NCBI GenBank assembly: GCA_025964325.1
Contig: JAOPZA010000112.1
Location: forward strand, 1 to 64,000
Source: Conexibacter sp.
GTDB taxonomy: Bacteria > Actinomycetota > Thermoleophilia > Solirubrobacterales > Solirubrobacteraceae
Length of the DNA stretch: 64,000 bases
Direction of reading: 5' to 3'
Below, piece after piece: positions 1 through 64,000 of the stretch. Within the stretch, counting starts at the first letter, position 1, and every line of letters begins with the position of its first letter. A model generated the notes under the pieces. The model was not told where the DNA came from. It worked only from the letters and a program-made list of their open reading frames with translations, and made no database searches. Position numbers and translations under genes: made by a program.

Positions 1-24
1 CAGCCGCAGCCGCAGCCGCAGCCG
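1..24. repeat. Hexanucleotide tandem repeat (CAGCCG)x4
   Basis: Four perfect copies of CAGCCG lie at the window edge, just before the first gene. The array may continue to the left. In the frame of the downstream gene it would read Ser-Arg repeats with no stop, so I cannot exclude that the downstream coding region begins earlier. Confidence 0.8.
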
Positions 25-31
25 CGAGGGC

Positions 32-973
32 ATGACGAGCGGGCACACGCGCAGGGCCGCGACCGGCGCGGCGGTGGCGGCCGCCCTGTTCGCCGCCGCG
101 CTCGCACGCGCGCCGGCTGGATCAGCCGCGGCGTTTCGCGCCGAGGTCAGGATCGCGCAGATCGGCGGCGCCCGCATCGCCTGGTACGAGCGAGGCAGCG
201 GGCCGCCGCTGCTGATGGCGATCGGAACCGGCTCGACGATGGCTGAATGGGACCCGGCGCTGCTCGCACGGCTGGCGCACGGACGGCGCCTGATCCTGTT
301 CGACTATCCGGGCGTCGGCCGCTCGTCGCCCCTGCGCGGCACGCATACCTCGTTCGCGGCGCTGGCTGACGCGGCAGCCGGCCTGCTGCGCGCGCTCGGC
401 GTCCCGCGGGCCGACGTGCTCGGGTGGTCGATGGGTGGCTTCGTCGCCCAGCAGCTCGCGATCCGCCATCCCGAGTCGGTAGGCCGGCTCGTGCTCGCCG
501 GCACCAACGCAGGCGGCGACCGCTCCGTGCTCGGTCCGCCGGCGGACCAGCGGATCGACAGCGACCCCGCCCCGTCCGACGCCGCCGTGCTGCGAGTTCT
601 CTACCCGCGCACGCGCGCGGGGCAGGCGGAGGGCCGCGCCTTCCTCACGCGACTGGAGCGGGCGAGCGCCACGGGCGCGATTCCCGACGACTTCGGCGTC
701 CCCGCCGCGACGGTGCGGGTGCAGGTCGGGGCCGAGGACCCGTGGCTGCGCTCGAACGCCAACGCGCGGGCGCTGAGGCGCCTGCGGCTGCCCGCGCTCG
801 TGGCCGGCGGACGGGACGACGTCGTCGTCCCGCCGGAGAACGCGCGGCGCCTCGCGCGGCTGATCCCAGGCGCCCGCATGCGGCTGCTGCCCGGCGGCCA
901 CGCCTTCCTGTTCGGCGACCGCGTCCGCTTCGCCTCGCTGGTCCTGCGCTTCCTACGCGGCGAAGCGACGTGA
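32..973 (+). CDS. Exported alpha/beta-hydrolase
   Basis: A 313-residue alpha/beta-hydrolase-fold enzyme, probably an esterase- or lactonase-like hydrolase of unknown substrate. The N-terminus (residues about 8-34) is Arg-rich then Ala-rich hydrophobic, so the protein is probably secreted. The nucleophile elbow GWSMGG places the catalytic Ser at about 133; Asp 262/263 in GRDDVVVPP and His 290 in LPGGHAF complete the triad. GAGGG lies directly before the ATG, but the frame is open to the window edge, so the start is not certain. It converges on the ABC importer operon and need not belong to it. Confidence 0.8.
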   Translation: MTSGHTRRAATGAAVAAALFAAALARAPAGSAAAFRAEVRIAQIGGARIAWYERGSGPPLLMAIGTGSTMAEWDPALLARLAHGRRLILFDYPGVGRSSPLRGTHTSFAALADAAAGLLRALGVPRADVLGWSMGGFVAQQLAIRHPESVGRLVLAGTNAGGDRSVLGPPADQRIDSDPAPSDAAVLRVLYPRTRAGQAEGRAFLTRLERASATGAIPDDFGVPAATVRVQVGAEDPWLRSNANARALRRLRLPALVAGGRDDVVVPPENARRLARLIPGARMRLLPGGHAFLFGDRVRFASLVLRFLRGEAT

Positions 974-1009
974 TGCCCCTGGGAAGATGCGGAGCGGCGG
1001 CCGGCGACG

Positions 1010-2059
1010 TTAGCTCCCGCGCTTCTTCCGTGCGAGCAACACCGCCAGACCGACGCCGATGATCAGCGCAACGCCGTTGACGTAGCTCGACACGTAGGGC
1101 GCTGCGCCGGCGAGGTTCAAGCCGCTGTTGAGCACCGCGAGAAAGAAGATCGCCACCAGCGTGCCGCCGACGTTGTAGCGACCGGGCTTGATCGCCGCAG
1201 CGCTGAGGAAGGCGGCCGCGAGCGCCGGGAGCGTGAACCCGGGCCCCACGTTCGGGTCGGCGCCTCCGGCGCGAGCGACCGACAGCACGCCCGCGGCGCC
1301 CGACAGCGCGCCGGCCAGGACGAAGCTGACGGCCAGCACGACGTTCGTCCGTACCCCCACGAGGCGCGCGGCAGCCCGATTCGAGCCGAAGGCGTACGTG
1401 TAGCGGCCCAGTGGGGTGTGACCGAGCAGGTAGTACACGCCCAACGCGACGAGCGCGAGCGCGAAGGCGACGCGCGGGATGCCGATCCACGTGCCGCCAC
1501 CGAACTTCGTGACGCTGGCGGGGATGTTGCTCACGATCGAGAGGCCGCCCGTCTTCTGCGAGACGACACCGGCAAGGATCGTCGAGGTTCCGAGGGTGGT
1601 GATGACGCCGTTGACCCCCATGCGGGTGACGAGCACCGCGTTGACGCCTCCGACCAGTGCCCCGATCGCGATCCCGAGCAGGATCGCTGCGAGCACGGGC
1701 ATGCCGTTGGAGATCGCGTCGGCGACGAAGACGGCGGCGACGCCCGCCGTGGCGCCGACCGAGAGGTCGAACTCGTTGCACACGAGCGGGATCAGCGCGC
1801 CAAGGGCGATGATCGCCGTGACCGCCTGATTGGCAACGAGGATCCGGAGGTTGGCGCTCGTCAGGAACGTGTCCGCCGTCTTCGACCAGAAGGTGAAGAA
1901 GACGGCGATCAGCACGAGCAGGATCAGCAGCGCATAGGCCTCCAGCGAGTGCACGCCGAAACGCATCAGGCGCCGCCGGGCCTCCGCCGGCGCCAGGACG
2001 GCCGTGGTCCCGCCGGGCGGCTCGGGCATGGACACGTGCAGTTCGGGCTCCGGACTCAT
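1010..2059 (-). CDS. ABC importer 1, ribose-type permease
   Basis: Inner-membrane permease (349 residues) of the BPD_transp_2/RbsC family, with about 8-10 hydrophobic segments from residue about 35 to the end. It would form the homodimeric channel for the ATPase and binding protein encoded just upstream. The conserved blocks around NEFDLSVGA and VGPGFTLPALAAAFLS are shared almost word for word with the two other permeases in this window. The ATG overlaps the ATPase stop as ATGA, so translation is coupled. Substrate unknown; sugar is the family default, but the neighbours suggest a catabolic N-compound. Confidence 0.9.
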   Translation of the reverse strand: MSPEPELHVSMPEPPGGTTAVLAPAEARRRLMRFGVHSLEAYALLILLVLIAVFFTFWSKTADTFLTSANLRILVANQAVTAIIALGALIPLVCNEFDLSVGATAGVAAVFVADAISNGMPVLAAILLGIAIGALVGGVNAVLVTRMGVNGVITTLGTSTILAGVVSQKTGGLSIVSNIPASVTKFGGGTWIGIPRVAFALALVALGVYYLLGHTPLGRYTYAFGSNRAAARLVGVRTNVVLAVSFVLAGALSGAAGVLSVARAGGADPNVGPGFTLPALAAAFLSAAAIKPGRYNVGGTLVAIFFLAVLNSGLNLAGAAPYVSSYVNGVALIIGVGLAVLLARKKRGS

Positions 2060-3585
2060 GACTCAGGTCTCCCCGCGTACACCGCGATGTTGAGGGCTTC
2101 TTCCTGGAGGTCGGCACGCGTGAGCTCGGCGGTCACGCATCCGTGCTGCATGACGATCGCCCGGTCGCAGACCGACGCCAGCTCCCGGAAGTCGGAGGTG
2201 ACGAGGAGCGCAGCGGCCCCCGCGTCGACGACCTCGCGGATCAGCGCGTGGATCTCGGCGCGGGCCCCGACGTCGACCCCCTGGGTCGGCTCGTCGAGCA
2301 GCAGCACGCGCGGAGCGCGCTGCAGCCACCGCGCGAGGATCACCTTCTGCTGGTTGCCGCCCGACAGCGACGCGAGCGGCGACTCGTCGGATGCGGCGCG
2401 AACGCCGAAGGCGCGCATCAGCCTCCTGGTCTCGTCGCGCTCGGCCCGGCGGCGGATGTGGAGGCGCTTCCAGTACGTCGACAGCGCCGCGATCGAGATG
2501 TTCTCCCTGACGCTCAGATCGGCGAACGCCGCGTCCGCGGGGCGGTCCTCGGGGATGTAGGCGAAGCCGGCCCGCATCGCTCGGCGCGTATCCCCGAGGC
2601 GCACCGGATGCCCGTCGACGCGGACGTCACCGGTCGCCGGAACCTCACCGAAGAGACTCCGCAGCAGGGTCGTCCGTCCCGATCCCAGCAGTCCGGCGAG
2701 GCCGACGACCTCGCCGCCGTGCACCTGGATCGCGCGCCCGTCGCGCGTCAGCCCTCGTGCCTCGAGCACCACCGCGCCGGGCTCGCCCACCGACCGGTCG
2801 GCGGCCGCATCGACCGCGCGCCCGACGATCAGCGCGGCGAGCGTGTCCTCGTCGAGCTCATCGCGCTCGCGGGTGGCGACGACGTGGCCGTTTTGCAACA
2901 CGGTCGCGCGGTGCGCGACCGCCATCACCTCGTCGAGGCGATGCGAGACGTACATGATCGTCTGCCCCGCGCGCGCGTAGCGCTCGAGCGCGGAGAGCAG
3001 GAGCGCGACTTCGTGTCGCGGCAGGCTGGCGGTCGGCTCGTCGAGCACCAGCACGCCGTCATGGGCTCCCTCCTGCCCCTGCAGCGCGCGTGCGATCGCG
3101 ACCATCATCTGCATCGCCGGCCCGAGGTCCCCCACGAGCGTGTCGGGGTCCTGATCGAGGTCGAACCGCCGCATGACCTCCCGCGCGCGCCGCTTCAGCG
3201 CCGACCACTTCACCCGCCCCCCGACGCCGGTCTCGTAGCCGCGTCCGATCGCGATGTTCTCGGCGATGCTGAGGTCGGGGAACGTCGAGCTCTGCTGATG
3301 GACGAAGTGCAGTCCGCACGCGCGAGCCCGCGCCGGCGTCTGGGAGCGCGCATCCTGCACGACGCCCCCGAGCTGCAACTCGCCGGCGTCGGCGGCCACG
3401 ACGCCCGCGAGGATCTTGATGAGCGTCGACTTGCCCGAGCCGTTGCCGCCGAGCAGCGCGTGGATGCTCCCCCGCGCGACCTCGAGCGACACGCCGGCCA
3501 GTGCCTGCGTGCCGCCGTAGGCCTTGCTCACGTCGGTGATCCGCAGGAGGCTGGACGTGTGCCCGATGCCCGCCTGGCTCGTCAC
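2056..3585 (-). CDS. ABC importer 1, RbsA-type tandem ATPase
   Basis: Cytoplasmic ATPase of about 509 residues with two ABC domains (about 12-250 and 265-505), as in RbsA/MglA. Domain 1 has Walker A GGNGSGKST (46-54) but a degenerate signature (DLGPAMQMMV). Domain 2 has an altered Walker A (GSGRTTL, Lys to Arg), an intact signature LSGGNQQK and Walker B VLLLDEPTQGVD. The asymmetry is normal for the family. I chose the GTG at 3585 because it overlaps the binding-protein stop as GTGA, exactly as in importer 3; an in-frame GTG at 3600 is the alternative. Confidence 0.9.
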   Translation of the reverse strand: MTSQAGIGHTSSLLRITDVSKAYGGTQALAGVSLEVARGSIHALLGGNGSGKSTLIKILAGVVAADAGELQLGGVVQDARSQTPARARACGLHFVHQQSSTFPDLSIAENIAIGRGYETGVGGRVKWSALKRRAREVMRRFDLDQDPDTLVGDLGPAMQMMVAIARALQGQEGAHDGVLVLDEPTASLPRHEVALLLSALERYARAGQTIMYVSHRLDEVMAVAHRATVLQNGHVVATRERDELDEDTLAALIVGRAVDAAADRSVGEPGAVVLEARGLTRDGRAIQVHGGEVVGLAGLLGSGRTTLLRSLFGEVPATGDVRVDGHPVRLGDTRRAMRAGFAYIPEDRPADAAFADLSVRENISIAALSTYWKRLHIRRRAERDETRRLMRAFGVRAASDESPLASLSGGNQQKVILARWLQRAPRVLLLDEPTQGVDVGARAEIHALIREVVDAGAAALLVTSDFRELASVCDRAIVMQHGCVTAELTRADLQEEALNIAVYAGRPES

Positions 3586-4808
3586 TTCTGACCCGCCCAC
3601 GCCTTCTCGTAGGCGGCGACGAAGTCGATCGGAACCGCCGCAGCCCCAGACGTGCCGAGGTTGTGATCGTTGTCGTAGATCCCGATGCCGTTGCCGGAGT
3701 CGACCGGCTTCTGACCGGCGAACAGCCGGTTCAGGGAGTCGGATGCGCCGAATCCCTCCCAGGCGATCGAGCTGATGTAGCCCGCGTTCTGGCCCTGGTT
3801 CTTGCGCACGATCTCGAGGTTGGCGGCGTAGCCGCCGCCTGCGATGACCTCGAGCTGGTCCTTGCGCCCGGAGCTCTGGATCGCCGACGCGAGACCGGCG
3901 GTCATGTAGTCGTCGATCGGCGAGACGATCGCGTTCGCGTCCGGCGTCTGCAAGATCGCCTGTTGCGCCTTCTCCTGGAGCTTGGGGCCGATGTCGCCAC
4001 CGGTGAACTGGACCGTGCGAACCAGCTTGCAGGTCGCGCAGGTCGCGAGCTCCTTGCGGAACGCGTCGTTCAGGATGACCACCGTCTGCAGGTCGTTCTG
4101 CACGAACGTGATGACCTTTGCCTTGCCCCGCGTCTTGGCGATCACCCAGTCGGCCTGCGCGGTCCCCATCAACCGCACCCAGTTGCTGAAGCTGCCCTGC
4201 GGATAGACGACCGTGCCGGAGAAGAGCGACTCGTCACCGGGCTTGCTGTCGCTGCAGTCGAGGCTCTCCGCTCCGACGATCGGGATCTTGGCCGCCTTCG
4301 CTTCCGTCATAGCGGAGCGGGCGAGGCTGCAGTCGACGTTGTAGAGCAGGATGCCGTCGGCCTTGGCGGCGATCGCCTGGCGGATGCCGTCCTGGAAGAG
4401 GCTCGGGTCGAGCTTGGCGTCATAGACGGTGAGATTCCATCCGAGCGCCTTGGCGGCCGCCTTCGTGGACTCCGCGAAGAGCCCGGAGGCGGGCAGCCCG
4501 AGTCCGACGCTGATCTCCCAGACCTTCTTCCCACGCTGCGCCGGCGGCGACGTCGCGGGAGGCGCGTGGAAGAACTGGTACTTGTAGAGCGCGGCGAGCT
4601 TCTTGTCCGCTGCGGCAACCCCGTCACCGGCGCCGGCGCTCGTCTGGCTCGCGCCGGTGGACGCCGCCGAGGCGGACGTCGACGTCGGGCTCGAGGACGA
4701 TGACGGCGTCGACGAGCTGCTACCGCAGGCACTCACCCCAATTGTGAGCATGACGCTTAGTGTCACTAACCGCCAAGCGCGGCGTGATCCCTTCGGCATC
4801 CATCTCAT
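3582..4808 (-). CDS. ABC importer 1, substrate-binding lipoprotein
   Basis: Periplasmic-binding-protein type 1 (Peripla_BP_4-like) lipoprotein of 408 residues. The signal is SRRAWRLVTL... with lipobox VSAC (Cys about 28), followed by a Ser/Thr-rich linker. Four further Cys (DC, DC, CATC) are conserved in the two paralogous binding proteins here and could form disulfides. The start at 4808 has GAGAGGAA before it; the ATG at 4799 is an alternative, and the longer open frame to 4901 would put 30 residues before the signal peptide. It is the first gene of a three-gene operon divergent from the MerR-XRE-cupin regulator. Confidence 0.85.
   Translation of the reverse strand: MRWMPKGSRRAWRLVTLSVMLTIGVSACGSSSSTPSSSSSPTSTSASAASTGASQTSAGAGDGVAAADKKLAALYKYQFFHAPPATSPPAQRGKKVWEISVGLGLPASGLFAESTKAAAKALGWNLTVYDAKLDPSLFQDGIRQAIAAKADGILLYNVDCSLARSAMTEAKAAKIPIVGAESLDCSDSKPGDESLFSGTVVYPQGSFSNWVRLMGTAQADWVIAKTRGKAKVITFVQNDLQTVVILNDAFRKELATCATCKLVRTVQFTGGDIGPKLQEKAQQAILQTPDANAIVSPIDDYMTAGLASAIQSSGRKDQLEVIAGGGYAANLEIVRKNQGQNAGYISSIAWEGFGASDSLNRLFAGQKPVDSGNGIGIYDNDHNLGTSGAAAVPIDFVAAYEKAWAGQK
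4757..4769. promoter_or_regulatory. Palindrome TTAGTG-T-CACTAA inside the binding-protein signal sequence
   Basis: A perfect 6-1-6 inverted repeat within the codons of the signal peptide. Its half-site is nearly the same as that of the palindrome at the promoter about 175 bp upstream, although the half-site spacing differs by one base. It could be an auxiliary operator; coincidence is possible. Confidence 0.35.
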
Positions 4809-4934
4809 CTGTTCCTCTCGGCTCGACCGTAATTGGCTGAAGTCACGGCACTGGCGCATGACCGGCTCGGTGTGGGCGAGGCGTTCTCCAAGGTCCGTCA
4901 TGCCATCGCCGCAGGCGAAGCGAGCGCGACGCTG

Positions 4935-4974
4935 TAGTGCACTAACCTTAGATGACGTGCGAGTAGGTTGTCAA
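4935..4974 (-). promoter_or_regulatory. Promoter and operator of ABC importer 1
   Basis: On the minus strand TTGACA (4974-4969) is followed after 16 nt by TCTAAG (4952-4947), a good sigma-70-type promoter. A perfect 10-bp palindrome TAGTGCACTA (4935-4944) lies immediately downstream and would cover the transcription start, so a repressor site is likely. The same promoter layout recurs upstream of Rieske oxygenase 1 near 14.3 kb. Confidence 0.65.
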
Positions 4975-5004
4975 GCCGGTCCATTGGCGGAAGTGCCGGT
5001 GCGC

Positions 5005-5050
5005 ACGGACGTCCGTCCGCGGCCCACGCCTCCCTGGCGGTCCCTATGAT
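5005..5050 (+). promoter_or_regulatory. Promoter region of the MerR-XRE-cupin regulator
   Basis: TATGAT at 5045-5050 ends only 8 nt before the ATG at 5059, which suggests a leaderless transcript; no clear -35 is seen. A perfect 12-bp palindrome ACGGACGTCCGT at 5005-5016 lies upstream and could be an autoregulatory site. Confidence 0.45.
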
Positions 5051-5058
5051 GGATTTGA

Positions 5059-5943
5059 ATGTCGCCCCGTCAGCCACGCAAGAGAGCCTCCGCTCGTAGC
5101 GATGCCGCCTCCGATCCGACCGCGATCTTCTACATCCGCGAGGCAGCCGAGCTGGTAGGGGTGACACGAGCCGTGATCCGCGACTGGGAGCGTCAGGGAC
5201 TCCTCTCACCCATGCGCGGCGCGAACGGCTATCGGCTCTACACCTACGACGACATCGAGCGCGCGCGGCAGATCCGCGACTTGATTCATCGCGACCGACT
5301 CAACGCACCAGGTGTGCGAAGTGTCCTCGGCGTCACGACGGCGCCCCCGACCGACGAAGCCGGCACGGGCAACGGGATCGAGGACTCGGACGGGTTCGGG
5401 AAGCACATCCGGCGCCTGCGGCAGGAACAGGGTCTCTCGCTCCGCGCCGTCGCAGCCAGAACCGGCCTCGGCGCGTCGCACATCAGCGCGATCGAGCGCT
5501 CGCTGACGCGCCCCTCGATGGCGTCGGTCGGCAAGCTGGCCGAGGCGCTGGGCAGCAACTTCCTCAAGCTGATCGGCAGCGAGGGCGTCGGCGACGACGT
5601 CGTGGTCCGCAAGGACGACCGCCCGCACCCGTCCGTCGACTTCCCCGGGATGGAGATCGAGAAGCTGAACCGGCACGGCCTCGACCTCAGCGCTCATCTG
5701 ATGACGATCCTGCCGGGACGCGGGAGCCAGGGGAGCTACAACCATGGCGGCGAGGAGTTCATCCTCGTGCTGAGCGGTGACCTCGAGGTCACCCTCGACG
5801 AGACGCAGACGCACGTGCTCCATCCGATGGACGCGATCACGTTCCGCAGCTCGCGTCCGCACCGCTGGCGCAATCCCGGCACGGAGAGAACCGTCGTGGT
5901 CTGGGTCGACTCGCCGCCGAGCGGGTTCGACGGACGGCTATAG
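5059..5943 (+). CDS. MerR-XRE-cupin triple-domain transcription regulator
   Basis: A 294-residue regulator with three domains. Residues about 22-95 are a MerR-type winged HTH (YIREAAELVGVTRAVIRDWERQGLL...YDDIERARQIRDL). Residues about 113-170 are an XRE/HTH_3 domain (LRQEQGLSLRAVAARTGLGASHISAIE). Residues about 205-290 are a cupin sensor (SYNHGGEEFILVLSGDLEV). XRE-cupin proteins are common; a MerR head added in front gives two DNA-binding modules on one sensor. It is divergent from ABC importer 1, whose promoter holds a palindromic operator, so it probably controls that importer. The ligand is unknown. Confidence 0.85.
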   Translation: MSPRQPRKRASARSDAASDPTAIFYIREAAELVGVTRAVIRDWERQGLLSPMRGANGYRLYTYDDIERARQIRDLIHRDRLNAPGVRSVLGVTTAPPTDEAGTGNGIEDSDGFGKHIRRLRQEQGLSLRAVAARTGLGASHISAIERSLTRPSMASVGKLAEALGSNFLKLIGSEGVGDDVVVRKDDRPHPSVDFPGMEIEKLNRHGLDLSAHLMTILPGRGSQGSYNHGGEEFILVLSGDLEVTLDETQTHVLHPMDAITFRSSRPHRWRNPGTERTVVVWVDSPPSGFDGRL

Positions 5944-7350
5944 ACCCCACGAGCCCTCGGCGATCTTGCCGGGGTTGAAGAGGGACTCCGGGTCGAGCGC
6001 GCGCTTGAGCGCCCGCATCGCCTTCACGCCCGCGGGCCCGTGCTCGAGCTCGAGATAGCGCATCTTGCCGAGGCCGACGCCGTGCTCGCCGGTGCACGTA
6101 CCGCCGTGGTCGATCGCACGGCGGACGAGGCGGTCGTGAAGGGCGCGCGCCCGCGCGAGCTCCTCGCCGTCGTCGTGGCCGAGCAGCAGGATCACATGGA
6201 AGTTCCCGTCCCCCACGTGTCCGACGATCGTCGCCGTCAGGCCGCACGTCGCGATGTCCTCCTGCGTCTCGGCGATGCAGTCGGCCAACGCCGAGATCGG
6301 CACGCAGGCGTCCGTCGTCATCGCGCGCGCGCCCGGACGCAGCGCGCGCGCCGCGTCGTAGGCGCGGTGGCGAGCCCGCCACAGCGCCCGTCGCTCGCGC
6401 TCGTCGGTCGCGGCGCGGTAGGCGCTGCACCCGTGGTCGGCGGCGATCCGCTGCGCCTCCCCTGCCTGGATCCCGACGTCGGCGGGCGATCCGTGCAGCT
6501 CGAGGAAGACCGTGGGCGCGACGATGTGGGTGAGGTCGTCGTGGCGGTTGATCGCTTCCATCTGCCGTTCGTCGGCCAGCTCGATCCGTGCCACGGGAAT
6601 GCCCTCCTGGAGCATCGCGACGACGCAGTCGACGGCATCGCGCAGCGTCGTGAAGCTGCACGTCGCGGCAGCCGTCGCCTCCGGCGTGGGATGCACGCGC
6701 AGCGTCGCTTCGCAGATCAGTCCGAGCGTTCCCTCCGAGCCGATGTAGAGACGCGTCAGGTCGTAGCCGGCCGACGACTTGCGCGCGCGCGAGCGCGTGC
6801 GGAGCAGCTCGCCGTCGGCGGTGACGACGAGCAGCGAGAGCACGTTCTCGCGCATGCCTCCGTAGCGGACGGTGGTCGTGCCCGACGCGCCGGTGGCGAC
6901 CATCCCGCCGAGCGTCGCGTCCGCGCCCGGGTCGACGGGGAAGAAGACGCCCTCAGGACGCAGCCGCCTGTCGAGCCCATGACGCGTGATGCCCGCCTCC
7001 ACCGTCACGTCGAGATCCGCGACCGACAGCCGCAGCAGCCGGTTCATGCCGCTCATGTCGACGCAGACGCCGCCGTGCAGCGCCGCGACGTGCCCCTCGA
7101 GCGAGGTGCCGGCGCCGAACGGGACGATCGGCGCGCGGTGATCGCGGCAGACGCGAACGATCGCCGCCGCCTCCTCCGCACTCGCGGGATAGACGACCGC
7201 ATCGGGCGCCGCGCCGGGATGGAACGACTCGTCACGTCCGTGCTGGTCGCACACATCCCGGCCGGTCAGGACACGGTCGGCGCCGAGCAGCGCACCGAGG
7301 CCGCGAACCAGCTCGTGCGTCGCTCCCTCCGACAGCCGCCGTCGCCGCAT
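5938..7350 (-). CDS. FAD-binding oxidase (GlcD / D-lactate dehydrogenase family)
   Basis: A 470-residue flavoprotein of the VAO/PCMH family with an FAD-linked oxidase C-terminal domain, related to glycolate oxidase GlcD and cytochrome-linked D-lactate dehydrogenases. FAD-binding elements include PFGAGTSLEG (about 77-86) and PGADATLGGMVATGASG (about 140-156). The C-terminal part has HVGDGNFH and ends in DPESLFNPGKI, both typical. It would oxidise a 2-hydroxy acid to a 2-oxo acid. It is the last gene of the module A operon, 6 nt after the NTF2-like gene stop, and its end overlaps the convergent regulator gene by a few bases. Confidence 0.85.
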   Translation of the reverse strand: MRRRRLSEGATHELVRGLGALLGADRVLTGRDVCDQHGRDESFHPGAAPDAVVYPASAEEAAAIVRVCRDHRAPIVPFGAGTSLEGHVAALHGGVCVDMSGMNRLLRLSVADLDVTVEAGITRHGLDRRLRPEGVFFPVDPGADATLGGMVATGASGTTTVRYGGMRENVLSLLVVTADGELLRTRSRARKSSAGYDLTRLYIGSEGTLGLICEATLRVHPTPEATAAATCSFTTLRDAVDCVVAMLQEGIPVARIELADERQMEAINRHDDLTHIVAPTVFLELHGSPADVGIQAGEAQRIAADHGCSAYRAATDERERRALWRARHRAYDAARALRPGARAMTTDACVPISALADCIAETQEDIATCGLTATIVGHVGDGNFHVILLLGHDDGEELARARALHDRLVRRAIDHGGTCTGEHGVGLGKMRYLELEHGPAGVKAMRALKRALDPESLFNPGKIAEGSWGL

Positions 7351-7356
7351 CTCCCC

Positions 7357-7809
7357 TCAGGTCAGCTCGAGCGCCCCGACGCGCGAGCGCTTCAGCTCGA
7401 GCACGCCGAGCTGGTTCATGATCACGGCGTCGTCCCAGTAGTGACGGCTGTGGGTCGCACGGCCGTCCTCGATCCGATAGACGGACACGAACGGAAGGTT
7501 CATGCTCAGCCCGGTCGGCTCCAGGTCGCCGCCGAGATCGAACAGGCCCTGGTGGGTGCCCGTCCCGATCGCCTCCACCATCTCGAGATCGCCCGAGGCG
7601 GAGACGTTCGTGACCGCGACGGCGAGGTCGGGGAACGCCGCGACCCAGCGTCCGAACTCCCGGTGGATGACCTCCTCGATGCCTTCGTAGCGATAGCCGG
7701 TCGCGCACGTCTCGATCGCGACGTGGTCCTCGGTGAACAGCCGCCGGACGAGCTCCTCGTCGTGGGCGTTCTCGAGGACGGTGCTGCCGATCTCCCCGAA
7801 TTGCGTCAT
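7357..7809 (-). CDS. NTF2/SnoaL-like protein (module A)
   Basis: A 150-residue small alpha+beta-barrel protein of the NTF2/SnoaL-like superfamily, which includes cyclases, isomerases and small hydrolases. The pattern is an N-terminal helix pair, EVIHREFGRWVAAFPDLAV, and a terminal YRIEDGRATHSRHYWDD strand. The start at 7809 is supported by AAGGAGAG 5 nt upstream. It lies between the small helical protein and the FAD oxidase in the module A operon. The reaction cannot be inferred; proteins of this fold recur in modules B and D. Confidence 0.75.
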   Translation of the reverse strand: MTQFGEIGSTVLENAHDEELVRRLFTEDHVAIETCATGYRYEGIEEVIHREFGRWVAAFPDLAVAVTNVSASGDLEMVEAIGTGTHQGLFDLGGDLEPTGLSMNLPFVSVYRIEDGRATHSRHYWDDAVIMNQLGVLELKRSRVGALELT

Positions 7810-7865
7810 GTTCTCTCCTTCGTTCGTCATCAGCGTCGTCCAAGGCCGCCCGTCGGGCGCGGTCC

Positions 7866-8219
7866 CTACGACCCGCTCATCAACCATGTGTAGAGGACCT
7901 CGTAGGCCTCGAACGTCTTCTGCAGCGCCTTCCCCATCGGCGGCCACTTGCCGTCGAGGACCCGGATCATCGCGCGGGCCTGGAAGAAGTCCTCGAGCAC
8001 GTCCGTGCTGTCGTCGCCCGGGACGTACACCCCGCCGCTCGCCCGCTCCTCCTCGGTGTCGACCGGATACCCGCGTGCGACGAGCATCCGCTCGAGCAGG
8101 TCGTCCATCTTGACCAGCGCCTGTGGAAGCGATTCGTCCGCGAGGCGGGTCAGCTCGCCCCACTCGCGCTGCCACTGCTCCCGCTGCTCCTCCGGTCCGA
8201 CGTCGGCACTCGCAGTCAT
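7866..8219 (-). CDS. Small helical protein 1, unknown family
   Basis: A 117-residue acidic, probably all-helical protein that I do not recognise. Its start is set by AAGGAG 9 nt before the ATG at 8219. It has a paralogue at 51692-52033, next to the other amidohydrolase-like/Rieske pair. Shared features are an N-terminal W-x-x-EW-x-E-x-x-RLADxSxxQAL block, a central LLEx(N/R)GY, then ...FxxAxAILxxxDxxxxx...F-E-A-Y-x-x-(L/V)L. No metal or cofactor motif is seen. Linkage to the oxygenase module suggests an accessory or subunit-like role. Confidence 0.7.
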   Translation of the reverse strand: MTASADVGPEEQREQWQREWGELTRLADESLPQALVKMDDLLERMLVARGYPVDTEEERASGGVYVPGDDSTDVLEDFFQARAMIRVLDGKWPPMGKALQKTFEAYEVLYTWLMSGS

Positions 8220-8280
8220 GATCACGCACTCCTTCCGCACACCGGCTCGCCGGCGCGTCACGTTGTCTTGCGTTTCACCG

Positions 8281-8889
8281 TCACACCCCGTCGCGCACCG
8301 GCTGCGAGGGGACGTGGCCCGAAGGGCGGCTGACGCCGTCACGCTCCTTCGAAAGCAGCTCGATGAAGCGGGCCTCGTGCTGGACCTTGTCGTCGAGGAT
8401 CCGCGCGACCAGGGCGTACGTGCGGGTGTCGGTGCCGAAGGTGAGATCGGCGACGTCGCTCCACGCGTGGATGCCGGAGCGCTCGTGGCCGAGCAGGGCC
8501 TGGAGCACCGCCGCGGCCGTGGTGCCGGCGCCGTTCTGCTCGGAGAGCGGCCCGGCCCAGGCGACCTGCTCGCCGAGCGTGAAGTCCCCGACGTCGGTCG
8601 GGATCGCTCCGCCGAGCTCGTAGATGCGCGGCGCGATCAGCTCGAAGTGGGCGCGGTTGTTGAGGCGCGCCTCCTCGCACGCCGCCTGCTGCGTGTCGCT
8701 GCCGGTCAGCTGCGCGCGCAACCCGAGGTAGGCGAAGTACGCGACGAGCTCCGAGGCGGCGGCGCCGAGGAGCCGGTCGATCAGATCGGCGAGGTCGACG
8801 CCGCGGGCGACGATCCGCTCGACGCCGACTCGCTGCGTGAGATCGTCCGCCCGGACCCGAGCGACCGCTGGCTTCTGGAGGACCCGCAT
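8281..8889 (-). CDS. Ferritin-like (Dps-like) diiron protein
   Basis: A 202-residue four-helix-bundle protein of the ferritin-like superfamily, near Dps-like/bacterioferritin-type proteins. Candidate metal ligands are Glu47 (ASELVAYFAYL), Glu74 and His81 (EEARLNNRAHFELIAPRIYELGG), Glu136 (LLGHERSGIH) and Glu172 (VQHEARF). The ATG shares its A with the DUF1116-1 stop (TGATG), so the two are translationally coupled; GAAGGGAAG precedes it. It could store iron for the Rieske centres, protect against peroxide or act as a diiron oxidase; context does not decide. Confidence 0.75.
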   Translation of the reverse strand: MRVLQKPAVARVRADDLTQRVGVERIVARGVDLADLIDRLLGAAASELVAYFAYLGLRAQLTGSDTQQAACEEARLNNRAHFELIAPRIYELGGAIPTDVGDFTLGEQVAWAGPLSEQNGAGTTAAAVLQALLGHERSGIHAWSDVADLTFGTDTRTYALVARILDDKVQHEARFIELLSKERDGVSRPSGHVPSQPVRDGV

Positions 8890-10199
8890 CAGCGACTTCC
8901 CTTCAGTTGAAGTGACTCGTGGTGTCCGTATCGCGCCGTGTGAGCCTCGGCGGCGGCGGCGAAGCATGCGAGCGGCGTCCGCAGCACGCCAGCCCCGATC
9001 TGGCCTCCGCCTCTGCCGGCGACGCCGATGTCGAGCACCGGGGTGATGCCGGTCTCGACGACCCGATGGACGTCGATGCCGGTGGGGCAGCCGCGGAAGC
9101 CGAACAGCGGGATCCGGAAGTAGGGGTGCTCGCCGACGGTGATGTCGTACATCTCACGGTTCATCGCCGCCATCCGCTCGGGCGAGCCGCCCTGGTAGTC
9201 CTGCAATGTGAGCGCCGCCGCCTGCGCGAAGCCGCCGAGTCCCACCGTCTCCGCGAGGCAGCTCTCCCCTCCCATGAACTCGACGTCGTCGTCGGTGTGC
9301 CCGTCGAACAGCTTCGCGTCGACGCGCGGGATCGCGGCACGGAACCAGTCGCCGCCGAGGCCGCCGACGCGGATCGCGAAGTCGCCGCAGCTCAGGACCA
9401 TCGCCGTCACGACACTCGAGCCCTCGATCTCGCGCGCCGCGTCGGCGGTCGCCTTCGACGCCGCCATCGACAGCCGCAGGAAGAAGTAGTCGCTTGAGCT
9501 GAGATGCTCGAGCACGTCCCGCACGTCCCGAGGACGCCGCTCGTAGATCTCCAGCAGCCGCGGGAAGAGCTCGCGCGAGAACAGGACGGTGCCCGCCGTG
9601 TTGCGACTGTGCAGTTCGTCACCCATGTTCAGCGCCCGGCGCATGATCGGCTTGAGCTCGATCGGACCGCCGGCTCGGATCGCCTCCCCGAGGATCGGCC
9701 CGATCACGTCGCGGAGGTGATCGAGCGTGTCGGCGACGGTCTGGTTGTAGATGCCGTAGTTGAGCCGCTGCGGGTCGGGGCCCTCGAACAGGTTGCAGAA
9801 GGCATGCTCCCCGGTCGTCGCGTTCTCGACGACGAAGACGGGCATCGACGCCGTGTAGATGCCGGCGAGCGATCCGACGCACGCGTGGTCCTGGCAGACG
9901 CCGATCGAGATCGTGCCGGCCCGGACCTCGCGGTCGACGCCCTCGGGGTCGACCGCGAGTCCCTCGTACAGCGCGCCGCCGACGATCGCGTCTCTCTGTC
10001 CGCCGACGTACTCGTCCCACGTGCGCGGCGCGCCTGAGGTCAGGACCGTCGCAGGCGTCATGCCCGGCACGACCTCGATCGCCGGACGGACGTCGAGCAG
10101 CAGCGGCTCCGCGGCGCAGATGCGCTCGAACGCGGCGGCGTTGGCCTGGTTGGTCACGTTGCTCACCGTCGGCCTAGAAGAAGTTGAGGTAGCGGTCAC
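8889..10199 (-). CDS. DUF1116 protein 1 (AllG/YlbE-like)
   Basis: A 436-residue DUF1116-family protein. In E. coli the family member YlbE/AllG is a subunit of oxamate carbamoyltransferase together with AllF (FdrA) and AllH; neither partner is seen here. Landmarks are YVGGQRDAIVGGALYEG, RLNYGIYNQ, GDELHSRN, LGGFAQAAALTLQDYQGGSPERM and GRGGGQIGAG. The end of the preceding ligase overlaps its open frame; a GTG at 10166, 8 nt after the ligase stop, is an equally possible start and matches the N-terminus of copy 2 better. This is one of three DUF1116 genes in the window, each beside a glutamine-synthetase-like gene. Confidence 0.8.
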   Translation of the reverse strand: MTATSTSSRPTVSNVTNQANAAAFERICAAEPLLLDVRPAIEVVPGMTPATVLTSGAPRTWDEYVGGQRDAIVGGALYEGLAVDPEGVDREVRAGTISIGVCQDHACVGSLAGIYTASMPVFVVENATTGEHAFCNLFEGPDPQRLNYGIYNQTVADTLDHLRDVIGPILGEAIRAGGPIELKPIMRRALNMGDELHSRNTAGTVLFSRELFPRLLEIYERRPRDVRDVLEHLSSSDYFFLRLSMAASKATADAAREIEGSSVVTAMVLSCGDFAIRVGGLGGDWFRAAIPRVDAKLFDGHTDDDVEFMGGESCLAETVGLGGFAQAAALTLQDYQGGSPERMAAMNREMYDITVGEHPYFRIPLFGFRGCPTGIDVHRVVETGITPVLDIGVAGRGGGQIGAGVLRTPLACFAAAAEAHTARYGHHESLQLKGSR

Positions 10200-11601
10200 G
10201 GTCCCAATCCGACACGTGGCGCGTGTAGTCCGCCCACTCCGCCAGCTTGAGCTTGAGGAACGCGGCCTTCAGCTCGCGACCGAGGACCTGCTCGGAGAGC
10301 GGGTCGGCGTCGAACTGCGCGACGGCGTCGCCGAGCGTCTGGGGCAGCATCGCGATGTCGCTCGCGAGCCGCTCCTCGTCCGACATCTCGTAGAGGTTCT
10401 GGAGCGTCGGCTCGCCGGGATCGAGGCGGTTCTCGATGCCGTCGAGGGCGGCGCCGAGCGTCATCGCCAAGGCGAGGTAGATGTTGCAGCTGGGGTCCGT
10501 CGCGCGGTTCTCGATGCAGTTGCGTCCCTGCGGCAGCCGCAGCATCGCGGAGCGGTTGTTCGGGCCGTATGCCATCGCGACCGGCGCCCAGCTCATGTCG
10601 GCGCTCAGTCCGGCGATGCCGGGGAGGCTCCCGACGAAGCCGCGATAGGAGTTGACCGTCGGGCAGGCGGTCGCCGTGATCGCGGGCGCGTGCTTCAACT
10701 GGCCGGCGATGAACTGATACGCCAGCTCCGAGAGGCCGTACCCGCGCGGATCGTCCTCTGAGCGCATCAGGTTCCTCCCGTCCGCGTCGACCAGGCTCAT
10801 GTTGAAGTGCAGCCCCGAGCGGAAGGAGTCGTCGAACGGCTTCGGCATCATCGTCACGAACGCGTCCTCGGCGCGGGCCGCGTGCTTGAGAATCTCCTTC
10901 AGCAGGATCCAGCGGTCGGCGGTCCCGAGCGCGTCCGTGTAGCCGAAGTCGAACTCGTACTGCGAGCGCCCGCCCTCCTGCACGAGCGCGTCGGCTCCCC
11001 AGCCGAGCTCCTGCAGCGCCTCCGTCACGCGGCCGAGGAACGGCATCGCCGTCAGCACGACGTCGACGTCGTAGGCCCAGGTGGGGCCGCGATCGATCTT
11101 GCTGTACGGCACGATCGCGCCCGACTCGTCCTCCCGGTAGACGTAGATCTCGGGCTCGACGCCGACGAGCATCTCGAGGCCGAGCGCGCGCGCCCGCGCG
11201 ATCTGGCGCTTCAGCGCGGAGCGCGCGCAGACGGGGTAGCTGACGCCTCCGTTCCAGTACATGTCGCCCGCGAACCACGCCAGCGTCCGATCCCACGGGC
11301 AGACCACGACGGAGTCCATGTCGGGTCGCACCGACTGGTCCGGATCGGCCGGGCCGTAGTCGCCCATGCCGTCGATCGCGTGCACGCCGTAGAGCGGCGC
11401 GATCCCGCGGATCATCTTGTCGAAGTTGTCGATCGGCGTGACCTTCGCCTTCGAGCGACCGTGCGTGTCGACCCACGTCGACAGGCAGTACTTGACGCCC
11501 TGCTCGACGAGCCGCTGGCGGAGCGCCTGCGCCTCCTGCTCAAACTCCTCCGACCACCCGCTCTTGACCGGCGAGTAGCTCGACAGTACGACTTCAGTCA
11601 T
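10174..11601 (-). CDS. Glutamine-synthetase-like gamma-glutamyl ligase 1
   Basis: A 475-residue GS-fold ligase close to the type III/GlnT group, which includes gamma-glutamylmethylamide synthetase. The beta-grasp part has TWVDTHGRSKAK (42-53). The catalytic part keeps Glu149 and Glu151 (GVEPEIYV), Glu209 and Glu216 (QEGGRSQYEF, with the 7-residue spacing of GlnT types), His265 (SGLHFNMSL), CPTVNSYRG, NNRSAMLRLP and NCIENRATD. So it should make a gamma-glutamyl adduct of an amine using ATP; the amine is unknown. The start at 11601 is preceded by GAAAGAGA. It is followed directly by DUF1116-1. Confidence 0.85.
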   Translation of the reverse strand: MTEVVLSSYSPVKSGWSEEFEQEAQALRQRLVEQGVKYCLSTWVDTHGRSKAKVTPIDNFDKMIRGIAPLYGVHAIDGMGDYGPADPDQSVRPDMDSVVVCPWDRTLAWFAGDMYWNGGVSYPVCARSALKRQIARARALGLEMLVGVEPEIYVYREDESGAIVPYSKIDRGPTWAYDVDVVLTAMPFLGRVTEALQELGWGADALVQEGGRSQYEFDFGYTDALGTADRWILLKEILKHAARAEDAFVTMMPKPFDDSFRSGLHFNMSLVDADGRNLMRSEDDPRGYGLSELAYQFIAGQLKHAPAITATACPTVNSYRGFVGSLPGIAGLSADMSWAPVAMAYGPNNRSAMLRLPQGRNCIENRATDPSCNIYLALAMTLGAALDGIENRLDPGEPTLQNLYEMSDEERLASDIAMLPQTLGDAVAQFDADPLSEQVLGRELKAAFLKLKLAEWADYTRHVSDWDRDRYLNFF

Positions 11602-11685
11602 GCGGTTCTCTTTCGTCTCGACGACGACGGCGGGAGCGGCAGCCCACGCCGAGCTCATGGCGTCCTGGTGCGTCTGTGCAGCGAC

Positions 11686-12855
11686 CTACGTGATGCGCAG
11701 GAACCGCTCCGCGTTCTCGGAGAGGACCTTGCGTTCAACGGCGGCGGACGTCGTGCTCCACGAGAGCACGCCGCCGCGGGCGTCGGGGAAGTTGGTGTTC
11801 CCATAGGGGAAGTGAGACTGGTAGACGAGCGCGTCCTCACCCAGCAGCGTCATCACGCTCGCCGCGATCGCCTCGCCCTCGTACGGCTCGAGCCCGACGT
11901 AGATGCGTCCGTCGCGCGCATAGTCGAGCGGGTCGCACTTCAGCTCAGCGGCACGTCCCGGGAACTGGTGCGCCTGCCCGCGCAGCTGACACAGCCACGA
12001 CGGCAGCCACCCCGATCCGGCCCCGCCGAAGCCGACGCGCAGCGTCGGATACCGATCGAACAGGCCGCCGAAGACGAGCGACGCCAGCGCTCGCTGCGCA
12101 CTCCACTGGTGCGCGGCGGCCCGTGCCATCAGCGGGTTGCTCCACAGATCCCGGTGGCCGGGGAACGACGGCCACCCCTCGATGAACGCGTGGTGGAAGA
12201 GGGGCAGGCCGGCGTCCGTCATCTCGTTCCAGATCGGCTCGAGAGCGGGGGCGTCGAGCGGCATGCCCGCGGGCAGGCAGATCGCGAGCGCGGCGACGCA
12301 CGGCTCGATCGCGAGCAGTCGGATGTTCTCGGCCGACCAGGCGGGATCTCCGCCGTGCACGAGCAGCACCGCCTTGAGCCGACTGGCGTCCGCCTCGCAG
12401 TACGTCACGATGTAGCGGTTGTACGCCTCGATCAAGCCGACCGAGAGATCGCGCCCGACCTCCGTGCTCAGCCACGGAACCGGACCGGGACCGATCAGCT
12501 GCAGATCGATGCCGGCGCGGTCGAGCTGACGCAGCCGGCCGGTTGCGTTGTCGTGGAGGATCCCCTCCTCGACCGGCTGCTCGGGGGCCGTCTCCGCATC
12601 CTCGCCCCATGCGTCGCTCGCCGTCGCTACGCCGCCGTTCTCCTGCCGAGCGCGCAGTCCATGTCTCGCCGTCTCGAGCCGCAGCGAGGGATGGCCCCAG
12701 TCGCCGCGGTCCGCCCGCGGACGCTCGGTCAGGCGCAGGAAGGGCCGCAGCTCGTCCCAGCGTCCGCGGAAGTCGCCGCGGCCCTGCTCGTAGAGCAGCT
12801 CCATCGCCGGACGGACGTAGGAGTCGGTGTCGACGATGCGCAACGACGCGCTCAT
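11686..12855 (-). CDS. Amidohydrolase-2-fold protein 1, metal site altered
   Basis: A 389-residue protein of the amidohydrolase_2 (ACMSD/4-oxalomesaconate-hydratase-like) TIM-barrel family. The usual N-terminal metal motif (D-x-D-x-H) is IVDTDSYVRP, with Tyr where the His belongs. The usual C-terminal SD(Y/W)PH is YQSHFPYGN. GLPLFHHAF keeps a His in the middle of the barrel. So it is probably a non-classical or inactive member. The ATG overlaps the Rieske 1 stop as ATGA. The paralogue at 52080-53093 has comparable changes and also follows a Rieske gene, which argues for a conserved role rather than decay. Confidence 0.8.
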   Translation of the reverse strand: MSASLRIVDTDSYVRPAMELLYEQGRGDFRGRWDELRPFLRLTERPRADRGDWGHPSLRLETARHGLRARQENGGVATASDAWGEDAETAPEQPVEEGILHDNATGRLRQLDRAGIDLQLIGPGPVPWLSTEVGRDLSVGLIEAYNRYIVTYCEADASRLKAVLLVHGGDPAWSAENIRLLAIEPCVAALAICLPAGMPLDAPALEPIWNEMTDAGLPLFHHAFIEGWPSFPGHRDLWSNPLMARAAAHQWSAQRALASLVFGGLFDRYPTLRVGFGGAGSGWLPSWLCQLRGQAHQFPGRAAELKCDPLDYARDGRIYVGLEPYEGEAIAASVMTLLGEDALVYQSHFPYGNTNFPDARGGVLSWSTTSAAVERKVLSENAERFLRIT

Positions 12856-14132
12856 TCTGAGCTCGAAGCGCCGTTGGGAGCGAGCTTCGCGTCGCCGTTC
12901 GCCTTCCCGTGCCCGTTGATCTCGCCGTAGCCGAGCGCGGGCGCGTAGACCCGGTCGATCAGCCACTCGTGGAACATCCAGGCGCCGAGCTCGTGCTCGC
13001 AGAAGCGGCCGGCGCCGCCGACGCGCGTGCGCAGCCCCTTGTGCTGGGTCTCGGCGATCCCGTTGTCCTCGGAGATGAACCCCTCGCTGTTGCGGGCGTA
13101 CATCTCGACCTTCGGGACGACGTCCGGGTCGCCGTCGAAGTACCGCTCGGCGATCTCCTTGTCGACCATCAGGCCCATCACGAACCGCGTCTTCTCGGCG
13201 GAGTCCGGAAAGAAGGCGAACCAGACGGTGGCGTCGAGCGAGTTCAAGGCGCCGAACAACGGGAAGGCAAGCCAGATCGGCATCCCCTGGTACTCGATCG
13301 GCACCTTCGTGAGCAGATCGGGGTTGTAGGGGAACTCCGGCTCGCCGGTGTCACCGATGCAGATGCCGGGGAACTGGCCGACGCCCACCTGCCACGGCTG
13401 ATCGGTGAGTCCCTCGAAGAACGTCCATCCCTTCATCGGCGTGAACACCTGGAACGTCTCACCGTGAACCCACGGGAGGTGATACTCCTCGTGGTAGTTC
13501 TCGAGATACGCCTTCCAGTTGCAGTTGATCTCGAACTCCCACTGGTGGGTCGTCACCTGCCCACCCATCCCGTACAGGCTCATCCCCCACTTCTCCATGT
13601 CGCTCACCTGCGGAGCGAAGGGCTGAGCGTCCTTGTCGAAGTTGACGAGGATGAAGCCCTGCCAGAGCTCCACGCCGAGCGAGTGCAGCGGGAAGTCCTC
13701 CTTCTTGAAGTCGACCGTCTGGCGGAACTCCGGCGCTGCCCGCAGCTTTCCGTCCAGGCCATACATCCAGCCGTGATACGGGCACCGGAAGGACTTCGTG
13801 TTGCCGCATCCCTCGACCAGTTGGCTCCCGCGGTGGCGGCAGTAGTTGACGTGCGCGCGGATCTCTCCGTCGCCGTCGCGCACCACGATCACCGACTCGC
13901 CGGCGATCTCGCGCGTGAGGAAGTCGCCGGAGTTCGGGACGTTCTCCAACCGCCCGACGCAGAGCCACTCTCTCATGAAGACCTCCTTCACCTCGAGCTC
14001 GAAGATCTCGGGCGAGGTGAAGAAGTGCGGCGGGAAGTTGAGCGCCTCCAAGGTCGGCTTCCTGAACTCTCGGAGGTCGTCTTCGGTTACGAGCTTCCGA
14101 AGTACGTCTGCGTCAGCGACGAGATCAGCCAT
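12852..14132 (-). CDS. Rieske non-haem iron oxygenase 1, alpha-type
   Basis: A 426-residue Rieske oxygenase catalytic subunit. The [2Fe-2S] ligands are Cys98, His100, Cys117 and His120 (NYCRHRGS...CPYHGWMYG). The mononuclear iron site is ENYHEEYHLPWVH with His218 and His223; the residue that bridges the two centres is Glu215 rather than the common Asp, as in carnitine monooxygenase CntA. No beta subunit gene is present in the window. The start is preceded by AAAAGGAC. It heads the eight-gene module A operon; electrons could come from the reductase at 22168-23289 and the ferredoxin at 49678-49938. Confidence 0.9.
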   Translation of the reverse strand: MADLVADADVLRKLVTEDDLREFRKPTLEALNFPPHFFTSPEIFELEVKEVFMREWLCVGRLENVPNSGDFLTREIAGESVIVVRDGDGEIRAHVNYCRHRGSQLVEGCGNTKSFRCPYHGWMYGLDGKLRAAPEFRQTVDFKKEDFPLHSLGVELWQGFILVNFDKDAQPFAPQVSDMEKWGMSLYGMGGQVTTHQWEFEINCNWKAYLENYHEEYHLPWVHGETFQVFTPMKGWTFFEGLTDQPWQVGVGQFPGICIGDTGEPEFPYNPDLLTKVPIEYQGMPIWLAFPLFGALNSLDATVWFAFFPDSAEKTRFVMGLMVDKEIAERYFDGDPDVVPKVEMYARNSEGFISEDNGIAETQHKGLRTRVGGAGRFCEHELGAWMFHEWLIDRVYAPALGYGEINGHGKANGDAKLAPNGASSSE

Positions 14133-14171
14133 GAGCAGCGTCCTTTTCTCTTGAACGAGCGGGACAAGGGC

Positions 14172-14187
14172 GCCTGCACGAGCAGGC
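14172..14187. other. Hairpin GCCTGC-ACGA-GCAGGC in the Rieske 1 leader
   Basis: A perfect 6-4-6 inverted repeat in the roughly 170-nt untranslated leader of the module A operon. No riboswitch fold was recognised. It may be a leader stem or a protein site. Confidence 0.35.
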
Positions 14188-14305
14188 ACAACCGGATTCC
14201 GATAGCCGGCGGCGGCCTCCTTGGGACGCGAGCCGACCGAGACGTGTCGTCGTCGTAGCGCCGGGACACAGTCATCTCTCCAGAAAGGTGCACCGTGCCT
14301 TGGTG

Positions 14306-14340
14306 CGTCAACCTTATAGAGCGTGCACGCAGGATGTCAA
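14306..14340 (-). promoter_or_regulatory. Promoter of the module A operon
   Basis: On the minus strand TTGACA (14340-14335) and TATAAG (14318-14313) are 16 nt apart. Over 35 nt around these boxes about 25 bases match the promoter of ABC importer 1 without gaps. The rest of the 315-nt gap between the divergent genes holds short dyads but no gene that I can support. Confidence 0.65.
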
Positions 14341-14367
14341 GGCAAATCCTTGCAGAACGCCGAACAT

Positions 14368-14379
14368 GGTTAGTACACT
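14368..14379 (+). promoter_or_regulatory. Operator-like GGTTAGTACACT upstream of AOC-like 1
   Basis: Eleven of 12 bases match GGTTAGTGCACT, the minus-strand sequence directly downstream of the ABC importer 1 -10 box. It lies about 70 nt before the AOC-like 1 start. The same regulator may bind both. Confidence 0.45.
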
Positions 14380-14447
14380 CACGCCGTCACACCGGTTGCC
14401 ACAGCCGAGTCGCTGGCTCGGCGTCCACGAGAGAGGTTGGTGATGTC

Positions 14448-14906
14448 GTGCGCGTACGAGTCTCAGGAGGTGGAACGGCGAACTGGTCGACGCCGATCCG
14501 CGTTGACGAGAACACCTGGAAGGCCAACTACGAGACCTTCCTGCTGCACCGGTACACCTTCGACGACGGGCGTCACATCCACGTGCGGACCCGCTACGCC
14601 GGCATCGACGACATCTCGGCGGACGGCACGGTCTACGCCGGCATCGGGAACTTCGAGGGCATGGACGACGACGGCGACTGGAACCACGGTCGCATCGACT
14701 GGATCATCCGCGACGACTACCAGGCCGCGGTCTTCAACTTCCTCTACGGGACCGGCAAGTGGGAGGGCGCCAGCGGCGCGATCGAGGCGCCCGTCTGGGC
14801 GGAGCCCGAGAAGCACCGCCAGGTGATGCCGCCGCAGGGCCCGATCCGGTTCTGGGGCTACATCGAGGGCGAGGGCGAGCTGACGCTGCCGAAGTTCGAC
14901 TCCTGA
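14448..14906 (+). CDS. AOC-like beta-barrel protein 1
   Basis: A 152-residue protein of a family with five members in this window. The predicted fold is all-beta, resembling allene-oxide-cyclase/DUF3224-type barrels because of the late GTGKWEGASG motif (101-110). Family landmarks are GGGTANW near the start, RYxF(D)DGRxxHV, RYAGIDDISADG and a C-terminal W/F-G-x-I-E-G-E-G-E-L. No catalytic residues can be named. I chose the GTG at 14448 because it aligns with the ATG of AOC-like 2; GAGAGG lies 11 nt upstream. It is divergent from the Rieske 1 operon. Possible roles are a cyclase, an isomerase or a binding protein. Confidence 0.7.
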   Translation: MRVRVSGGGTANWSTPIRVDENTWKANYETFLLHRYTFDDGRHIHVRTRYAGIDDISADGTVYAGIGNFEGMDDDGDWNHGRIDWIIRDDYQAAVFNFLYGTGKWEGASGAIEAPVWAEPEKHRQVMPPQGPIRFWGYIEGEGELTLPKFDS

Positions 14907-14918
14907 TCCAGCGAACAC

Positions 14919-14955
14919 CTCGTCGGGAACCGGTCACGCGCCGGCTCCCGACGAG
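14919..14955. terminator. Strong hairpin after AOC-like 1
   Basis: CTCGTCGGGA (14919-14928) and CCGG pair with CCGG and TCCCGACGAG (14946-14955), with one mismatch and a 7-nt loop. It begins 12 nt after the AOC-like 1 stop and ends 20 nt before the amidotransferase start. There is no U-tract, as is usual at high GC. It should separate or attenuate transcription between the two genes. Confidence 0.65.
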
Positions 14956-14975
14956 CGGCCGGCCCTACTGAAGCA

Positions 14976-15656
14976 ATGCAGATCCTCGTCCTCCAACACG
15001 AGCGCAGCACGCCCGCCGGCCTCTTCGACGACTGGGCGCGCGACCGCGGACACACGCTCGCGCGGCTCGAGGTCCCCGAGCTCGGCGCCTGGCCGGATCC
15101 CCGCGGCGCGGATGCGGTGCTGACGCTCGGATCGGACTGCTCGGTGCACGCGTCGCACGAGGGCTGGATCGCCGAGGAGATCGCCTTCCTGAGGGAGGCG
15201 CACGACGCCGACGTCCCGATCCTCGGGATCTGCTTCGGCGGGCAGGCGCTGTCGAAGGCGCTCGGCGGCGAGGTCAGCCGCGCGCCCCGGGTCGAGCTGG
15301 GCTGGCAGGCGATGCCGACCGTCGATGCCGCGCTGATCCCACCGGGCCCGTGGTTCCGCTGGCACGAGGACGTCTTCACCGTGCCGCCCGCGGCACGCGA
15401 GCTCGTCCGCGTGGGCGACATGCCGCTCGCGTTCGCGGCGCGCCGGAGCGTCGGGCTGCAGTTCCACCCGGAGGTCGGGGCTGAGCTGGTGGCGGAGTGG
15501 ATCGAGGGCGGCCGTCGACAGCTCGCCGAGCTGGCGATCGACCCGGACGCGCTCGGTGAGCAGATGGCGCGCGCGGCGCGCGGCGCGCGGGAGCGTGCCT
15601 ACGACCTGTTCGACCGCGTCGCGCACCACTGGTCCCGGGCGACGCCCGACACGTAG
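14976..15656 (+). CDS. Class I glutamine amidotransferase-like hydrolase
   Basis: A 226-residue class I GATase domain protein without a synthetase partner domain. The triad is visible: Cys86 in GICFGG, His164 and Glu166 in LQFHPEV. Stand-alone proteins of this kind include gamma-glutamyl-amide hydrolases: PuuD for putrescine, and AtdA2-type proteins in aniline degradation, where they act beside a GS-like ligase. With three such ligases here, cleaving or transferring gamma-glutamyl adducts is a reasonable role, though not proven. The ribosome-binding site is weak. It converges on the oxidoreductase gene at 15686. Confidence 0.8.
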   Translation: MQILVLQHERSTPAGLFDDWARDRGHTLARLEVPELGAWPDPRGADAVLTLGSDCSVHASHEGWIAEEIAFLREAHDADVPILGICFGGQALSKALGGEVSRAPRVELGWQAMPTVDAALIPPGPWFRWHEDVFTVPPAARELVRVGDMPLAFAARRSVGLQFHPEVGAELVAEWIEGGRRQLAELAIDPDALGEQMARAARGARERAYDLFDRVAHHWSRATPDT

Positions 15657-15685
15657 CCGCCGCCGCGCTCGCCGACCGGGACCGG

Positions 15686-18600
15686 TCAGACCTCGGCGGG
15701 CGCGCGCTCGCCCGACTCGAGCTGCTCGACCAGCTCCCCCGTGCGCGCGCGGAAGCGCGCGACGTTGGCGAGCTTGATCTGCTCGTAGCCGCGCACGACG
15801 TCGGGCTGCTCGGCGATCTCGCGGATCAGGTCGACGGTGCCGCCCTCGAGCCGCAGCAGCGCGCGTTGCACGAGCTCGCGGTACTCCTCGACCAGCTCGC
15901 GCTCGACGCGGCGCACCTCGGCGTAGCCGAACGGGTCGAGCCGCGTCCCGCGCAGGCCCCGCGCCGCGTACAGCGCCCGCAGGCCCGGCCTGACCCAGCT
16001 GCCGAGCTTCAGCTTGCGGTTCATGCCCAGCGCGCGCAGCAGCGGCGGGTGCAGCATGATCTGCACCTTCGCGTCGGCGCCGAACGCGCTCTCGAGGCGC
16101 GCGCGCTCGATCCCGTCGAGGTGCAGGCGCGCGACCTCGTACTCGTCCTTGTAGGCCATCAGCTTGTAGAGGCCGCGGGCGTAGGCCTCGGCCACCGGCA
16201 GCTCGTGCGAGCCGCCGATGCGCTCACGCTCGATCGAGGCGACGCGCATCACGTCGTCGGCGTAGCGCTGCGCGTACGCGACGCTCTGGAACGCGATCAG
16301 CTCCGGGATGCGCACCTCCAGCAGCCGCCGCAGCTCGCCGTCGGCGCCGCTGGCCTCCAGCACCGCGAGCGCCCGCCGGTCGACCGCCGGCGCGAGCGCC
16401 GCCGGCGCCGCCCCCGCCAGCGCCCGCTCGACGGCGTCGAGGTCGAGCGCCGCGACCCGGCCCCAGCGAAACGCGGCGAGGTTGACGTCGACGGCGGCGC
16501 CGTTGAGCTCGATCGCCCGCTCGATCGCCGCCGCGGTGAGCGGCAGGCAGCCGTGCTGGTAGGCCGCGCCGACGATCAGCATGTTCGCCGGCATGTGGTC
16601 GCCGAAGAGGCGCTCGGCCAGGTCGCGGGCGTCGAGATACAGGTTCTCGCCTGCCTTCGTCGCGGCCTCGATGCGCCTCAGGGCGATCCGCTCGGACGGC
16701 ATCGTCACCCGCGTGTCGGTCACCATCGCCGCCGTCGCCACGGCGGCCGTGTTGACGATCGCGATCGTGCGGGACGGGTCGGCCGCCGTCAGCGTCGGCT
16801 TCGCCGCGGCGCCGAGGAGGTCGAGTCCGAGCAGCACGTCGGCCGAGCCCGCGGCCGCGCGCAGCTGGCCGCTGACGGGGGTCGCGGCGATGCGCACGTC
16901 GGACAGGACGGGCCCGCCCTTCTGCGCCAGCCCCGTCTGCTCGAGCCCGGCGGCGAAACGCCCGTCGAGGTGGGCGGCCATCTGCAGGATCTGCGAGATC
17001 GTCACGACACCGGTGCCGCCGATCCCGGGCATCCGCAGAAGCACGTCGTCGCCGACGCGGCGCGCGGGCTCCGGCGGGGTCAGCGGAAGCGCCGGGGCGG
17101 TGCGCGCCTTCGCATCGCCGCTGCCGGCCTTCGGCGTGACCATCACGAACGAGGGGCAGTCGCCCTTCAGGCACGACATGTCGGAGTTGCACGAGGCCTG
17201 ATGGATGTGCGTCTTGCGGCCGAACTCCGTCTCGACCGGCAGCACCGACAGGCAGGTCGACTGCTCGCCGCAGTCGCCGCAGCCCTCGCAGACGCGCTCG
17301 TTGATCCACACCCGCTCGGCCACGCTCTCCAGCTCGCCGCGCTTGCGCAGCCGGCGCTTCTCGGTCGCGCAGCGGTCGTCGTGCACGAGCACCGTCACGC
17401 CGGGCGTGTCGCGCAGCTCGTGCTGGACCGCCTCGCTCTCGTCGCGATGGCGGACGGTCGCGATCGGGTCGAGCGTGACGCCCGCGTAGGCCTGCGGGTC
17501 GGGCGTCGTCACGACGATCTTCTGGACGCCCTCGAGCGCGAGCCAGCGGGTCAGCGACGGAACGTCGAGGCGTCCCTCGGGGCGCTGACCCCCGGTCATC
17601 GCGACCGCGTCATTGTAGAGCAGCTTGTAGGTCATGTTCACTCTCGCCGCGACCGCTGCGCGGATCGCCAGCGAGCCGGAGTGGTGGAACGTGCCGTCGC
17701 CGAGGTTCTGTGCGAAGTGCGCGTCGTCGGTGAAGTGCGAGAGGCCGAACCACTGCGCGCCCTCGCCGCCCATCTGCGGCATGCCGAGCAGTCTGCCGCG
17801 CCCGCCGGTGTCGAGCGCGACCATCACGTGGCAGCCGATCCCGACGCCGACGAGCTGGTCGTCGTCGGCCTTCGTCGAGCTGCTGTGCGGGCAGCCGGAG
17901 CAGAAGTACGGCGTGCGCTGGGGCAGCGCCGACGGCGCCTCGCCGGCCGCGACACGCGCGACGATCAGCTCCAGCCGCTCGACGGCGCCCTCCGGCAGGC
18001 GGTCCTCGGGGATCACGACACGCAGCGCGTGCGCCACGTCGTCGGCGACGACCGTGCCGCTGACCGGGATCAGCGGCCGCCCCTCGAGGTCCTCCTGGCC
18101 GAGCACGGCCGGCGCATCCGGCTGTCGGTAGAGCGCGTCCTTGATCTGCATCTCGACGAACGGCAGCTTGTCCTCGACGACGAGGACCGTCTCGACGTCG
18201 CCGAGCAGGCGGCGGACCTCCCCGCGCTCCAGCGGCCACGGCATCCCCAGCTTGACGAGACGCAGGCCCGCCTTCTGGCGCGCGTCGGCGTCGAGTCCGA
18301 GGTCCTCGAGCGCGCGCAGCACCGACTGGTACGCGGTCCCCGCTGCGACCACGGCGATGCGCGCCCGGGCGGGCTCGGACGTCACGCGGTTGAGCTGCGT
18401 GAGCCGCGCGTAGTCGTGGGCGCGCGTCAGCCGCGCGGTCATCAGGTCCTGCTCGGCGGCGAGGTTCGACGGCGGCAGCATGATCGGCGGCTCGAACCGG
18501 TCGCGTGGCGGCAGCTCGGGGATCTGGTCGAGCAGCCGCCCGACGTCGACGGTGGCGGACGCGTCGGCGACGTCGGCGACGATCTTCATCCCGGTCCACA

Positions 18601-19201
18601 GGCCCGAGGCCCGCGACAGCGCGACGGAGTGCAGTCCGAACGTCAGCAGCTCCTCGACGGTCCCGGGCGCCAGCAGCGGGATCAGCAGGCTGCGGCACAT
18701 CGGCTCGCACGAGCTGGGCAGCGTCGAGGACTTGCTCTCCGGGTCGTCGCCGATCCAGGCGACGGCGCCGCCGAGCGGCGCCGTGCCGCTGACGTTGCCG
18801 TGGCGCAGCGCGTCGGCGGCGCGGTCGAAGCCGGGGTTCTTGCCGTACCAGAAGCCGACCACGCCGTCACGGCGGCGCCGCTCCAGCTGGCCCAGCAGCT
18901 GCGTGCCGGCGACCGCGGTCGCCGCCAGCTCCTCGTTGAGTCCCGGGTGGAAGACGATCCCCTCCGGCTCGAGCAGCTTGTGCGCGCGCTGCATCTCGCG
19001 GTCGACGCCGCCCAGCGGCGAGCCCTGGTAGCCGCTTACGAAGACGCCGGTGTCGTGACCGCGCCGCCGGTCGAGCCGGCGTTGCTCGAGCGTCAGGCGC
19101 ACGAGCGCCTGGACGCCGGAGATCAGCACGCGGCCGGACTCGGCGACGTACTTGTCGTCGAGCGCGACGTGCGGTCTGACGACGTCGAGGGTGGCACTCA
19201 T
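15686..19201 (-). CDS. Indolepyruvate ferredoxin oxidoreductase family, fused 1171-residue enzyme
   Basis: A fused 2-oxoacid:ferredoxin oxidoreductase that decarboxylates a 2-oxo acid to an acyl-CoA with TPP and passes electrons to ferredoxin. Visible in order: N-terminal pyrimidine-binding domain (GYQGSPLGG), CSGCPHSS (about 437), TPP-binding GVGIGCHVMVALDTG (about 459), a Cys-rich Fe-S segment CEGCGDCGEQSTC...CNSDMSCLKGDC (about 637-680), a gamma domain starting MPGIGGTGVVTISQIL (about 724), and a DUF6537-like C-terminus around 1017. The ATG has AAGGAG 10 nt upstream and overlaps the acyl-CoA dehydrogenase stop (ATGA). Probable role: catabolism of aromatic or branched 2-oxo acids. Confidence 0.9.
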   Translation of the reverse strand: MSATLDVVRPHVALDDKYVAESGRVLISGVQALVRLTLEQRRLDRRRGHDTGVFVSGYQGSPLGGVDREMQRAHKLLEPEGIVFHPGLNEELAATAVAGTQLLGQLERRRRDGVVGFWYGKNPGFDRAADALRHGNVSGTAPLGGAVAWIGDDPESKSSTLPSSCEPMCRSLLIPLLAPGTVEELLTFGLHSVALSRASGLWTGMKIVADVADASATVDVGRLLDQIPELPPRDRFEPPIMLPPSNLAAEQDLMTARLTRAHDYARLTQLNRVTSEPARARIAVVAAGTAYQSVLRALEDLGLDADARQKAGLRLVKLGMPWPLERGEVRRLLGDVETVLVVEDKLPFVEMQIKDALYRQPDAPAVLGQEDLEGRPLIPVSGTVVADDVAHALRVVIPEDRLPEGAVERLELIVARVAAGEAPSALPQRTPYFCSGCPHSSSTKADDDQLVGVGIGCHVMVALDTGGRGRLLGMPQMGGEGAQWFGLSHFTDDAHFAQNLGDGTFHHSGSLAIRAAVAARVNMTYKLLYNDAVAMTGGQRPEGRLDVPSLTRWLALEGVQKIVVTTPDPQAYAGVTLDPIATVRHRDESEAVQHELRDTPGVTVLVHDDRCATEKRRLRKRGELESVAERVWINERVCEGCGDCGEQSTCLSVLPVETEFGRKTHIHQASCNSDMSCLKGDCPSFVMVTPKAGSGDAKARTAPALPLTPPEPARRVGDDVLLRMPGIGGTGVVTISQILQMAAHLDGRFAAGLEQTGLAQKGGPVLSDVRIAATPVSGQLRAAAGSADVLLGLDLLGAAAKPTLTAADPSRTIAIVNTAAVATAAMVTDTRVTMPSERIALRRIEAATKAGENLYLDARDLAERLFGDHMPANMLIVGAAYQHGCLPLTAAAIERAIELNGAAVDVNLAAFRWGRVAALDLDAVERALAGAAPAALAPAVDRRALAVLEASGADGELRRLLEVRIPELIAFQSVAYAQRYADDVMRVASIERERIGGSHELPVAEAYARGLYKLMAYKDEYEVARLHLDGIERARLESAFGADAKVQIMLHPPLLRALGMNRKLKLGSWVRPGLRALYAARGLRGTRLDPFGYAEVRRVERELVEEYRELVQRALLRLEGGTVDLIREIAEQPDVVRGYEQIKLANVARFRARTGELVEQLESGERAPAEV

Positions 19202-20349
19202 CGGGCACGCACTCCTTCTTCGGATCGGGTCGAGGCGGCGTCGCCGAGCAGCGCGCGCGAGATCACGATCCGCTGGATCTCGCTCGTGCCCTCGTAGATC
19301 TCGGTCACCTTCGCGTCGCGGAAGTACCGCTCGGCGGGAGAGTCCTTCGTGTAGCCGTAGCCGCCGAGCACCTGGATCGCCTCGCCGGTCCAGTGACGTG
19401 CGACGCGCGAGGCGAACAGCTTCGCCTGAGCGCCTTCGACCGTGTGCGGCTTGCCGGCGTCCTTGAGCTGCGCGGCGCGCCACACGAGGGCGCGCCCCGC
19501 CTCGATCTCGGTCTGCATGTCGGCGAGCCGGTGCGCGATCGCCTGGAAGCCGGCGATCGGCCGTCCGAAGGCGTTGCGCTCCTTCGCGTAGCTCGAGGCG
19601 AGGTCGAGCGCGGCCTGCGCGATCCCGACCGACTGCGCCGCGATGCCGATGCGGCCGCCGTCGAGCGTCGAGAGCGCGATCCGCATGCCGGCGCCCGGCG
19701 GCCCGAGCCGCTCGGCCGGCGTGTCCTCGAACAGCAGGTCGGCGGTCGAGGACGAATGCTGCCCGAGCTTCTCCTCCTCGCGCGTGACGGCGAAGCCGGA
19801 GGCGCCGCGGCGCACGAGGAAGCCGGAGATGCGCTCCTCCTCGCGGGCGAAGACGTTGAACGTGTGCGCGTAGGACCCGTTCGTGATCCACTGCTTCGTG
19901 CCGCTCAGCGCGACCGCGTCGCCGTCGGCGAGGGCGCGCGTGCGCATCGCGCCGGCGTCGGATCCGGAGCCGGCCTCCGTCAACGCGAACGCGGCCAGCT
20001 CCTCGCCGCGCGCGAGCGGCGGGATCAGCCGCTCGACCTGCTCGGCAGTCCCGTGCGCGAGGATCGGCAGCTGACCGGCGCCGATGTGGACGGCGACGGT
20101 CGTGCCGAGTCCGGCGTCGGCGCGCGAGAGCTCCTCGAGCGCGAGGCAGTAGCTGAGGTAGTCGCTGCCGCCGCCACCGTGCGCCGAGGGGATGCAGATG
20201 CCCAGCAGCCCCAGCTCGCCGAGCTGGCGCAGGGTCTCGGCGGGAAAGCGGTGCTCGCGATCCCACGTCGCCGCATGCGGCGCGATCAGCTCGTCGGCGA
20301 CCTGCCGGGCCATCTGACGGATGGCATGTTGCTCGTCCGTGAGGGTCAT
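19198..20349 (-). CDS. Acyl-CoA dehydrogenase
   Basis: A 383-residue FAD-dependent acyl-CoA dehydrogenase that makes a 2-enoyl-CoA and gives electrons to ETF. The C-terminal block GGYGYTKDSPAERYFRDAKVTEIYEGTSEIQR contains the catalytic Glu (IYEGT). The N-terminal part has FALTEAGSGSDAG and WITNGSYA. AGGAGAG precedes the ATG at 20349; the longer open frame upstream has no RBS. It is coupled to the 2-oxoacid oxidoreductase, so it would act one step after acyl-CoA formation. Divergent from the Lrp-type regulator. Confidence 0.9.
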   Translation of the reverse strand: MTLTDEQHAIRQMARQVADELIAPHAATWDREHRFPAETLRQLGELGLLGICIPSAHGGGGSDYLSYCLALEELSRADAGLGTTVAVHIGAGQLPILAHGTAEQVERLIPPLARGEELAAFALTEAGSGSDAGAMRTRALADGDAVALSGTKQWITNGSYAHTFNVFAREEERISGFLVRRGASGFAVTREEEKLGQHSSSTADLLFEDTPAERLGPPGAGMRIALSTLDGGRIGIAAQSVGIAQAALDLASSYAKERNAFGRPIAGFQAIAHRLADMQTEIEAGRALVWRAAQLKDAGKPHTVEGAQAKLFASRVARHWTGEAIQVLGGYGYTKDSPAERYFRDAKVTEIYEGTSEIQRIVISRALLGDAASTRSEEGVRAR

Positions 20350-20513
20350 CTCTCTCCTGGGCACGGTTGACGCCCGACTGGGAGCAAATCCGGATCCGGA
20401 CGCGGTTGCAACAATGATGTGCGATTCGTGCGTGCCTGGCATGAATCAAGCGCGTAAGCCACTCTCGTCGCAGACTTCTGGCGCCAGGCGGCGTCAGCCC
20501 GTAGGCTCACGCG

Positions 20514-20978
20514 ATGCGTGGAATCGAGCTCGACGAGATCGACCGCCAGATCCTCGACCTGCTGCGAGCGGACGCCCGGCGCACCGTGGCCGACATCGCC
20601 AGACGCGTCAGCTTGTCCGCCGCGCCGGTCAGACGCCGCATCGACCGGCTCGAGGCGATCGGCGTCATCACCGGCTACACCGTCGTCGTCGACGACGCCA
20701 AGCTCGGGCTCCATCTGGCGGCGTTCGTCGAGTTGAAGTTCGCCGGCAACGCGAGCATCGAGGAGATCTCGTCGGTGCTCGACACGCTCTCGGAGGTGCG
20801 CGCGCTGTTCATGACGGCGGGAGACCCCGACGCGCTCGTGTGGCTGTCCGTCGAGGATCTCTCCGACCTGCGGCGGATCGTCAGCCACCTGCGTCGCAGC
20901 AAGCAGGTCACGGGCACGAAGACGCTGATGGTGCTCGACACCTGGGCGCCCTCGCGCCCGCCGCACGCGTCGTCGTAG
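20514..20978 (+). CDS. Lrp/AsnC-family regulator
   Basis: A 154-residue Lrp/AsnC protein. It has an N-terminal winged HTH (LDEIDRQILDLLRADARRTVADIARRVSLSAAPVRRRIDRLEAIGVI, about 6-52) and a C-terminal RAM/ligand domain (about 65-145). Such regulators sense amino acids or their 2-oxo acids. It is divergent from the acyl-CoA dehydrogenase/2-oxoacid oxidoreductase operon, the most likely target. Confidence 0.9.
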   Translation: MRGIELDEIDRQILDLLRADARRTVADIARRVSLSAAPVRRRIDRLEAIGVITGYTVVVDDAKLGLHLAAFVELKFAGNASIEEISSVLDTLSEVRALFMTAGDPDALVWLSVEDLSDLRRIVSHLRRSKQVTGTKTLMVLDTWAPSRPPHASS

Positions 20979-20991
20979 CCGCACGCGTCGA

Positions 20992-21675
20992 TCAGATGTC
21001 GTCGTAGGTGCTGACTTCGGCGCCGATCGCGTCGTCGCGAGCCTCGGGCCACACGGCGTTCGGGCGCTCCGCCTGCATCCAGTAGTCGCTGTGGTGGCGC
21101 TCGAACAGCTCGGCGCCGAGTCTGCGCGCGGCGTCGAGCGGTCGGTCGGGGTCGTAGCGGACCTCGCCGCGCTTGTTGCCGATGCCGTTGACGACGCCCA
21201 CGAACGGGCTTCTCAGGTAGCGCGCGATCTCCTGCAGCTGGAACGTGACGCCGTGACCGGCCGCGGGATAGCGCTCCTCCGAGGCGAGCAGCAGCGCGAT
21301 CCGCTTGCCGAGCAACGCGGGCACGACCTCGTCGCGCCGCGGGTAGCTGGCCGCGATGTAGCAGGTGAGGCGATCGAAGTAGTTCTTCAGGCTCGCCGCC
21401 ATCCCGTACCAGTACAGCGGCGTGGCGTACACGGTCGCGTCGGCCGGGACAACGAGCTCGTGCACGAGCGTGGCGAAGTCGTCCTCGATCGAGCAGGTCC
21501 CGTCTGGCCGGCGGCACGTGCGGCAGTCGCGCAGCGTCTCGGTCATCGCGGTGCCCAGCTCGACGATGTCGGCCTCGTGTCCGGCCTCGCGCGCGCCGTC
21601 CGCCAGCGCCAGCGACATCGCCATCGAATTGCCATCGGGGCGGGGGCTGGCGCACAGGACGACGATCCGGCTCAT
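20992..21675 (-). CDS. Flavodoxin-like NAD(P)H-dependent FMN reductase
   Basis: A 227-residue flavodoxin-fold FMN reductase. The FMN-phosphate loop is CASPRPDGNSMAM (8-20); CRTCRRPDGTCSIEDDF and ATPLYWYGMAASLKNYFDR are typical of the WrbA/iron-sulfur-flavoprotein-like group. It may reduce quinones or flavins. The ATG overlaps the stop of the NTF2-like gene (ATGA), so it is last in the operon AOC-like 2, reductase, NTF2-like, FMN reductase. Confidence 0.85.
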   Translation of the reverse strand: MSRIVVLCASPRPDGNSMAMSLALADGAREAGHEADIVELGTAMTETLRDCRTCRRPDGTCSIEDDFATLVHELVVPADATVYATPLYWYGMAASLKNYFDRLTCYIAASYPRRDEVVPALLGKRIALLLASEERYPAAGHGVTFQLQEIARYLRSPFVGVVNGIGNKRGEVRYDPDRPLDAARRLGAELFERHHSDYWMQAERPNAVWPEARDDAIGAEVSTYDDI

Positions 21676-22118
21676 GCCGAGGCTCCGGTCAGCGACGCGA
21701 CGGCGTACTCGAGGGAGACGACGCGCGACTCGTGGTAGTGGACGAGCTTCCAGCGGCCCTCGGTCGCGCGCAGGCCGAGCGAGCAGCGCACGATGCCGTC
21801 GAACGTTCTCTCGACGTCCCTGAGCTTGATGCTCGTCGTCAGCTTCTGCCAGACCATCGCAGCGTTGCCGATGACCTGGACCGCGGTCTCGGCCGCGTCC
21901 CACTCCGGCACCGCCTCGACGTGTCCGGGGACCCACGCCCAGTAGTCGACGAGCGCTCTGATCGTCGTCATCGGCTGCTCGAGCTCCTCGGGCTGGTAGA
22001 GCAGGTTGCCGTCGAAGCCCTCGTCCCACAGCTCCTTCGTGGCCGCGAAGTCGAGGCTCCGGATCGCGCTCAGCCATGCGTCGCAGGTGGCGCGCACGTC
22101 CTGTTCGGCTGCAGTCAT
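21672..22118 (-). CDS. NTF2/SnoaL-like protein (module B)
   Basis: A 148-residue NTF2/SnoaL-fold protein. N-terminal helices (DVRATCDAWLSAIRSLDFAATKELW) are followed by beta strands ending RWKLVHYHESRVV, the usual SnoaL-like terminal strands. It lies between the FNR-type reductase and the FMN reductase. Function unknown; by context an isomerase, hydratase or binding protein for an oxygenase product. Confidence 0.75.
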   Translation of the reverse strand: MTAAEQDVRATCDAWLSAIRSLDFAATKELWDEGFDGNLLYQPEELEQPMTTIRALVDYWAWVPGHVEAVPEWDAAETAVQVIGNAAMVWQKLTTSIKLRDVERTFDGIVRCSLGLRATEGRWKLVHYHESRVVSLEYAVASLTGASA

Positions 22119-22167
22119 CGCGTAGCTCCCGGTCGGTTCGTGTGTGGTGGCCTGGTAGCCGACGCCC

Positions 22168-23289
22168 TCAGGCGTCGAAGTCGAGCACGACGCGCCTGCT
22201 CGCCGGGTGCGCCTGACACGTCAGCGCGTAGCCGTCGGCGAGCTCCTCCGAGTCCAGCCCCGACGACCGTCTCATCCGGACCTCGCCCTCGACGACGAGC
22301 GCGCGGCAGGTCGAGCAGACGCCGTCTCTGCACGAGTACGGCGCCTCCGGCCGGTCGGGCAGGACCGCGTCGAGGATGCTCGGCCCGTTGGAGCTGAGCT
22401 CGAGCTCGGTGCGTCTTCCGTCGAGCACGACGGTGACGTCGCACGTGATCTCCGGCGCGTTCGGGTCGTCGCCGTCGTCCGCGTCGGAGACGGCGAACAG
22501 CTCGTGGTGGATGCGCCGCGGGCTGACGCTCAGCTCGGTCAGCGCGGCCCTCGCGCCGTTGACCAGGCCCTCGGGACCGCACAGCAGCCACTCGTGGAAT
22601 CTCCCGGCCGGCATCGTCGCGGTGAACAGCTCCCGCAGCGCCGCCTCGTCCAGCCGGCCAGCCGGCCGCCCGTCGGGCGACGGCTCGCGCGAGTAGACGT
22701 GGTGGATCGTGAGGCGGTCGCCATGACGCTCGCGCAGCGCGTCCAGCTCCGCTCCGAGCATCACGCTCGACGGGCGCCGGTTGACGTTGAGCAGCGTCAC
22801 GCGGCTGCGGCGCTCGACGGCGAGCACGGTCGCGATGTTCGACAGGATCGGCGTGATCCCGCTGCCACCCGCGACCGCGCCGTAGCGCTTGTCGTGCGCG
22901 GGGTTGACGTGGGCCGAGAAGCGGCCGTTCGGCGTCATCACGCCGAGCACCTGCCCGACTCGCAGCTCGGTTGTCGCCCACGTCGAGAAGCGCCCGCCCT
23001 CGACCCGCTTGACCGCCACGCGCAGCGGACCGGTGCCGGCCGGCGCGCAGATCGAGTAGGAGCGTCGCAGCTCCTCCTCACCGTCTCTGTGGATCAGGGT
23101 GACGTGCTGGCCCTGCGTGAACCAGTACTCGTTGCGCAACTCGTCGGGGACGTCGAAGGTGAGGCAGACGGCGTCGTCGGTCAGCCACCGCACGTCGGCG
23201 ACGCGCAGCTCGTGCACGCGAGGCGCGCGCCGCCCGCTCGCGGGTCGAGGGGGCGTCGCGCCTTGGAGGCGTCTGGGAAGTGGGGGCAC
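22168..23289 (-). CDS. Oxygenase reductase, FNR type with C-terminal [2Fe-2S] (GbcB/PaaE-like)
   Basis: An electron-transfer protein of about 373 residues. An FAD domain (RRSYSICAPAG, GRFSTWA) and an NAD(P) domain (VAGGSGITPILSNI, LLCGPEGLV) are followed by a plant-type [2Fe-2S] ferredoxin domain with Cys320, Cys325, Cys328 and Cys358. This is the architecture of GbcB/CntB/PaaE reductases that feed Rieske or diiron oxygenases. It is the only such reductase in the window, so it may serve all four Rieske proteins. The GTG at 23289 has no clear RBS and the true start may lie up to 25 codons downstream. Confidence 0.85.
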   Translation of the reverse strand: MPPLPRRLQGATPPRPASGRRAPRVHELRVADVRWLTDDAVCLTFDVPDELRNEYWFTQGQHVTLIHRDGEEELRRSYSICAPAGTGPLRVAVKRVEGGRFSTWATTELRVGQVLGVMTPNGRFSAHVNPAHDKRYGAVAGGSGITPILSNIATVLAVERRSRVTLLNVNRRPSSVMLGAELDALRERHGDRLTIHHVYSREPSPDGRPAGRLDEAALRELFTATMPAGRFHEWLLCGPEGLVNGARAALTELSVSPRRIHHELFAVSDADDGDDPNAPEITCDVTVVLDGRRTELELSSNGPSILDAVLPDRPEAPYSCRDGVCSTCRALVVEGEVRMRRSSGLDSEELADGYALTCQAHPASRRVVLDFDA

Positions 23290-23328
23290 GCGGGACTCTG
23301 ACGGGGGCGGTGAGCGGGTGACTCGGGA

Positions 23329-23784
23329 CTAGCGGAGGTGCGGCACGTCCAGCTCGCCCTCCCCGTCGATGAACCCGTAGTTGCGGAACGCCTCCGTCGG
23401 CGGCATCGGCATCTCGATCTCCTGCGGCTGGTCCCACACCGGCGCTCTGATGACGCCGCTGCAACCCTCCCACTTGCCGGTGCCGCCGAGGTGGTGGTAG
23501 TTGCCGCCCTGATAGCCGGGGACGACCTCCCAGTCGACGCGGCCCCACAGCGCGTCGCCGTCCTCGTCCTGACCCTCGACGTGACCGAAGCCGCCGCTGA
23601 CCGCGCCGTCGGCGTTGACGTCGTCGACACCGGCGTATCTGACCTTGACGTGGACGGCGCGGCCGTTCTCGAACTCGTAGCGCGTGGCGATGTAGGCCCG
23701 GTAGGTCGCCCGCCACTGCCCGGCTCCGATCTGGACCGGCTTGTCCCAGTCCGCGGTGCCTCCGCCGATCATTCGAACTCTCAT
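23329..23784 (-). CDS. AOC-like beta-barrel protein 2
   Basis: A 151-residue member of the AOC-like family, closest to copy 1 (IGGGTADWDKP, RYAGVDDVNADGAVSGGFGHVEGQDEDGD, GGTGKWEGCSGVI, NYGFIDGEGELDVP). GGGAG-type RBS (GAGGGAG) lies just before the ATG at 23784. It leads the operon that continues with the oxygenase reductase 39 nt downstream, which ties the family to Rieske chemistry. Its promoter region carries the 18-bp dyad at 23863-23880. Confidence 0.7.
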   Translation of the reverse strand: MRVRMIGGGTADWDKPVQIGAGQWRATYRAYIATRYEFENGRAVHVKVRYAGVDDVNADGAVSGGFGHVEGQDEDGDALWGRVDWEVVPGYQGGNYHHLGGTGKWEGCSGVIRAPVWDQPQEIEMPMPPTEAFRNYGFIDGEGELDVPHLR

Positions 23785-23862
23785 CGGTCTCCCTCGCTCG
23801 TGTGGACGGCGCCGGGCGGACCCCGGTGCACGTAGCTCACACCAGAGGCGGCGGCCCCCGCT

Positions 23863-23880
23863 ATTGGCCGTTAGGCCCAT
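23863..23880. promoter_or_regulatory. 18-bp dyad ATTGGCC-GTTA-GGCCCAT (site 1)
   Basis: A 7-4-7 inverted repeat with one mismatch, about 80 nt upstream of AOC-like 2 and directly downstream of the LuxR 1 gene. It is one of seven related sites in the window; proposed LuxR-type activator site. Confidence 0.6.
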
Positions 23881-23912
23881 CTTGTGCGATGCGCTGCGCG
23901 CCTCGCCGGCGG

Positions 23913-24917
23913 CTACGCGCTGCTCTGGCCCGCGTGGCGCGGGAGCAGGAGGCCTTCGACGACGGCTCTGCCGACGGCGGCGGCGCGGGAGGCGACGCCG
24001 AGCTTCTCGAGTATGTGCTCGACGTGGGCGCGGACGGTGCGGGTCGTGACCCAGAGCTGTGCGGCGATCTCGCTGTTCGAGGCCCCGTCGACGAGGCTCG
24101 TGAGCACTTCCAGCTCGCGTCTGGTGAGCCCGTAGGGGCTCTCCAGCTCGCGGTAGCCGAGCACGGCGACGCCGTCGCCGCAGCGGAACGCGCGGCAGCC
24201 GTACCAGCCGCCCTCCGCGCGCGGCCACAGGAAGGCGACGCTGTTGCGTCTGCCACTCAGCACGTGCTCGACCATCTGCCGCGCCGGCGCGCTGGCGTCG
24301 ACCAGCGCGGGCGCCGGCGCGCCGCGCAGCTGGACGAGCGTCCCGCCTTTCACGAGCGCGACGGCGTTGTAGGCGTCGCCGAGCGTCGAGGCGAGCACGT
24401 GCGCGGACTGCAGCGGGTCGACCATGTTGGCGAGCGCCTCGGAGAGGTGGCCGATCAGCGCGCAGGCGTCGTCCGAGGGCGACGCCTCCTCCGCCCACGA
24501 GAGCATCACGAAGCCGGCGTCGCGCCCGTCCGGGGTGATCAGCGCGCTCAGCAGGCCCTCGTAGAGCCCCGCCTGACGACCGGCCATGATCCCCTGCAGC
24601 GACATCGGGTCGATCGGCAGGTCGCGCTCGCGCACCGGCCAACCGGTCCGCGGCAGGCCGAAGGGCTCGATGCACTCGGCGTACCACTCGGGGCCGACGA
24701 GATAGTCGGCGAACGCGTCGGGGTAGCCGCGCGTGACGAGGGCACGCGGCTCACCGGTCGCGGGATCGACCGACGAGACGATCCCGGCGTCGAAGGGGAA
24801 CACCAGCCGCAGCTGGTCGAGGACCTCCTCGGTACGGTCGCGAACGGGGGCGCCCGACGCCGCGATCCCTGCGATGCGGGACATCACGTCGAGCCAATTC
24901 GGCGACCGTAGACTCAC
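23913..24917 (-). CDS. LuxR-type regulator 1 with GAF-like sensor
   Basis: A 334-residue regulator. Residues about 1-250 form a GAF-like/sensor region (QLRLVFPFDAGIVSSVDPATG, GRDAGFVMLSW); the C-terminal LuxR/FixJ HTH is LTRRELEVLTSLVDGASNSEIAAQLWVTTRTVRAHVEHILEKLGVASRA. The GTG at 24917 has GTGGAG 6 nt upstream and matches the length of LuxR 3; an internal ATG (MSRIAG) is possible. Two paralogues lie at 46-48 kb. It follows ABC importer 2 and precedes AOC-like 2. The ligand is probably a pathway compound. Confidence 0.85.
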   Translation of the reverse strand: MSLRSPNWLDVMSRIAGIAASGAPVRDRTEEVLDQLRLVFPFDAGIVSSVDPATGEPRALVTRGYPDAFADYLVGPEWYAECIEPFGLPRTGWPVRERDLPIDPMSLQGIMAGRQAGLYEGLLSALITPDGRDAGFVMLSWAEEASPSDDACALIGHLSEALANMVDPLQSAHVLASTLGDAYNAVALVKGGTLVQLRGAPAPALVDASAPARQMVEHVLSGRRNSVAFLWPRAEGGWYGCRAFRCGDGVAVLGYRELESPYGLTRRELEVLTSLVDGASNSEIAAQLWVTTRTVRAHVEHILEKLGVASRAAAVGRAVVEGLLLPRHAGQSSA

Positions 24918-24985
24918 CTGCGGCTCCACTCTCCTCGCGTGCTTGGCGTCGCGCCGTTCACAAAACGTACTCTGTTGTGTGCCGA

Positions 24986-26053
24986 TCACATAGCCGCCGA
25001 GCTCGTTCCCGACCGGCGCCGGTGCAGGTAGGCCGCCAATCCGACGCCGAGGATCAATGCGATGCCGTTGACGTAGTTGGACACGTACGGCTGGGCCCCG
25101 GCGAGGTTCAACCCGTTGTTGAGGACGGCGAGGAAGAAGATCGCCACGAGCGCACCGCCGACGTTGTAGCGACCGGGCTTGACCGAGGCGGCCGACAGGA
25201 ACGCGGCCGCCAGCGCCGGCAGCGTGAAGCCGGCACCGACGTTCGGATCGGCGCCGCCGGCGCGCGCGACGTAGAGCACGCCGGCGGCGCCGGATAGCGC
25301 ACCGGCGGCGATGAACGTGACGCCGAGCACCAAGCGCGTGCGCATGCCGACGAGCGCGGCGGCGGCGCGGTTGGAGCCGAGCGCGTAGATCTGGCGGCCG
25401 AGTGGCGTGTGTGCGAGCAGGTAGTAGACGAGCAGCGCGACCGCCACCATCGCGTAGGCGACGCGCGGGATGCCGAACGTGTTGCCGGTGCCGAAGTCGG
25501 TGAACGCCTTCGGGATGTCGGCGACGACGGCCTGACCGCCGGTCTTCTGCGTCACGACGCCGTCGAGGATCGTCGCCATCCCGAGCGTCGCGATGACGCC
25601 GTTGACGCCCGCGCGGGTGACGAGGAGGCAGTTGACGACGCCGGCCGCCGTCCCGATCCCGACGCCGTACAGGATCGCGATCGGGACCGGCAACCCCCCT
25701 GACAGCGCGCTCGCCACGAGCACCGCCGCCAGCCCGGCGATCGCGCCGACCGAGAGATCGAACTCGTTGCAGACGAGCGGGATCAGCGCACCGAGCGCGA
25801 TGATCGCGGTGACGGCCTGGTTGGAGAAGAGGATCTGCAGGTTGGCGCTGCTGAGGAACGTGTCGCCGGTCTTGGACCAGACGCTGAAGAAGATCGCCGT
25901 CAGCACGAGCAGCACGAGCAGCGCGTTGGCCTCCATCAGCCGCAGCACGCGACCCGACGACGACGAGGACGACCTGCGGGGCGCGCGCGCGACCCCGGCG
26001 ATCGGTTCGGGGGCGGGCTCGGCGGCCTGCACCGGGGGCTCGAGGGAACTCAT
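24986..26053 (-). CDS. ABC importer 2, ribose-type permease
   Basis: A 355-residue BPD_transp_2 permease, very similar to importer 1 permease through most of its length (CNEFDLSVGAIAGLAAV, GVNGVIATLGMATI, GAGFTLPALAAAFLSAASVKPGRYNVGG). An extended cytoplasmic N-terminus rich in Pro, Ala and Ser precedes the first membrane segment. The ATG overlaps the ATPase stop (ATGA). It is the last gene of the importer 2 set within the Rieske 2 operon. Confidence 0.9.
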   Translation of the reverse strand: MSSLEPPVQAAEPAPEPIAGVARAPRRSSSSSSGRVLRLMEANALLVLLVLTAIFFSVWSKTGDTFLSSANLQILFSNQAVTAIIALGALIPLVCNEFDLSVGAIAGLAAVLVASALSGGLPVPIAILYGVGIGTAAGVVNCLLVTRAGVNGVIATLGMATILDGVVTQKTGGQAVVADIPKAFTDFGTGNTFGIPRVAYAMVAVALLVYYLLAHTPLGRQIYALGSNRAAAALVGMRTRLVLGVTFIAAGALSGAAGVLYVARAGGADPNVGAGFTLPALAAAFLSAASVKPGRYNVGGALVAIFFLAVLNNGLNLAGAQPYVSNYVNGIALILGVGLAAYLHRRRSGTSSAAM

Positions 26054-27594
26054 GCGTGGCGCTCCTGTCCGTACACGGCGGCATTCAACATGTCTTCGCG
26101 CAGCTGGTCGCGAGGAAGGTCGGCGACGACGCGGCCGTCGCGGACGACGATCGCCCGGTCGCACGCGGCGACGAGCTCCTCGAAGTCCGACGAGACGAGC
26201 AGCGCGGTGGCGCCGTCGTCGACCGCTCTGCGGATCAATCCGTGGATCTCCGCGCGCGCGCCGACGTCGACGCCCTGCGTCGCCTCGTCGAGCAGCAGCA
26301 CGCGCGGTCTGCGTTGCAGCCAACGCGCGAGGATCACCTTCTGCTGGTTGCCGCCCGACAGCGACGACAGCGGCGCCTCCTCGGACTCAGCGCGCACGAG
26401 GAAGGACGACATCAGAGCGCGCGCGCCGGCCTTCTCCTCGCGCCCGTCCATGCGGCCGAAGCGCGTGTAGGTCGGCAGCGTGGAGAGCGACAGGTTCTCG
26501 GCGATCGACAGGTCCGCGAACGCGGCATCGGCCGTGCGGTCCTCCGGCACGTAGGCGATCCCGGCGGCCATCGCCGCACGGCAGTCGCCCACGTCCGCCG
26601 GCTCACCGTCGATCCGCACGCCGCTCGGCGGCTCCTCGCCCATCCCGAACAGTCCGCGGAGCAGGGAGGTGCGGCCCGATCCCAGCACGCCGGCGACGCC
26701 GACGACCTCGCCGGCGCGCAGCTCGAGGCAGGCGCCGTCGCCGCCGAGGCCGTCGGCCTCGAGCACGAGCGCGCCCTGCTCGGCCGCGACGACGCGCTCG
26801 CTGGCGTCGGCCGCCCGCACGATCGCGGCGCCCGCGTCGCCCAGGATCAGCTCGACGAGCCGCTCGCGCGTGATCTCGGCGCGCCCGAGCGTGGCGACGA
26901 CCGCGCCGTCGCGGAGGACCGTCGCCTCGTCGGCGACGCGGATCACCTCGTCGAGGCGGTGCGTGACGTAGACGATCGTCTGGCCCGCGCGGGCGTAGCG
27001 CCCGAGCGCGCCGAGCAGCAACGCGACCTCGTGACGCGGCAGGCGCGCCGTCGGCTCGTCCAGCACGAGCACGCCGTCGTGCGCGTCCTCCTGGTCCTGC
27101 AGAGCGCGCGCGATCGCGACCATCATCTGGTTCGCCGAGCCGATCGAGCGCAGCTCGGCGTCCGGATCGGCGTCGATCTCGAAGCGCTCGAGCACCTTGG
27201 CCGCACGCTCGTGCAGCTTGGACCAGCGGACGCGGCCGCCGACCCCGGTCTCGAAGCCGCGCCCGAGCGCGAGGTTCTCCGCGACCGTCAGCTCGGGGAA
27301 CGTCGAGTCCTGCTGATGGACGAACTGCAGCCCCGCGGCCCGCGCACGGACCGCCGTCTGCGCGCGGGCGTCGTGCACGACGCCTCCGAGCTCGATCTCG
27401 CCGGCGTCGGCGGGAACGACGCCGGCGAGGACCTTGATGAGCGTCGACTTGCCGGAGCCGTTCCCGCCGAGCAGCGCGTGGATCGTGCCGCGCGACACCT
27501 CCAGGGAGGCGCCCCGCAGAGCCTGCGTGTTGCCGTACGCCTTGGCGATCCCGTGCAGACGCAGGGCGGCCATCGCCTCGTCTGGCGCGGCCAT
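26050..27594 (-). CDS. ABC importer 2, RbsA-type tandem ATPase
   Basis: A 514-residue two-domain ABC ATPase. Domain 1 has Walker A GGNGSGKST and a degenerate signature (SIGSANQMMV). Domain 2 has GSGRTSL in place of the Walker A Lys motif, an intact LSGGNQQK signature and Walker B LLLDEATQGVD (Pro of the usual DEPT changed to Ala). It starts 3 nt after the binding-protein stop. It energises the permease encoded directly downstream. Confidence 0.9.
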   Translation of the reverse strand: MAAPDEAMAALRLHGIAKAYGNTQALRGASLEVSRGTIHALLGGNGSGKSTLIKVLAGVVPADAGEIELGGVVHDARAQTAVRARAAGLQFVHQQDSTFPELTVAENLALGRGFETGVGGRVRWSKLHERAAKVLERFEIDADPDAELRSIGSANQMMVAIARALQDQEDAHDGVLVLDEPTARLPRHEVALLLGALGRYARAGQTIVYVTHRLDEVIRVADEATVLRDGAVVATLGRAEITRERLVELILGDAGAAIVRAADASERVVAAEQGALVLEADGLGGDGACLELRAGEVVGVAGVLGSGRTSLLRGLFGMGEEPPSGVRIDGEPADVGDCRAAMAAGIAYVPEDRTADAAFADLSIAENLSLSTLPTYTRFGRMDGREEKAGARALMSSFLVRAESEEAPLSSLSGGNQQKVILARWLQRRPRVLLLDEATQGVDVGARAEIHGLIRRAVDDGATALLVSSDFEELVAACDRAIVVRDGRVVADLPRDQLREDMLNAAVYGQERHA

Positions 27595-27597
27595 CGC

Positions 27598-28773
27598 CTA
27601 GCCCTTCCAGGCCTTCGTGTACGCCGCCGCGAAATCGACCGGCGCCACCCATGCGCCGGAGGCGGGCATGTTGTGGTCGATGTCGAAGACCATCATGCCG
27701 ATGCCCGAGGGCTGCGGTCTCTGGCCCTCGAAGAGTCGGTTGAGCGCATCCATGCCGGCCCACCCCTCCCACGCCAGCGACGTGCTGTAGCCGGCGTTCT
27801 CCCCGGCATCCTTGCGCACGAGATCCATGTTCGGCGCAAGACCGCCGCCCGCCACGACGTTCAGCCGAGCTCTTCGGCCCGACGCCATCACCGCGGCCGC
27901 AGGACCCGACGTCATCGCTCCGTCGTAGGGGACCATCAGCACGTTGGCGTCCGGGTTCTTGAGGATCGCCTGCTGGGTCTTCTCCTGCAGTCTCGGGCCC
28001 AGCTCGGTGCCGTCGAACGTCACCGAGTCGACGATCTTGCAGCCGGCGCACGTCTTGATCGTGTCGGCGAAGCCGGCCTGGATCGCTCTCGTGGAGCCGA
28101 GGTCGTTCTCGAACAGGTTGATGACCTTGGCCTTGCCGTCGGTCTTGACGATGGCCCAGTCGGCCTCGGCCGCACCGGCGGCGTGGGCCCAGCTGAAGAA
28201 ATCGCCCTGCGAGTACTCGACGGTGCCGTCGAACAGCGCGGAGCTGCCGGCGCCGCAGTCTGCGGACTCTGCTCCGACGACCTGGACTCTCGCGGCTCTC
28301 GCCTCCTGCAGCGCGGCTCTCACCGACGCGCAGTCGATCGCGTACATGAAGATGCCGTCGGCCTTGGCGGCGATCGCCTGGCGCACCCCGTCGAGGTAGC
28401 GGGACGGCTGGAACTTGCCGTCGTAGACCGTCGTGTTCCAACCCAGCAGCCTGCCGGCGGCCTGGACGCCCTGGGCCACGAGCGCGCCCTCCGGCGCGGC
28501 GAGGCTGGTGTCGATCAGCCATACGTTCTTGCCCGCCTGCGGCTTGGGGCCGCTCGACGGTGGCGCTCTGAACGTGACGCCTCTGTAGAGCGCGTCGAGC
28601 CGCTGCTTGGCCTCCGCGACTCCCCCGCCGGTCGCCGACGCGGTCGTGCTGCTGCTGGCGACGGCCGTGGAGCTGCCGCTGCTGGTGCTGCTGCTGCTGC
28701 CGCACGCGGCAACGCCGATCGCCGTGGCGACCAGCGCGGCGACGACGACGCTGCGCTTCGGGATGTCACCCAT
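27598..28773 (-). CDS. ABC importer 2, substrate-binding lipoprotein
   Basis: A 391-residue periplasmic-binding-protein type 1 lipoprotein with signal peptide and lipobox GVAAC (Cys about 24), then a Ser/Thr linker. It shares with the other two binding proteins the blocks DGIFMYAIDC, VVGAESADC and CAGCK, four Cys absent from classical ribose-binding proteins. It sits 36 nt after DUF1116-2, so the importer is co-transcribed with the ligase pair; its substrate is then probably the pathway input. Confidence 0.85.
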   Translation of the reverse strand: MGDIPKRSVVVAALVATAIGVAACGSSSSTSSGSSTAVASSSTTASATGGGVAEAKQRLDALYRGVTFRAPPSSGPKPQAGKNVWLIDTSLAAPEGALVAQGVQAAGRLLGWNTTVYDGKFQPSRYLDGVRQAIAAKADGIFMYAIDCASVRAALQEARAARVQVVGAESADCGAGSSALFDGTVEYSQGDFFSWAHAAGAAEADWAIVKTDGKAKVINLFENDLGSTRAIQAGFADTIKTCAGCKIVDSVTFDGTELGPRLQEKTQQAILKNPDANVLMVPYDGAMTSGPAAAVMASGRRARLNVVAGGGLAPNMDLVRKDAGENAGYSTSLAWEGWAGMDALNRLFEGQRPQPSGIGMMVFDIDHNMPASGAWVAPVDFAAAYTKAWKG

Positions 28774-28809
28774 CTGCAGTACCTCTTCCTGGTCCTGGGT
28801 TGCGCCGCT

Positions 28810-30093
28810 CTACACCGAAGGAGTCGTCGCGAGCGTTCCGGCCCGGGCCTGCTCGAACGCGCGGTGCGCCCGCTCGAAGCACTCGAGCGGCGCGGTCAGC
28901 AGCCCCGCGCCGATCTGGCCGCCCCCACGCCCGGCGAGCCCGGCGTCGATGACGGGCAGCACCTTGGACTCCACGACCTTATGGACGTCGATCCCGACGG
29001 GCGTGCCGCGATAGCCGAAGTAGGGGATCGCGAAGTCCGAGTGCTCGGCGACGGTGATGCCGTACATCGCCTCGTTGATCGCTGCCATCGCCTGCGGCGA
29101 GCCGCCCTGGTACGCCTGCAGCGCGAACGCCGCCGCCTGCGCGAAGCCGCCGAGACCGACGGTCTCGGTGATCATGCTCTCGCCGCCGATCCACTCGATG
29201 TCGTCCTCGGTGTACGGGTGGAAGAGCTTGGCCCGCACGTTCGGCAGTGGGCCACGGAACCACGCGTCGCCGAGTCCGCTGATGCGGATCGCGAACTCCT
29301 TGCACGACAGCGTCATCGCGCTCACGACGCTCGACCCCTCGACGCCGTGCGCGGCGTCGGCGGTCGCCTTCGCGGCCGCCATGCCGACGCGCAGGAAGAA
29401 GTAGTCGTTGACCGACACGAACGCGACCGTCCGGCGCAGCGCGTCGGGAGCGACCGTGCCGGCGAGCGCGAGCTCGATCAGGTGCGGGGTCAGCTCCTTC
29501 ATCAGCAGCGTCGTGGCCGCGGTGTTGCGGCTGTGCAGCTCGTCGCCCATGCGGACGGCACGCGCCATCAGCGGCTTGAGGTCGATCGAGCCGGCGTGCC
29601 GAACGGCCTCGCCGAGCACCGGGCCGACGACGTGCTCGAGGAATCTCAGGCCGTCGCGAACCTCGTCGTCGTAGACGCCGTAGTTGAGACGGCGGTGCGA
29701 CTGGCCCTCGTAGAGGTTGCAGAAGCCGGTGTTGCCGAACTCGGTGTTCTCCACGACGAGCACCGGCATCGACGCGGTGTAGATGCCGGCGACCGAGCCG
29801 ACGCAGCCGTGCGCGTGGCAGGTGCCGAGCGTGATCTCGCCGGAGGCGAGCCTCGCGTCGGCGTCCTCCTCGGTCTCGGCAAGGCCCTCGTAGATCGCGC
29901 CGTAGATGACGGCCAGCCGCTGCCCGCCGGTGTAGTCCGACCACCGCATCGGCGGACCGGCAGTCAGGATCGTCCGGGCCGTCATGTCGGGGACGACCTC
30001 GCCGGCGGGGCGGACGTCGGTCAGGCGCGGCGTCGAGGCGCACAGGCGGCGAGCCGCCTCGGCGTTGGCTTCTTCACGCGTCATCGCGCTCAC
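28810..30093 (-). CDS. DUF1116 protein 2 (AllG/YlbE-like)
   Basis: A DUF1116 protein of about 427 residues with the same landmarks as copy 1: YTGGQRLAVIYGAIYEG, RLNYGVYDDEV, GDELHSRN, GLGGFAQAAAFALQAYQGG and GRGGGQIGAG. The GTG at 30093 overlaps the ligase 2 stop as GTGA and is the likely start; an ATG three codons downstream is the alternative. The tight coupling to the GS-like ligase suggests the two proteins work as a complex or on consecutive steps. Confidence 0.8.
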   Translation of the reverse strand: MSAMTREEANAEAARRLCASTPRLTDVRPAGEVVPDMTARTILTAGPPMRWSDYTGGQRLAVIYGAIYEGLAETEEDADARLASGEITLGTCHAHGCVGSVAGIYTASMPVLVVENTEFGNTGFCNLYEGQSHRRLNYGVYDDEVRDGLRFLEHVVGPVLGEAVRHAGSIDLKPLMARAVRMGDELHSRNTAATTLLMKELTPHLIELALAGTVAPDALRRTVAFVSVNDYFFLRVGMAAAKATADAAHGVEGSSVVSAMTLSCKEFAIRISGLGDAWFRGPLPNVRAKLFHPYTEDDIEWIGGESMITETVGLGGFAQAAAFALQAYQGGSPQAMAAINEAMYGITVAEHSDFAIPYFGYRGTPVGIDVHKVVESKVLPVIDAGLAGRGGGQIGAGLLTAPLECFERAHRAFEQARAGTLATTPSV

Positions 30094-31469
30094 CACAGCC
30101 GCAGGTACTGGTCGCGCTCCCACTCGGAGACGACGGTGTTGTACTGACGCCACTCCTCGCGCTTGTAGGAGACGAAGCTCCTGTGGAACTCCTCGCCCAG
30201 CACGTCGCGGGCCAGCTCGTCGCGCTCGAGCGCGTCGCAGGCATCGCCGAGCGTCCGCGGGAGGCGGTGCACGCCGGCCGCTGCCAGCTCGGCGTCGTCG
30301 ACGCTGTACGTGTCGGTGTTGACCGGCTCGCCAGGGTCGAGTCTCCGGCGGATCCCCTCCAACCCCGCGCCGAGCATCAGCGCGGTGACGAGGTAGAAGT
30401 TCGAGCCCATGTCGGCGGTGCGCAGCTCGACGCACTGACGGCCCGTGGGCAGACGGCACATCAGCGTGCGGTTGTTGTCGCCGTAGGCGGCATAGACCGG
30501 CGCCCACGAGATCTCGTTCATGTGGCCGATCGGCAGGAGGCGCTTGTACGAGTTGACGGTCGAGCAGGCCAGCGCCGTGATCGCGCCCGCGTGCTCGAGC
30601 AGCCCGGCCGTGAACGCCATCGCCGCGGGCGTGTAGCCGTTGCGCCCCTTCTCGGCGGCCGCCGAGAAGGCGTTGGCGCCGCTCTCGAGGTCGGCGAGGC
30701 TCATGTTCAGGTGCGCGCCGGAGCCGAACGAGCTCGAGCTCCACTTCGGCATGAACGACGCGAACGCCCCGAGCGTGCGCGCGACGTGCTTGACCATGAG
30801 GCGGAAGAGGATCATCCGGTCCGCCATCTCGAGCGCCTCGCAGTAGTCGAAGTCGAACTCGTACTGGCTGTCGCCGCCCTCGTGGTCGAACGAGTAGACC
30901 TTCCAGCCGAGCTCGTTCATGTACTCGACCATCGGCTCGAGGAACGCGTCGGCCGTCACCGTCGCGTCGATGTCGTAGCCGCGCGTCGGCCCGTTGATGC
31001 CGTCGTCGGTGGCCCACGGCTCGATCTGGCCGTCCTCGCCCTCTCTCAGGACGTAGACCTCGGGCTCGATGCCGAGGTTGACGCGATAGCCGAGCTCGGC
31101 GGCGGCTGCGATCTGCGTCTGCAGGACGTGACGGGAGTCATGGCTGTACGGCGCCCCCTCGAAGCGGAGGTTCGCCGGCGCGACCGCGTAGCGGCGGTCC
31201 CACGGCAGGACCGTCAGCCGCGACAGGTCGGGGATGCCGAGGCACTCGTCCTCGTGCGGGCCCAGGGCGCCCATGCCCTCGAGGGCGCCGACGGTGTAGC
31301 GCTCGGAGCCGGTCGCCATCTCCTCGAGGTGCGACAGCGGCACGACCTTCGACTTCGCGACGCCGTGGATGTCCACGAACGCGCCGAAGAGGTATTTCAC
31401 CCCCTCGCCTTCGAGTCTCTCGCGGAGGGCGTCGAGCGCGCCTTCGATGTCGTTGAGCGTCTCTTCCAT
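30090..31469 (-). CDS. Glutamine-synthetase-like gamma-glutamyl ligase 2
   Basis: A GS-fold ligase of about 459 residues, GlnT/GMAS-like. Seen: FVDIHGVAKSKV, LGIEPEVYVL, DHEGGDSQYEFDF, GSGAHLNMSL, CSTVNSYKRL, NNRTLMCRLP and CVELRTAD. It is the most divergent of the three copies in the nucleotide/amine end (NNRT in place of NNRSA, VELR in place of IENR). I prefer the ATG at 31469 to the GTG at 31505; neither has a strong RBS (GGAA 10 nt upstream of the former). It follows Rieske 2. Confidence 0.8.
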   Translation of the reverse strand: MEETLNDIEGALDALRERLEGEGVKYLFGAFVDIHGVAKSKVVPLSHLEEMATGSERYTVGALEGMGALGPHEDECLGIPDLSRLTVLPWDRRYAVAPANLRFEGAPYSHDSRHVLQTQIAAAAELGYRVNLGIEPEVYVLREGEDGQIEPWATDDGINGPTRGYDIDATVTADAFLEPMVEYMNELGWKVYSFDHEGGDSQYEFDFDYCEALEMADRMILFRLMVKHVARTLGAFASFMPKWSSSSFGSGAHLNMSLADLESGANAFSAAAEKGRNGYTPAAMAFTAGLLEHAGAITALACSTVNSYKRLLPIGHMNEISWAPVYAAYGDNNRTLMCRLPTGRQCVELRTADMGSNFYLVTALMLGAGLEGIRRRLDPGEPVNTDTYSVDDAELAAAGVHRLPRTLGDACDALERDELARDVLGEEFHRSFVSYKREEWRQYNTVVSEWERDQYLRLW

Positions 31470-31577
31470 CTGTGTCAATTCCGTTTCGGATCGGTCGTTC
31501 AGCACGCGGGATCGGGGGCTCGCCGCTCCGGCGTCCCGCCGTCCTGCGTGCAGGTGCGCAGCGTGAGCGGCCCGGGC

Positions 31578-32867
31578 CTAGGCGCCGGCGGTGGCGCTCT
31601 CGATCACCGGGCCGGAGACGGTGTGCTCTCCGACCAGGCGCTTGGCGAGGTAGCGCTGAAAGGTCATCAGCGCGATCTCGAGGTGGGAGAGCGCGCCGCC
31701 CTCGTGCGACAGGCCGGAGGAGAACATCCGCTGGACGCCCCGCATCGCGCCGCTGTCCTCGGCTTGGACCGCGGAGAGCCATCTCTTGCCCTCCTCGATC
31801 GCCACCTTCGCCTCTGGCGTGTCGGCGTAGTCCTTGTGGAACAGGAACTCGATGTCGAGGTTGTGCGAGGTGTGACCGGTCGGCTGGAAGCTCAGCGTTA
31901 TGAGCATGTCCGGGCCGGTCACGTAGATGAAGCCCGGGTAGAGCCCGAGCACGCCCGTGTTCGACTGCTCGAACGGCGTCAGGCCCGGCGCGGGCGGCAT
32001 CAGCATCGGGCTGATCAGGTGGCCGTCCTCCTGACCCGTCGCGAACTCCTTCGAGATGAACATGCGGGCCATGAAGAACTCGTTCCGCGGGCTCGGCTCG
32101 AACTGGATCATGTGGGCGGGCCACATCGGCTCCAGCGTCTTGCCGTGCGTGCCGATGTGGTGGTACGCCTCGCGTCCGTTGTCGACGACGAGCTTCCAGT
32201 TGGCCTCGGTCTCACCCCACGCGATGCGGTCCATGAGGCGCCAGTCGGTGGCGTCGTAGTTGCCGAGCGCGGCCTCGACCTCGGGGCCGAACGTGTCCGT
32301 GAGGGCCGCGGCGTCGGGATCGAGGTTCACGAAGACGAAGCCCTGCCAGGTCTCGACGCGGAACTGCGGCAGCGCGTAGCCGTCCTTCTCCTCCTCGAAC
32401 AGCCTCGAGCGATTCATGTACGGCGCGCTGGTGAGTCTGCCGTCGAGCTCGTAGGTCCAGAGGTGATACGGGCAGGTCAGCTTCTCGGCGTGGCCGCAGC
32501 GTCTCCCCTGCTCACCGTCGAGCAGGTCCATGAAGCGATGACGGCAGACGCGTGAGAGCGCGCGGATCTCGTCGTCCTGGCCCTTGATGACCACGATCGG
32601 CTCGCCGGCGATCTCTCTGGCGATCCAGTCACCGGGGTTCTGGAGCTCCTCGACCCGCCCGACGTGGATCCACGACTTGCGCCAGATCCTCTCCAGCTCG
32701 AGCTGGTAGATCTCCGGGTTGGTGTAGAACTCGGGCGGGAGCGCGCGGGCCTCTTCGAGCGGCTTGTTCGCGGTCTCGACGAGCAGGTCGAGAAGCTCGG
32801 AGACGGTGTTCAGCCTGCTGTACTGGCCATTGCGCGCTGCGTCGGTCTGCGCATCATCGGTGAGCAC
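31578..32867 (-). CDS. Rieske non-haem iron oxygenase 2, GbcA-like alpha-type
   Basis: A 429-residue Rieske oxygenase. The cluster ligands are Cys108, His110, Cys132 and His135 (VCRHRFMD...CPYHLW). The iron site is DNGREAYHHIGTH with bridging Glu232, His235 and His240; a (D/E)NGRE-x-YH motif is typical of the GbcA/quaternary-amine group of alpha-only Rieske enzymes. The GTG at 32867 has GGAGGG about 7 nt upstream. It heads the operon with ligase 2, DUF1116-2 and ABC importer 2. Confidence 0.9.
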   Translation of the reverse strand: MLTDDAQTDAARNGQYSRLNTVSELLDLLVETANKPLEEARALPPEFYTNPEIYQLELERIWRKSWIHVGRVEELQNPGDWIAREIAGEPIVVIKGQDDEIRALSRVCRHRFMDLLDGEQGRRCGHAEKLTCPYHLWTYELDGRLTSAPYMNRSRLFEEEKDGYALPQFRVETWQGFVFVNLDPDAAALTDTFGPEVEAALGNYDATDWRLMDRIAWGETEANWKLVVDNGREAYHHIGTHGKTLEPMWPAHMIQFEPSPRNEFFMARMFISKEFATGQEDGHLISPMLMPPAPGLTPFEQSNTGVLGLYPGFIYVTGPDMLITLSFQPTGHTSHNLDIEFLFHKDYADTPEAKVAIEEGKRWLSAVQAEDSGAMRGVQRMFSSGLSHEGGALSHLEIALMTFQRYLAKRLVGEHTVSGPVIESATAGA

Positions 32868-32931
32868 GTCGCTTCCCTCCTCGAGGTGGCTCGGTCGAAC
32901 CGATCCTCCTCCCAGGCGACCGGCAGCCGCC

Positions 32932-32949
32932 ATTGGCGCATCGGCCAAT
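32932..32949. promoter_or_regulatory. 18-bp dyad ATTGGCG-CATC-GGCCAAT (site 2)
   Basis: A 7-4-7 inverted repeat with one mismatch, 65 nt upstream of the Rieske 2 start. Member of the seven-site family. Confidence 0.65.
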
Positions 32950-33007
32950 CTTTCCCGTCGGCACGGGTGCATGGATCGACCAGCCGGAGTGGGCCCGCGC
33001 GAGCGAT

Positions 33008-33025
33008 ATCGGTCAAGAGGCCAAT
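33008..33025. promoter_or_regulatory. 18-bp dyad ATCGGTC-AAGA-GGCCAAT (site 3)
   Basis: A 7-4-7 inverted repeat with two mismatches, 62 nt upstream of the alcohol dehydrogenase start. It runs into TTGCGC, which could be a -35 box on the plus strand. With site 2 it gives each divergent gene its own dyad. Confidence 0.6.
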
Positions 33026-33086
33026 TGCGCTGGCACCCGCGCACACGCGAGGCTCGTCCACGACACCGTCTGTCTATGGAGGGAAC

Positions 33087-34112
33087 ATGAAGGCCGTCCG
33101 CGTGCACGAGTACAAGAAGCCGCCGTCGCTCGACGACGTGCCCCAGCCCGATCTGCAGGACCATCACGACGTGATCGTCCGCATCGGCGGGGCAGGCGTC
33201 TGCCGGACGGACCTCCACGTCGTGGACGGCTGGTTCGAGAACCTGATGCCGGTCGCGGCGCCGTTCATCCTCGGGCACGAGAACGCCGGCTGGGTCGAGG
33301 CCGTCGGCGATGCCGTCACGAGCGTCAGGGTCGGCGACCAGGTGATCGTCCACCCCCTCTCGACGTGCGGCGTCTGCTCGGGCTGCCGCCACGGCGAGGA
33401 CATGTACTGCTCGACGAGCGCCTTCCCGGGCGTCAACACCGACGGCGGCTACGCCGAGTACCTGCGCACCTCGCAGCGTTCGCTCGTCCACCTGCCGGAG
33501 CAGCTCGCCCCTGCGGCGGTCGCTCCCTACGCCGATGCCGGCATCACCGCGTACCGCGCCGTGCGGAAGGCCGCCGCGATCCTCAGACCGGGCATGACGG
33601 CGGCCGTCATCGGCGTCGGCGGCCTCGGCCACATCGGCATCCAGCTGCTGGGCGAGACGACGCCGGCGCAGATCGTCGCGATCGACAAGGCCGAGCGCGG
33701 CCGCGACCTGGCCAGGAGAGTCGGCGCCGAGGTCGTCGTCTCGCCGGAGGACGCCCCCGCGACGATCGCCGAGCTGACCGGCGAGCTCGGGGTCGACGTC
33801 GTGATCGACTTCGTCGGCGAGCACGACACGCCGAGCCTCGCGCTCGAGATCCTGCGCCAGGGCGGGACGTACTTCATCGTCGGGTACGGCGCGACGCTGA
33901 ACTACGACACGACGCTGCTCGTGCTCCGGGAGATCACCGTCGTCGGCAACCTCGTCGGCAACTTCGACGACCTCGTCGGCCTGATGAGACTGGTCGAGCG
34001 CGACCGCGTGCGGCTCGAGACCAGAACGTACACGCTCGACCAGGCCGTCCAGGCGCTCGACGATCTCGACAACGGGCGGATCACCGGCCGCGGGGTGCTC
34101 GTCCCCGCCTGA
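33087..34112 (+). CDS. Zinc-dependent alcohol dehydrogenase (MDR family)
   Basis: A 341-residue medium-chain NAD(P)-dependent alcohol dehydrogenase. Catalytic zinc ligands are in GVCRTDLHVVDG and GHENAG; the structural zinc site is the four-Cys segment CGVCSGCRHGEDMYC; the Rossmann motif is GVGGLGHIGIQL. GGAGGGAAC lies directly before the ATG. It is divergent from Rieske 2 and shares the dyad family, so it probably oxidises an alcohol or reduces an aldehyde of the same pathway, possibly the aldehyde released by N-dealkylation. Confidence 0.9.
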   Translation: MKAVRVHEYKKPPSLDDVPQPDLQDHHDVIVRIGGAGVCRTDLHVVDGWFENLMPVAAPFILGHENAGWVEAVGDAVTSVRVGDQVIVHPLSTCGVCSGCRHGEDMYCSTSAFPGVNTDGGYAEYLRTSQRSLVHLPEQLAPAAVAPYADAGITAYRAVRKAAAILRPGMTAAVIGVGGLGHIGIQLLGETTPAQIVAIDKAERGRDLARRVGAEVVVSPEDAPATIAELTGELGVDVVIDFVGEHDTPSLALEILRQGGTYFIVGYGATLNYDTTLLVLREITVVGNLVGNFDDLVGLMRLVERDRVRLETRTYTLDQAVQALDDLDNGRITGRGVLVPA

Positions 34113-34162
34113 GCCGTGCTTTCGGGCCTCCCGACCCGGGCGTGTCCGGGCCGGGGCGGCCC

Positions 34163-34168
34163 TATATT
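34163..34168 (+). promoter_or_regulatory. -10 box TATATT of the TetR gene
   Basis: TATATT ends 6 nt before the GTG at 34175, so the transcript is probably leaderless. No clear -35 is seen. Confidence 0.45.
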
Positions 34169-34174
34169 GATGCT

Positions 34175-34801
34175 GTGGCGAGCCCCCCGACGCGACCCGC
34201 GCTGCGCGCGCGCTACGACCGCAGACGCGACGACGTCGTCGCGTCTGCGGCGGCGGTGTTCGCCGAGCAGGGCTATCACGCGACGTCGATCGCGGACCTG
34301 ACCGACGCGACCGGGCTGGCGGCCGGTGGCATCTACCACTACATCGGCAGCAAGGAGCAGCTGCTGATCGCCGTCTGCGACGCGTTGATGGACCCACTGC
34401 TCGCCGGCGCCACCGCGCTCGAGGCCGAGCAGCTGCCGCCCGAGGAGGAGCTGCGTGCGCTCGTGGGCCTGTGGGTCGGACACGTGGCGACCCACCGCGA
34501 CCACATGGTGGTCTTCCAGCAGGAGCGCCACGTGATCGAGCACGAGCGGCAGTGGCGCGCCGTGCGAGCGAGCCGCAAGCAGTTCGAGCGGATGCTGGAC
34601 GAGGCGCTGGCGCGATGCGAGCGCGAGGGCGGCGTCCACTTCGCCGACCGCGACCTGACGATGCGCGGGCTCCTCGGCATGGTCAACCACCTGCCGCAGT
34701 GGTATCGCCCCCGCGGGCGCCTCTCACCGCGGCAGATCGCCGACGGCTTCTGCGACATCGTGCTCGCGCCGGCGCGCGATCACATGCGGAAGACGCCGTA
34801 G
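34175..34801 (+). CDS. TetR-family repressor
   Basis: A 208-residue TetR regulator. The HTH is at about 15-60 ([40 protein letters not shown]), followed by a helical ligand domain of the TetR_C type ([29 protein letters not shown]). The start is the GTG at 34175, just downstream of TATATT. It converges on the liu/mcc operon and overlaps mccB by about 22 nt. It may control that operon, whose promoter has two TetR-like dyads, or the adjacent alcohol dehydrogenase. Confidence 0.85.
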
Positions 34802-36293
34802 CCGACGGGCTCGAGCGGCGCGTTCGCGCATGCGGCGAGCGCGAGCGCGAGCGTCTCGCGCGTCCGTCGCGGGTCGATCACCCCGTCGTCCCACAGCCGC
34901 GCCGTGGAGTACAGCGGCCGTCCCTGGCGCTCGTACTGCTCCTGCAGCTGCGCGCCGACCTCGGCCTGGCCGACCTCGGTCATGACGGCGGCGGCCTGCT
35001 CGCCGCCCATCACGCTGATCCGCGCGTTTGGCCACATGAAGAGGAAGCGCGGCGCGTAGGCGCGCCCGCACATCCCGTAGTTGCCGGCGCCGAACGACCC
35101 GCCGACGATCAGCGTCAGCTTCGGCACGCGCGCGCACGAGACCGCGGTCACGAGCTTCGCGCCGTCCTTCGCGATCCCACCCGCCTCGTAGTCGCGACCG
35201 ACCATGAAGCCGTTGACGTTCTGCACGAACAGCAGCGGGATGCCGCGGCGATCGCACAGCTCCACGAAATGCGCGGCCTTGAGTGCCGATTCGCCGAAGA
35301 GGATCCCGTTGTTGGCGACGATCCCGAGCGGATGGCCGTCGAGGTGCGCGAAGGCGCAGACGATCGTGGTGCCGTAGAGCGCCTTGAACTCGTGCAGCTC
35401 GGAGCGGTCGACGACGCGCCGCAGCAGCTCGCGCACGTCCCACGAGGTGCGCGCGTCGAGCGGCACCAGATCGAGCAGCTCGTCGGGGTCCGCGGCCGGC
35501 GGCAGCGCCGCGAGCCGCTCCCACGGCGGCGCGGGCGACGCCGGCAGCGTGGCGACGATCGCACGGACGATCTCGAGCGCGTGGTCGTCGTCCTCGGCAA
35601 GGTGGTCGACGACGCCGGAGACGCGCGCGTGGACGTCCCCGCCACCGAGCTCCTCGGCCGTCACGACCTCGCCGGTCGCCGCCTTCACGAGCGGCGGGCC
35701 GCCGAGGAAGATCGTGCCCTGCTCGCGCACGATCACGGTCTCGTCGCTCATCGCCGGGACGTACGCGCCGCCGGCGGTGCACGATCCCATCACGGCGCTG
35801 ATCTGCGGGATCGAGCGCTGCGACATCTTCGCCTGGTTGAAGAAGATCCGCCCGAAGTGCTCGCGGTCGGGGAAGACGTCGTCCTGGAGCGGAAGGAAGG
35901 CGCCGCCCGAGTCGACGAGGTAGATGCACGGCAGCTCGTTCTGCAGCGCCACCTCCTGCGCGCGCAGGTGCTTCTTGACCGTCATCGGGTAGTAGGTGCC
36001 GCCCTTGACCGTCGCGTCGTTCGCGACGATGACGCAGCTCCGGCCCGCGACGGTCCCGACGCCCGTCACGATGCCCGCCCCCGGCGCGTCGCCGTCGTAG
36101 AGCTCCTCCGCCGCCAGCGGCGAGAGCTCGAGGAACGGCGAGCCCGGGTCGCAGAGCCGCACGACGCGCTCGCGCACCGGCAGCTTGCCGCGGGCGACGT
36201 GGCGCTCGGTCGCCTTCGGGCCACCGCCCATCCGCACGCGCTCGAGGCGCTGCTCGAGGTCCGCGATCAGCGCGAGGTGACCGTCGCGCGCAC

Positions 36294-36297
<4 letters not shown>
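34780..36297 (-). CDS. Methylcrotonyl-CoA carboxylase beta subunit (carboxyltransferase)
   Basis: A 505-residue carboxyltransferase subunit of a biotin-dependent acyl-CoA carboxylase. It has both crotonase-fold halves: the N-terminal half with [27 protein letters not shown] and [12 protein letters not shown], and the C-terminal half with [34 protein letters not shown] and [16 protein letters not shown], which match methylcrotonyl-CoA rather than propionyl-CoA carboxylases. With the alpha subunit it would make 3-methylglutaconyl-CoA in leucine breakdown. The ATG overlaps the alpha-subunit stop (ATGA). Confidence 0.9.
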
Positions 36298-38269
<1,972 letters not shown>

Positions 38270-38273
<4 letters not shown>

Positions 38274-39187
38274 GACCGCCACGCGACCGGTCCGGCGACG
38301 AGCGTGTGCGATCCCAGCGGCCGGCCGACGACGTCGCGCAACGCGACCGCCGTCCCCAGCAGCGCGAGCAGGTCGACGCCGGTGTCGATCCCCATCTCGT
38401 GGAGCATCGAGACGAGGTCCTCCGTCGCGATGTTGCCGGTCGCCCCGGGCGGCACCGGGCAGCCGCCGAGCTCGCCGAAGGACGATTCGAACGACGTGCA
38501 GCCGACGTCGAGCGCGGCCAGCACGTTCGCGAGCCCTTGCCCGCGCGTGTTGTGGAAGTGCGCCGTCAGCTCGACGTCCGGCAGCTGCTCGCGCGCGAGC
38601 GCGAAGAAGCGGCGCACCTGCAGCGGATTGGCCATCCCCGTCGTGTCGCCGAAGGCGATCTCGTGCGCGCCCGCCTCGATCAGCTCCCGCGCGATCGCGA
38701 TCACGCGGGCGTCGGGCACGCGGCCCTCGTAGGGGCAGCCGAACGTGGTCGCGATCACGGCCTCGCAACGCATCCCGGCGTCGCGAACCCGCTCCAGCAC
38801 GTCGCTCAGGCCCACGAGCGAGTCCGCGACGGAGCGGTTGACGTTGCGGCGGTTGTGCGTCTCGGAGGCGCTCAGGAAGACGCTCACCTCGTCGATGCGG
38901 TCGCGCAGCTCGAGCGCTCGGTCGAGCCCGTGCGAGTTCGGGATCAGGACGGAGACGCGCACGCCCGGCGGGACCGTGATCCGCCTCAGCACCTCGGCCG
39001 CGTCGGCCAGCTGCGGCACGACGTCGGGGCGGACGAAGGAGGTCACCTCGATGCGCCGCAGGCCGGTCCGCATGAGCTGGTCGATCAGACGCACCTTCTC
39101 GTCGGTGGGCACGAGCTCGGACTCGTTCTGGAAGCCGTCGCGCGGACCGACCTCGCGGATCCGCACCGGTCCGAGCGTCGTGCTCAT
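38270..39187 (-). CDS. Hydroxymethylglutaryl-CoA lyase
   Basis: A 305-residue HMG-CoA lyase, which splits HMG-CoA to acetoacetate and acetyl-CoA. It has [12 protein letters not shown] (metal Asp), [18 protein letters not shown] (metal His pair) and the catalytic Cys loop [15 protein letters not shown]. The ATG overlaps the acyl-CoA dehydrogenase stop (ATGA). This is the last step of leucine degradation; the methylglutaconyl-CoA hydratase that should come before it is not in this operon. Confidence 0.93.
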
Positions 39188-40332
39188 GCGCCGAGCGCCC
39201 GCGCGATCACCATCTGCTGGATCTCGTCGGTGCCCTCTCCGATCGTGAGGATCTTGGCGTCGCGGTAGAAGCGGCAGACCGGGTACTCCTCGATGTAGCC
39301 GTAGCCGCCGTGGATCTGGACGGCCTCCTCGCTCGCGCGCACCGCGAGCCGTCCGCTCTTCAGCTTCGCCTGCGCGGCGACGAGCGAGAAGTCGCGTCCC
39401 TGGTCCTTCAGGAAGGCGGCGTGCTGGACGAGCAGCCGCGCGGCCGCGATCTCGGTCGCGATGTCGGCGAGCTTGGCCTGGATCAGCTGGAACTTCCCGA
39501 TCGGCTGTCCGAACGCGCGCCGCTCCTGCGCGTAGGCGAGCGCCTCGTCGAGCGCTCCCTGCGCCAGCCCGACGCCCATCGCGGCGACGCCGATGCGACC
39601 GATGTCGAGCACCCGCAGGAACTGCTTGAAGCCGGCGCCGCGGGGACCGACGAGGCTCTCCTCCGGGACGCGGCAGTCGGCGAACGAGAGCGGCCGCGTG
39701 TCCGACGCGTTCCAGCCCATCTTGCGATACGGCGGGCCGGGCTCGTAGCCGGGCGTCCCGTTGGGCACGAGCAGGTTCGAGATCTCCTTGCGTCCCTGCG
39801 CGTCGGTGCCGGTCACCGCGGTGATGACGACGCAGCCGGAGAGGTCGGTACCGGCGTTGGTGATGAACTGCTTGGCACCGTCGATCGCCCACTCGCCGTC
39901 CTCCAGACGCGCGCGCGTCTGCGTGTTGCCGGCATCCGAGCCGGCCTCCGGCTCGGTCAACCCGAACGCCCCCAGCAGCTCGCCCGCGCACAGCCGCGGC
40001 AGCCAGTCGGCGCGCTGCGCCGGCGACCCGAACAGGAAGATCGGCTGCGTCCCCAACGACGTGTGGGCGCAGAGCGTGATCGCGACCGACGAATCGACGC
40101 GCGCGAGCTCCTCGACCGCGAGCGCATACGCGAGCGTGTCACCCCCGCCCCCACCGACCTCCTCCGGGAACGGGATCCCCATCAACCCCAGCTCGCCGAG
40201 CCGGCGGACGATCTCGTACGGGAACGCCTTCGTGCGATCGAGCTCCTCCGCAACCGGCGCGATCTCCTGCACCGCAAACTCACGCACGGTGCTGCGGATC
40301 AGCTGGTGCTCGTCAGACAGATCGAAGTTCAT
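39184..40332 (-). CDS. Acyl-CoA dehydrogenase, probable isovaleryl-CoA type
   Basis: A 382-residue acyl-CoA dehydrogenase, first gene of the liu/mcc operon. FGLTEPEAGSDAGNTQTRA and FITNAGTDLSGC are FAD-side motifs; HGGYGYIEEYPVCRFYRDAKILTIGEGTDEIQ is the C-terminal block. In isovaleryl-CoA dehydrogenases the catalytic Glu is in helix G rather than in the IYEGT loop; here the loop is IGEGT, with Gly before the Glu, so assignment to isovaleryl-CoA rests mainly on operon context. The RBS is weak. Two TetR-like dyads lie directly upstream. Confidence 0.85.
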   Translation of the reverse strand: MNFDLSDEHQLIRSTVREFAVQEIAPVAEELDRTKAFPYEIVRRLGELGLMGIPFPEEVGGGGGDTLAYALAVEELARVDSSVAITLCAHTSLGTQPIFLFGSPAQRADWLPRLCAGELLGAFGLTEPEAGSDAGNTQTRARLEDGEWAIDGAKQFITNAGTDLSGCVVITAVTGTDAQGRKEISNLLVPNGTPGYEPGPPYRKMGWNASDTRPLSFADCRVPEESLVGPRGAGFKQFLRVLDIGRIGVAAMGVGLAQGALDEALAYAQERRAFGQPIGKFQLIQAKLADIATEIAAARLLVQHAAFLKDQGRDFSLVAAQAKLKSGRLAVRASEEAVQIHGGYGYIEEYPVCRFYRDAKILTIGEGTDEIQQMVIARALGA

Positions 40333-40344
40333 CGCGGAAGCATA

Positions 40345-40378
40345 CCGAGCACCCACTCGGATTTCGAGTGCCTGCTCG
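40345..40378. promoter_or_regulatory. Two tandem TetR-like dyads upstream of the liu/mcc operon
   Basis: CCGAG-CACCCA-CTCGG (40345-40360) and CGAG-TGCCTG-CTCG (40365-40378) are inverted repeats whose left edges are 20 bp apart, about two helical turns. The pair as a whole can also fold into one long hairpin (15-nt arms, two mismatches), so a terminator for the upstream permease gene is an alternative or additional role. Confidence 0.55.
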
Positions 40379-40383
40379 GTTTC

Positions 40384-41442
40384 TCAGCTGCCGCCCGGGT
40401 CGCTGCCGGCGCGGTTGCGGCCGAAGAGGCCAGCGAGCGCGACGCCGACGATCAGCGCGAGCCCGTTCGCGAAGTCGGTGACGTAGCTGTCGACCCCGGC
40501 CAGGTTCAGTCCGCTGTTGAGCACGGCCAGGAAGACGATCGCGACCACGGCGCCCCAGACGTTGAAGCGGCCCGGCTTGATCGCCACGACGCTCAGGAAC
40601 GCGGCCGCCAGGGCCGGCAGCGTGAAGCCCGGACCGACCTGCGGGTTCCCCGCACCGGACCGTGCGACCTGCAAAACGCCGACCGCGCCCGCGAGCCCGC
40701 CCGCGATCACGAACGTCGACAGGGTCAGGCGCTGGACGCGCAGCCCGACCAGATGCGCGGAGGCGCGGTTGGATCCGAGCGCGTAGACGTTGCGCCCGAA
40801 GGGGGTGTGGCGCAGCACGTAGTGCGCACCTGCCGCAACCACCAGGGCGACGTAGACCGTCCACGGGATCCCGAGGAAGTTCCGCGACCCGAAGTTCGTC
40901 AACGACGTGGGGATCCCGTTCACGACGCTCTGCCCCGCCGTCTTCCACGTCACGATCCCCTGGATGATCGTCGCCATTCCCAACGTCGCGATCAACGAGC
41001 TGACCCGCGCACGCGTCACCAGCAGCCCGTTGACCGCTCCGATCACGACCCCGATCGCCACCGCGAGCAGCAGCGCGACCACGATCGACGCGCCGTGCGA
41101 CAAGACGGTCGCGGCGTAGATCGAGGAGAGCCCCATCGTGGCCCCGACCGAGAAGTCGTAGGACTGCGCCACCAGCGGCACCAGCACAGCCAACGCCAGG
41201 ATCGCCAGCACCGACTGGTTGCCGATCGTCGCCTGGAGGTTCTGCACGGTCGGAAACGTCCCGCGCGTCGCCGGCAACAGGCTGAAGAGCAGCACCAGCA
41301 TCCCCGTCAAGGCGACCAGCACGTAGGCCTCCGCGTAGCGGACGAGGCGCGCCGGCATCGAACGACCGCGGGGCGGCCCCGGGGCGATCGCCGCGGGATC
41401 GAAGGACGAGTCCTGCTGCGAGGTGTTCGCGGCGGTGCTCAT
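40384..41442 (-). CDS. ABC importer 3, ribose-type permease
   Basis: A 352-residue BPD_transp_2 permease. The family core is present (AQSYDFSVGATMGLSSIYA, ARVSSLIATLGMATIIQGIVTWKTAGQ, VGPGFTLPALAAAFLSVVAIKPGRFNV). It is more divergent than permeases 1 and 2 from each other; for example QSYDFSVG replaces NEFDLSVG at the first membrane loop. The ATG overlaps the ATPase stop (ATGA). Confidence 0.9.
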   Translation of the reverse strand: MSTAANTSQQDSSFDPAAIAPGPPRGRSMPARLVRYAEAYVLVALTGMLVLLFSLLPATRGTFPTVQNLQATIGNQSVLAILALAVLVPLVAQSYDFSVGATMGLSSIYAATVLSHGASIVVALLLAVAIGVVIGAVNGLLVTRARVSSLIATLGMATIIQGIVTWKTAGQSVVNGIPTSLTNFGSRNFLGIPWTVYVALVVAAGAHYVLRHTPFGRNVYALGSNRASAHLVGLRVQRLTLSTFVIAGGLAGAVGVLQVARSGAGNPQVGPGFTLPALAAAFLSVVAIKPGRFNVWGAVVAIVFLAVLNSGLNLAGVDSYVTDFANGLALIVGVALAGLFGRNRAGSDPGGS

Positions 41443-42980
41443 GCCGCCACCGTCTCGGCGTGCAGCAGGTGGTTGAGGCGATCGGCGTCGAGGCCGCTGC
41501 CGATCACGTCGACGTCGCCGCAGACGGTGCCGTCGCGCAGCAGGAGGATCCGGCCGCAGAACTGGACGAGCTCCTCGAGGTCGGAGGAGACGACGAGCGC
41601 CGCGGCGCCCGCGAGCGCGGCGGTCTGGATCAGGTGCCAGAGCTCGGCCCGCGCTCCGACGTCGACGCCCTGCGTGGGCTCGTCGAGCAGGAGCACGCGC
41701 GGATTGCGCCGCAGCCAACGGGCGAGCACGACCTTCTGCTGGTTGCCGCCGGAGAGGGTGGTGATCGGCGCGAGCGACGACGGCGTCCGGATCATGTAGC
41801 GCTCGATCGCCTCGACGGCGGCGACGCGCTCGCGCGCCTCCCCGACGTGGCCGTGACGCGCATAGTCGGCGACGAAGCCGGCGGAGAGGTTCTCGAGCAC
41901 CGACATGCCCGGGAAGACGCCCTGTCCGAGGCGGTCCTCGGGAACGTAGGCGACGCCCGCGTCGATCGCGTCTGAGGGCCTGCGCGGCGCGAGCGGAACG
42001 CCGTCGACCTCGATGCTCCCGCGCGTCCGCTGCTGCGCTCCGAACAGCAGGCGGAGCAGCGTCGAGCGGCCCGATCCCGTCAGTCCGGCGAGACCGACGA
42101 CCTCGCCCGCAGCGATGCTGGCGTCGACGTCGTGGACGCGACCGCCCCCGAGCTCGCGCACCTGCAGGACCGCGGCGCCGAAGCTCGGTGCCAGCGCAGC
42201 GGTCGCAGTGCGGTCGAGCGGTCGGCCGACGATCAGCTCGACGAGTCCATCGTGGTCGACGGCGTGGCGCTCGACCGTCGTCACGAGGCGCCCGTCGCGC
42301 AGCACCGTGATCCGGTCGGCGACCCGCACGATCTCCTCGAGCCGATGCGAGATGAAGACGATCGCCTGCCCCTGCGCCGCGAAGCGACGGATCGCGTCGA
42401 GCACGCGCTCGGCCTCGCTGGCCGACAGCGCCGCCGTCGGCTCGTCGAGGACCAGGACGCCGCCGCGCTCGTCCTCCTGATCCTGCAGGGCGCGGGCGAT
42501 CGCGACCATCGTCTGCGTCGAGGGGCTGAGCGTGTCAAGCACGTCGTCGGGCCCGGCATCGATCTCGAAGCGGCGCAGCACCCCGGCGACGCGCCGCCGC
42601 AGCGCTCGCCAGCGGATGCCGCCCAACGGCCCGGTCTCGTAGCCGCGCGAGGTGGCGAGGTTCTCGGCAACCGTCAGATCCCCGAACGTCGTCGGCTGCT
42701 GGTGGACGAAATGCAAGCCCTCGCGGCGGGCGAGGGCGGTCGAGAAGTGCCGCAGATCGTGGCGTTGGCGACCAAGCTCCAGCTCGCCGGCGTCTGCCGT
42801 CTCGACGCCGGCGAGGATCTTGACGAGGGTCGACTTGCCCGACCCGTTGCTGCCGACGAGGGCGTGGATCTCGCCCGGCGCGACGTCGAACGAGACGCCG
42901 TCGAGGGCGCGCGTGCCGGCGAAGTCCTTCACCACGCCCGACGCACGCAGGGCCGGATCGGCGCGTTCGGCGGGCGTCAC
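41439..42980 (-). CDS. ABC importer 3, RbsA-type tandem ATPase
   Basis: A 513-residue two-domain ABC ATPase. Domain 1 has Walker A GSNGSGKST and degenerate signature TLSPSTQTMV; domain 2 has GSGRSTL, signature LSGGNQQK and Walker B LLLDEPTQGVD. The GTG at 42980 overlaps the binding-protein stop (GTGA), with GGGGAA upstream. It matches the other two importers in length and layout. Confidence 0.9.
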   Translation of the reverse strand: MTPAERADPALRASGVVKDFAGTRALDGVSFDVAPGEIHALVGSNGSGKSTLVKILAGVETADAGELELGRQRHDLRHFSTALARREGLHFVHQQPTTFGDLTVAENLATSRGYETGPLGGIRWRALRRRVAGVLRRFEIDAGPDDVLDTLSPSTQTMVAIARALQDQEDERGGVLVLDEPTAALSASEAERVLDAIRRFAAQGQAIVFISHRLEEIVRVADRITVLRDGRLVTTVERHAVDHDGLVELIVGRPLDRTATAALAPSFGAAVLQVRELGGGRVHDVDASIAAGEVVGLAGLTGSGRSTLLRLLFGAQQRTRGSIEVDGVPLAPRRPSDAIDAGVAYVPEDRLGQGVFPGMSVLENLSAGFVADYARHGHVGEARERVAAVEAIERYMIRTPSSLAPITTLSGGNQQKVVLARWLRRNPRVLLLDEPTQGVDVGARAELWHLIQTAALAGAAALVVSSDLEELVQFCGRILLLRDGTVCGDVDVIGSGLDADRLNHLLHAETVAA

Positions 42981-44116
42981 TTCCCCACGCCCCATGCCTT
43001 GAGGTACTCGCCCTCGAAGCTTCCGGGCGGCTGCCACCCACCGGAGGCGGGCGTGTTGTGCGCCTTGTCGTAGAGCTCGAGGCCGATGCCGCTGTGCGTC
43101 TGCTTCTGCCCGTGGAACAGCCGGTTGAGGATGTCGATGCCGGCGAAGCCCTCGCCCGCGATCGGGATGCCCAGGCCTGCCGTCACCTTGCCGGACCGGA
43201 TGAGGTCCATCGTCGCCGGGGCCCCCTCGGCGGCGATCACGAGCATTCTCCTGCCCGAAGACTGCACCGCGGCGCTGACGCCCGACTGGAGCACCGCGTC
43301 GTACTGCACGATCACGGCATCGGCGTCGGGATGCTTGAGCAGCGCCTGCTGGGCCTTCTGCTGCAATCCGCCGTTGGAGAAGTCGGCGAGCGTGAAGGTG
43401 ACCGGGTACACGGTGCAGCCGGCGCAGCTCTTGAACTCGGCGTACTCCGCGTTCTGCTGGATGACCGGGCCGAGCAGATCGTCCTCGGCGAAAATGATCG
43501 CCTTCGCCTTGCCGTCGGTCTTGGCGATCACGTACTGCGCCTGCGCCTTGCCGTACTCGCCGATCCACTTCTCGTAGTTGCCCTCGACGTAGGTGACGGC
43601 GCCGGCGAAGAGCGGCTTGGCGCCCGAGCTCCCGTAGTCGCAGTCGAGCGACTCCGCGGCCACCACTGGCAGCTTCGCCTGCTGCGCCTCGCGCAGGGCC
43701 TGCTTCATGATGCGACAGTCGAGGGCGTACATGAAGACGCCGTCGTCATGTGCCACGATCGCCTGCCGGATGCCTGCGGCCGCCTGGTTCGGATCGCTCT
43801 TCGTGTCGAAGACGGTCGTCTGCCACCCCATCGCCTGTGCCGCCCGACGCGCGCCGTCGACGCCGACGGCGCAGGTCGAGACCGACTGCCCGCAGGAGAG
43901 CAGGAGGATCTTTCTGCCAGCCTGCGGATGCGGCGCGGCGGCGGGCGGCTCGTACGTGCCTCTGTAGAGCGACTCCACGCGTTGTCTGCTGCTCGTGACG
44001 AGCCCGCCGCTCACCGCCGTCGTCCTGGTGCCGTTGCTCGTGCTTCCGCATGCCGCCACCAGCAGCCCGACGATGATCAGTGAGCCCGCGAGACCCCAGC
44101 CAGACCGAATATTCAT
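42977..44116 (-). CDS. ABC importer 3, substrate-binding lipoprotein
   Basis: A 379-residue periplasmic-binding-protein type 1 lipoprotein with lipobox LVAAC (Cys about 23). Shared Cys blocks are DGVFMYALDC, VVAAESLDC and CAGC. An extra pair (LLSCGQSVSTC) near residue 75 is not in the other two. It is first in the importer 3 operon and divergent from AOC-like 3. An inverted repeat GGAGGT-GACA-ACCTCC lies about 46 nt upstream. Confidence 0.85.
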   Translation of the reverse strand: MNIRSGWGLAGSLIIVGLLVAACGSTSNGTRTTAVSGGLVTSSRQRVESLYRGTYEPPAAAPHPQAGRKILLLSCGQSVSTCAVGVDGARRAAQAMGWQTTVFDTKSDPNQAAAGIRQAIVAHDDGVFMYALDCRIMKQALREAQQAKLPVVAAESLDCDYGSSGAKPLFAGAVTYVEGNYEKWIGEYGKAQAQYVIAKTDGKAKAIIFAEDDLLGPVIQQNAEYAEFKSCAGCTVYPVTFTLADFSNGGLQQKAQQALLKHPDADAVIVQYDAVLQSGVSAAVQSSGRRMLVIAAEGAPATMDLIRSGKVTAGLGIPIAGEGFAGIDILNRLFHGQKQTHSGIGLELYDKAHNTPASGGWQPPGSFEGEYLKAWGVGK

Positions 44117-44161
44117 GTGCTCCTCACCGTGTCCGTGGACGACGAATGCACTGACCGTCTT

Positions 44162-44177
44162 GGAGGTGACAACCTCC
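44162..44177. promoter_or_regulatory. Inverted repeat GGAGGT-GACA-ACCTCC
   Basis: A perfect 6-4-6 dyad about 46 nt upstream of the importer 3 binding-protein start. Either a protein site or a leader stem. Confidence 0.4.
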
Positions 44178-44235
44178 CGCGATCGAGCGGCGGGCGCTAG
44201 TGGTCGATGTGCCTATTTTTCGGGCGCCTCGCTCT

Positions 44236-44253
44236 TTCGGCCGATTGGCCAAT
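44236..44253. promoter_or_regulatory. 18-bp dyad TTCGGCC-GATT-GGCCAAT (site 4)
   Basis: A 7-4-7 inverted repeat with two mismatches, 70 nt upstream of AOC-like 3; TTGCTG directly after it could act as -35. It may also serve the divergent importer 3 operon. Confidence 0.6.
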
Positions 44254-44322
44254 TGCTGCACCGCCCTCGTCATGCGAGGAATGGTGTGCAGGTCATCCGT
44301 CAGATCAGAAGAGGGGAACCGC

Positions 44323-44787
44323 ATGACAGTCCAACACGTCGAGGTCCTGACGGGCGGAAACGCTCAGTGGGGCACACCGGTCCGGTGCGACGAGACCAAG
44401 CTGCAGACGGCGTACGAGGCGGCGTTGATGAACCGCTTCACGCTCGCCAACGGACAGGTGCACTATCTGCGACTGCGCATCGTCGGCATCGACGAGATCG
44501 ACAACGACGGCGAGGTCCCGTATGGCTCCGGCGCGCTCGAGTTCCAGGACGCCGACGGCGACAAGATGCGCGGCCGGGTCGAATGGCTGCGGCCGGAGGA
44601 GATCTACCTCGGGACCTGGACGATCGCGTCGGGCACCGGCAAGTGGACGGGGGCGAACGGGACGATCGAGCTGCTCCTCAACGGCATGCACGAGGACCCT
44701 CAGGACGGCCCTCCCACCGGACCGACCCGCTACTGGGGCTTCCTCGAGGGATCGGGGCAGCTCGAGCTCCCGGCGATCGTCGGCTGA
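44323..44787 (+). CDS. AOC-like beta-barrel protein 3
   Basis: A 154-residue AOC-like family member, closer to copies 4 and 5 than to 1 and 2: EVLTGGNAQWGTPVR, LMNRFTLANGQVHYLRL, GIDEIDNDGEVP and SGTGKWTGANGTIEL. GAGGGGAACCGC before the ATG at 44323 fixes the start; the longer frame upstream is promoter DNA. It stands alone on the plus strand between ABC importer 3 and Rieske 3 and ends before a strong bidirectional terminator. Confidence 0.75.
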   Translation: MTVQHVEVLTGGNAQWGTPVRCDETKLQTAYEAALMNRFTLANGQVHYLRLRIVGIDEIDNDGEVPYGSGALEFQDADGDKMRGRVEWLRPEEIYLGTWTIASGTGKWTGANGTIELLLNGMHEDPQDGPPTGPTRYWGFLEGSGQLELPAIVG

Positions 44788-44804
44788 TCGGGCCGCGACG
44801 AGCG

Positions 44805-44831
44805 CGGCGAAGGGAGGGGCTCCCTTCGCCG
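44805..44831. terminator. Bidirectional terminator hairpin
   Basis: A perfect 12-bp stem, CGGCGAAGGGAG / CTCCCTTCGCCG, with a 3-nt loop, centred between the convergent ends of AOC-like 3 (44787) and Rieske 3 (44851). Confidence 0.8.
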
Positions 44832-44850
44832 TCCGGCCCCCGGCGGCGGC

Positions 44851-46101
44851 CTATGCGCCGCCGTCCGCCGGGCCGCCGCTGCCGAGCAGCCGGTGTGCCA
44901 GGTACTGCTGGAACTGCCACATCGGACGCTCGAGCGGGTATTGCAGCGCTCCGCCGCGCTGCGCGTGACGGGATTCCAGCATCGACTGGATCCCGGTGAT
45001 CATGCGCGAGTCCTCGACCTGGAGGTCGTAGGCCCACTGAACCGACTCGGCGAGCTTCTCCTTCAGCTCCGGATCGTCGGCGTGGGACTTGTGCACGCAG
45101 ATGCCGAGCTCGAACTTATGCGACGCCGGCCCGGTCGGCAGCCATTTCCCCGTGATCAGCATGTCGGGGCCGCACGCGAAGAACATGCTCGGGTAGATGC
45201 CGATCAGGAGGTACTGCGAGCGGTCGAACGCCGAGAGGCCCTCGAAGGCCGGCAGCACGAGCGGGTGCTGCAGGTGGCCGTCCTCCTGCCCGACCGCCAT
45301 CTCCGGCGAGACGAACATGCGCTGGTAGTACCAGTACTTCGAGTCGGTCGTGTCGGCGTCGACCATGTTCGACGGCCACAACGGCTCGAGCGTGTCCTTG
45401 TGGGCGCCCTGGTGGTGGTAGCACTCGCGCCCGTTGTCCATCACGAGCTTCCAGTTGGCGGGGCTCTCGGGCCAGTCGACGCGGTCGACCTGGACCCAGT
45501 CCGCGAGATCGTAGTCGGCGGTGATCTCCTCGATCTCGCCCAGCCGGGACGCGAGCGGCTCGGCGTCGGAGTCGAGGTTCACGAACACGAAGCCGTTCCA
45601 CACCTCCGTCTTGAAGGACGAGAGGCAGTAAGCGTCGTGCTCGCGCTCGAAGCGCTTGCTTCTCGACATCATCGGCGCGCCGGACATTCTGCCGTCGAGG
45701 CCGAACGCCCACGAGTGATATGGGCAGACGAAGCTGTCGCGATGCCCGTGGTCGCCGCTGCTGCCGTCGGCCAAGACGTCCATGAAGCGATGGGGACAGA
45801 CGCGCGAGAGCGCGCGGATCTCCCGGTCCTCCCCCCGTACGACCATGATCGGTTCGTCGCCGATCGTGGCCGAGAGCCAGTCGCCGGGATCGGGGATCTC
45901 GTCGCCGCGACCGACGAACAGCCAGTCGCGCCGGAAGATGCGCTCCAGCTCGAGTTCGTAGATCGCCGGGCTCGTGTACATCTCCCCCGGCAGCGCCTGG
46001 CCCTCTTCGAGCGGGCGCGCCGCGTACTCCCCCAGCAGTCCCAGCAGCCGCTCGGCCTGGGCGGCGTGGGGATCCAGACGTTGACCTTCGGCAATGGACA
46101 C
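44851..46101 (-). CDS. Rieske non-haem iron oxygenase 3, GbcA-like alpha-type
   Basis: A 416-residue Rieske oxygenase. Cluster ligands are Cys102, His104, Cys126 and His129 (VCPHRFMD...CPYHSWAF). The iron site is DNGRECYHHQGAH with bridging Glu226, His229 and His234. It is the near relative of Rieske 2 (shared ANWKLV, DNGRE, GQEDGHL and GPDMLIT). It is a single-gene unit with no ligase or DUF1116 partner, divergent from LuxR 2; the dyad at 46228-46245 lies in the shared promoter region. Confidence 0.9.
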   Translation of the reverse strand: MSIAEGQRLDPHAAQAERLLGLLGEYAARPLEEGQALPGEMYTSPAIYELELERIFRRDWLFVGRGDEIPDPGDWLSATIGDEPIMVVRGEDREIRALSRVCPHRFMDVLADGSSGDHGHRDSFVCPYHSWAFGLDGRMSGAPMMSRSKRFEREHDAYCLSSFKTEVWNGFVFVNLDSDAEPLASRLGEIEEITADYDLADWVQVDRVDWPESPANWKLVMDNGRECYHHQGAHKDTLEPLWPSNMVDADTTDSKYWYYQRMFVSPEMAVGQEDGHLQHPLVLPAFEGLSAFDRSQYLLIGIYPSMFFACGPDMLITGKWLPTGPASHKFELGICVHKSHADDPELKEKLAESVQWAYDLQVEDSRMITGIQSMLESRHAQRGGALQYPLERPMWQFQQYLAHRLLGSGGPADGGA

Positions 46102-46227
46102 TCGACGAGTTCCTTCCTCTTGAGCCCTCCCAGCAGGCGCACGGGAGACGTCCGACGCGAGGGCGATCGCGCGCGGCGCCCGCTGGACCGTTGCGCCGAA
46201 GCGTCGCCGCGCCGCCGCGCAGGCGCA

Positions 46228-46245
46228 ATCGGCCGATCGGACAAT
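46228..46245. promoter_or_regulatory. 18-bp dyad ATCGGCC-GATC-GGACAAT (site 5)
   Basis: A 7-4-7 inverted repeat with two mismatches, between divergent Rieske 3 and LuxR 2. TACAGT at 46280-46285, 7 nt before the LuxR 2 ATG, suggests a leaderless LuxR 2 transcript. Confidence 0.55.
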
Positions 46246-46292
46246 TCGCGACCCGCACGGTCCACGAGCACGCGTCGGATACAGTTTTCCGG

Positions 46293-47348
46293 ATGAGAGG
46301 CGGAGGCTCGACGATCGTCAGCGAGCGTGGTTTGACTGCGATGTCGCGCATCGCCGCGACGGTCTCCTCCGGGGCCGCCGTGACCGAGCGCGCCGAGGAG
46401 ATCCTCGACCAGCTCGGGACGCTGATCCCGACCGAGGGGGCGCTGCTCTCCTACGTCACCCCGTCGACCCGCGAGCGGCACGCCCTCGCCAACGACGGCT
46501 ACGCGCAGCAGATGGTCGACGTCCTCAACGGCGCCGACTTCCAGGCCGAGGTGATCGAGCCGTTCGGGCTCCGCCGTCCCGGACAGCCGATGCGCGACCG
46601 TGACCTGCCGGTCGACCCCCTGAGCCTGCGCTGCGTCGCCGAGCACTTCCGGCCGGCGGGCATGGTCTCCGGCCTGCTGAGCGCACTCGTCACCTCCGAC
46701 GGCCGCTACGTCGGGTTCCTCGATCTCGCCGTCCTCGACGCGCACCATCCGTCCGACGAGGCCTGCGCGGTGGTCGGCTACGTCGGCCCGGCGCTCGCGA
46801 ACGTCGTCGACCCGCTCCAGTCCGCGCGCTGGCTCGCCTCCACCCTGCCCGGCGGCTGCTCGGCCTTCGGCCTGCTGGACGGCGACCGCATCGTCTCGCT
46901 GCACGGCGAGCCGAGGGACGAGTTCCTCGATCCTCGCGTCAGCGTCGCCCGGACGGTGGATCGCATGCTCGACCGCGGCTCGCGGACCGCCGCCTTCCTG
47001 TGGCCGCGAGCCGGCGGCGGCTGGTTCGCCTGCCGCGGGTTCCGCTGCCCCGACCATCTCGTGGTCGTCGTGGTGGGAGAGCTGGATCGCCCGCACCACC
47101 TCACGACCCGCGAGCTCGAGGTCCTGACCCATCTCGTCGCGGGCTGCTCGAACGCCGACATCGCCGCCCAGCTGTGGCTCTCCGTCCGCACCGCCAAGGC
47201 GCACGTCGAGCACATCCTCGAGAAGCTCGAGGTCCCGACGCGGGCGGCCGCCGCCGGACGAGCGATCCAGGAGGGCCTGATCCTTCCGCCGCTCGACGAG
47301 GAGCGCCCGGGATGCGTACGCCTGATGCGCCACCTCGACCTCGCCTGA
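46293..47348 (+). CDS. LuxR-type regulator 2 with GAF-like sensor
   Basis: A 351-residue paralogue of LuxR 1 and 3. The sensor half has ERAEEILDQLGTLIPTEGALL and GRYVGFLDLAV; the HTH is LTTRELEVLTHLVAGCSNADIAAQLWLSVRTAKAHVEHILEKLEVPTRA. The ATG at 46293 aligns with the N-terminus of LuxR 3; the ATG at 46341 is the alternative. A tail of about 15 residues follows the HTH. Probably activates Rieske 3 and other units bearing the dyad. Confidence 0.85.
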   Translation: MRGGGSTIVSERGLTAMSRIAATVSSGAAVTERAEEILDQLGTLIPTEGALLSYVTPSTRERHALANDGYAQQMVDVLNGADFQAEVIEPFGLRRPGQPMRDRDLPVDPLSLRCVAEHFRPAGMVSGLLSALVTSDGRYVGFLDLAVLDAHHPSDEACAVVGYVGPALANVVDPLQSARWLASTLPGGCSAFGLLDGDRIVSLHGEPRDEFLDPRVSVARTVDRMLDRGSRTAAFLWPRAGGGWFACRGFRCPDHLVVVVVGELDRPHHLTTRELEVLTHLVAGCSNADIAAQLWLSVRTAKAHVEHILEKLEVPTRAAAAGRAIQEGLILPPLDEERPGCVRLMRHLDLA

Positions 47349-47373
47349 CGCGGGCCCGCCCGCCGTTCGCGGC

Positions 47374-48384
47374 TCACCCGGCCTTCGGGAGCAGCAGACC
47401 GTCCTCGATCGCGCGCACGACCGCAGCGGTGCGCGTCGGCACGGCCAGCTTCTCGAGGATGTGCTCGACGTGCGCCTTGACCGTGCGGACGACGACGCCC
47501 AAGTCGTCGGCGATCTCCGCGTTCGCGCGCCCCTGCGCCAGATGCGTGAGCACCTCCAGCTCGCGTCGCGTCAGCTCCAGCGGTGGATTTGGCGTCGTCA
47601 CCGCGACGACCGTGGTGCCGTCGCGGCAACGGAAGGCGCGGCAGCGATGCCAGCCGCCGGTCCCGTCCGGCCACAGGAACCCGGCCGCGGGACGGTCGCC
47701 GGCCAACATGCGTGCGAGCACGGCGCGCAGCTCGGGCTCTCGCGACATCAGCTCCTCCGGCACCGGCCCGCCCTGCAGCGCCACGAGCTGGCCGTCGGGC
47801 AGCAGCCCCAGCATCGTCGCGCGGTCGTCGAGCGTCGAGGCGAGCCGCCGCGCCGACTGCAGCGGATCGACGAGCGTGGCGAGCGTGGGAGCGAGATGCC
47901 CGACGACCGCGCACGCCTCGTCCGAGGGCGCGCCCGCGTCGCCGCTCGACATGTCGAGGAAGCCGACGTAGCGGCCGTCGCCGGTCACGAGCGCGCACAT
48001 CAGGCCGTCCCGCAGTCCGGCCGGCCGGAAGTACTCGGCCACGCAGCGCAGGCTCAGCGGGTCGACCGGCAGCTCGTTCTCGCGGACCGGCCAGCCGTTG
48101 TTCGGCAGCGCGAACGGCTCGACCAGCTCGGCGTGGTAGTCGCCGCCGTTGAGGCACGTCACGAGCCGTTCGGAGTAGCCGTTGTTGACGACGACGCTGC
48201 GCGCGCCGGTGCCCGGCACGAGGCACGACAGCAGAGCGTTCTCCATCGGGATCAGAGCCTGGAGCTCGTCGACCGTCTGCTGCGCCCGATCCTGCACCGA
48301 GGCACCCGATGCCGCCGTCGCGGCGACGCGGGCGATCGTCGCCAGCCCGCCGTCACGGACGGCTGAGATCCTCCGCGATTTCAT
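47374..48384 (-). CDS. LuxR-type regulator 3 with GAF-like sensor
   Basis: A 336-residue paralogue of LuxR 1 and 2. The sensor half has QTVDELQALIPMENALL and GRYVGFLDMSSGDAG; the HTH is LTRRELEVLTHLAQGRANAEIADDLGVVVRTVKAHVEHILEKLAVPTRT. It converges with LuxR 2 (25 nt between stops). The two convergent paralogues look like a local duplication with inversion. Confidence 0.85.
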   Translation of the reverse strand: MKSRRISAVRDGGLATIARVAATAASGASVQDRAQQTVDELQALIPMENALLSCLVPGTGARSVVVNNGYSERLVTCLNGGDYHAELVEPFALPNNGWPVRENELPVDPLSLRCVAEYFRPAGLRDGLMCALVTGDGRYVGFLDMSSGDAGAPSDEACAVVGHLAPTLATLVDPLQSARRLASTLDDRATMLGLLPDGQLVALQGGPVPEELMSREPELRAVLARMLAGDRPAAGFLWPDGTGGWHRCRAFRCRDGTTVVAVTTPNPPLELTRRELEVLTHLAQGRANAEIADDLGVVVRTVKAHVEHILEKLAVPTRTAAVVRAIEDGLLLPKAG

Positions 48385-48455
48385 CGATCGGATGGCATGC
48401 AGCGATGCGTCAAAGGCGAACGGCTCCGATTGTACCCGGACGGTTCTCCCTGCCT

Positions 48456-48496
48456 AGGCACGCGCGCGTGCCTCGACCGGCGCCATCAGCCGGTCG
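48456..48496. promoter_or_regulatory. Two adjacent perfect dyads upstream of LuxR 3
   Basis: An 18-bp perfect palindrome AGGCACGCG/CGCGTGCCT (48456-48473) abuts an 8-7-8 perfect inverted repeat CGACCGGC-GCCATCA-GCCGGTCG (48474-48496). Both lie 70-110 nt upstream of LuxR 3. Either operator sites or leader stems. Confidence 0.45.
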
Positions 48497-48519
48497 GATG
48501 GGCATGGGCACACGCAACA

Positions 48520-48564
48520 TGCCGACGATCGCGGCCTCGCCGAGCGCCACCGCGATCGTCGGCA
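48520..48564. terminator. Terminator hairpin after AOC-like 4
   Basis: A perfect 15-bp stem (TGCCGACGATCGCGG with CCGCGATCGTCGGCA) and a 15-nt loop, beginning 10 nt after the AOC-like 4 stop on the minus strand. It should end the module D operon. Confidence 0.7.
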
Positions 48565-48573
48565 CCCCGCGGT

Positions 48574-49041
48574 TCAGCCGGCCAGCCCGGGAGCGTCGAT
48601 CTTGCCCGTTCCCTCGATGAAGCCGAAGTAGCGACTCGGACCGGGGGGCGGGAGGATCTGCTCGCGGTCGTCGAACATCCCGTGCAGGACGACGTCGATC
48701 TTGCCGCTCGCGCCCGCCCACTTCCCGGTGCCCGACGCGAACGTCCAGACGCCCTCGTCGACGCCGTCGGGGCGGAACCAGTCCGACTCGGCCCACAGCA
48801 GGTCGCCATCGGTATCGCGGAACTCCATCGAGCCGTGACCCGTCGGCACCTCGCCGTCGTTGTCGACCTCGTCGATGCCGATCATGTGCAGCTTGAGGTA
48901 GTGCACCCGACCGTCGTCGAAGGTGAAGCGATTCATCAGCGACGCGACGAACGGCGTCCGCTGGATCTCCTTGTCGAGCCGGACCGGGTTGCCCCATTCC
49001 GCGCTCCCACCGGTCAGCACCTCGACCGCTTGCGCTGCCAT
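48574..49041 (-). CDS. AOC-like beta-barrel protein 4
   Basis: A 155-residue AOC-like family member: VEVLTGGSAEWGNPVR, SLMNRFTFDDGRVHYLKLHMIGIDEVDNDGEVP, SGTGKWAGASGKIDV and YFGFIEGTGKIDAPG. AGGAGG lies 5 nt before the ATG. It is a tandem duplicate of copy 5, with 40 nt between them, and ends just before a strong hairpin. Confidence 0.75.
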   Translation of the reverse strand: MAAQAVEVLTGGSAEWGNPVRLDKEIQRTPFVASLMNRFTFDDGRVHYLKLHMIGIDEVDNDGEVPTGHGSMEFRDTDGDLLWAESDWFRPDGVDEGVWTFASGTGKWAGASGKIDVVLHGMFDDREQILPPPGPSRYFGFIEGTGKIDAPGLAG

Positions 49042-49081
49042 GCGTCCTCCTGTCGTTCGGTGTGAGTCGAGCGCCGAGCGC

Positions 49082-49573
49082 TCAGCCGGGAAGGCCGGGT
49101 GCGTCGATCCGACCGTCGCCCTCGAACACGGCGAAGTACTTCGTGTCGGCGACCGGCGGGATCACCTGCTCGGGATCCGCGTACATGCCGTAACAGCGCA
49201 GTTGCGCGGTTCCGGTCGTGTCCCGCCATTTCCCCGTTCCGGACGAGAACGTCATCGTGCCGAGGTTCTCGGGTGTACGGCCGCGCTCGTCCGGGCCCTC
49301 CGGGAGGAACCAGTCGGACTCGCCGCGCAGCAGGTCGCCATCGGCGTCCTCGAACTGCATCGTCCCGTTGCCGACGACGACCGCGCCGCCGTTGTCGATC
49401 TCGTCGACGCCGATCATGTGCAGCTTCAGGTAGTGCACCTGACCGTCCTCGAAGGTGAAGCGATTCATCAACGATGCCTGATAGGGCGTGCGCAGCGTGT
49501 TCTCCGCTACCCGCGCAGGCGCGGCCCATACCGCGCTCCCCGCGATGAAGATCCCAACGTGCTGGGCTGTCAT
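49082..49573 (-). CDS. AOC-like beta-barrel protein 5
   Basis: A 163-residue AOC-like family member, the most divergent at the ends: the opening GG-x-A-x-W is AGSAVW and the late motif is SGTGKWRDTTGTAQL. A short insertion (DERGRTPENLG) precedes the GTGKW strand. AAAGGAGAG is 4 nt before the ATG. It is tandem with copy 4 and downstream of the ferredoxin; dyad site 6 lies in its promoter. Confidence 0.75.
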   Translation of the reverse strand: MTAQHVGIFIAGSAVWAAPARVAENTLRTPYQASLMNRFTFEDGQVHYLKLHMIGVDEIDNGGAVVVGNGTMQFEDADGDLLRGESDWFLPEGPDERGRTPENLGTMTFSSGTGKWRDTTGTAQLRCYGMYADPEQVIPPVADTKYFAVFEGDGRIDAPGLPG

Positions 49574-49648
49574 GTATCTCTCCTTTGACTGACGTTCAGT
49601 TCAGCGCTCCGGCCCGCTCGATTCTCGAACGGGCCGGAGCGCTGGTCA

Positions 49649-49666
49649 ATTGGTCGTTGGACCACG
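49649..49666. promoter_or_regulatory. 18-bp dyad ATTGGTC-GTTG-GACCACG (site 6)
   Basis: A 7-4-7 inverted repeat with two mismatches, 76 nt upstream of AOC-like 5. On the minus strand the dyad runs into TTGACC, a plausible -35 box. Confidence 0.6.
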
Positions 49667-49677
49667 CCGCGCGTCGA

Positions 49678-49938
49678 TCAGCTGGCGAAGAACGCCTCGT
49701 TCTTCCCGCGATAGTGCGCCCACTCCGGTCGGAGCAGATCTTCGTTCGTGGCGGCGCCCACCGGACACGCGATCGCGCAGGCGTCGCAGTCGATGCACTC
49801 GTCCGGATCGATGAAGAGCTGCTCGGACTCCGCGAAGCCCGGCTCCTCCTGCGTCGGGTGGATGCAGTCGACCGGGCAGACCGCCACGCACGACGCGTCC
49901 TTCTGGCCGATGCACGGCTCTGCGATGACGTACGTCAC
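49678..49938 (-). CDS. FdxA-type ferredoxin
   Basis: An 86-residue ferredoxin with two cluster motifs: C-x7-C-x3-CP-x2-C (CIGQKDASCVAVCPVDC, residues about 9-25) and C-x2-C-x2-C-x3-CP (CIDCDACAIACP). This is the 7Fe/FdxA layout. The GTG at 49938 begins 1 nt after the permease stop with AAGGAGAG upstream. It may be the electron carrier between the reductase and the Rieske oxygenases, or the acceptor for the 2-oxoacid oxidoreductase. Confidence 0.88.
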   Translation of the reverse strand: MTYVIAEPCIGQKDASCVAVCPVDCIHPTQEEPGFAESEQLFIDPDECIDCDACAIACPVGAATNEDLLRPEWAHYRGKNEAFFAS

Positions 49939-49939
49939 G

Positions 49940-51514
49940 TCAGGCGCTCTCCTTCCCGACCGCCTCGGCGTCGAGCGTCGCGACCTGGGCCACGCGTCCG
50001 GCACGCCGCGTCATCACGAGGCCCGGGGCGCTCTCGGGATAGACCTCCTCGGGCTCCGGGAAGGCCACGAGCAGCAGCAGGTAGAGGATGCCGGCGGTCG
50101 CGGCGGCCAGGATGAAGCTGATGTCGACGCCGCCGAAGGAGCTGGCCAGCGGCCCGACGTAGCTGGTCGTGTTGACGAACAGCATCCCGACGCCCCCGCC
50201 GATCGCCCACGGCAGCAGCGCCCGCCAGTTCGCGCCGTGGTGGAACCAGTAGATCCCGCCGCGCTCGCCGCGGTTGAAGACCTGGACGGCGTCGGTCGAG
50301 AGGAAGCCGCCGCGCTGCCAGTAGCCGAGCAGGTTGATGACGACCCATGGCGCCGTGAAGGCCAGCAGGATCAGGATGAACGCGTTCACCGTGTCGACGG
50401 CGTTGAAGACGAACGTGCCGAGGTAGATGAAGATCACGCCGATCGTGCTGAGCACGAGCGTCGCGGGCACCCGTCGCAGGAACGGGATCAGCGAGGAGAA
50501 GTCCAGACCGGTGCCGTAGAGCGCGGTGCCGCCCTGCCCGAAGCTGCCGAGGATCGCGATCAGCATCAGCGGCACGAGGTACCACGTCGGCGCGCCGGCG
50601 ACGAGGCCTTCGGCGTACGGCGCCGCCACGTTGGAGAACGTCGACGCCGTGAACGCGCCGAAGATGAACGCGAAGCTCAGGCCGATGAACGATCCGGCCG
50701 AGACCGCGACCACCAGCGATCTCGAGCTCCATCGCTTCGGCGAGACGTAGCGCGAGTAGTCGTTCACGAACGGTCCGTACTCGACCGCCACCGCCCCCGT
50801 GCTGACCGCCGCGAGGATCCATGTCGGCCAGAAGCCGCTGAGCAGGTACTGACCGCCGTGGTAGCCGGCGTCGAACTTGGAGCCGAACGCGACGAAGCCG
50901 GCGACCAGCAGGACCCCGGAGGTCGGGAGCATCAGCTTGTTGGCCGCCAGCACGTTCGCGTGACCGAAGATCGCGATCACGACCGTCACCGCCGCCACCA
51001 GCGCGTAGCCGACGGCGAGCAGCGCGTCGCTGTTCGGTGTCCCGAGCAGCCGGTGCGCACCCTCGACCGCCACCTGCCCCGCCGTCCAGACCGTCAGCGC
51101 ATAGAAGCCGATCGCGATCAGGAGCGCGAGCACCGAGCCGACGATCCGCCCCACGACGCCGTAGAAGGCGCCGCTGCTGACGGCGCCGTTCGTCGCGGTC
51201 CGTCGTCCCAGCAGGGACATCGGACCCAACACCAGCGAGCCGACCGCCACGCCCACGAGGATCGCGGTGACCGAGCTCCACCATCCCAGACCGAAGGCGA
51301 TCGGGATCCAGCCGACCACGATCACGCCGAACGTCAGCTCCAACCCGATGAAGATGAAGAACAGGTTCAGGGGGCTCGAATGACGCTCGGCCTCCGGGAT
51401 CGGCTCAACCCCGCGCGTCTCGATCTGTCCGACCCGGTCGATGCCGGACTCGGGAATGCCACGCAGCCCGAACGGCTCGAGCACGCGTCTCTTCTCTCCT
51501 CGACCTCTCACCAC
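49940..51514 (-). CDS. NCS1-family nucleobase/hydantoin-type permease
   Basis: A 524-residue membrane protein with about 12 transmembrane segments between residues 48 and 485, of the nucleobase:cation symporter 1 family (cytosine, uracil, allantoin, hydantoin transporters). Seen: HSSPLNLFFIFIGLELTFG at the first segment and YGPFVNDYSRYV after segment 6. AGGAGG lies 5 nt before the GTG start. As part of module D it suggests that the substrate includes a small N-heterocycle or ureide. Confidence 0.88.
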   Translation of the reverse strand: MVRGRGEKRRVLEPFGLRGIPESGIDRVGQIETRGVEPIPEAERHSSPLNLFFIFIGLELTFGVIVVGWIPIAFGLGWWSSVTAILVGVAVGSLVLGPMSLLGRRTATNGAVSSGAFYGVVGRIVGSVLALLIAIGFYALTVWTAGQVAVEGAHRLLGTPNSDALLAVGYALVAAVTVVIAIFGHANVLAANKLMLPTSGVLLVAGFVAFGSKFDAGYHGGQYLLSGFWPTWILAAVSTGAVAVEYGPFVNDYSRYVSPKRWSSRSLVVAVSAGSFIGLSFAFIFGAFTASTFSNVAAPYAEGLVAGAPTWYLVPLMLIAILGSFGQGGTALYGTGLDFSSLIPFLRRVPATLVLSTIGVIFIYLGTFVFNAVDTVNAFILILLAFTAPWVVINLLGYWQRGGFLSTDAVQVFNRGERGGIYWFHHGANWRALLPWAIGGGVGMLFVNTTSYVGPLASSFGGVDISFILAAATAGILYLLLLVAFPEPEEVYPESAPGLVMTRRAGRVAQVATLDAEAVGKESA

Positions 51515-51691
51515 GATGTCCTCCTAGGATGCGTACATGCCTTGGGGCCCCGGTGCTCCGCGACGTCGACGACCGCCGCGGCTCGCCGGACGAACCACGC
51601 CTCCCCCTGCCTCCCCGGCCACCCCTTCGGGCCGGTCCAGCCTGCCGTCAGGGGCCGCGCGGAGGTGCCGCACGCCACCGACGGCCTTGCG

Positions 51692-52033
51692 TCAGGCCGC
51701 CTCCTCGACGATCTCCAGCACGGTCCGATACGCCTCGAACGCGAGCGCCATCGTCTCCACGCCGACCTTGCGCCCGTCATCCTGCATCGCGAGGATGGCG
51801 TGGGCCTCCATGTACATGAAGACCACTTCCGGATCGAGCCCGCGCGCGACGTTGAGGAGGTCGTAGTCGGTGCTCCGCTCGGCGCCCGCGAGCTGGTAGC
51901 CGTTCTCCTCGAGCAGCCCCGCGATCGCGCGGTCGTAGTGTCCGAGCGCCTGCTCCGGCGAGGAATCGGCCAACCGCTCCGCCTCCGCCCACTCGCTGCG
52001 CCAGTTGACGACTTCAGGTCGTTGGCTCGACAT
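51692..52033 (-). CDS. Small helical protein 2, unknown family
   Basis: A 113-residue paralogue of the module A small helical protein: WRSEWAEAERLADSSPEQAL, LLEENGYQLAG, VVFMYMEAHAILAMQDDGRKVGVETMALAFEAYRTVL. Two proteins sharing this pattern next to two equivalent Rieske/amidohydrolase-like pairs indicate a functional link. The ATG at 52033 has GGACGGAG upstream; an in-frame ATG at 52069 is possible. The 177-nt gap on its downstream side holds no gene that I can support. Confidence 0.7.
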   Translation of the reverse strand: MSSQRPEVVNWRSEWAEAERLADSSPEQALGHYDRAIAGLLEENGYQLAGAERSTDYDLLNVARGLDPEVVFMYMEAHAILAMQDDGRKVGVETMALAFEAYRTVLEIVEEAA

Positions 52034-52079
52034 CGCTCCGTCCTCGTTTGCGGTCGTACGGGTGGTCATGATGCTTTCG

Positions 52080-53093
52080 TCAGCTCCCCCGAGCGAGGAA
52101 CCGGTCGCCGTGGCGCTCGAGCTCCGGAGCGCGGCGGAGCGCCGGCGCCTCGGCGCAGCCGAGCGGGACGAACGGGAAGTAGGACTCCCACAGCAGCGCG
52201 TCCGGCCCGAGCTCGTCGGCCGCCCGCTCGACCGACGCAGCGTCGTCGGTCGGACCGACGGCCGCGAAGATCCGGCCGGCATCGACGTACTCGCGCACCC
52301 GGCCGGGCGCGTCGATCAGCCGGTCGAGGTGCTCGATCGCGCCCGGCGCCCACGCCACGCCGCTCTCCGCGAAGCCGATCCGCAGCCCCGGGTAGCGCTC
52401 GAAGACCTGCGCGAACATGAAGTACGTCAGCAGGTACCGCGGCGTCCACACGGGCGAGGAGAAGGAGGCGCGATGCAGGAGCGGGAGCCCGGTCTCCTCG
52501 AGTGCCTGCCAGATCGGCGCGAACGCCGAGCTCTCGGGCGCGATCTTGACCGGCAGCGCAATGCTGACGGCCGCGACGCACGCCTCCTGCGACAGCTCGC
52601 GGATCTCCTCCGCCGCCCACTGCGGCTCGAGGCCGTGGAGCTGGAGCGCGACCTTCAGCCGCACCGGATCGGCGTCGCAGTAGTGGATCGCGTAGCGGTT
52701 GTAGGCGCCGAACACGCCGGCCGCCATGTTCGAGGCGAGGCCGCGCGCCGCGCCGACGGACGGCGCCGCGTTGATCAGGTGGCGCTCGACGCCCGCCGCG
52801 TCCATCGCCGCCAGCCGCCCACGGGCGTTGTCCTGCACGACGCCCGACGCGACGTGCCCGCTGTTGGACAGCGGCGGGTCGAGCTGCTCGCCGCCCGCGC
52901 GGCCGAGCGCCGCCGGCCAGGTGCGCCGACCGGTGAGCCGCAGGTACGGCGCCTCCCAGTCACCCGTCCCCGGCCGTGGGTGGGTGACCTCGACCCACGG
53001 CAGCATCCGATCCCAGTGCCCGCGGAAGTCCGGGACGCCGCTCTCGTAGATGAGCTCCATCGAAGGAGCCACATAGGTTCCGACGTCTACCAC
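52080..53093 (-). CDS. Amidohydrolase-2-fold protein 2, metal site altered
   Basis: A 337-residue paralogue of the module A amidohydrolase-like protein. The N-terminal metal motif is VVDVGTYVAP, with no His, and the C-terminal SD-x-PH is LWESYFPFVP. GLPLLHRAS keeps one mid-barrel His. The GTG at 53093 has AAGGAG 9 nt upstream and aligns with copy 1 shortly after its start. It follows Rieske 4 by 34 nt. Both copies lost the same ligands, so binding, decarboxylation without metal, or a structural role is more likely than standard hydrolysis. Confidence 0.8.
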   Translation of the reverse strand: MVDVGTYVAPSMELIYESGVPDFRGHWDRMLPWVEVTHPRPGTGDWEAPYLRLTGRRTWPAALGRAGGEQLDPPLSNSGHVASGVVQDNARGRLAAMDAAGVERHLINAAPSVGAARGLASNMAAGVFGAYNRYAIHYCDADPVRLKVALQLHGLEPQWAAEEIRELSQEACVAAVSIALPVKIAPESSAFAPIWQALEETGLPLLHRASFSSPVWTPRYLLTYFMFAQVFERYPGLRIGFAESGVAWAPGAIEHLDRLIDAPGRVREYVDAGRIFAAVGPTDDAASVERAADELGPDALLWESYFPFVPLGCAEAPALRRAPELERHGDRFLARGS

Positions 53094-53127
53094 CCGGTCC
53101 GTCTCCTTCTGCCTCGCCGCCGACTCC

Positions 53128-54318
53128 TCAGGAGTAGGCGCGCTCGGCGACCCACGTGTCGAACTTCCAGGCAAGGATCTCGTGCTTGGAGAACCGCCCC
53201 GGCTTCGCGTGCCGCGAGCGCATGCCACGGTGCTGCTGCTCGGAGATCTTGTTGTCCTCTGCCAGGAACGAGTCGATGTTGCGCACGTACTCCTCATGCG
53301 AGGCCTGGAGGGCGGGATCGTCCCCGCGGGCGAGCGCCTCCGCCGACTCCTTCGCGACCGCGAGACCGAGCCGCAGGTGGCAGTGGTCGGGGCCGTCCGG
53401 GAGCAGGACGTAGTAGACCGTCGTGTCGACGGAGTTCAGGACGCCCATCGAGGGATAGGAGACCCAGATCGGCATGCCCGAGTGCTCGGGCGCCAAGTCG
53501 GCGGTCTCCGGCGTGACGGGAAAGAGCGGATCGCCCGTGTCACTGTAGGAGAACCCGGGGAACTGGCCGACCATCACGATCCAAGGCTGGTCGGTGATGT
53601 CGGGGAACTCGACCCAGCCCTTCATCGGGCTCACGGCCTGGAAGGTCTCGGTGTGCACCCAGGGGATGTGGTACTCCTCGATTGAGTTCTCCATCCACTC
53701 CTTCCAGTTGCAGTTCAGCCGGAAGTGCCACCGGTGGGTGGTGACGTGGTTGCTCATCCCGTATCTCTCGATCCCGAAACGGCTCATCTCGGAGACGCGG
53801 GGCGCGAAGGGCGTCGCCTCGGGATCGAGGTTCACCATGATGAACCCCTCCCAGATCTCGACCTGCGCGGAGATCAGCGGATAGTCCTTCTTGTCGAAGT
53901 TCTCCGTGTGCCGGAACTCCGGCGCCCCGCGAAGGTCACCGCCGAGGCCGTACATCCAGCCGTGGTAGGGGCACTTGAACGCCGGCGTGTTGCCGGACCC
54001 CTCGACGATCTGGCAGCCGCGATGACGGCAGACGTTGTGGTGCACGCAGATCTGGTCCTCGTGATCGCGCACGATGATCAGCGACTCGGTCGCGATCTCG
54101 TGGGTCACGAAGTCGCCGGCGTTGGGGACGTCCTCGACGCGGCCGACGCAGATCCACTCCTTGAAGAAGATCGCATCGATCTCGCGCTGGTAGAGCTCGG
54201 GCGACCAGTACGCCTCCGGCGGCAGCGTCGCCGCCTCGAGCGCCGGCTTCTTCAGGTCCGCGAGCCGAGCATCGAACTCGACCTCCTGCGCGCCCACCAG
54301 CTTCGCAACACTTGCCAT
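53128..54318 (-). CDS. Rieske non-haem iron oxygenase 4, alpha-type
   Basis: A 396-residue Rieske oxygenase, the near relative of Rieske 1. Cluster ligands are Cys97, His99, Cys116 and His119 (VCRHRGC...CPYHGWMYG). The iron site is ENSIEEYHIPWVH with bridging Glu214, His217 and His222. GAGGAC precedes the ATG at 54318; the open frame upstream to 54456 is promoter DNA holding dyad site 7. As in module A, an amidohydrolase-like gene and a small helical protein gene follow. Confidence 0.9.
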   Translation of the reverse strand: MASVAKLVGAQEVEFDARLADLKKPALEAATLPPEAYWSPELYQREIDAIFFKEWICVGRVEDVPNAGDFVTHEIATESLIIVRDHEDQICVHHNVCRHRGCQIVEGSGNTPAFKCPYHGWMYGLGGDLRGAPEFRHTENFDKKDYPLISAQVEIWEGFIMVNLDPEATPFAPRVSEMSRFGIERYGMSNHVTTHRWHFRLNCNWKEWMENSIEEYHIPWVHTETFQAVSPMKGWVEFPDITDQPWIVMVGQFPGFSYSDTGDPLFPVTPETADLAPEHSGMPIWVSYPSMGVLNSVDTTVYYVLLPDGPDHCHLRLGLAVAKESAEALARGDDPALQASHEEYVRNIDSFLAEDNKISEQQHRGMRSRHAKPGRFSKHEILAWKFDTWVAERAYS

Positions 54319-54466
54319 CGCTTCGGTCCTCACTCCCTGTTCACAGTGACCTGGTTGAGCCGGGGGTCCCTCGGACCACCGCAGCTGACGGCCTTTCTCG
54401 GCGATGCAACGTATGGATCCTCCGCTCCCGCCGCACACATGATCGTTGTTGCTCACTCTCCGCGCA

Positions 54467-54484
54467 ATTGGTCGGAAGACCGAT
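54467..54484. promoter_or_regulatory. 18-bp dyad ATTGGTC-GGAA-GACCGAT (site 7)
   Basis: A 7-4-7 inverted repeat with one mismatch, about 150 nt upstream of Rieske 4. On the minus strand it is followed by TTGCGC and, 17 nt later, GATCAT, a plausible promoter. Confidence 0.65.
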
Positions 54485-54501
54485 CGCGCACGCGCCCGGA
54501 C

Positions 54502-54894
54502 CTACTGCAGCACGCCGACGAGGTAGCCGAGATCCCAGTAGTCGACGCAACGGCTGATCTCGTCGCCCTCGAGCTCGAACAGCGACGCACCGCGGAACTC
54601 GAACGATCGCCCGGATGCGGCGAGGTGCTCGAACGGGCCGTCGTGCGTCCCCGTGTAGCTCCATTCGAGCGCCACGCGCTCGCCGGCATCGAAGGTCCGC
54701 ATCGGCGTCATCACGATGTCGGACGAGCTGGCGAGCCAGTTGCGCAGGTGCGTCGCGATCTCGCTGCGGCCGCGGACGGCGACGCCGAGCGGGATGTCCT
54801 CGTAGAGGCAGTCGTCGGTGAAGAGCGTGGCGAAGCGCTCCGGGTCACGGCTGGACCAGCCCGCGGCGAAGCGCTCGCTGATGTGCAGACTCAT
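54502..54894 (-). CDS. NTF2/SnoaL-like protein (module D)
   Basis: A 130-residue SnoaL-like protein with the full fold pattern: ERFAAGWSSRDPERFATLFTDDCLYEDIPLG, VRGRSEIATHLRNW, and the late strands FRGASLFELEGDEISRCVDYWD. This is the best match of the three NTF2-like proteins to SnoaL-type cyclases and isomerases. It follows the LacI gene and precedes the Rieske 4 promoter. Confidence 0.8.
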   Translation of the reverse strand: MSLHISERFAAGWSSRDPERFATLFTDDCLYEDIPLGVAVRGRSEIATHLRNWLASSSDIVMTPMRTFDAGERVALEWSYTGTHDGPFEHLAASGRSFEFRGASLFELEGDEISRCVDYWDLGYLVGVLQ

Positions 54895-54934
54895 CTCGTG
54901 GCTCCTGGTAGTGGACGGCGTGCCCGCCGGCGAA

Positions 54935-55978
54935 CTAGCGCGACGGGGTGCTGCGGTCGGTCGACGCGCGGCGCGTCAGTCCGACCGGGATCACGGCATG
55001 GCGCTCGGGAGTCGCCTCGTCCTCGATCAGGGCGACCAACAGCTCGATCGCGCGCGCACCGATCTTGGCGGGCTCGAGGTCGAGTGCGGTCACCGAGGGC
55101 CGGGCCGTGCTGACCATGGCCGAGTCGGTCGTCGCGACAAGCGCGAGCTCCTCGGGCACCGCCACCCCCCGTTCGTCGGCGGCCTCGAGCGCGCCGGCCG
55201 CGAGCAGGTCGAGCGTCGCGTAGAGCGCGTCGGGCGCGTCTGGACCGTCGAGCAGCGTTCCCACGGCCCGGCGCGCAGCCTCCTGCGGCGACGCCCCTCG
55301 CACCCGCGCGATCCGCGAGACGACACCGTGCGCCTTGCACCATGCGCGATAGCCGCGGACGGCGTCGCTGACATAGGACGGCGACGCCGTGGTCGTCAAC
55401 AGCGCGGGGCGCTCGCAGCCGATGCTCGCGAGGTGGTCGAGCGCCAGCTGCGCCCCCGCGACGTGGTCGTTGTCGACCCACGGGTCGTCGTCGCCGGCGC
55501 TCGGCAGCCTGCCGGTCGTGACGACCGGCCGCCCCGAGGAACGGAGCTCGTCCAGCAGCGTCTCCTTGCCGGTCGGGTCGACGATGATCGCCCCGTCGGC
55601 GGAGAGCCGGTGGATCGCCTCGGCGGAGGTGCTCGGCGGCGCCAGGACGAGCCCGTAGCCGAGCTCGAAGGCGCGCTGGGCGGCGCCGTTGATCAGCTCC
55701 ACGAAGTACGCGGCCTCCGGCACCAGGACGTGCGATCCGGATCCTGACGCCTGAATCGCCAGCAGCATCGTGCGTCCGGTCGCGAGCCCGCGGCCCTTCG
55801 GGTCGGCCGCGTACCCCAGCCGATCGGCGAGCTCGCGTACCCGATCGCGCGTCGCCTGCGGCAGGCGTCCCTTGTCGTTGAGGGCGTGCGAGACGGTCGT
55901 GATCGAGACGCCCGCCTCGCGTGCGATGTCGCGGATGCTGGGCTTTGCGCTCTTCGTAGGAGTTCGCTTCGTGGCCAT
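54935..55978 (-). CDS. LacI-family repressor
   Basis: A 347-residue LacI regulator. HTH and hinge are at residues about 14-65 (SIRDIAREAGVSITTVSHALNDKGRLPQATRDRVRELADRLGY), followed by a periplasmic-binding-protein-like sensor (about 70-335). It lies after DUF1116-3 and ligase 3 in the same direction. A symmetric LacI-type operator sits at the promoter of DUF1116-3, so feedback control of its own operon is likely. The inducer is unknown. Confidence 0.9.
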   Translation of the reverse strand: MATKRTPTKSAKPSIRDIAREAGVSITTVSHALNDKGRLPQATRDRVRELADRLGYAADPKGRGLATGRTMLLAIQASGSGSHVLVPEAAYFVELINGAAQRAFELGYGLVLAPPSTSAEAIHRLSADGAIIVDPTGKETLLDELRSSGRPVVTTGRLPSAGDDDPWVDNDHVAGAQLALDHLASIGCERPALLTTTASPSYVSDAVRGYRAWCKAHGVVSRIARVRGASPQEAARRAVGTLLDGPDAPDALYATLDLLAAGALEAADERGVAVPEELALVATTDSAMVSTARPSVTALDLEPAKIGARAIELLVALIEDEATPERHAVIPVGLTRRASTDRSTPSR

Positions 55979-56051
55979 CGTCCGGGCCTAGCATGACGCA
56001 GGTGGGGAGATCGAGATCGGCATCGCGTCGTGCGTCCGGAGCAACGGCGCG

Positions 56052-57488
56052 CTAGAAGAACTGGAGGTACTCGATCTGCTCCCACTCGGTCACGTGCTCG
56101 TGGAAGCTCGTCCACTCCATGTGCTTGTACTTGCTGTACATGCCGTGCATCGTCGGGCCGAAGACGTCCTTCGCGAGCTCGTCCTCGTCGAAGGCCGTGA
56201 TCGCCTCGATCAGGGTGCGCGGGAGGTGCTGCACATCCGCCGCCTTCGCCTCCTCCGCCGTCAGCGCGTAGAGCGGCTTGTCGACCGGTCTCGGCGCCTC
56301 GAGCCCCTGCTGCAGCCCTTCGAGCGTCGCGCCGACCGTCATCGCAAGGGCGAGATACGGGTTGACCGTCATGTCGCAGGCGCGGTTCTCGATCGCGAAG
56401 CGGCGCTGCGGCAGCCGGATCATCGCGGAGCGGTTGTTGTAGCCGTAGCAGATGTGCGAAGGCGCCCAGGTCTCCGTGCCGCCCTCGAGCTCCGTGCTGT
56501 GACCGACCAGGCCCTTGTAGGAGTTGACGGTCGGGCACGCGACGGCGGTGATCGCCTTGCCGTGTCTCAGGAGGCCGGCGACCGCCGAGAAGGTCGACGG
56601 GCCGAAGGCGCCGTCCTCACCCGCGAAGATGTTGGCTCTCGGGTCGTCGATCGGCGTCATGCTGTAGTTGATGTGCGCGCCGCTGCGCCAGTCGCCGTTG
56701 GACGGCTTCGGCATGTAGGTGACGATCAGGCCGTTGCGCTTCGCGATCTCCTTCAGCATCACGCGCAGGAAGACGAAGCGGTCGGCCGAGGTGACGACGT
56801 CGGCATAGCCGAAGTCGAGCTCGAACTGCGAGTAGGCGCCCTCGCAGACGACGTTCGACAGGCCCCATCCGAGACCGTTGATCGCCGTCACGAGCTGGTC
56901 GAGGAACGGCATGCCGTCGAGCGAGTGCTCGACGTCGTAGCCGTAGGCCTGGCGCTTGATCTCCCGGCCGCTGGCCGTCGCCTCGCCGCCGCCGAACGCC
57001 TTCACGAGCTGGCCGTCGTCGGCCTTTCTCAGCACGATGAACTCCGGCTCGAAGCCGGCGTTGACGTTGTAGCCCGCCTCGTTGGCGCGCTGGACCTGGC
57101 GCTTGAGCGCGAAGCGCGGGCACACGTTGTACGGCGCGTCCTCCCAGAAGAGGTCGCCGAAGACGAACGCCGTCGTCGTGTCCCACGGACAGATCAAGAC
57201 GCTGTCGAGGTCGGGCAGGACGATCTGGTCGGCGTCGGCGGGGCCGAGCTCCGGGACCATCGAGACCGAGTGCACGGCGAACTGCGGACCGCGGCCGGCG
57301 CACAGCTCCTCGAACTCGGCGAGCGGCACGGGCTTCGTCTTCGGCGAGCCGAGGATGTCGATCCAGCAGGACAGGACGTACTCGACGCCGGCGGCCTCGA
57401 GCTGCTCGCGCACTTCCCGCACCCGCTCCGCGGACGGCAGCGCCTCCTCGAGCGTGGCTGGGTACAGCTTGGTCGTCGTGCTGGACAT
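56052..57488 (-). CDS. Glutamine-synthetase-like gamma-glutamyl ligase 3
   Basis: A 478-residue GS-fold ligase. Seen: CWIDILGSPKTKPV, AGFEPEFIVL, VCEGAYSQFELDFGY, RSGAHINYSM, CPTVNSYKGLVG, NNRSAMIRLP, AIENRACDMTVNPYLALAMT. It is closer to copy 1 than to copy 2. GAAAGGAA precedes the ATG. Unlike the other modules it follows its DUF1116 gene rather than preceding it, with 50 nt between them. Amine substrate unknown. Confidence 0.85.
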   Translation of the reverse strand: MSSTTTKLYPATLEEALPSAERVREVREQLEAAGVEYVLSCWIDILGSPKTKPVPLAEFEELCAGRGPQFAVHSVSMVPELGPADADQIVLPDLDSVLICPWDTTTAFVFGDLFWEDAPYNVCPRFALKRQVQRANEAGYNVNAGFEPEFIVLRKADDGQLVKAFGGGEATASGREIKRQAYGYDVEHSLDGMPFLDQLVTAINGLGWGLSNVVCEGAYSQFELDFGYADVVTSADRFVFLRVMLKEIAKRNGLIVTYMPKPSNGDWRSGAHINYSMTPIDDPRANIFAGEDGAFGPSTFSAVAGLLRHGKAITAVACPTVNSYKGLVGHSTELEGGTETWAPSHICYGYNNRSAMIRLPQRRFAIENRACDMTVNPYLALAMTVGATLEGLQQGLEAPRPVDKPLYALTAEEAKAADVQHLPRTLIEAITAFDEDELAKDVFGPTMHGMYSKYKHMEWTSFHEHVTEWEQIEYLQFF

Positions 57489-57538
57489 CCGGTTCCTTTC
57501 GGTTGGCAAGAGTGGTCGGTCGGTCGCTTCGCGAATCG

Positions 57539-58837
57539 TCAGGCGACGCCGGAGGGCGCCTCGCCGTAGCGGCGGATGAAGCCTCCGAGGGCGTCCTGGA
57601 AGCACGCCAGCGGTGCGCGGAATGAGCCGGCGCCGATCTGGCCGCCCCCGCGCCCGGCGATGCCGATGTCCATCGCCGGGGTGATCTCGGTCGCGACCAC
57701 ACGCCGGATGTCGATGCCCACCGGCACGCCGCGATAGCTCAGATAGGGGATGCGGTAGACGCCGTGCTCCCCGACGGTGATCTCGTACATCTGGAGGTTC
57801 GTCGCGACCATCCGCTCGGGCGTTCCGCCCTGGTAGGCCTGGAGCGGGAAGGCCGCCGCCTGCGCGAAGCCGCCCAGCCCCGCGGTCTCGGTGATCGGGC
57901 TCTCTCCGCCCATGAACTCGGCGTCGTCCTCGGTGAAGCCCGCGAAGAGGCCGCCGGTCTCCATCTGCGGCAGCGGGCCGCGGAACCACTCGTCTCCCAT
58001 GCCGGAGACGCGGATGCCGAACTCGCTGCACGAGAACGCCATCGCGGTCACGATCGTCGAGCTCGGCACGCCGCTCGCGGCGTCGAGGGTTGCCTTCGAC
58101 GCCGCCATCGAGGCCCGCAGGAAGAAGTAGTCGCCCGACGCGATGTAGTCGACCAGCTCGTCGACGGCGGCGCGCCCGTCGCGTGCCAGCGAGACGAGCT
58201 GCGGCATCAGCTCGCGGGCGAACAGCAGGCTGCCGGCGGCGTTGCGGCTGTGCAGCTCGTCGCCCATGTGGAGCGCGCGGCGGATGATCGGCCGCAGCGG
58301 GATGCCGCCCGTGCGGCGCACCGCCTCGCCGAGGAGCGGGGCGATCGTGCCGCGGAGATAGTCGAGGTTGCGCTTCACCTCGTCGTTGTAGACGCCGTAG
58401 TTCAGGCGCGCCGGCGACTTTCCCTCGAACAGCGTGCAGGTCGCGCGCGTGCCGCCGTCGAGCTCGACGACGAGCACCGGCATCGACGGCGTCGTGACGC
58501 CCGCGAGCGATCCGATGCAGCCGACCTCCTGGCAGCCGCGCACCAGGATCTCACCCGCGTGCAGCAGCTCGTCGGCGTGCTCGGCATCGCGTGCCCAGCC
58601 CTCGTAGACGGCGCCGCCGATCACCGCGGTGCGCTGACCGCCCGTGTACTGCTCCCACGGAAGCGGCGGCCCCGAGGTCAGCACGGTGCGATCGCCCAGC
58701 TCCGGGATCGCGTCGCCGGCGGGGCGGACGTCGCGGAGGACCGGCTCGGCTGAGGTGATCCGCTCGAGCACCTCGGCGTTCGCGCGATCGGTCGCGGCGT
58801 CGGGGCTGCGTGCGGCGAGGTCCTCGGTCGTGGCCAT
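57539..58837 (-). CDS. DUF1116 protein 3 (AllG/YlbE-like)
   Basis: A 432-residue DUF1116 protein: YTGGQRTAVIGGAVYEG, RLNYGVYNDEV, GDELHSRN, GLGGFAQAAAFPLQAYQGGTPERM, GRGGGQIGAG. It is the first gene of module D behind a LacI-controlled promoter. The gene order is reversed relative to copies 1 and 2, so the pairing with the GS-like ligase has been kept through rearrangement. No AllF- or AllH-like partner is present. Confidence 0.8.
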   Translation of the reverse strand: MATTEDLAARSPDAATDRANAEVLERITSAEPVLRDVRPAGDAIPELGDRTVLTSGPPLPWEQYTGGQRTAVIGGAVYEGWARDAEHADELLHAGEILVRGCQEVGCIGSLAGVTTPSMPVLVVELDGGTRATCTLFEGKSPARLNYGVYNDEVKRNLDYLRGTIAPLLGEAVRRTGGIPLRPIIRRALHMGDELHSRNAAGSLLFARELMPQLVSLARDGRAAVDELVDYIASGDYFFLRASMAASKATLDAASGVPSSTIVTAMAFSCSEFGIRVSGMGDEWFRGPLPQMETGGLFAGFTEDDAEFMGGESPITETAGLGGFAQAAAFPLQAYQGGTPERMVATNLQMYEITVGEHGVYRIPYLSYRGVPVGIDIRRVVATEITPAMDIGIAGRGGGQIGAGSFRAPLACFQDALGGFIRRYGEAPSGVA

Positions 58838-58936
58838 GTGCTCGTGCTCCAGATCGGTGTCGTCAACGGCTCGCCGACGCGCGGGAGCCTCAATTGCGAG
58901 TGCACGGTGAACGCTTCTGCCCTTCAGTTCGGGAAG

Positions 58937-58994
58937 TGCAAAAGCGGTTTTGCAACCGGCCGCGAAAGCTAGCGTCAGCGGCCGGGAGTGTCAA
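58937..58994 (-). promoter_or_regulatory. Promoter and LacI-type operator of module D
   Basis: On the minus strand TTGACA (58994-58989) and TAGCTT (58971-58966) are 17 nt apart. A perfect 18-bp dyad TGCAAAA-GCGG-TTTTGCA (58937-58954) lies 11 nt downstream of the -10 box, over or just after the transcription start, as expected for repression. Its A/T-rich arms stand out in this GC-rich DNA. Confidence 0.75.
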
Positions 58995-59005
58995 GCCGCG
59001 GCGGC

Positions 59006-59035
59006 GAGCGCGACGTCCGCCCTGCGTCGTCGCTC
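59006..59035. terminator. Putative terminator after purU
   Basis: GAGCGCGACG pairs with CGTCG-T-CGCTC (10 bp, one bulge, 9-nt loop), starting 12 nt after the purU stop on the minus strand. No U-tract. Confidence 0.45.
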
Positions 59036-59046
59036 GTCCCTCCGGC

Positions 59047-59952
59047 TCAGAAGACGACGGTCTTGTTCCCGTGCAGCAGCACGCGGTCCTCGCAGTGCCA
59101 CTGGACCGCGCGGGAGAAGACGGCCCGCTCGGTCTCGGCGCCGAGTCGGACGAGCGCCGCCGGGCTGTCGCGATGCGAGACCCGCATCACGTCCTGCTCG
59201 ATGATCGGCCCGGCGTCGAGCTCCTCCGTCACGTAGTGGGCGGTCGCGCCGACGAGCTTCACCCCTCGCTCGTGCGCCCGCTCGTACGGCCCCGCGCCCG
59301 CGAACGCAGGCAGGAACGAGTGGTGGATGTTGATCACCGGCACGCCGACGCGCGCGAGGAAGTCGCCGGAGAGGATCTGCATGTAGCGCGCCAGCACGAC
59401 CAGGTCGACCTCGCCTGCGACGAGCTCGAGCAGCTCCTGCTCGGCCTCGGGCTTGCGGCCTCTCTCGACGGGGACGTGGTGGAACGGGAGCCCGAAGGAC
59501 TCGACGTCCTCCCGCAGGTCGGGATGGTTGGCGGCGACGAGGACGATGTCGCCCTCGAGCTGACCGCGGCGGGAGCGCCACAGCAGGTCGAGCAGGCAGT
59601 GGTCCGAGCGTGAGGCGAGGATCGCGACGCGCTTGCGCCGGCGCGCATCCCACATCTGCCAGCGCATCTCGAACGGCTCGCCGACGGCGCGCCCGAAGCG
59701 CCGCTCGAAGTCGACGCGCTCCTCGGGTGCGAGGGCGAGGTTGAACTCCATCCGCATGAAGAACGAACCGGCCTCGGGATCGGTCGAGTACTGGTCGGAG
59801 CTGACGATGTTCGCGCCGGCATCGCTGAGGAACTGCGAGACGGCGGCCACGATCCCGGGCCGGTCGCCACAGGCGATCAGCAGCCGCGTGATCGTGGCGA
59901 GCTGCGCGGAATCGCCCGCGGGCGCGGCCGGCCTTGCCTTGATGGTCTGCAT
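59047..59952 (-). CDS. purU: Formyltetrahydrofolate deformylase
   Basis: A 301-residue PurU. The N-terminal ACT domain (about 24-100) has [30 protein letters not shown]. The formyltransferase-fold domain (about 108-300) has catalytic Asn and His in [17 protein letters not shown] and Asp in [12 protein letters not shown]. It releases formate from 10-formyl-THF, balancing one-carbon units made when sarcosine oxidase produces 5,10-methylene-THF. It is 25 nt after soxB in the same operon. Confidence 0.93.
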
Positions 59953-59977
59953 GGGAGCCGGTTTCGTTCGGGGTTGA

Positions 59978-61189
59978 CTAGTGGCTGACGGCCGCCGCGG
60001 CGAGCTCCGAGACGAGGTCGTCGCGATAGAAGCGCTCGAGCGCGAACGGCGCGATCAGTTCCGGCGTGCGGTCGGTCGCGACCAGCTCGGCCAGCGTCTT
60101 GCCGACGATCGGCGCCGCCTTGAAGCCGTAGGTTCCCCAGCCGGCGCTGACGTGGAAGTTCTCGACCTCGGTCCTCCCGAGGATCGGGCTGTAGTCGGGG
60201 CTGAGATCGCAGAGGCCGGCCCAGGCCCGCAGGATCCGCGCGTGCTCGAGCTGCGGGAACAGCTCGAGCGTGTGGCGGGTGAGGTCCTGCAGGAAGTTCA
60301 ACGTGCCCTGCGTCCGGTAGGTCGTCCACGGCTCGATCTCCGAGCCCATCACGAACTCGCCGCGATCGGACTGGCTGATGTAGATGTGCATCTGCGACGA
60401 GACGACGACGACGTCGAGGAACGGCTTCACCGGCTCGGTGACGCACGCCTGCAGGATGTGCGTCGTGATCGGCAACTGCACGCCGGCCATGTCGCACAGC
60501 AGGGTGCTCCAGCCGGCGGTGCAGTTGAGCACCACGCCGGCACGGACGTCGCCGCGGCTCGTGCGCACGCCCGTGATGCGGTCGCCGGAGCGGTCGAGTC
60601 CGAGCACCTCGGTGTACGGGTGGATCTCGGCGCCGCCCGCATCGGCGGAGCGCGCGAGGCCCCAGACGACGGCGTCGTGGCGGATGATCCCGCCCGGCGG
60701 ATGGTGAAGCGCTCCGGTGATCGGATAGCTCGTGTCGGGTCCGACGTACATCGCCGGGGCGAGCTGCTTGACCTCGTCCGGGCCGATCAGGCGCGAGTCG
60801 ATGCCCTGCAGCCGGTTGACCTCCGCGCGGTTGGCCATCACGAACATCGCGCGATCGGAGTGGGCGAGCGTCAGGTGCCCGCACTGGGAGAACAGCAGAT
60901 TGAAGTCGAGCTCCCGGGAGAGTCCCTCGTAGAGCTTGACGCTGGCGTCGTAGAAGCGGGCGCCCTCGGGCGTCTTGTAGTTCGAGCGCAGGATCGTCGT
61001 GTTGCGACCCGCCGCCCCGGACCCGATGTAGCTCTTCTCGAGCACCGCGACGTTCGTGATGCCGTGCTCGCGCAGGTAGTGCGCGGTCGCGAGCCCGTGC
61101 GAGCCGCCGCCGATGACGACGACGTCGTAGGAGCTCTTGAGCTCGGTCGGGCGGCGCCACATGCGCCGCTTGCGGAACAGGTCACGCAT
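59978..61189 (-). CDS. soxB: Sarcosine oxidase beta subunit-type FAD oxidoreductase
   Basis: A 403-residue FAD-dependent amine oxidase of the DAO family. The dinucleotide-binding loop is [18 protein letters not shown] (about 22-39). [29 protein letters not shown] and a C-terminal [20 protein letters not shown] match heterotetrameric sarcosine oxidase beta subunits. It demethylates sarcosine (or a relative such as dimethylglycine) with the alpha subunit. Its ATG lies within the end of the gamma-subunit gene (8-nt overlap). Confidence 0.88.
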
Positions 61190-61868
61190 GCGGTGCCTCC
61201 TGCGCCTCGAACGCCAGCGCGGCGGGGAGCGCCCCGACGCCGACCGGCCGGCCGCCGAGCCGCGTCGCGGCGTCGGCGACGACCGTCCAGGTGTACGCGC
61301 CGTACGCGGCGCCGAAGATCATCAGGTAGCGCTCCGCGGCTTCGCGCAGCACGTACCCGGGGGTCTTCGCGACCGAGCCCGGACGGAAGCCGGCGACCGG
61401 CAGGCGGGATTCCCGCAGGTCGAGCGCGCAGAAGCGGGCGAACGTCTCGCGGGCCAGCGGACCGGCCAGCACGAGCGCGCCGAGCGAGGCGGTCAGGTCC
61501 ACGACGCGCGACCCCGCCGCGGCGGCCAGCTCCTCGCGCGCGGTGCCGGCCGCGCTCGCGTCGCTGAGCACCAGCGCATGGCCGGCTGCGATCGGACACC
61601 ACCAGCCGTGGGCGGTGCGGGCCGCGGTGCCGAGCTCGCGCTCCGGCACTGCGCCGCGCAGCTCCAGCTTGCCGAGGTGCGAGACGTCGGCGAAGCCGAC
61701 CGCCTCGACGCAGGCGCGCGCCTCAGCGGTCGGGTCGCCGAACGACGAGGCGACCTCCCAGCCGTCGCGGGTCTCGTGGAGCGCACCGGCGCGCGCCGCC
61801 TCGTCGGCCATCGGGCTGCGCGCGAGCGGAGCCCGCGGCTGGTCGACGTCGAGGAAGGACAGGGTCAC
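61182..61868 (-). CDS. soxG: Sarcosine oxidase gamma subunit
   Basis: A 228-residue GcvT-like small subunit of heterotetrameric sarcosine oxidase. Recognisable parts are GFADVSHLGKLELRG, VDLTASLGALVLAGPLARETFARFCALDLRE and a C-terminal YLMIFGAAYGAYTWTVVADAATRLGGRPVG. The GTG at 61868 overlaps the alpha-subunit stop (GTGA). Sequence conservation in SoxG is low, so the call rests also on its place between soxA and soxB. Confidence 0.82.
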   Translation of the reverse strand: MTLSFLDVDQPRAPLARSPMADEAARAGALHETRDGWEVASSFGDPTAEARACVEAVGFADVSHLGKLELRGAVPERELGTAARTAHGWWCPIAAGHALVLSDASAAGTAREELAAAAGSRVVDLTASLGALVLAGPLARETFARFCALDLRESRLPVAGFRPGSVAKTPGYVLREAAERYLMIFGAAYGAYTWTVVADAATRLGGRPVGVGALPAALAFEAQEAPHA

Positions 61869-64000
61869 GAGCGAAGCACCTTCCCCTCGGGGTCGTAGAA
61901 CGGACGGGTCGTGACGGTGGCCGCGATCCGGCGGCCGGCGTCGGAGATCACGATGCGGGCGTCGTCGCGTGCGAGCGCGGCGGGCACCCAGGCCATCCCG
62001 ATCGAGGTCGACAGCAGCGGCGCGCGACGGGCGCTCGTGACCTGGCCGGCTGGCATGCCGTCGACGAGGACGACGGCGCCCTCCGTCGGAACCTCGCCGC
62101 CGAGGCAGGTGAAGCCGACCAGCGCGGCCTCGGCCGGGTGCTCGGCGGCGTGCTCGAGCGCCCAGCGCCCGATGAAGTCCTGCTCCTTGTCGAGTCTGAC
62201 GGCCCACGGCATCGCCGCCCCGTACGGAGTCGACTCGGAGTCGGTGTCCTGCCCGACGAGGATGTGGAGCTTCTGCAGTCGCAGGATCCGCTGCGGCTCG
62301 AGCCCGAAGGGACGCGCGCCCTGCGCTGCGATCGCGTCCCACAGCGAGCGCCCGTGCGGGGCAGCGCAGTGCAGCTCGTAGCCGACCTCGCCGACGAAGC
62401 CGATCCGCATCACCAGGCAGCGCACCCCGGCGACCGTCGCCTCGCTCGCGTCCATGTAGCCGATCGCCTCGTTCGAGCAGTCGGCGTCGGTCAGGCGGCT
62501 GAGGATCTCCCGCGCCCGCGGGCCGGCGAGGTTGATCGCCGCGACGCCCTGCGTGACGTCGGTGACGTCCGCGTCGAGCGCCCACGTCGCGAGCCACCAG
62601 CTGAACTGCTGCTCCACCGCGCCGACGCCGCTCGACGTCGTGGTGACGTAGAAGGTCTCGTCGTCGATCCGGCCGACGGTGCCGTCGTCGGTGATGCGCC
62701 CGGCCTCCGACGTCATCACGCCGTAGCGGATGCGGCCCGGCGCCAACGTCGACATGCGGTTCGTGTAGAGCCGGTCGAGCAGCTCGCCCGCGTCGGGCCC
62801 GCGGACGACGAGCTTGCCGAGCGTCGAGACGTCGATCACGCCGGCGTCCCGCTGCACGGCGAGCGCCTCGCCCTCCGGGTCGCCGTAGTCGTAGGCGCGG
62901 CGCCAGTCGCCGGCCCATCTGACGGTCGCGCGCAGCTCGCGGTGGCGACCGTGGACGGCGGAGCGCTTGGCGGCCTCGAAGGGCCGGCCCGCCAGCGCCG
63001 CCATCGGCACCGTCGACCACGGCGGCCGGGCCGTCGTGAGGCCGACATCGCCGAGCGGCGTCCGCGTCTCGCGAGCAAGCATCCGGATCGAGGCGAGCTG
63101 CGAGAAGCGGCCCTGCGTCGGTCCCATCGTGACGGTCGTGTAGCGCTTCGAGAGCTCGATCGAGTCGTAGCCCTCGGCGACCGCGTAGGCGATGTCCTTC
63201 GCGGTGACGTCCTCGTCGAGGTCGACGAACGCCTTGCCCCCGCGCCCGTGGCCGCGCGCGACCGCGGGCGGCGTCGCAACCGCCGTCGCCTCCGGCCGTG
63301 CCGCCAGCTCGCGCCGCTGCTCCGTGAGGAGGCGGCGGTCCTGGCTGGAGATCCGCCCCAGCGCGTCGGCCGCCTCGGCGCCGGCGGCGAGGCCCGACAG
63401 CTCGGCGGCGTCGGCGTCCTCGTGCCCGTCGACCGCGCCCGCGACGTGGACGTCGGCCGGCAGCCGGTCGGCGAAGAAGCGCCCGCTGGCGGTGTCGTAG
63501 CGGGCGCGTGCGCCCGACTGCAGCAGCAGCGAGGTGGCGGGCGCCGCGCCGCCGGAGACGACCAGCAGGTCGCAGGCGACCCGCTCCGCCGTCCCCTCGA
63601 CCGCGCGGCCGTCGGCATCGACGCGCGCGAGCGTCGCGGCCTCGACGCCGGCCCGGCCGTGCGCGCTGACGACCGTCGTTCCGCGCCGGAGACCGATCCC
63701 GGCCGCCTGCACCTGCGCCGCGAGCTCACCGCCGCCGGCATCCGCGCGCAGGTCCGCGACGACCGCCACGTCGACGCCCAGGCGCTTGAGCGCGAGCGCG
63801 GCATGGAGGCCGCGATCCCCCGTCGTCGCGACGACGGCGCGCTCGCCGGGCTTGACGCCGTAGAGCGTCGCCAGGCGGACCGCCCCGCTCGAGAGCATCA
63901 CGCCCGGCAGGTCGTTGTCGGCGAAGACGAGCGGCTGCTCGATCGTGCCGGTGGCGGCGATGTGCCGCGCGGCACGGATCTGGTGCAGCGTGTCGCCCTG
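61865..64000 (-). CDS. soxA: Sarcosine oxidase alpha subunit, partial (5' end beyond window)
   Basis: The last 712 residues of the alpha subunit; the gene continues past the right edge. Visible parts are the end of the FAD/NAD region (FADNDLPGVMLS, GERAVVATTGDRGLHAALALKRLG), GKAFVDLDEDVTAKDIAYAVAEGYDSIELSKRYTT, and a C-terminal GcvT-like folate-binding domain (YGDPEGEALAVQRDAGVIDVSTLGKLVVRGPDAGELLDRLYTNR, FVGEVGYELHC). It passes the methyl carbon of sarcosine to THF. Order here is soxA-soxG-soxB-purU; no soxD is seen downstream of soxA. Confidence 0.92.
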   Translation of the reverse strand, partial: QGDTLHQIRAARHIAATGTIEQPLVFADNDLPGVMLSSGAVRLATLYGVKPGERAVVATTGDRGLHAALALKRLGVDVAVVADLRADAGGGELAAQVQAAGIGLRRGTTVVSAHGRAGVEAATLARVDADGRAVEGTAERVACDLLVVSGGAAPATSLLLQSGARARYDTASGRFFADRLPADVHVAGAVDGHEDADAAELSGLAAGAEAADALGRISSQDRRLLTEQRRELAARPEATAVATPPAVARGHGRGGKAFVDLDEDVTAKDIAYAVAEGYDSIELSKRYTTVTMGPTQGRFSQLASIRMLARETRTPLGDVGLTTARPPWSTVPMAALAGRPFEAAKRSAVHGRHRELRATVRWAGDWRRAYDYGDPEGEALAVQRDAGVIDVSTLGKLVVRGPDAGELLDRLYTNRMSTLAPGRIRYGVMTSEAGRITDDGTVGRIDDETFYVTTTSSGVGAVEQQFSWWLATWALDADVTDVTQGVAAINLAGPRAREILSRLTDADCSNEAIGYMDASEATVAGVRCLVMRIGFVGEVGYELHCAAPHGRSLWDAIAAQGARPFGLEPQRILRLQKLHILVGQDTDSESTPYGAAMPWAVRLDKEQDFIGRWALEHAAEHPAEAALVGFTCLGGEVPTEGAVVLVDGMPAGQVTSARRAPLLSTSIGMAWVPAALARDDARIVISDAGRRIAATVTTRPFYDPEGKVLRS

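Follow-up and report, generated by a model that had tools for sequence, protein, structure and literature searches.

A distinct DUF1116 clade paired with GS-fold ligases suggests a possible two-protein step, not described before, in amine breakdown

The window analysed here, a 64,000-nucleotide stretch of DNA from Conexibacter sp., carries three genes of the DUF1116/AllG family, which is familiar from the degradation of allantoin, each adjoining a gene for a glutamine-synthetase (GS)-fold ligase, as the earlier note had claimed and as matches to the profiles PF06545 and PF00120 confirm (all six genes are on the minus strand). In the first pair, the ligase gene G1 (10174–11658; PF00120 E-value 3e-88) overlaps by 26 bp with D1 (8889–10199; 436 aa; PF06545 E-value 1.3e-69). 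The second pair consists of G2 (30090–31505; PF00120) and D2 (28810–30084; 424 aa; PF06545; AlphaFold model with pLDDT 96), which are 5 bp apart with the ATG start of D2 and would overlap with an upstream start. In the third, D3 (57539–58837; PF06545 E-value 9e-69) lies 50 bp upstream of G3 (56052–57488; PF00120; ATG start at 57488), the order being reversed relative to the two ligase-first pairs, again in agreement with the earlier note. The PF06545 matches (9261–9911, 29176–29835 and 57899–58543) are full-length (E < 1e-68; profile positions 1–215, or 3–215 in D3) and the 4.34-Mb assembly contains no others. There are about six GS-III-like genes (E < 1e-70) among some 4,000 genes in this genome, which gives an estimate of ~1e-7 for an accidental three-of-three pairing. 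The D proteins are 54–57% identical to D2 and the ligases are 37–43% identical to each other, a divergence that led us to reject a recent duplication of the pairs. Among the 132 clade columns that are at least 90% conserved, D1 keeps 131 and D3 keeps 125. To judge from these sequences, the three pairs are old and under constraint.

The window is an island in which Rieske, ABC-transporter and LuxR genes recur. Pair 1 adjoins an amidohydrolase_2 gene (11686–12966, minus strand; PF04909) and has near it a Rieske oxygenase (12852–14189, minus strand; PF00355/PF00848) whose nearest solved relative is carnitine monooxygenase; a class-I GATase gene (14976–15656) adjoins no ligase gene. An FAD/2Fe-2S reductase (22168–23289, minus strand) probably supplies the Rieske oxygenases with electrons. 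Pair 2 adjoins an ORF whose C-terminal part contains a Rieske oxygenase (31578–34397, minus strand), which is 56–59% identical to Rieske genes in the GS-DUF1116 loci of Geodermatophilus and Frankiales. Near pair 3 are an NCS1 permease of the cytosine/purine/allantoin family (49940–51514, minus strand; PF02133), another Rieske oxygenase (53128–54456, minus strand) and, upstream of D3, a formyltetrahydrofolate deformylase-like PurU (59047–59952, minus strand; ACT and Formyl_trans_N domains) and a SoxB-like flavoprotein of N-methylglutamate/sarcosine oxidation (59978–61189, minus strand); the N-methylglutamate pathway beside this pair continues beyond the window. Metformin-hydrolase-like ureohydrolases are encoded in 12 of the 41 ligase loci. 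Taken together, these ureohydrolases, the N-demethylase-like Rieske oxygenases, the permeases and the N-methylglutamate pathway point to the catabolism of N-alkyl or guanidino amines.

Analysis of the distribution of the pairs showed that a GS-family gene lies within 5 kb in 25 of 28 non-redundant loci of the DUF1116 clade to which D1–D3 belong (immediately adjacent in 17), as opposed to none of 28 other DUF1116 loci (p about 1e-12). Thus, the neighbourhood statistics that the earlier note had suggested as a check bear out the pairing for the GS-linked clade and not for DUF1116 as a whole; we therefore reject it as a trait of the entire family. The same control loci, together with the divergence of the three Conexibacter pairs, led us to reject chance pairing. 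The 39 adjacent pairs comprise 25 with the ligase first and 6 with DUF1116 first on the same strand, at spacings from −35 to +143 bp, and 8 on opposite strands, so the link outlasts rearrangement, as previously suggested, and does so far beyond the Conexibacter genome. The ligase-paired clade is found in unrelated bacteria and in an archaeon but is rare and scattered (2/396 and 9/385 genomes); in 385 evenly drawn genomes of one class, a ligase lies within 1.3 kb of 9 of the 11 clade genes. To call the pairing obligate was too strong: of the 52 clade genes flanked on each side by 5 kb or more of sequence, 6 lack any GS gene within 5 kb, and, of the five genomes in the window's phylum that encode the diagnostic ligase, three carry no member of the GS-linked DUF1116 clade. 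In mycobacteria, Nocardioides and Gordonia, members of the clade also co-occur with a different type of GS, several genes away, in clusters that further encode a flavin monooxygenase, SDRs and a gamma-glutamyl hydrolase of the PuuD-like kind. Because the clade keeps company with this second GS type, what DUF1116 is linked to appears to be gamma-glutamylation chemistry rather than one protein surface. Adjacent partners have correlated distance matrices (Mantel r 0.45, p 2e-4), a signal that includes shared ancestry and is weak as evidence of co-evolution because shared species history is uncorrected. A casual, unsystematic look at the loci revealed no DUF1116-ligase fusion.

In the phylogenetic tree, D1, D2 and D3 all fall within one clade, which is monophyletic on a long stem, distinct from the AllG of AllFGH and tightly conserved (column identity averages 62% across 50 sequences). 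It belongs to the same Pfam family as AllG and has the same conserved core (G180, D181, H184, R186, E66, R56, E307, S303, W275 and Q390 in D2 numbering), whereas about 23 positions are conserved in both groups as different residues, including the switches H41T, P54G, P97S, V132R, R134N, N232R, G261C, D302E and N380D (AllG residue first). The solved structure of the family, 3clq, fits the AlphaFold model of D2 with a Z score of 60 and is its sole clear relative in the PDB, the next hits (Z about 3 over short stretches) being meaningless; a fold with no other known relative offers no mechanism to borrow. E. coli AllG (YlbE) works as part of the oxamic transcarbamylase AllFGH, which cleaves an N-carbamoyl bond, and oxamate production in E. 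coli required all three of allF, allG and allH (PMC11326118). In contrast, the clade has a GS-fold ligase as its partner and, as the earlier note had observed for the window, AllF and AllH are missing, which holds for every clade locus examined. Profiles built from authentic neighbours found neither protein in 76 clade loci, the AllH profile being less clean than that of AllF because a few seeds carried an extra upstream reading frame; hidden AllF or AllH partners in these loci were accordingly rejected. The whole Conexibacter genome has no match to AllH (PF11392, DUF2877) and only weak partial matches (at most 42 bits) to AllF (FdrA). A second group of DUF1116 proteins exists without AllF, AllH or GS, so the fold can function in their absence.

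Most of the partner ligases form a single clade (support 0.855) that is close to gamma-glutamylmethylamide synthetase (GmaS) but separate from it. With the type III model TIGR03105, G1, G2 and G3 score 411.7, 468.9 and 363.9 bits, respectively, all below the curated cut-off of 469.6, whereas Conexibacter's own GmaS-type enzyme, encoded outside the window, scores 583 bits. G2 is 36–37% identical both to that enzyme and to RhGmaS, and its nearest solved structure is a glutamate-methylamine ligase (9qur). The clade shares with GmaS the GS fold, the Mg and ATP-phosphate residues and, in G2 and most partners, the glutamate and amine-activating residues; the catalytic residues of most partner ligases are intact. 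It differs from GmaS (RhGmaS 7cql; 9qur) in having S175, D188 and N237 in place of Q/A175, N188 and H237; D188 and N237 are present in G1–G3, and N237 in all 48 partner ligases. G2 retains the glutamate, Mg and amine residues, including catalytic Arg312, Asp177 and Glu186 of RhGmaS and its glutamate-binding Gly231 and Arg288. In both G1 and G3 the glutamate site is rewired (D177V, G231R and R288G in RhGmaS numbering), with loss of the amine-deprotonating Asp of RhGmaS. These substitutions suggest that G1 and G3 may use an acid other than glutamate. Of the two intermediates proposed in the earlier note, gamma-glutamyl is plausible for G2, but G1 and G3 no longer have some of the residues with which RhGmaS binds glutamate. 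The absence of AllF and AllH and the changed AllG positions speak against a carbamoyl intermediate.

The pairs point to an undescribed two-protein step in amine breakdown. As regards the ligase substrates and the DUF1116 reaction, we infer, with a probability of about 0.4, that the ligase produces an amide of the gamma-glutamyl type, on whose C–N bond the stand-alone DUF1116 acts as a separate enzyme. Each pair would then be a two-gene catabolic module, in which the ligase would phosphorylate the gamma-carboxylate of glutamate (G2) or of a related acid (G1, G3) and join it to an amine that the Rieske oxygenases or ureohydrolases encoded nearby would free from N-alkylated or guanidino compounds. 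DUF1116, an AllG relative that no longer has AllF or AllH and whose active site was presumably remodelled, would work in the same pathway branch, cleaving or transferring at the C–N bond of this amide. It would thereby fill the place of the GAT-like and PuuD-like gamma-glutamyl hydrolases in aniline and putrescine systems. In the aniline/1-naphthylamine systems AtdA1–A5 and NpaA1–A5, a GS-like ligase and a Rieske oxygenase occur together with a GAT-like enzyme that hydrolyses the glutamylated amine (PMC11335346). The window resembles them in gene content, with a GS-like ligase, a Rieske oxygenase and a reductase in one cluster, but the dioxygenase of those systems has two subunits and their hydrolase is GAT-like (PMC11335346), whereas here DUF1116 adjoins the ligase and the resemblance of the Rieske proteins is to N-dealkylating enzymes. 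The mycobacterial-type loci recall the Puu pathway (gamma-glutamylputrescine, PuuA/PuuD) in holding two GS-like genes and a PuuD-like hydrolase. To our knowledge, DUF1116 is no part of the known Puu pathway, and in these clusters it cannot simply replace a hydrolase that is already there. The joint requirement for AllF, AllG and AllH in E. coli oxamate production (PMC11326118) counts against this reading, as do the clade members with no GS nearby and the possibility that G1 and G3 do not use glutamate.

Alternatively, the two proteins could form a stable complex in which the ligase makes an acyl phosphate and DUF1116 binds and activates a weakly nucleophilic nitrogen (amide, urea or guanidine), as AllG may do for oxamate. 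The genes overlap or nearly touch in many loci, the partners' distances correlate, carbamoyl phosphate, like gamma-glutamyl phosphate, is an acyl phosphate, and G1 and G3 lack the amine-deprotonating Asp, all of which would fit a complex. We nevertheless consider it unlikely, given the opposite-strand arrangement of 8 of the 39 adjacent pairs, the second GS type several genes away, the occurrence of either gene without the other and the shared ancestry in the Mantel signal. Still more speculative, and in our estimate quite improbable, is a new two-component enzyme in which the AllG fold would be a general acceptor module for acyl phosphates, supplying and activating a poorly nucleophilic nitrogen for carbamoyl phosphate in AllFGH and for the GS-fold-made gamma-glutamyl phosphate in the ligase pairs.

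DUF1116 might instead act before the ligase, releasing from a precursor of the N-carbamoyl, amide or guanidino type the amine that the ligase then glutamylates. Such an order would be in line with the bond cleaved by AllFGH, with the NCS1 permeases and guanidine-type ureohydrolases in the loci, and with the ureohydrolases that persist in two GS-less clade loci. We regard it as doubtful, since by itself it does not explain the link to the ligase in particular and AllF, needed in the known N-carbamoyl enzyme, is absent. That the genes have no functional dependence and merely ride together in horizontally spreading nitrogen-scavenging catabolic islands would agree with the repetitive make-up of the window and the scattered distribution of the clade, but appears improbable given that the two genes lie immediately side by side in 17 of the 28 non-redundant loci, in varied orders and amid otherwise variable neighbours, and that none of the 28 control loci is paired. 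Finally, despite the common family, fold and core residues, it is very improbable that these DUF1116 proteins serve as subunits of an oxamate carbamoyltransferase whose partners are missing or unrecognised, considering the lack of AllF and AllH in all 76 clade loci and of AllH in the Conexibacter genome, the switches at over 20 AllG-conserved positions, and the further DUF1116 genes scoring like ordinary AllG that genomes with the clade can carry.

DUF1116 was first tied to a reaction in 2024, solely as one subunit of a three-part enzyme. The published passages on DUF1116 that were consulted mention no GS partner, and we found no description of the GS-linked clade in the literature searched, which lay largely outside subscription journals. 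Pfam would label its members 'oxamate carbamoyltransferase subunit AllG', probably wrongly. The pairing offers a concrete handle on the role of this unusual fold and points to an N-alkyl/guanidino amine route in soil and water bacteria; some loci of this putative route adjoin metformin-hydrolase-like ureohydrolases.

Profile searches of the whole 4.34-Mb assembly recovered three DUF1116 (AllG, PF06545) genes, D1–D3, all of them inside the window and on the minus strand, each adjoining a gene for a ligase of the glutamine synthetase (GS) fold (PF00120; G1–G3). D1 (8889–10199) overlaps G1 (10174–11658) by 26 bp, D2 (28810–30084) is separated from G2 (30090–31505) by 5 bp, and D3 (57539–58837) from G3 (56052–57488) by 50 bp. 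The ligase is transcribed first in pairs 1 and 2 and DUF1116 first in pair 3; these coordinates bear out the earlier note, which had described three pairs with the order reversed once. Identity to D2 is 57% for D1 and 54% for D3, G1–G3 share 37–43% identity, and the D proteins retain 125–131 of the 132 positions with at least 90% conservation among relatives. These comparisons mark the pairs as old and constrained, not fresh duplicates.

A tree built from 116 DUF1116 proteins places D1–D3 together in one long-branched clade, apart from AllG of the loci for the three-subunit oxamate carbamoyltransferase AllFGH. Model scores split the groups cleanly (at least ∼ 570 bits for the clade, at most 415 bits for the others), and 23 positions are conserved within both groups but with different residues, for example (AllG residue first, D2 numbering) H41T, P54G, P97S, V132R, R134N, N185S, H228Y, N232R, G261C, D302E and N380D. 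Residues common to both include R56, E66, D181, H184, R186, W275, S303, E307 and Q390. The predicted D2 model (pLDDT 96) superposes on 3clq, the solved structure of a DUF1116 protein, across 410 residues (Z 60), with no other convincing match in the structure comparison. Three of the six genomes reached via clade loci (G483, G486 and G487) carry further DUF1116 genes in the ordinary AllG range (∼ 360–415 bits), and G485 has three additional ones (274–382 bits), so the clade is not simply the AllG of those organisms. AllFGH is the biochemical role described for DUF1116 (PMC11326118); we found no other in the literature searched, and no mention of a GS partner in the passages on DUF1116 that were consulted. 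The 76 clade loci yielded neither AllF nor AllH. Measured against AllFGH, the window proteins fall short in AllF, AllH and conserved residues, and the name 'oxamate carbamoyltransferase subunit' is therefore unsuited to them. A third DUF1116 group (L062–L072, from the window's own family) is found without AllF, AllH or GS; its conserved neighbours include a GntR/FCD regulator, an amidase, an isochorismatase-type hydrolase and a 275-aa protein of no assigned function. At two loci AllF and AllG are fused in a single open frame of more than 1,000 aa (L089:7278–10373 and L090:8612–11728), which supports a putative AllF–AllG contact in ordinary AllFGH. AllF and AllG also share a segment: the C-terminal ∼ 50 positions of the FdrA (AllF) profile align with the N-terminal portion of AllG proteins (e.g. 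G041:C13:108585–108737).

Scanning ∼ 85,000 genomes yielded 76 loci with 81 clade genes, in Actinomycetota, Alpha- and Gammaproteobacteria, Chloroflexota, one Gemmatimonadetes MAG and one halobacterial MAG. Three records titled Bifidobacterium breve, CAMCVN010000023.1 (L095), CAMDBT010000008.1 (L101) and CAMAWO010000048.1 (L165), look mislabelled; L095 shares genes with contig C23 of G053, a genome placed in the window's own family. A ligase of the GS-fold clade of G1–G3 (the diagnostic ligase) lies within 600 bp of 39 clade genes and within 10 kb of seven more, 19 have solely another GS type, and 16 have no GS in the available flank, many being on broken contigs. Where at least 5 kb was available on both sides, 46 of 52 clade genes had a GS gene within 5 kb. 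Once relatives with >75% identity were removed, this held for 25 of 28 clade loci (17 adjacent) versus none of 28 other DUF1116 loci (Fisher p = 1.2e-12), so that the neighbourhood statistics favour the pairing within the clade and not for DUF1116 at large. Because ranking loci by similarity might introduce bias, a second sample was drawn evenly from the genomes of one class: the clade occurred in 9 of 385 genomes, with the ligase within 1.3 kb of 9 of 11 clade genes, although several contigs overlap the first set. In the reverse direction, 396 genomes sampled evenly from the window's phylum contained eight diagnostic-type ligases in five genomes, three of which had no clade DUF1116. Thus, GS nearly always accompanies clade DUF1116, whereas the converse is weaker; with the ligase sometimes found alone, and some clade genes lacking GS, the word 'obligately' in the earlier note was too strong.

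G1–G3 fall in the neighbourhood of type III GS and γ-glutamylmethylamide synthetase (GmaS), with 9qur and 7cql (RhGmaS) as the nearest solved structures, and the partner ligases form a clade separate from GmaS in the tree. In RhGmaS numbering this clade is marked by S175, D188 and N237, where GmaS has Q/A175, N188 and H237; in the window, G1 has A175 and G3 has N175. Of the residues described for RhGmaS (PMC7948447), most partner ligases retain Arg312, Glu186, the Mg ligands, Asp177 (amine activation) and both Gly231 and Arg288 (glutamate binding). G1 and G3 have Val177, Arg231 and Gly288, so these two probably bind an acid other than glutamate, or bind glutamate in another way. The same G231R/R288G swap with loss of Asp177 is seen at L095:10209–11636 and L101:8106–9605, and this small subgroup may use another acid. 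The genome's own GmaS-type ligase (C34:68437–69753; TIGR03105, 583 bits) is a gene distinct from G1–G3, just outside the window.

Most likely, the ligase would make a γ-glutamyl or related amide on which DUF1116, as a separate enzyme, would act, by analogy filling the slot of the GAT-like hydrolases of the aniline and 1-naphthylamine systems (PMC11335346). Alternatively, DUF1116 might form a physical complex with the ligase or work upstream, releasing the amine, or the two genes might be co-located without dependence. We prefer a separate enzyme to a subunit because some pairs lie on opposite strands, the clade is used with two different GS types, some of its members have no GS, and another DUF1116 group has neither AllF/AllH nor GS.

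The common thread across the loci is amine catabolism, largely via glutamylation. Of 41 ligase loci, 12 contain ureohydrolases resembling metformin hydrolase, at times in tandem. Near clade DUF1116 genes, tandem ureohydrolases of the metformin/dimethylguanidine hydrolase kind lie at L099:19021–21190, L100:798–3113, L109:2–1944, L111:1256–3407 and L145:19121–21215. Dimethylamine is released both by metformin hydrolase and by dimethylguanidine hydrolase, its presumed forerunner (PMC11399263). Further partners include amino-acid permeases, FMN reductase and TetR. Loci of Mycobacterium, Nocardioides and Gordonia differ: their two GS-like genes belong to another type and are accompanied by a PuuD-like γ-glutamyl hydrolase, SDRs, a flavin monooxygenase and a glutaminase; a conserved actinobacterial cluster (L150, L159, L160, L161, L143, L156 and L132) combines DUF1116, two GS-like ligases, a PuuD-like hydrolase, an FMO, several SDRs, a permease and a glutaminase. 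No GS gene was found in Defluviicoccus-type clade loci.

Within the window, pair 3 adjoins genes for PurU and SoxA/SoxB-like proteins; these form part of an N-methylglutamate pathway that continues past the window edge, where MgsA/MgsB-like genes and the GmaS-type gene lie. The corresponding locus (L055, C34:60001–76761, overlapping the window at 60001–64000) encodes PurU, SoxA/SoxB-like proteins, GXGXG and GATase subunits, the GmaS-type ligase and a PucR-type regulator. Rieske oxygenases encoded close to the pairs are similar to monooxygenases of carnitine and glycine betaine. A small-protein family without a Pfam match has five copies in the window (14295–14906, 23329–24687, 44200–44787, 48574–49041 and 49082–49573), with LuxR-type regulators close by and relatives in Geodermatophilus and Frankiales loci. 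Between pairs 1 and 2, a large gene at 15686–20449 resembles a fused indolepyruvate ferredoxin oxidoreductase (POR, DUF6537), and loci L095–L097 contain a gene of similar size (1260 aa).
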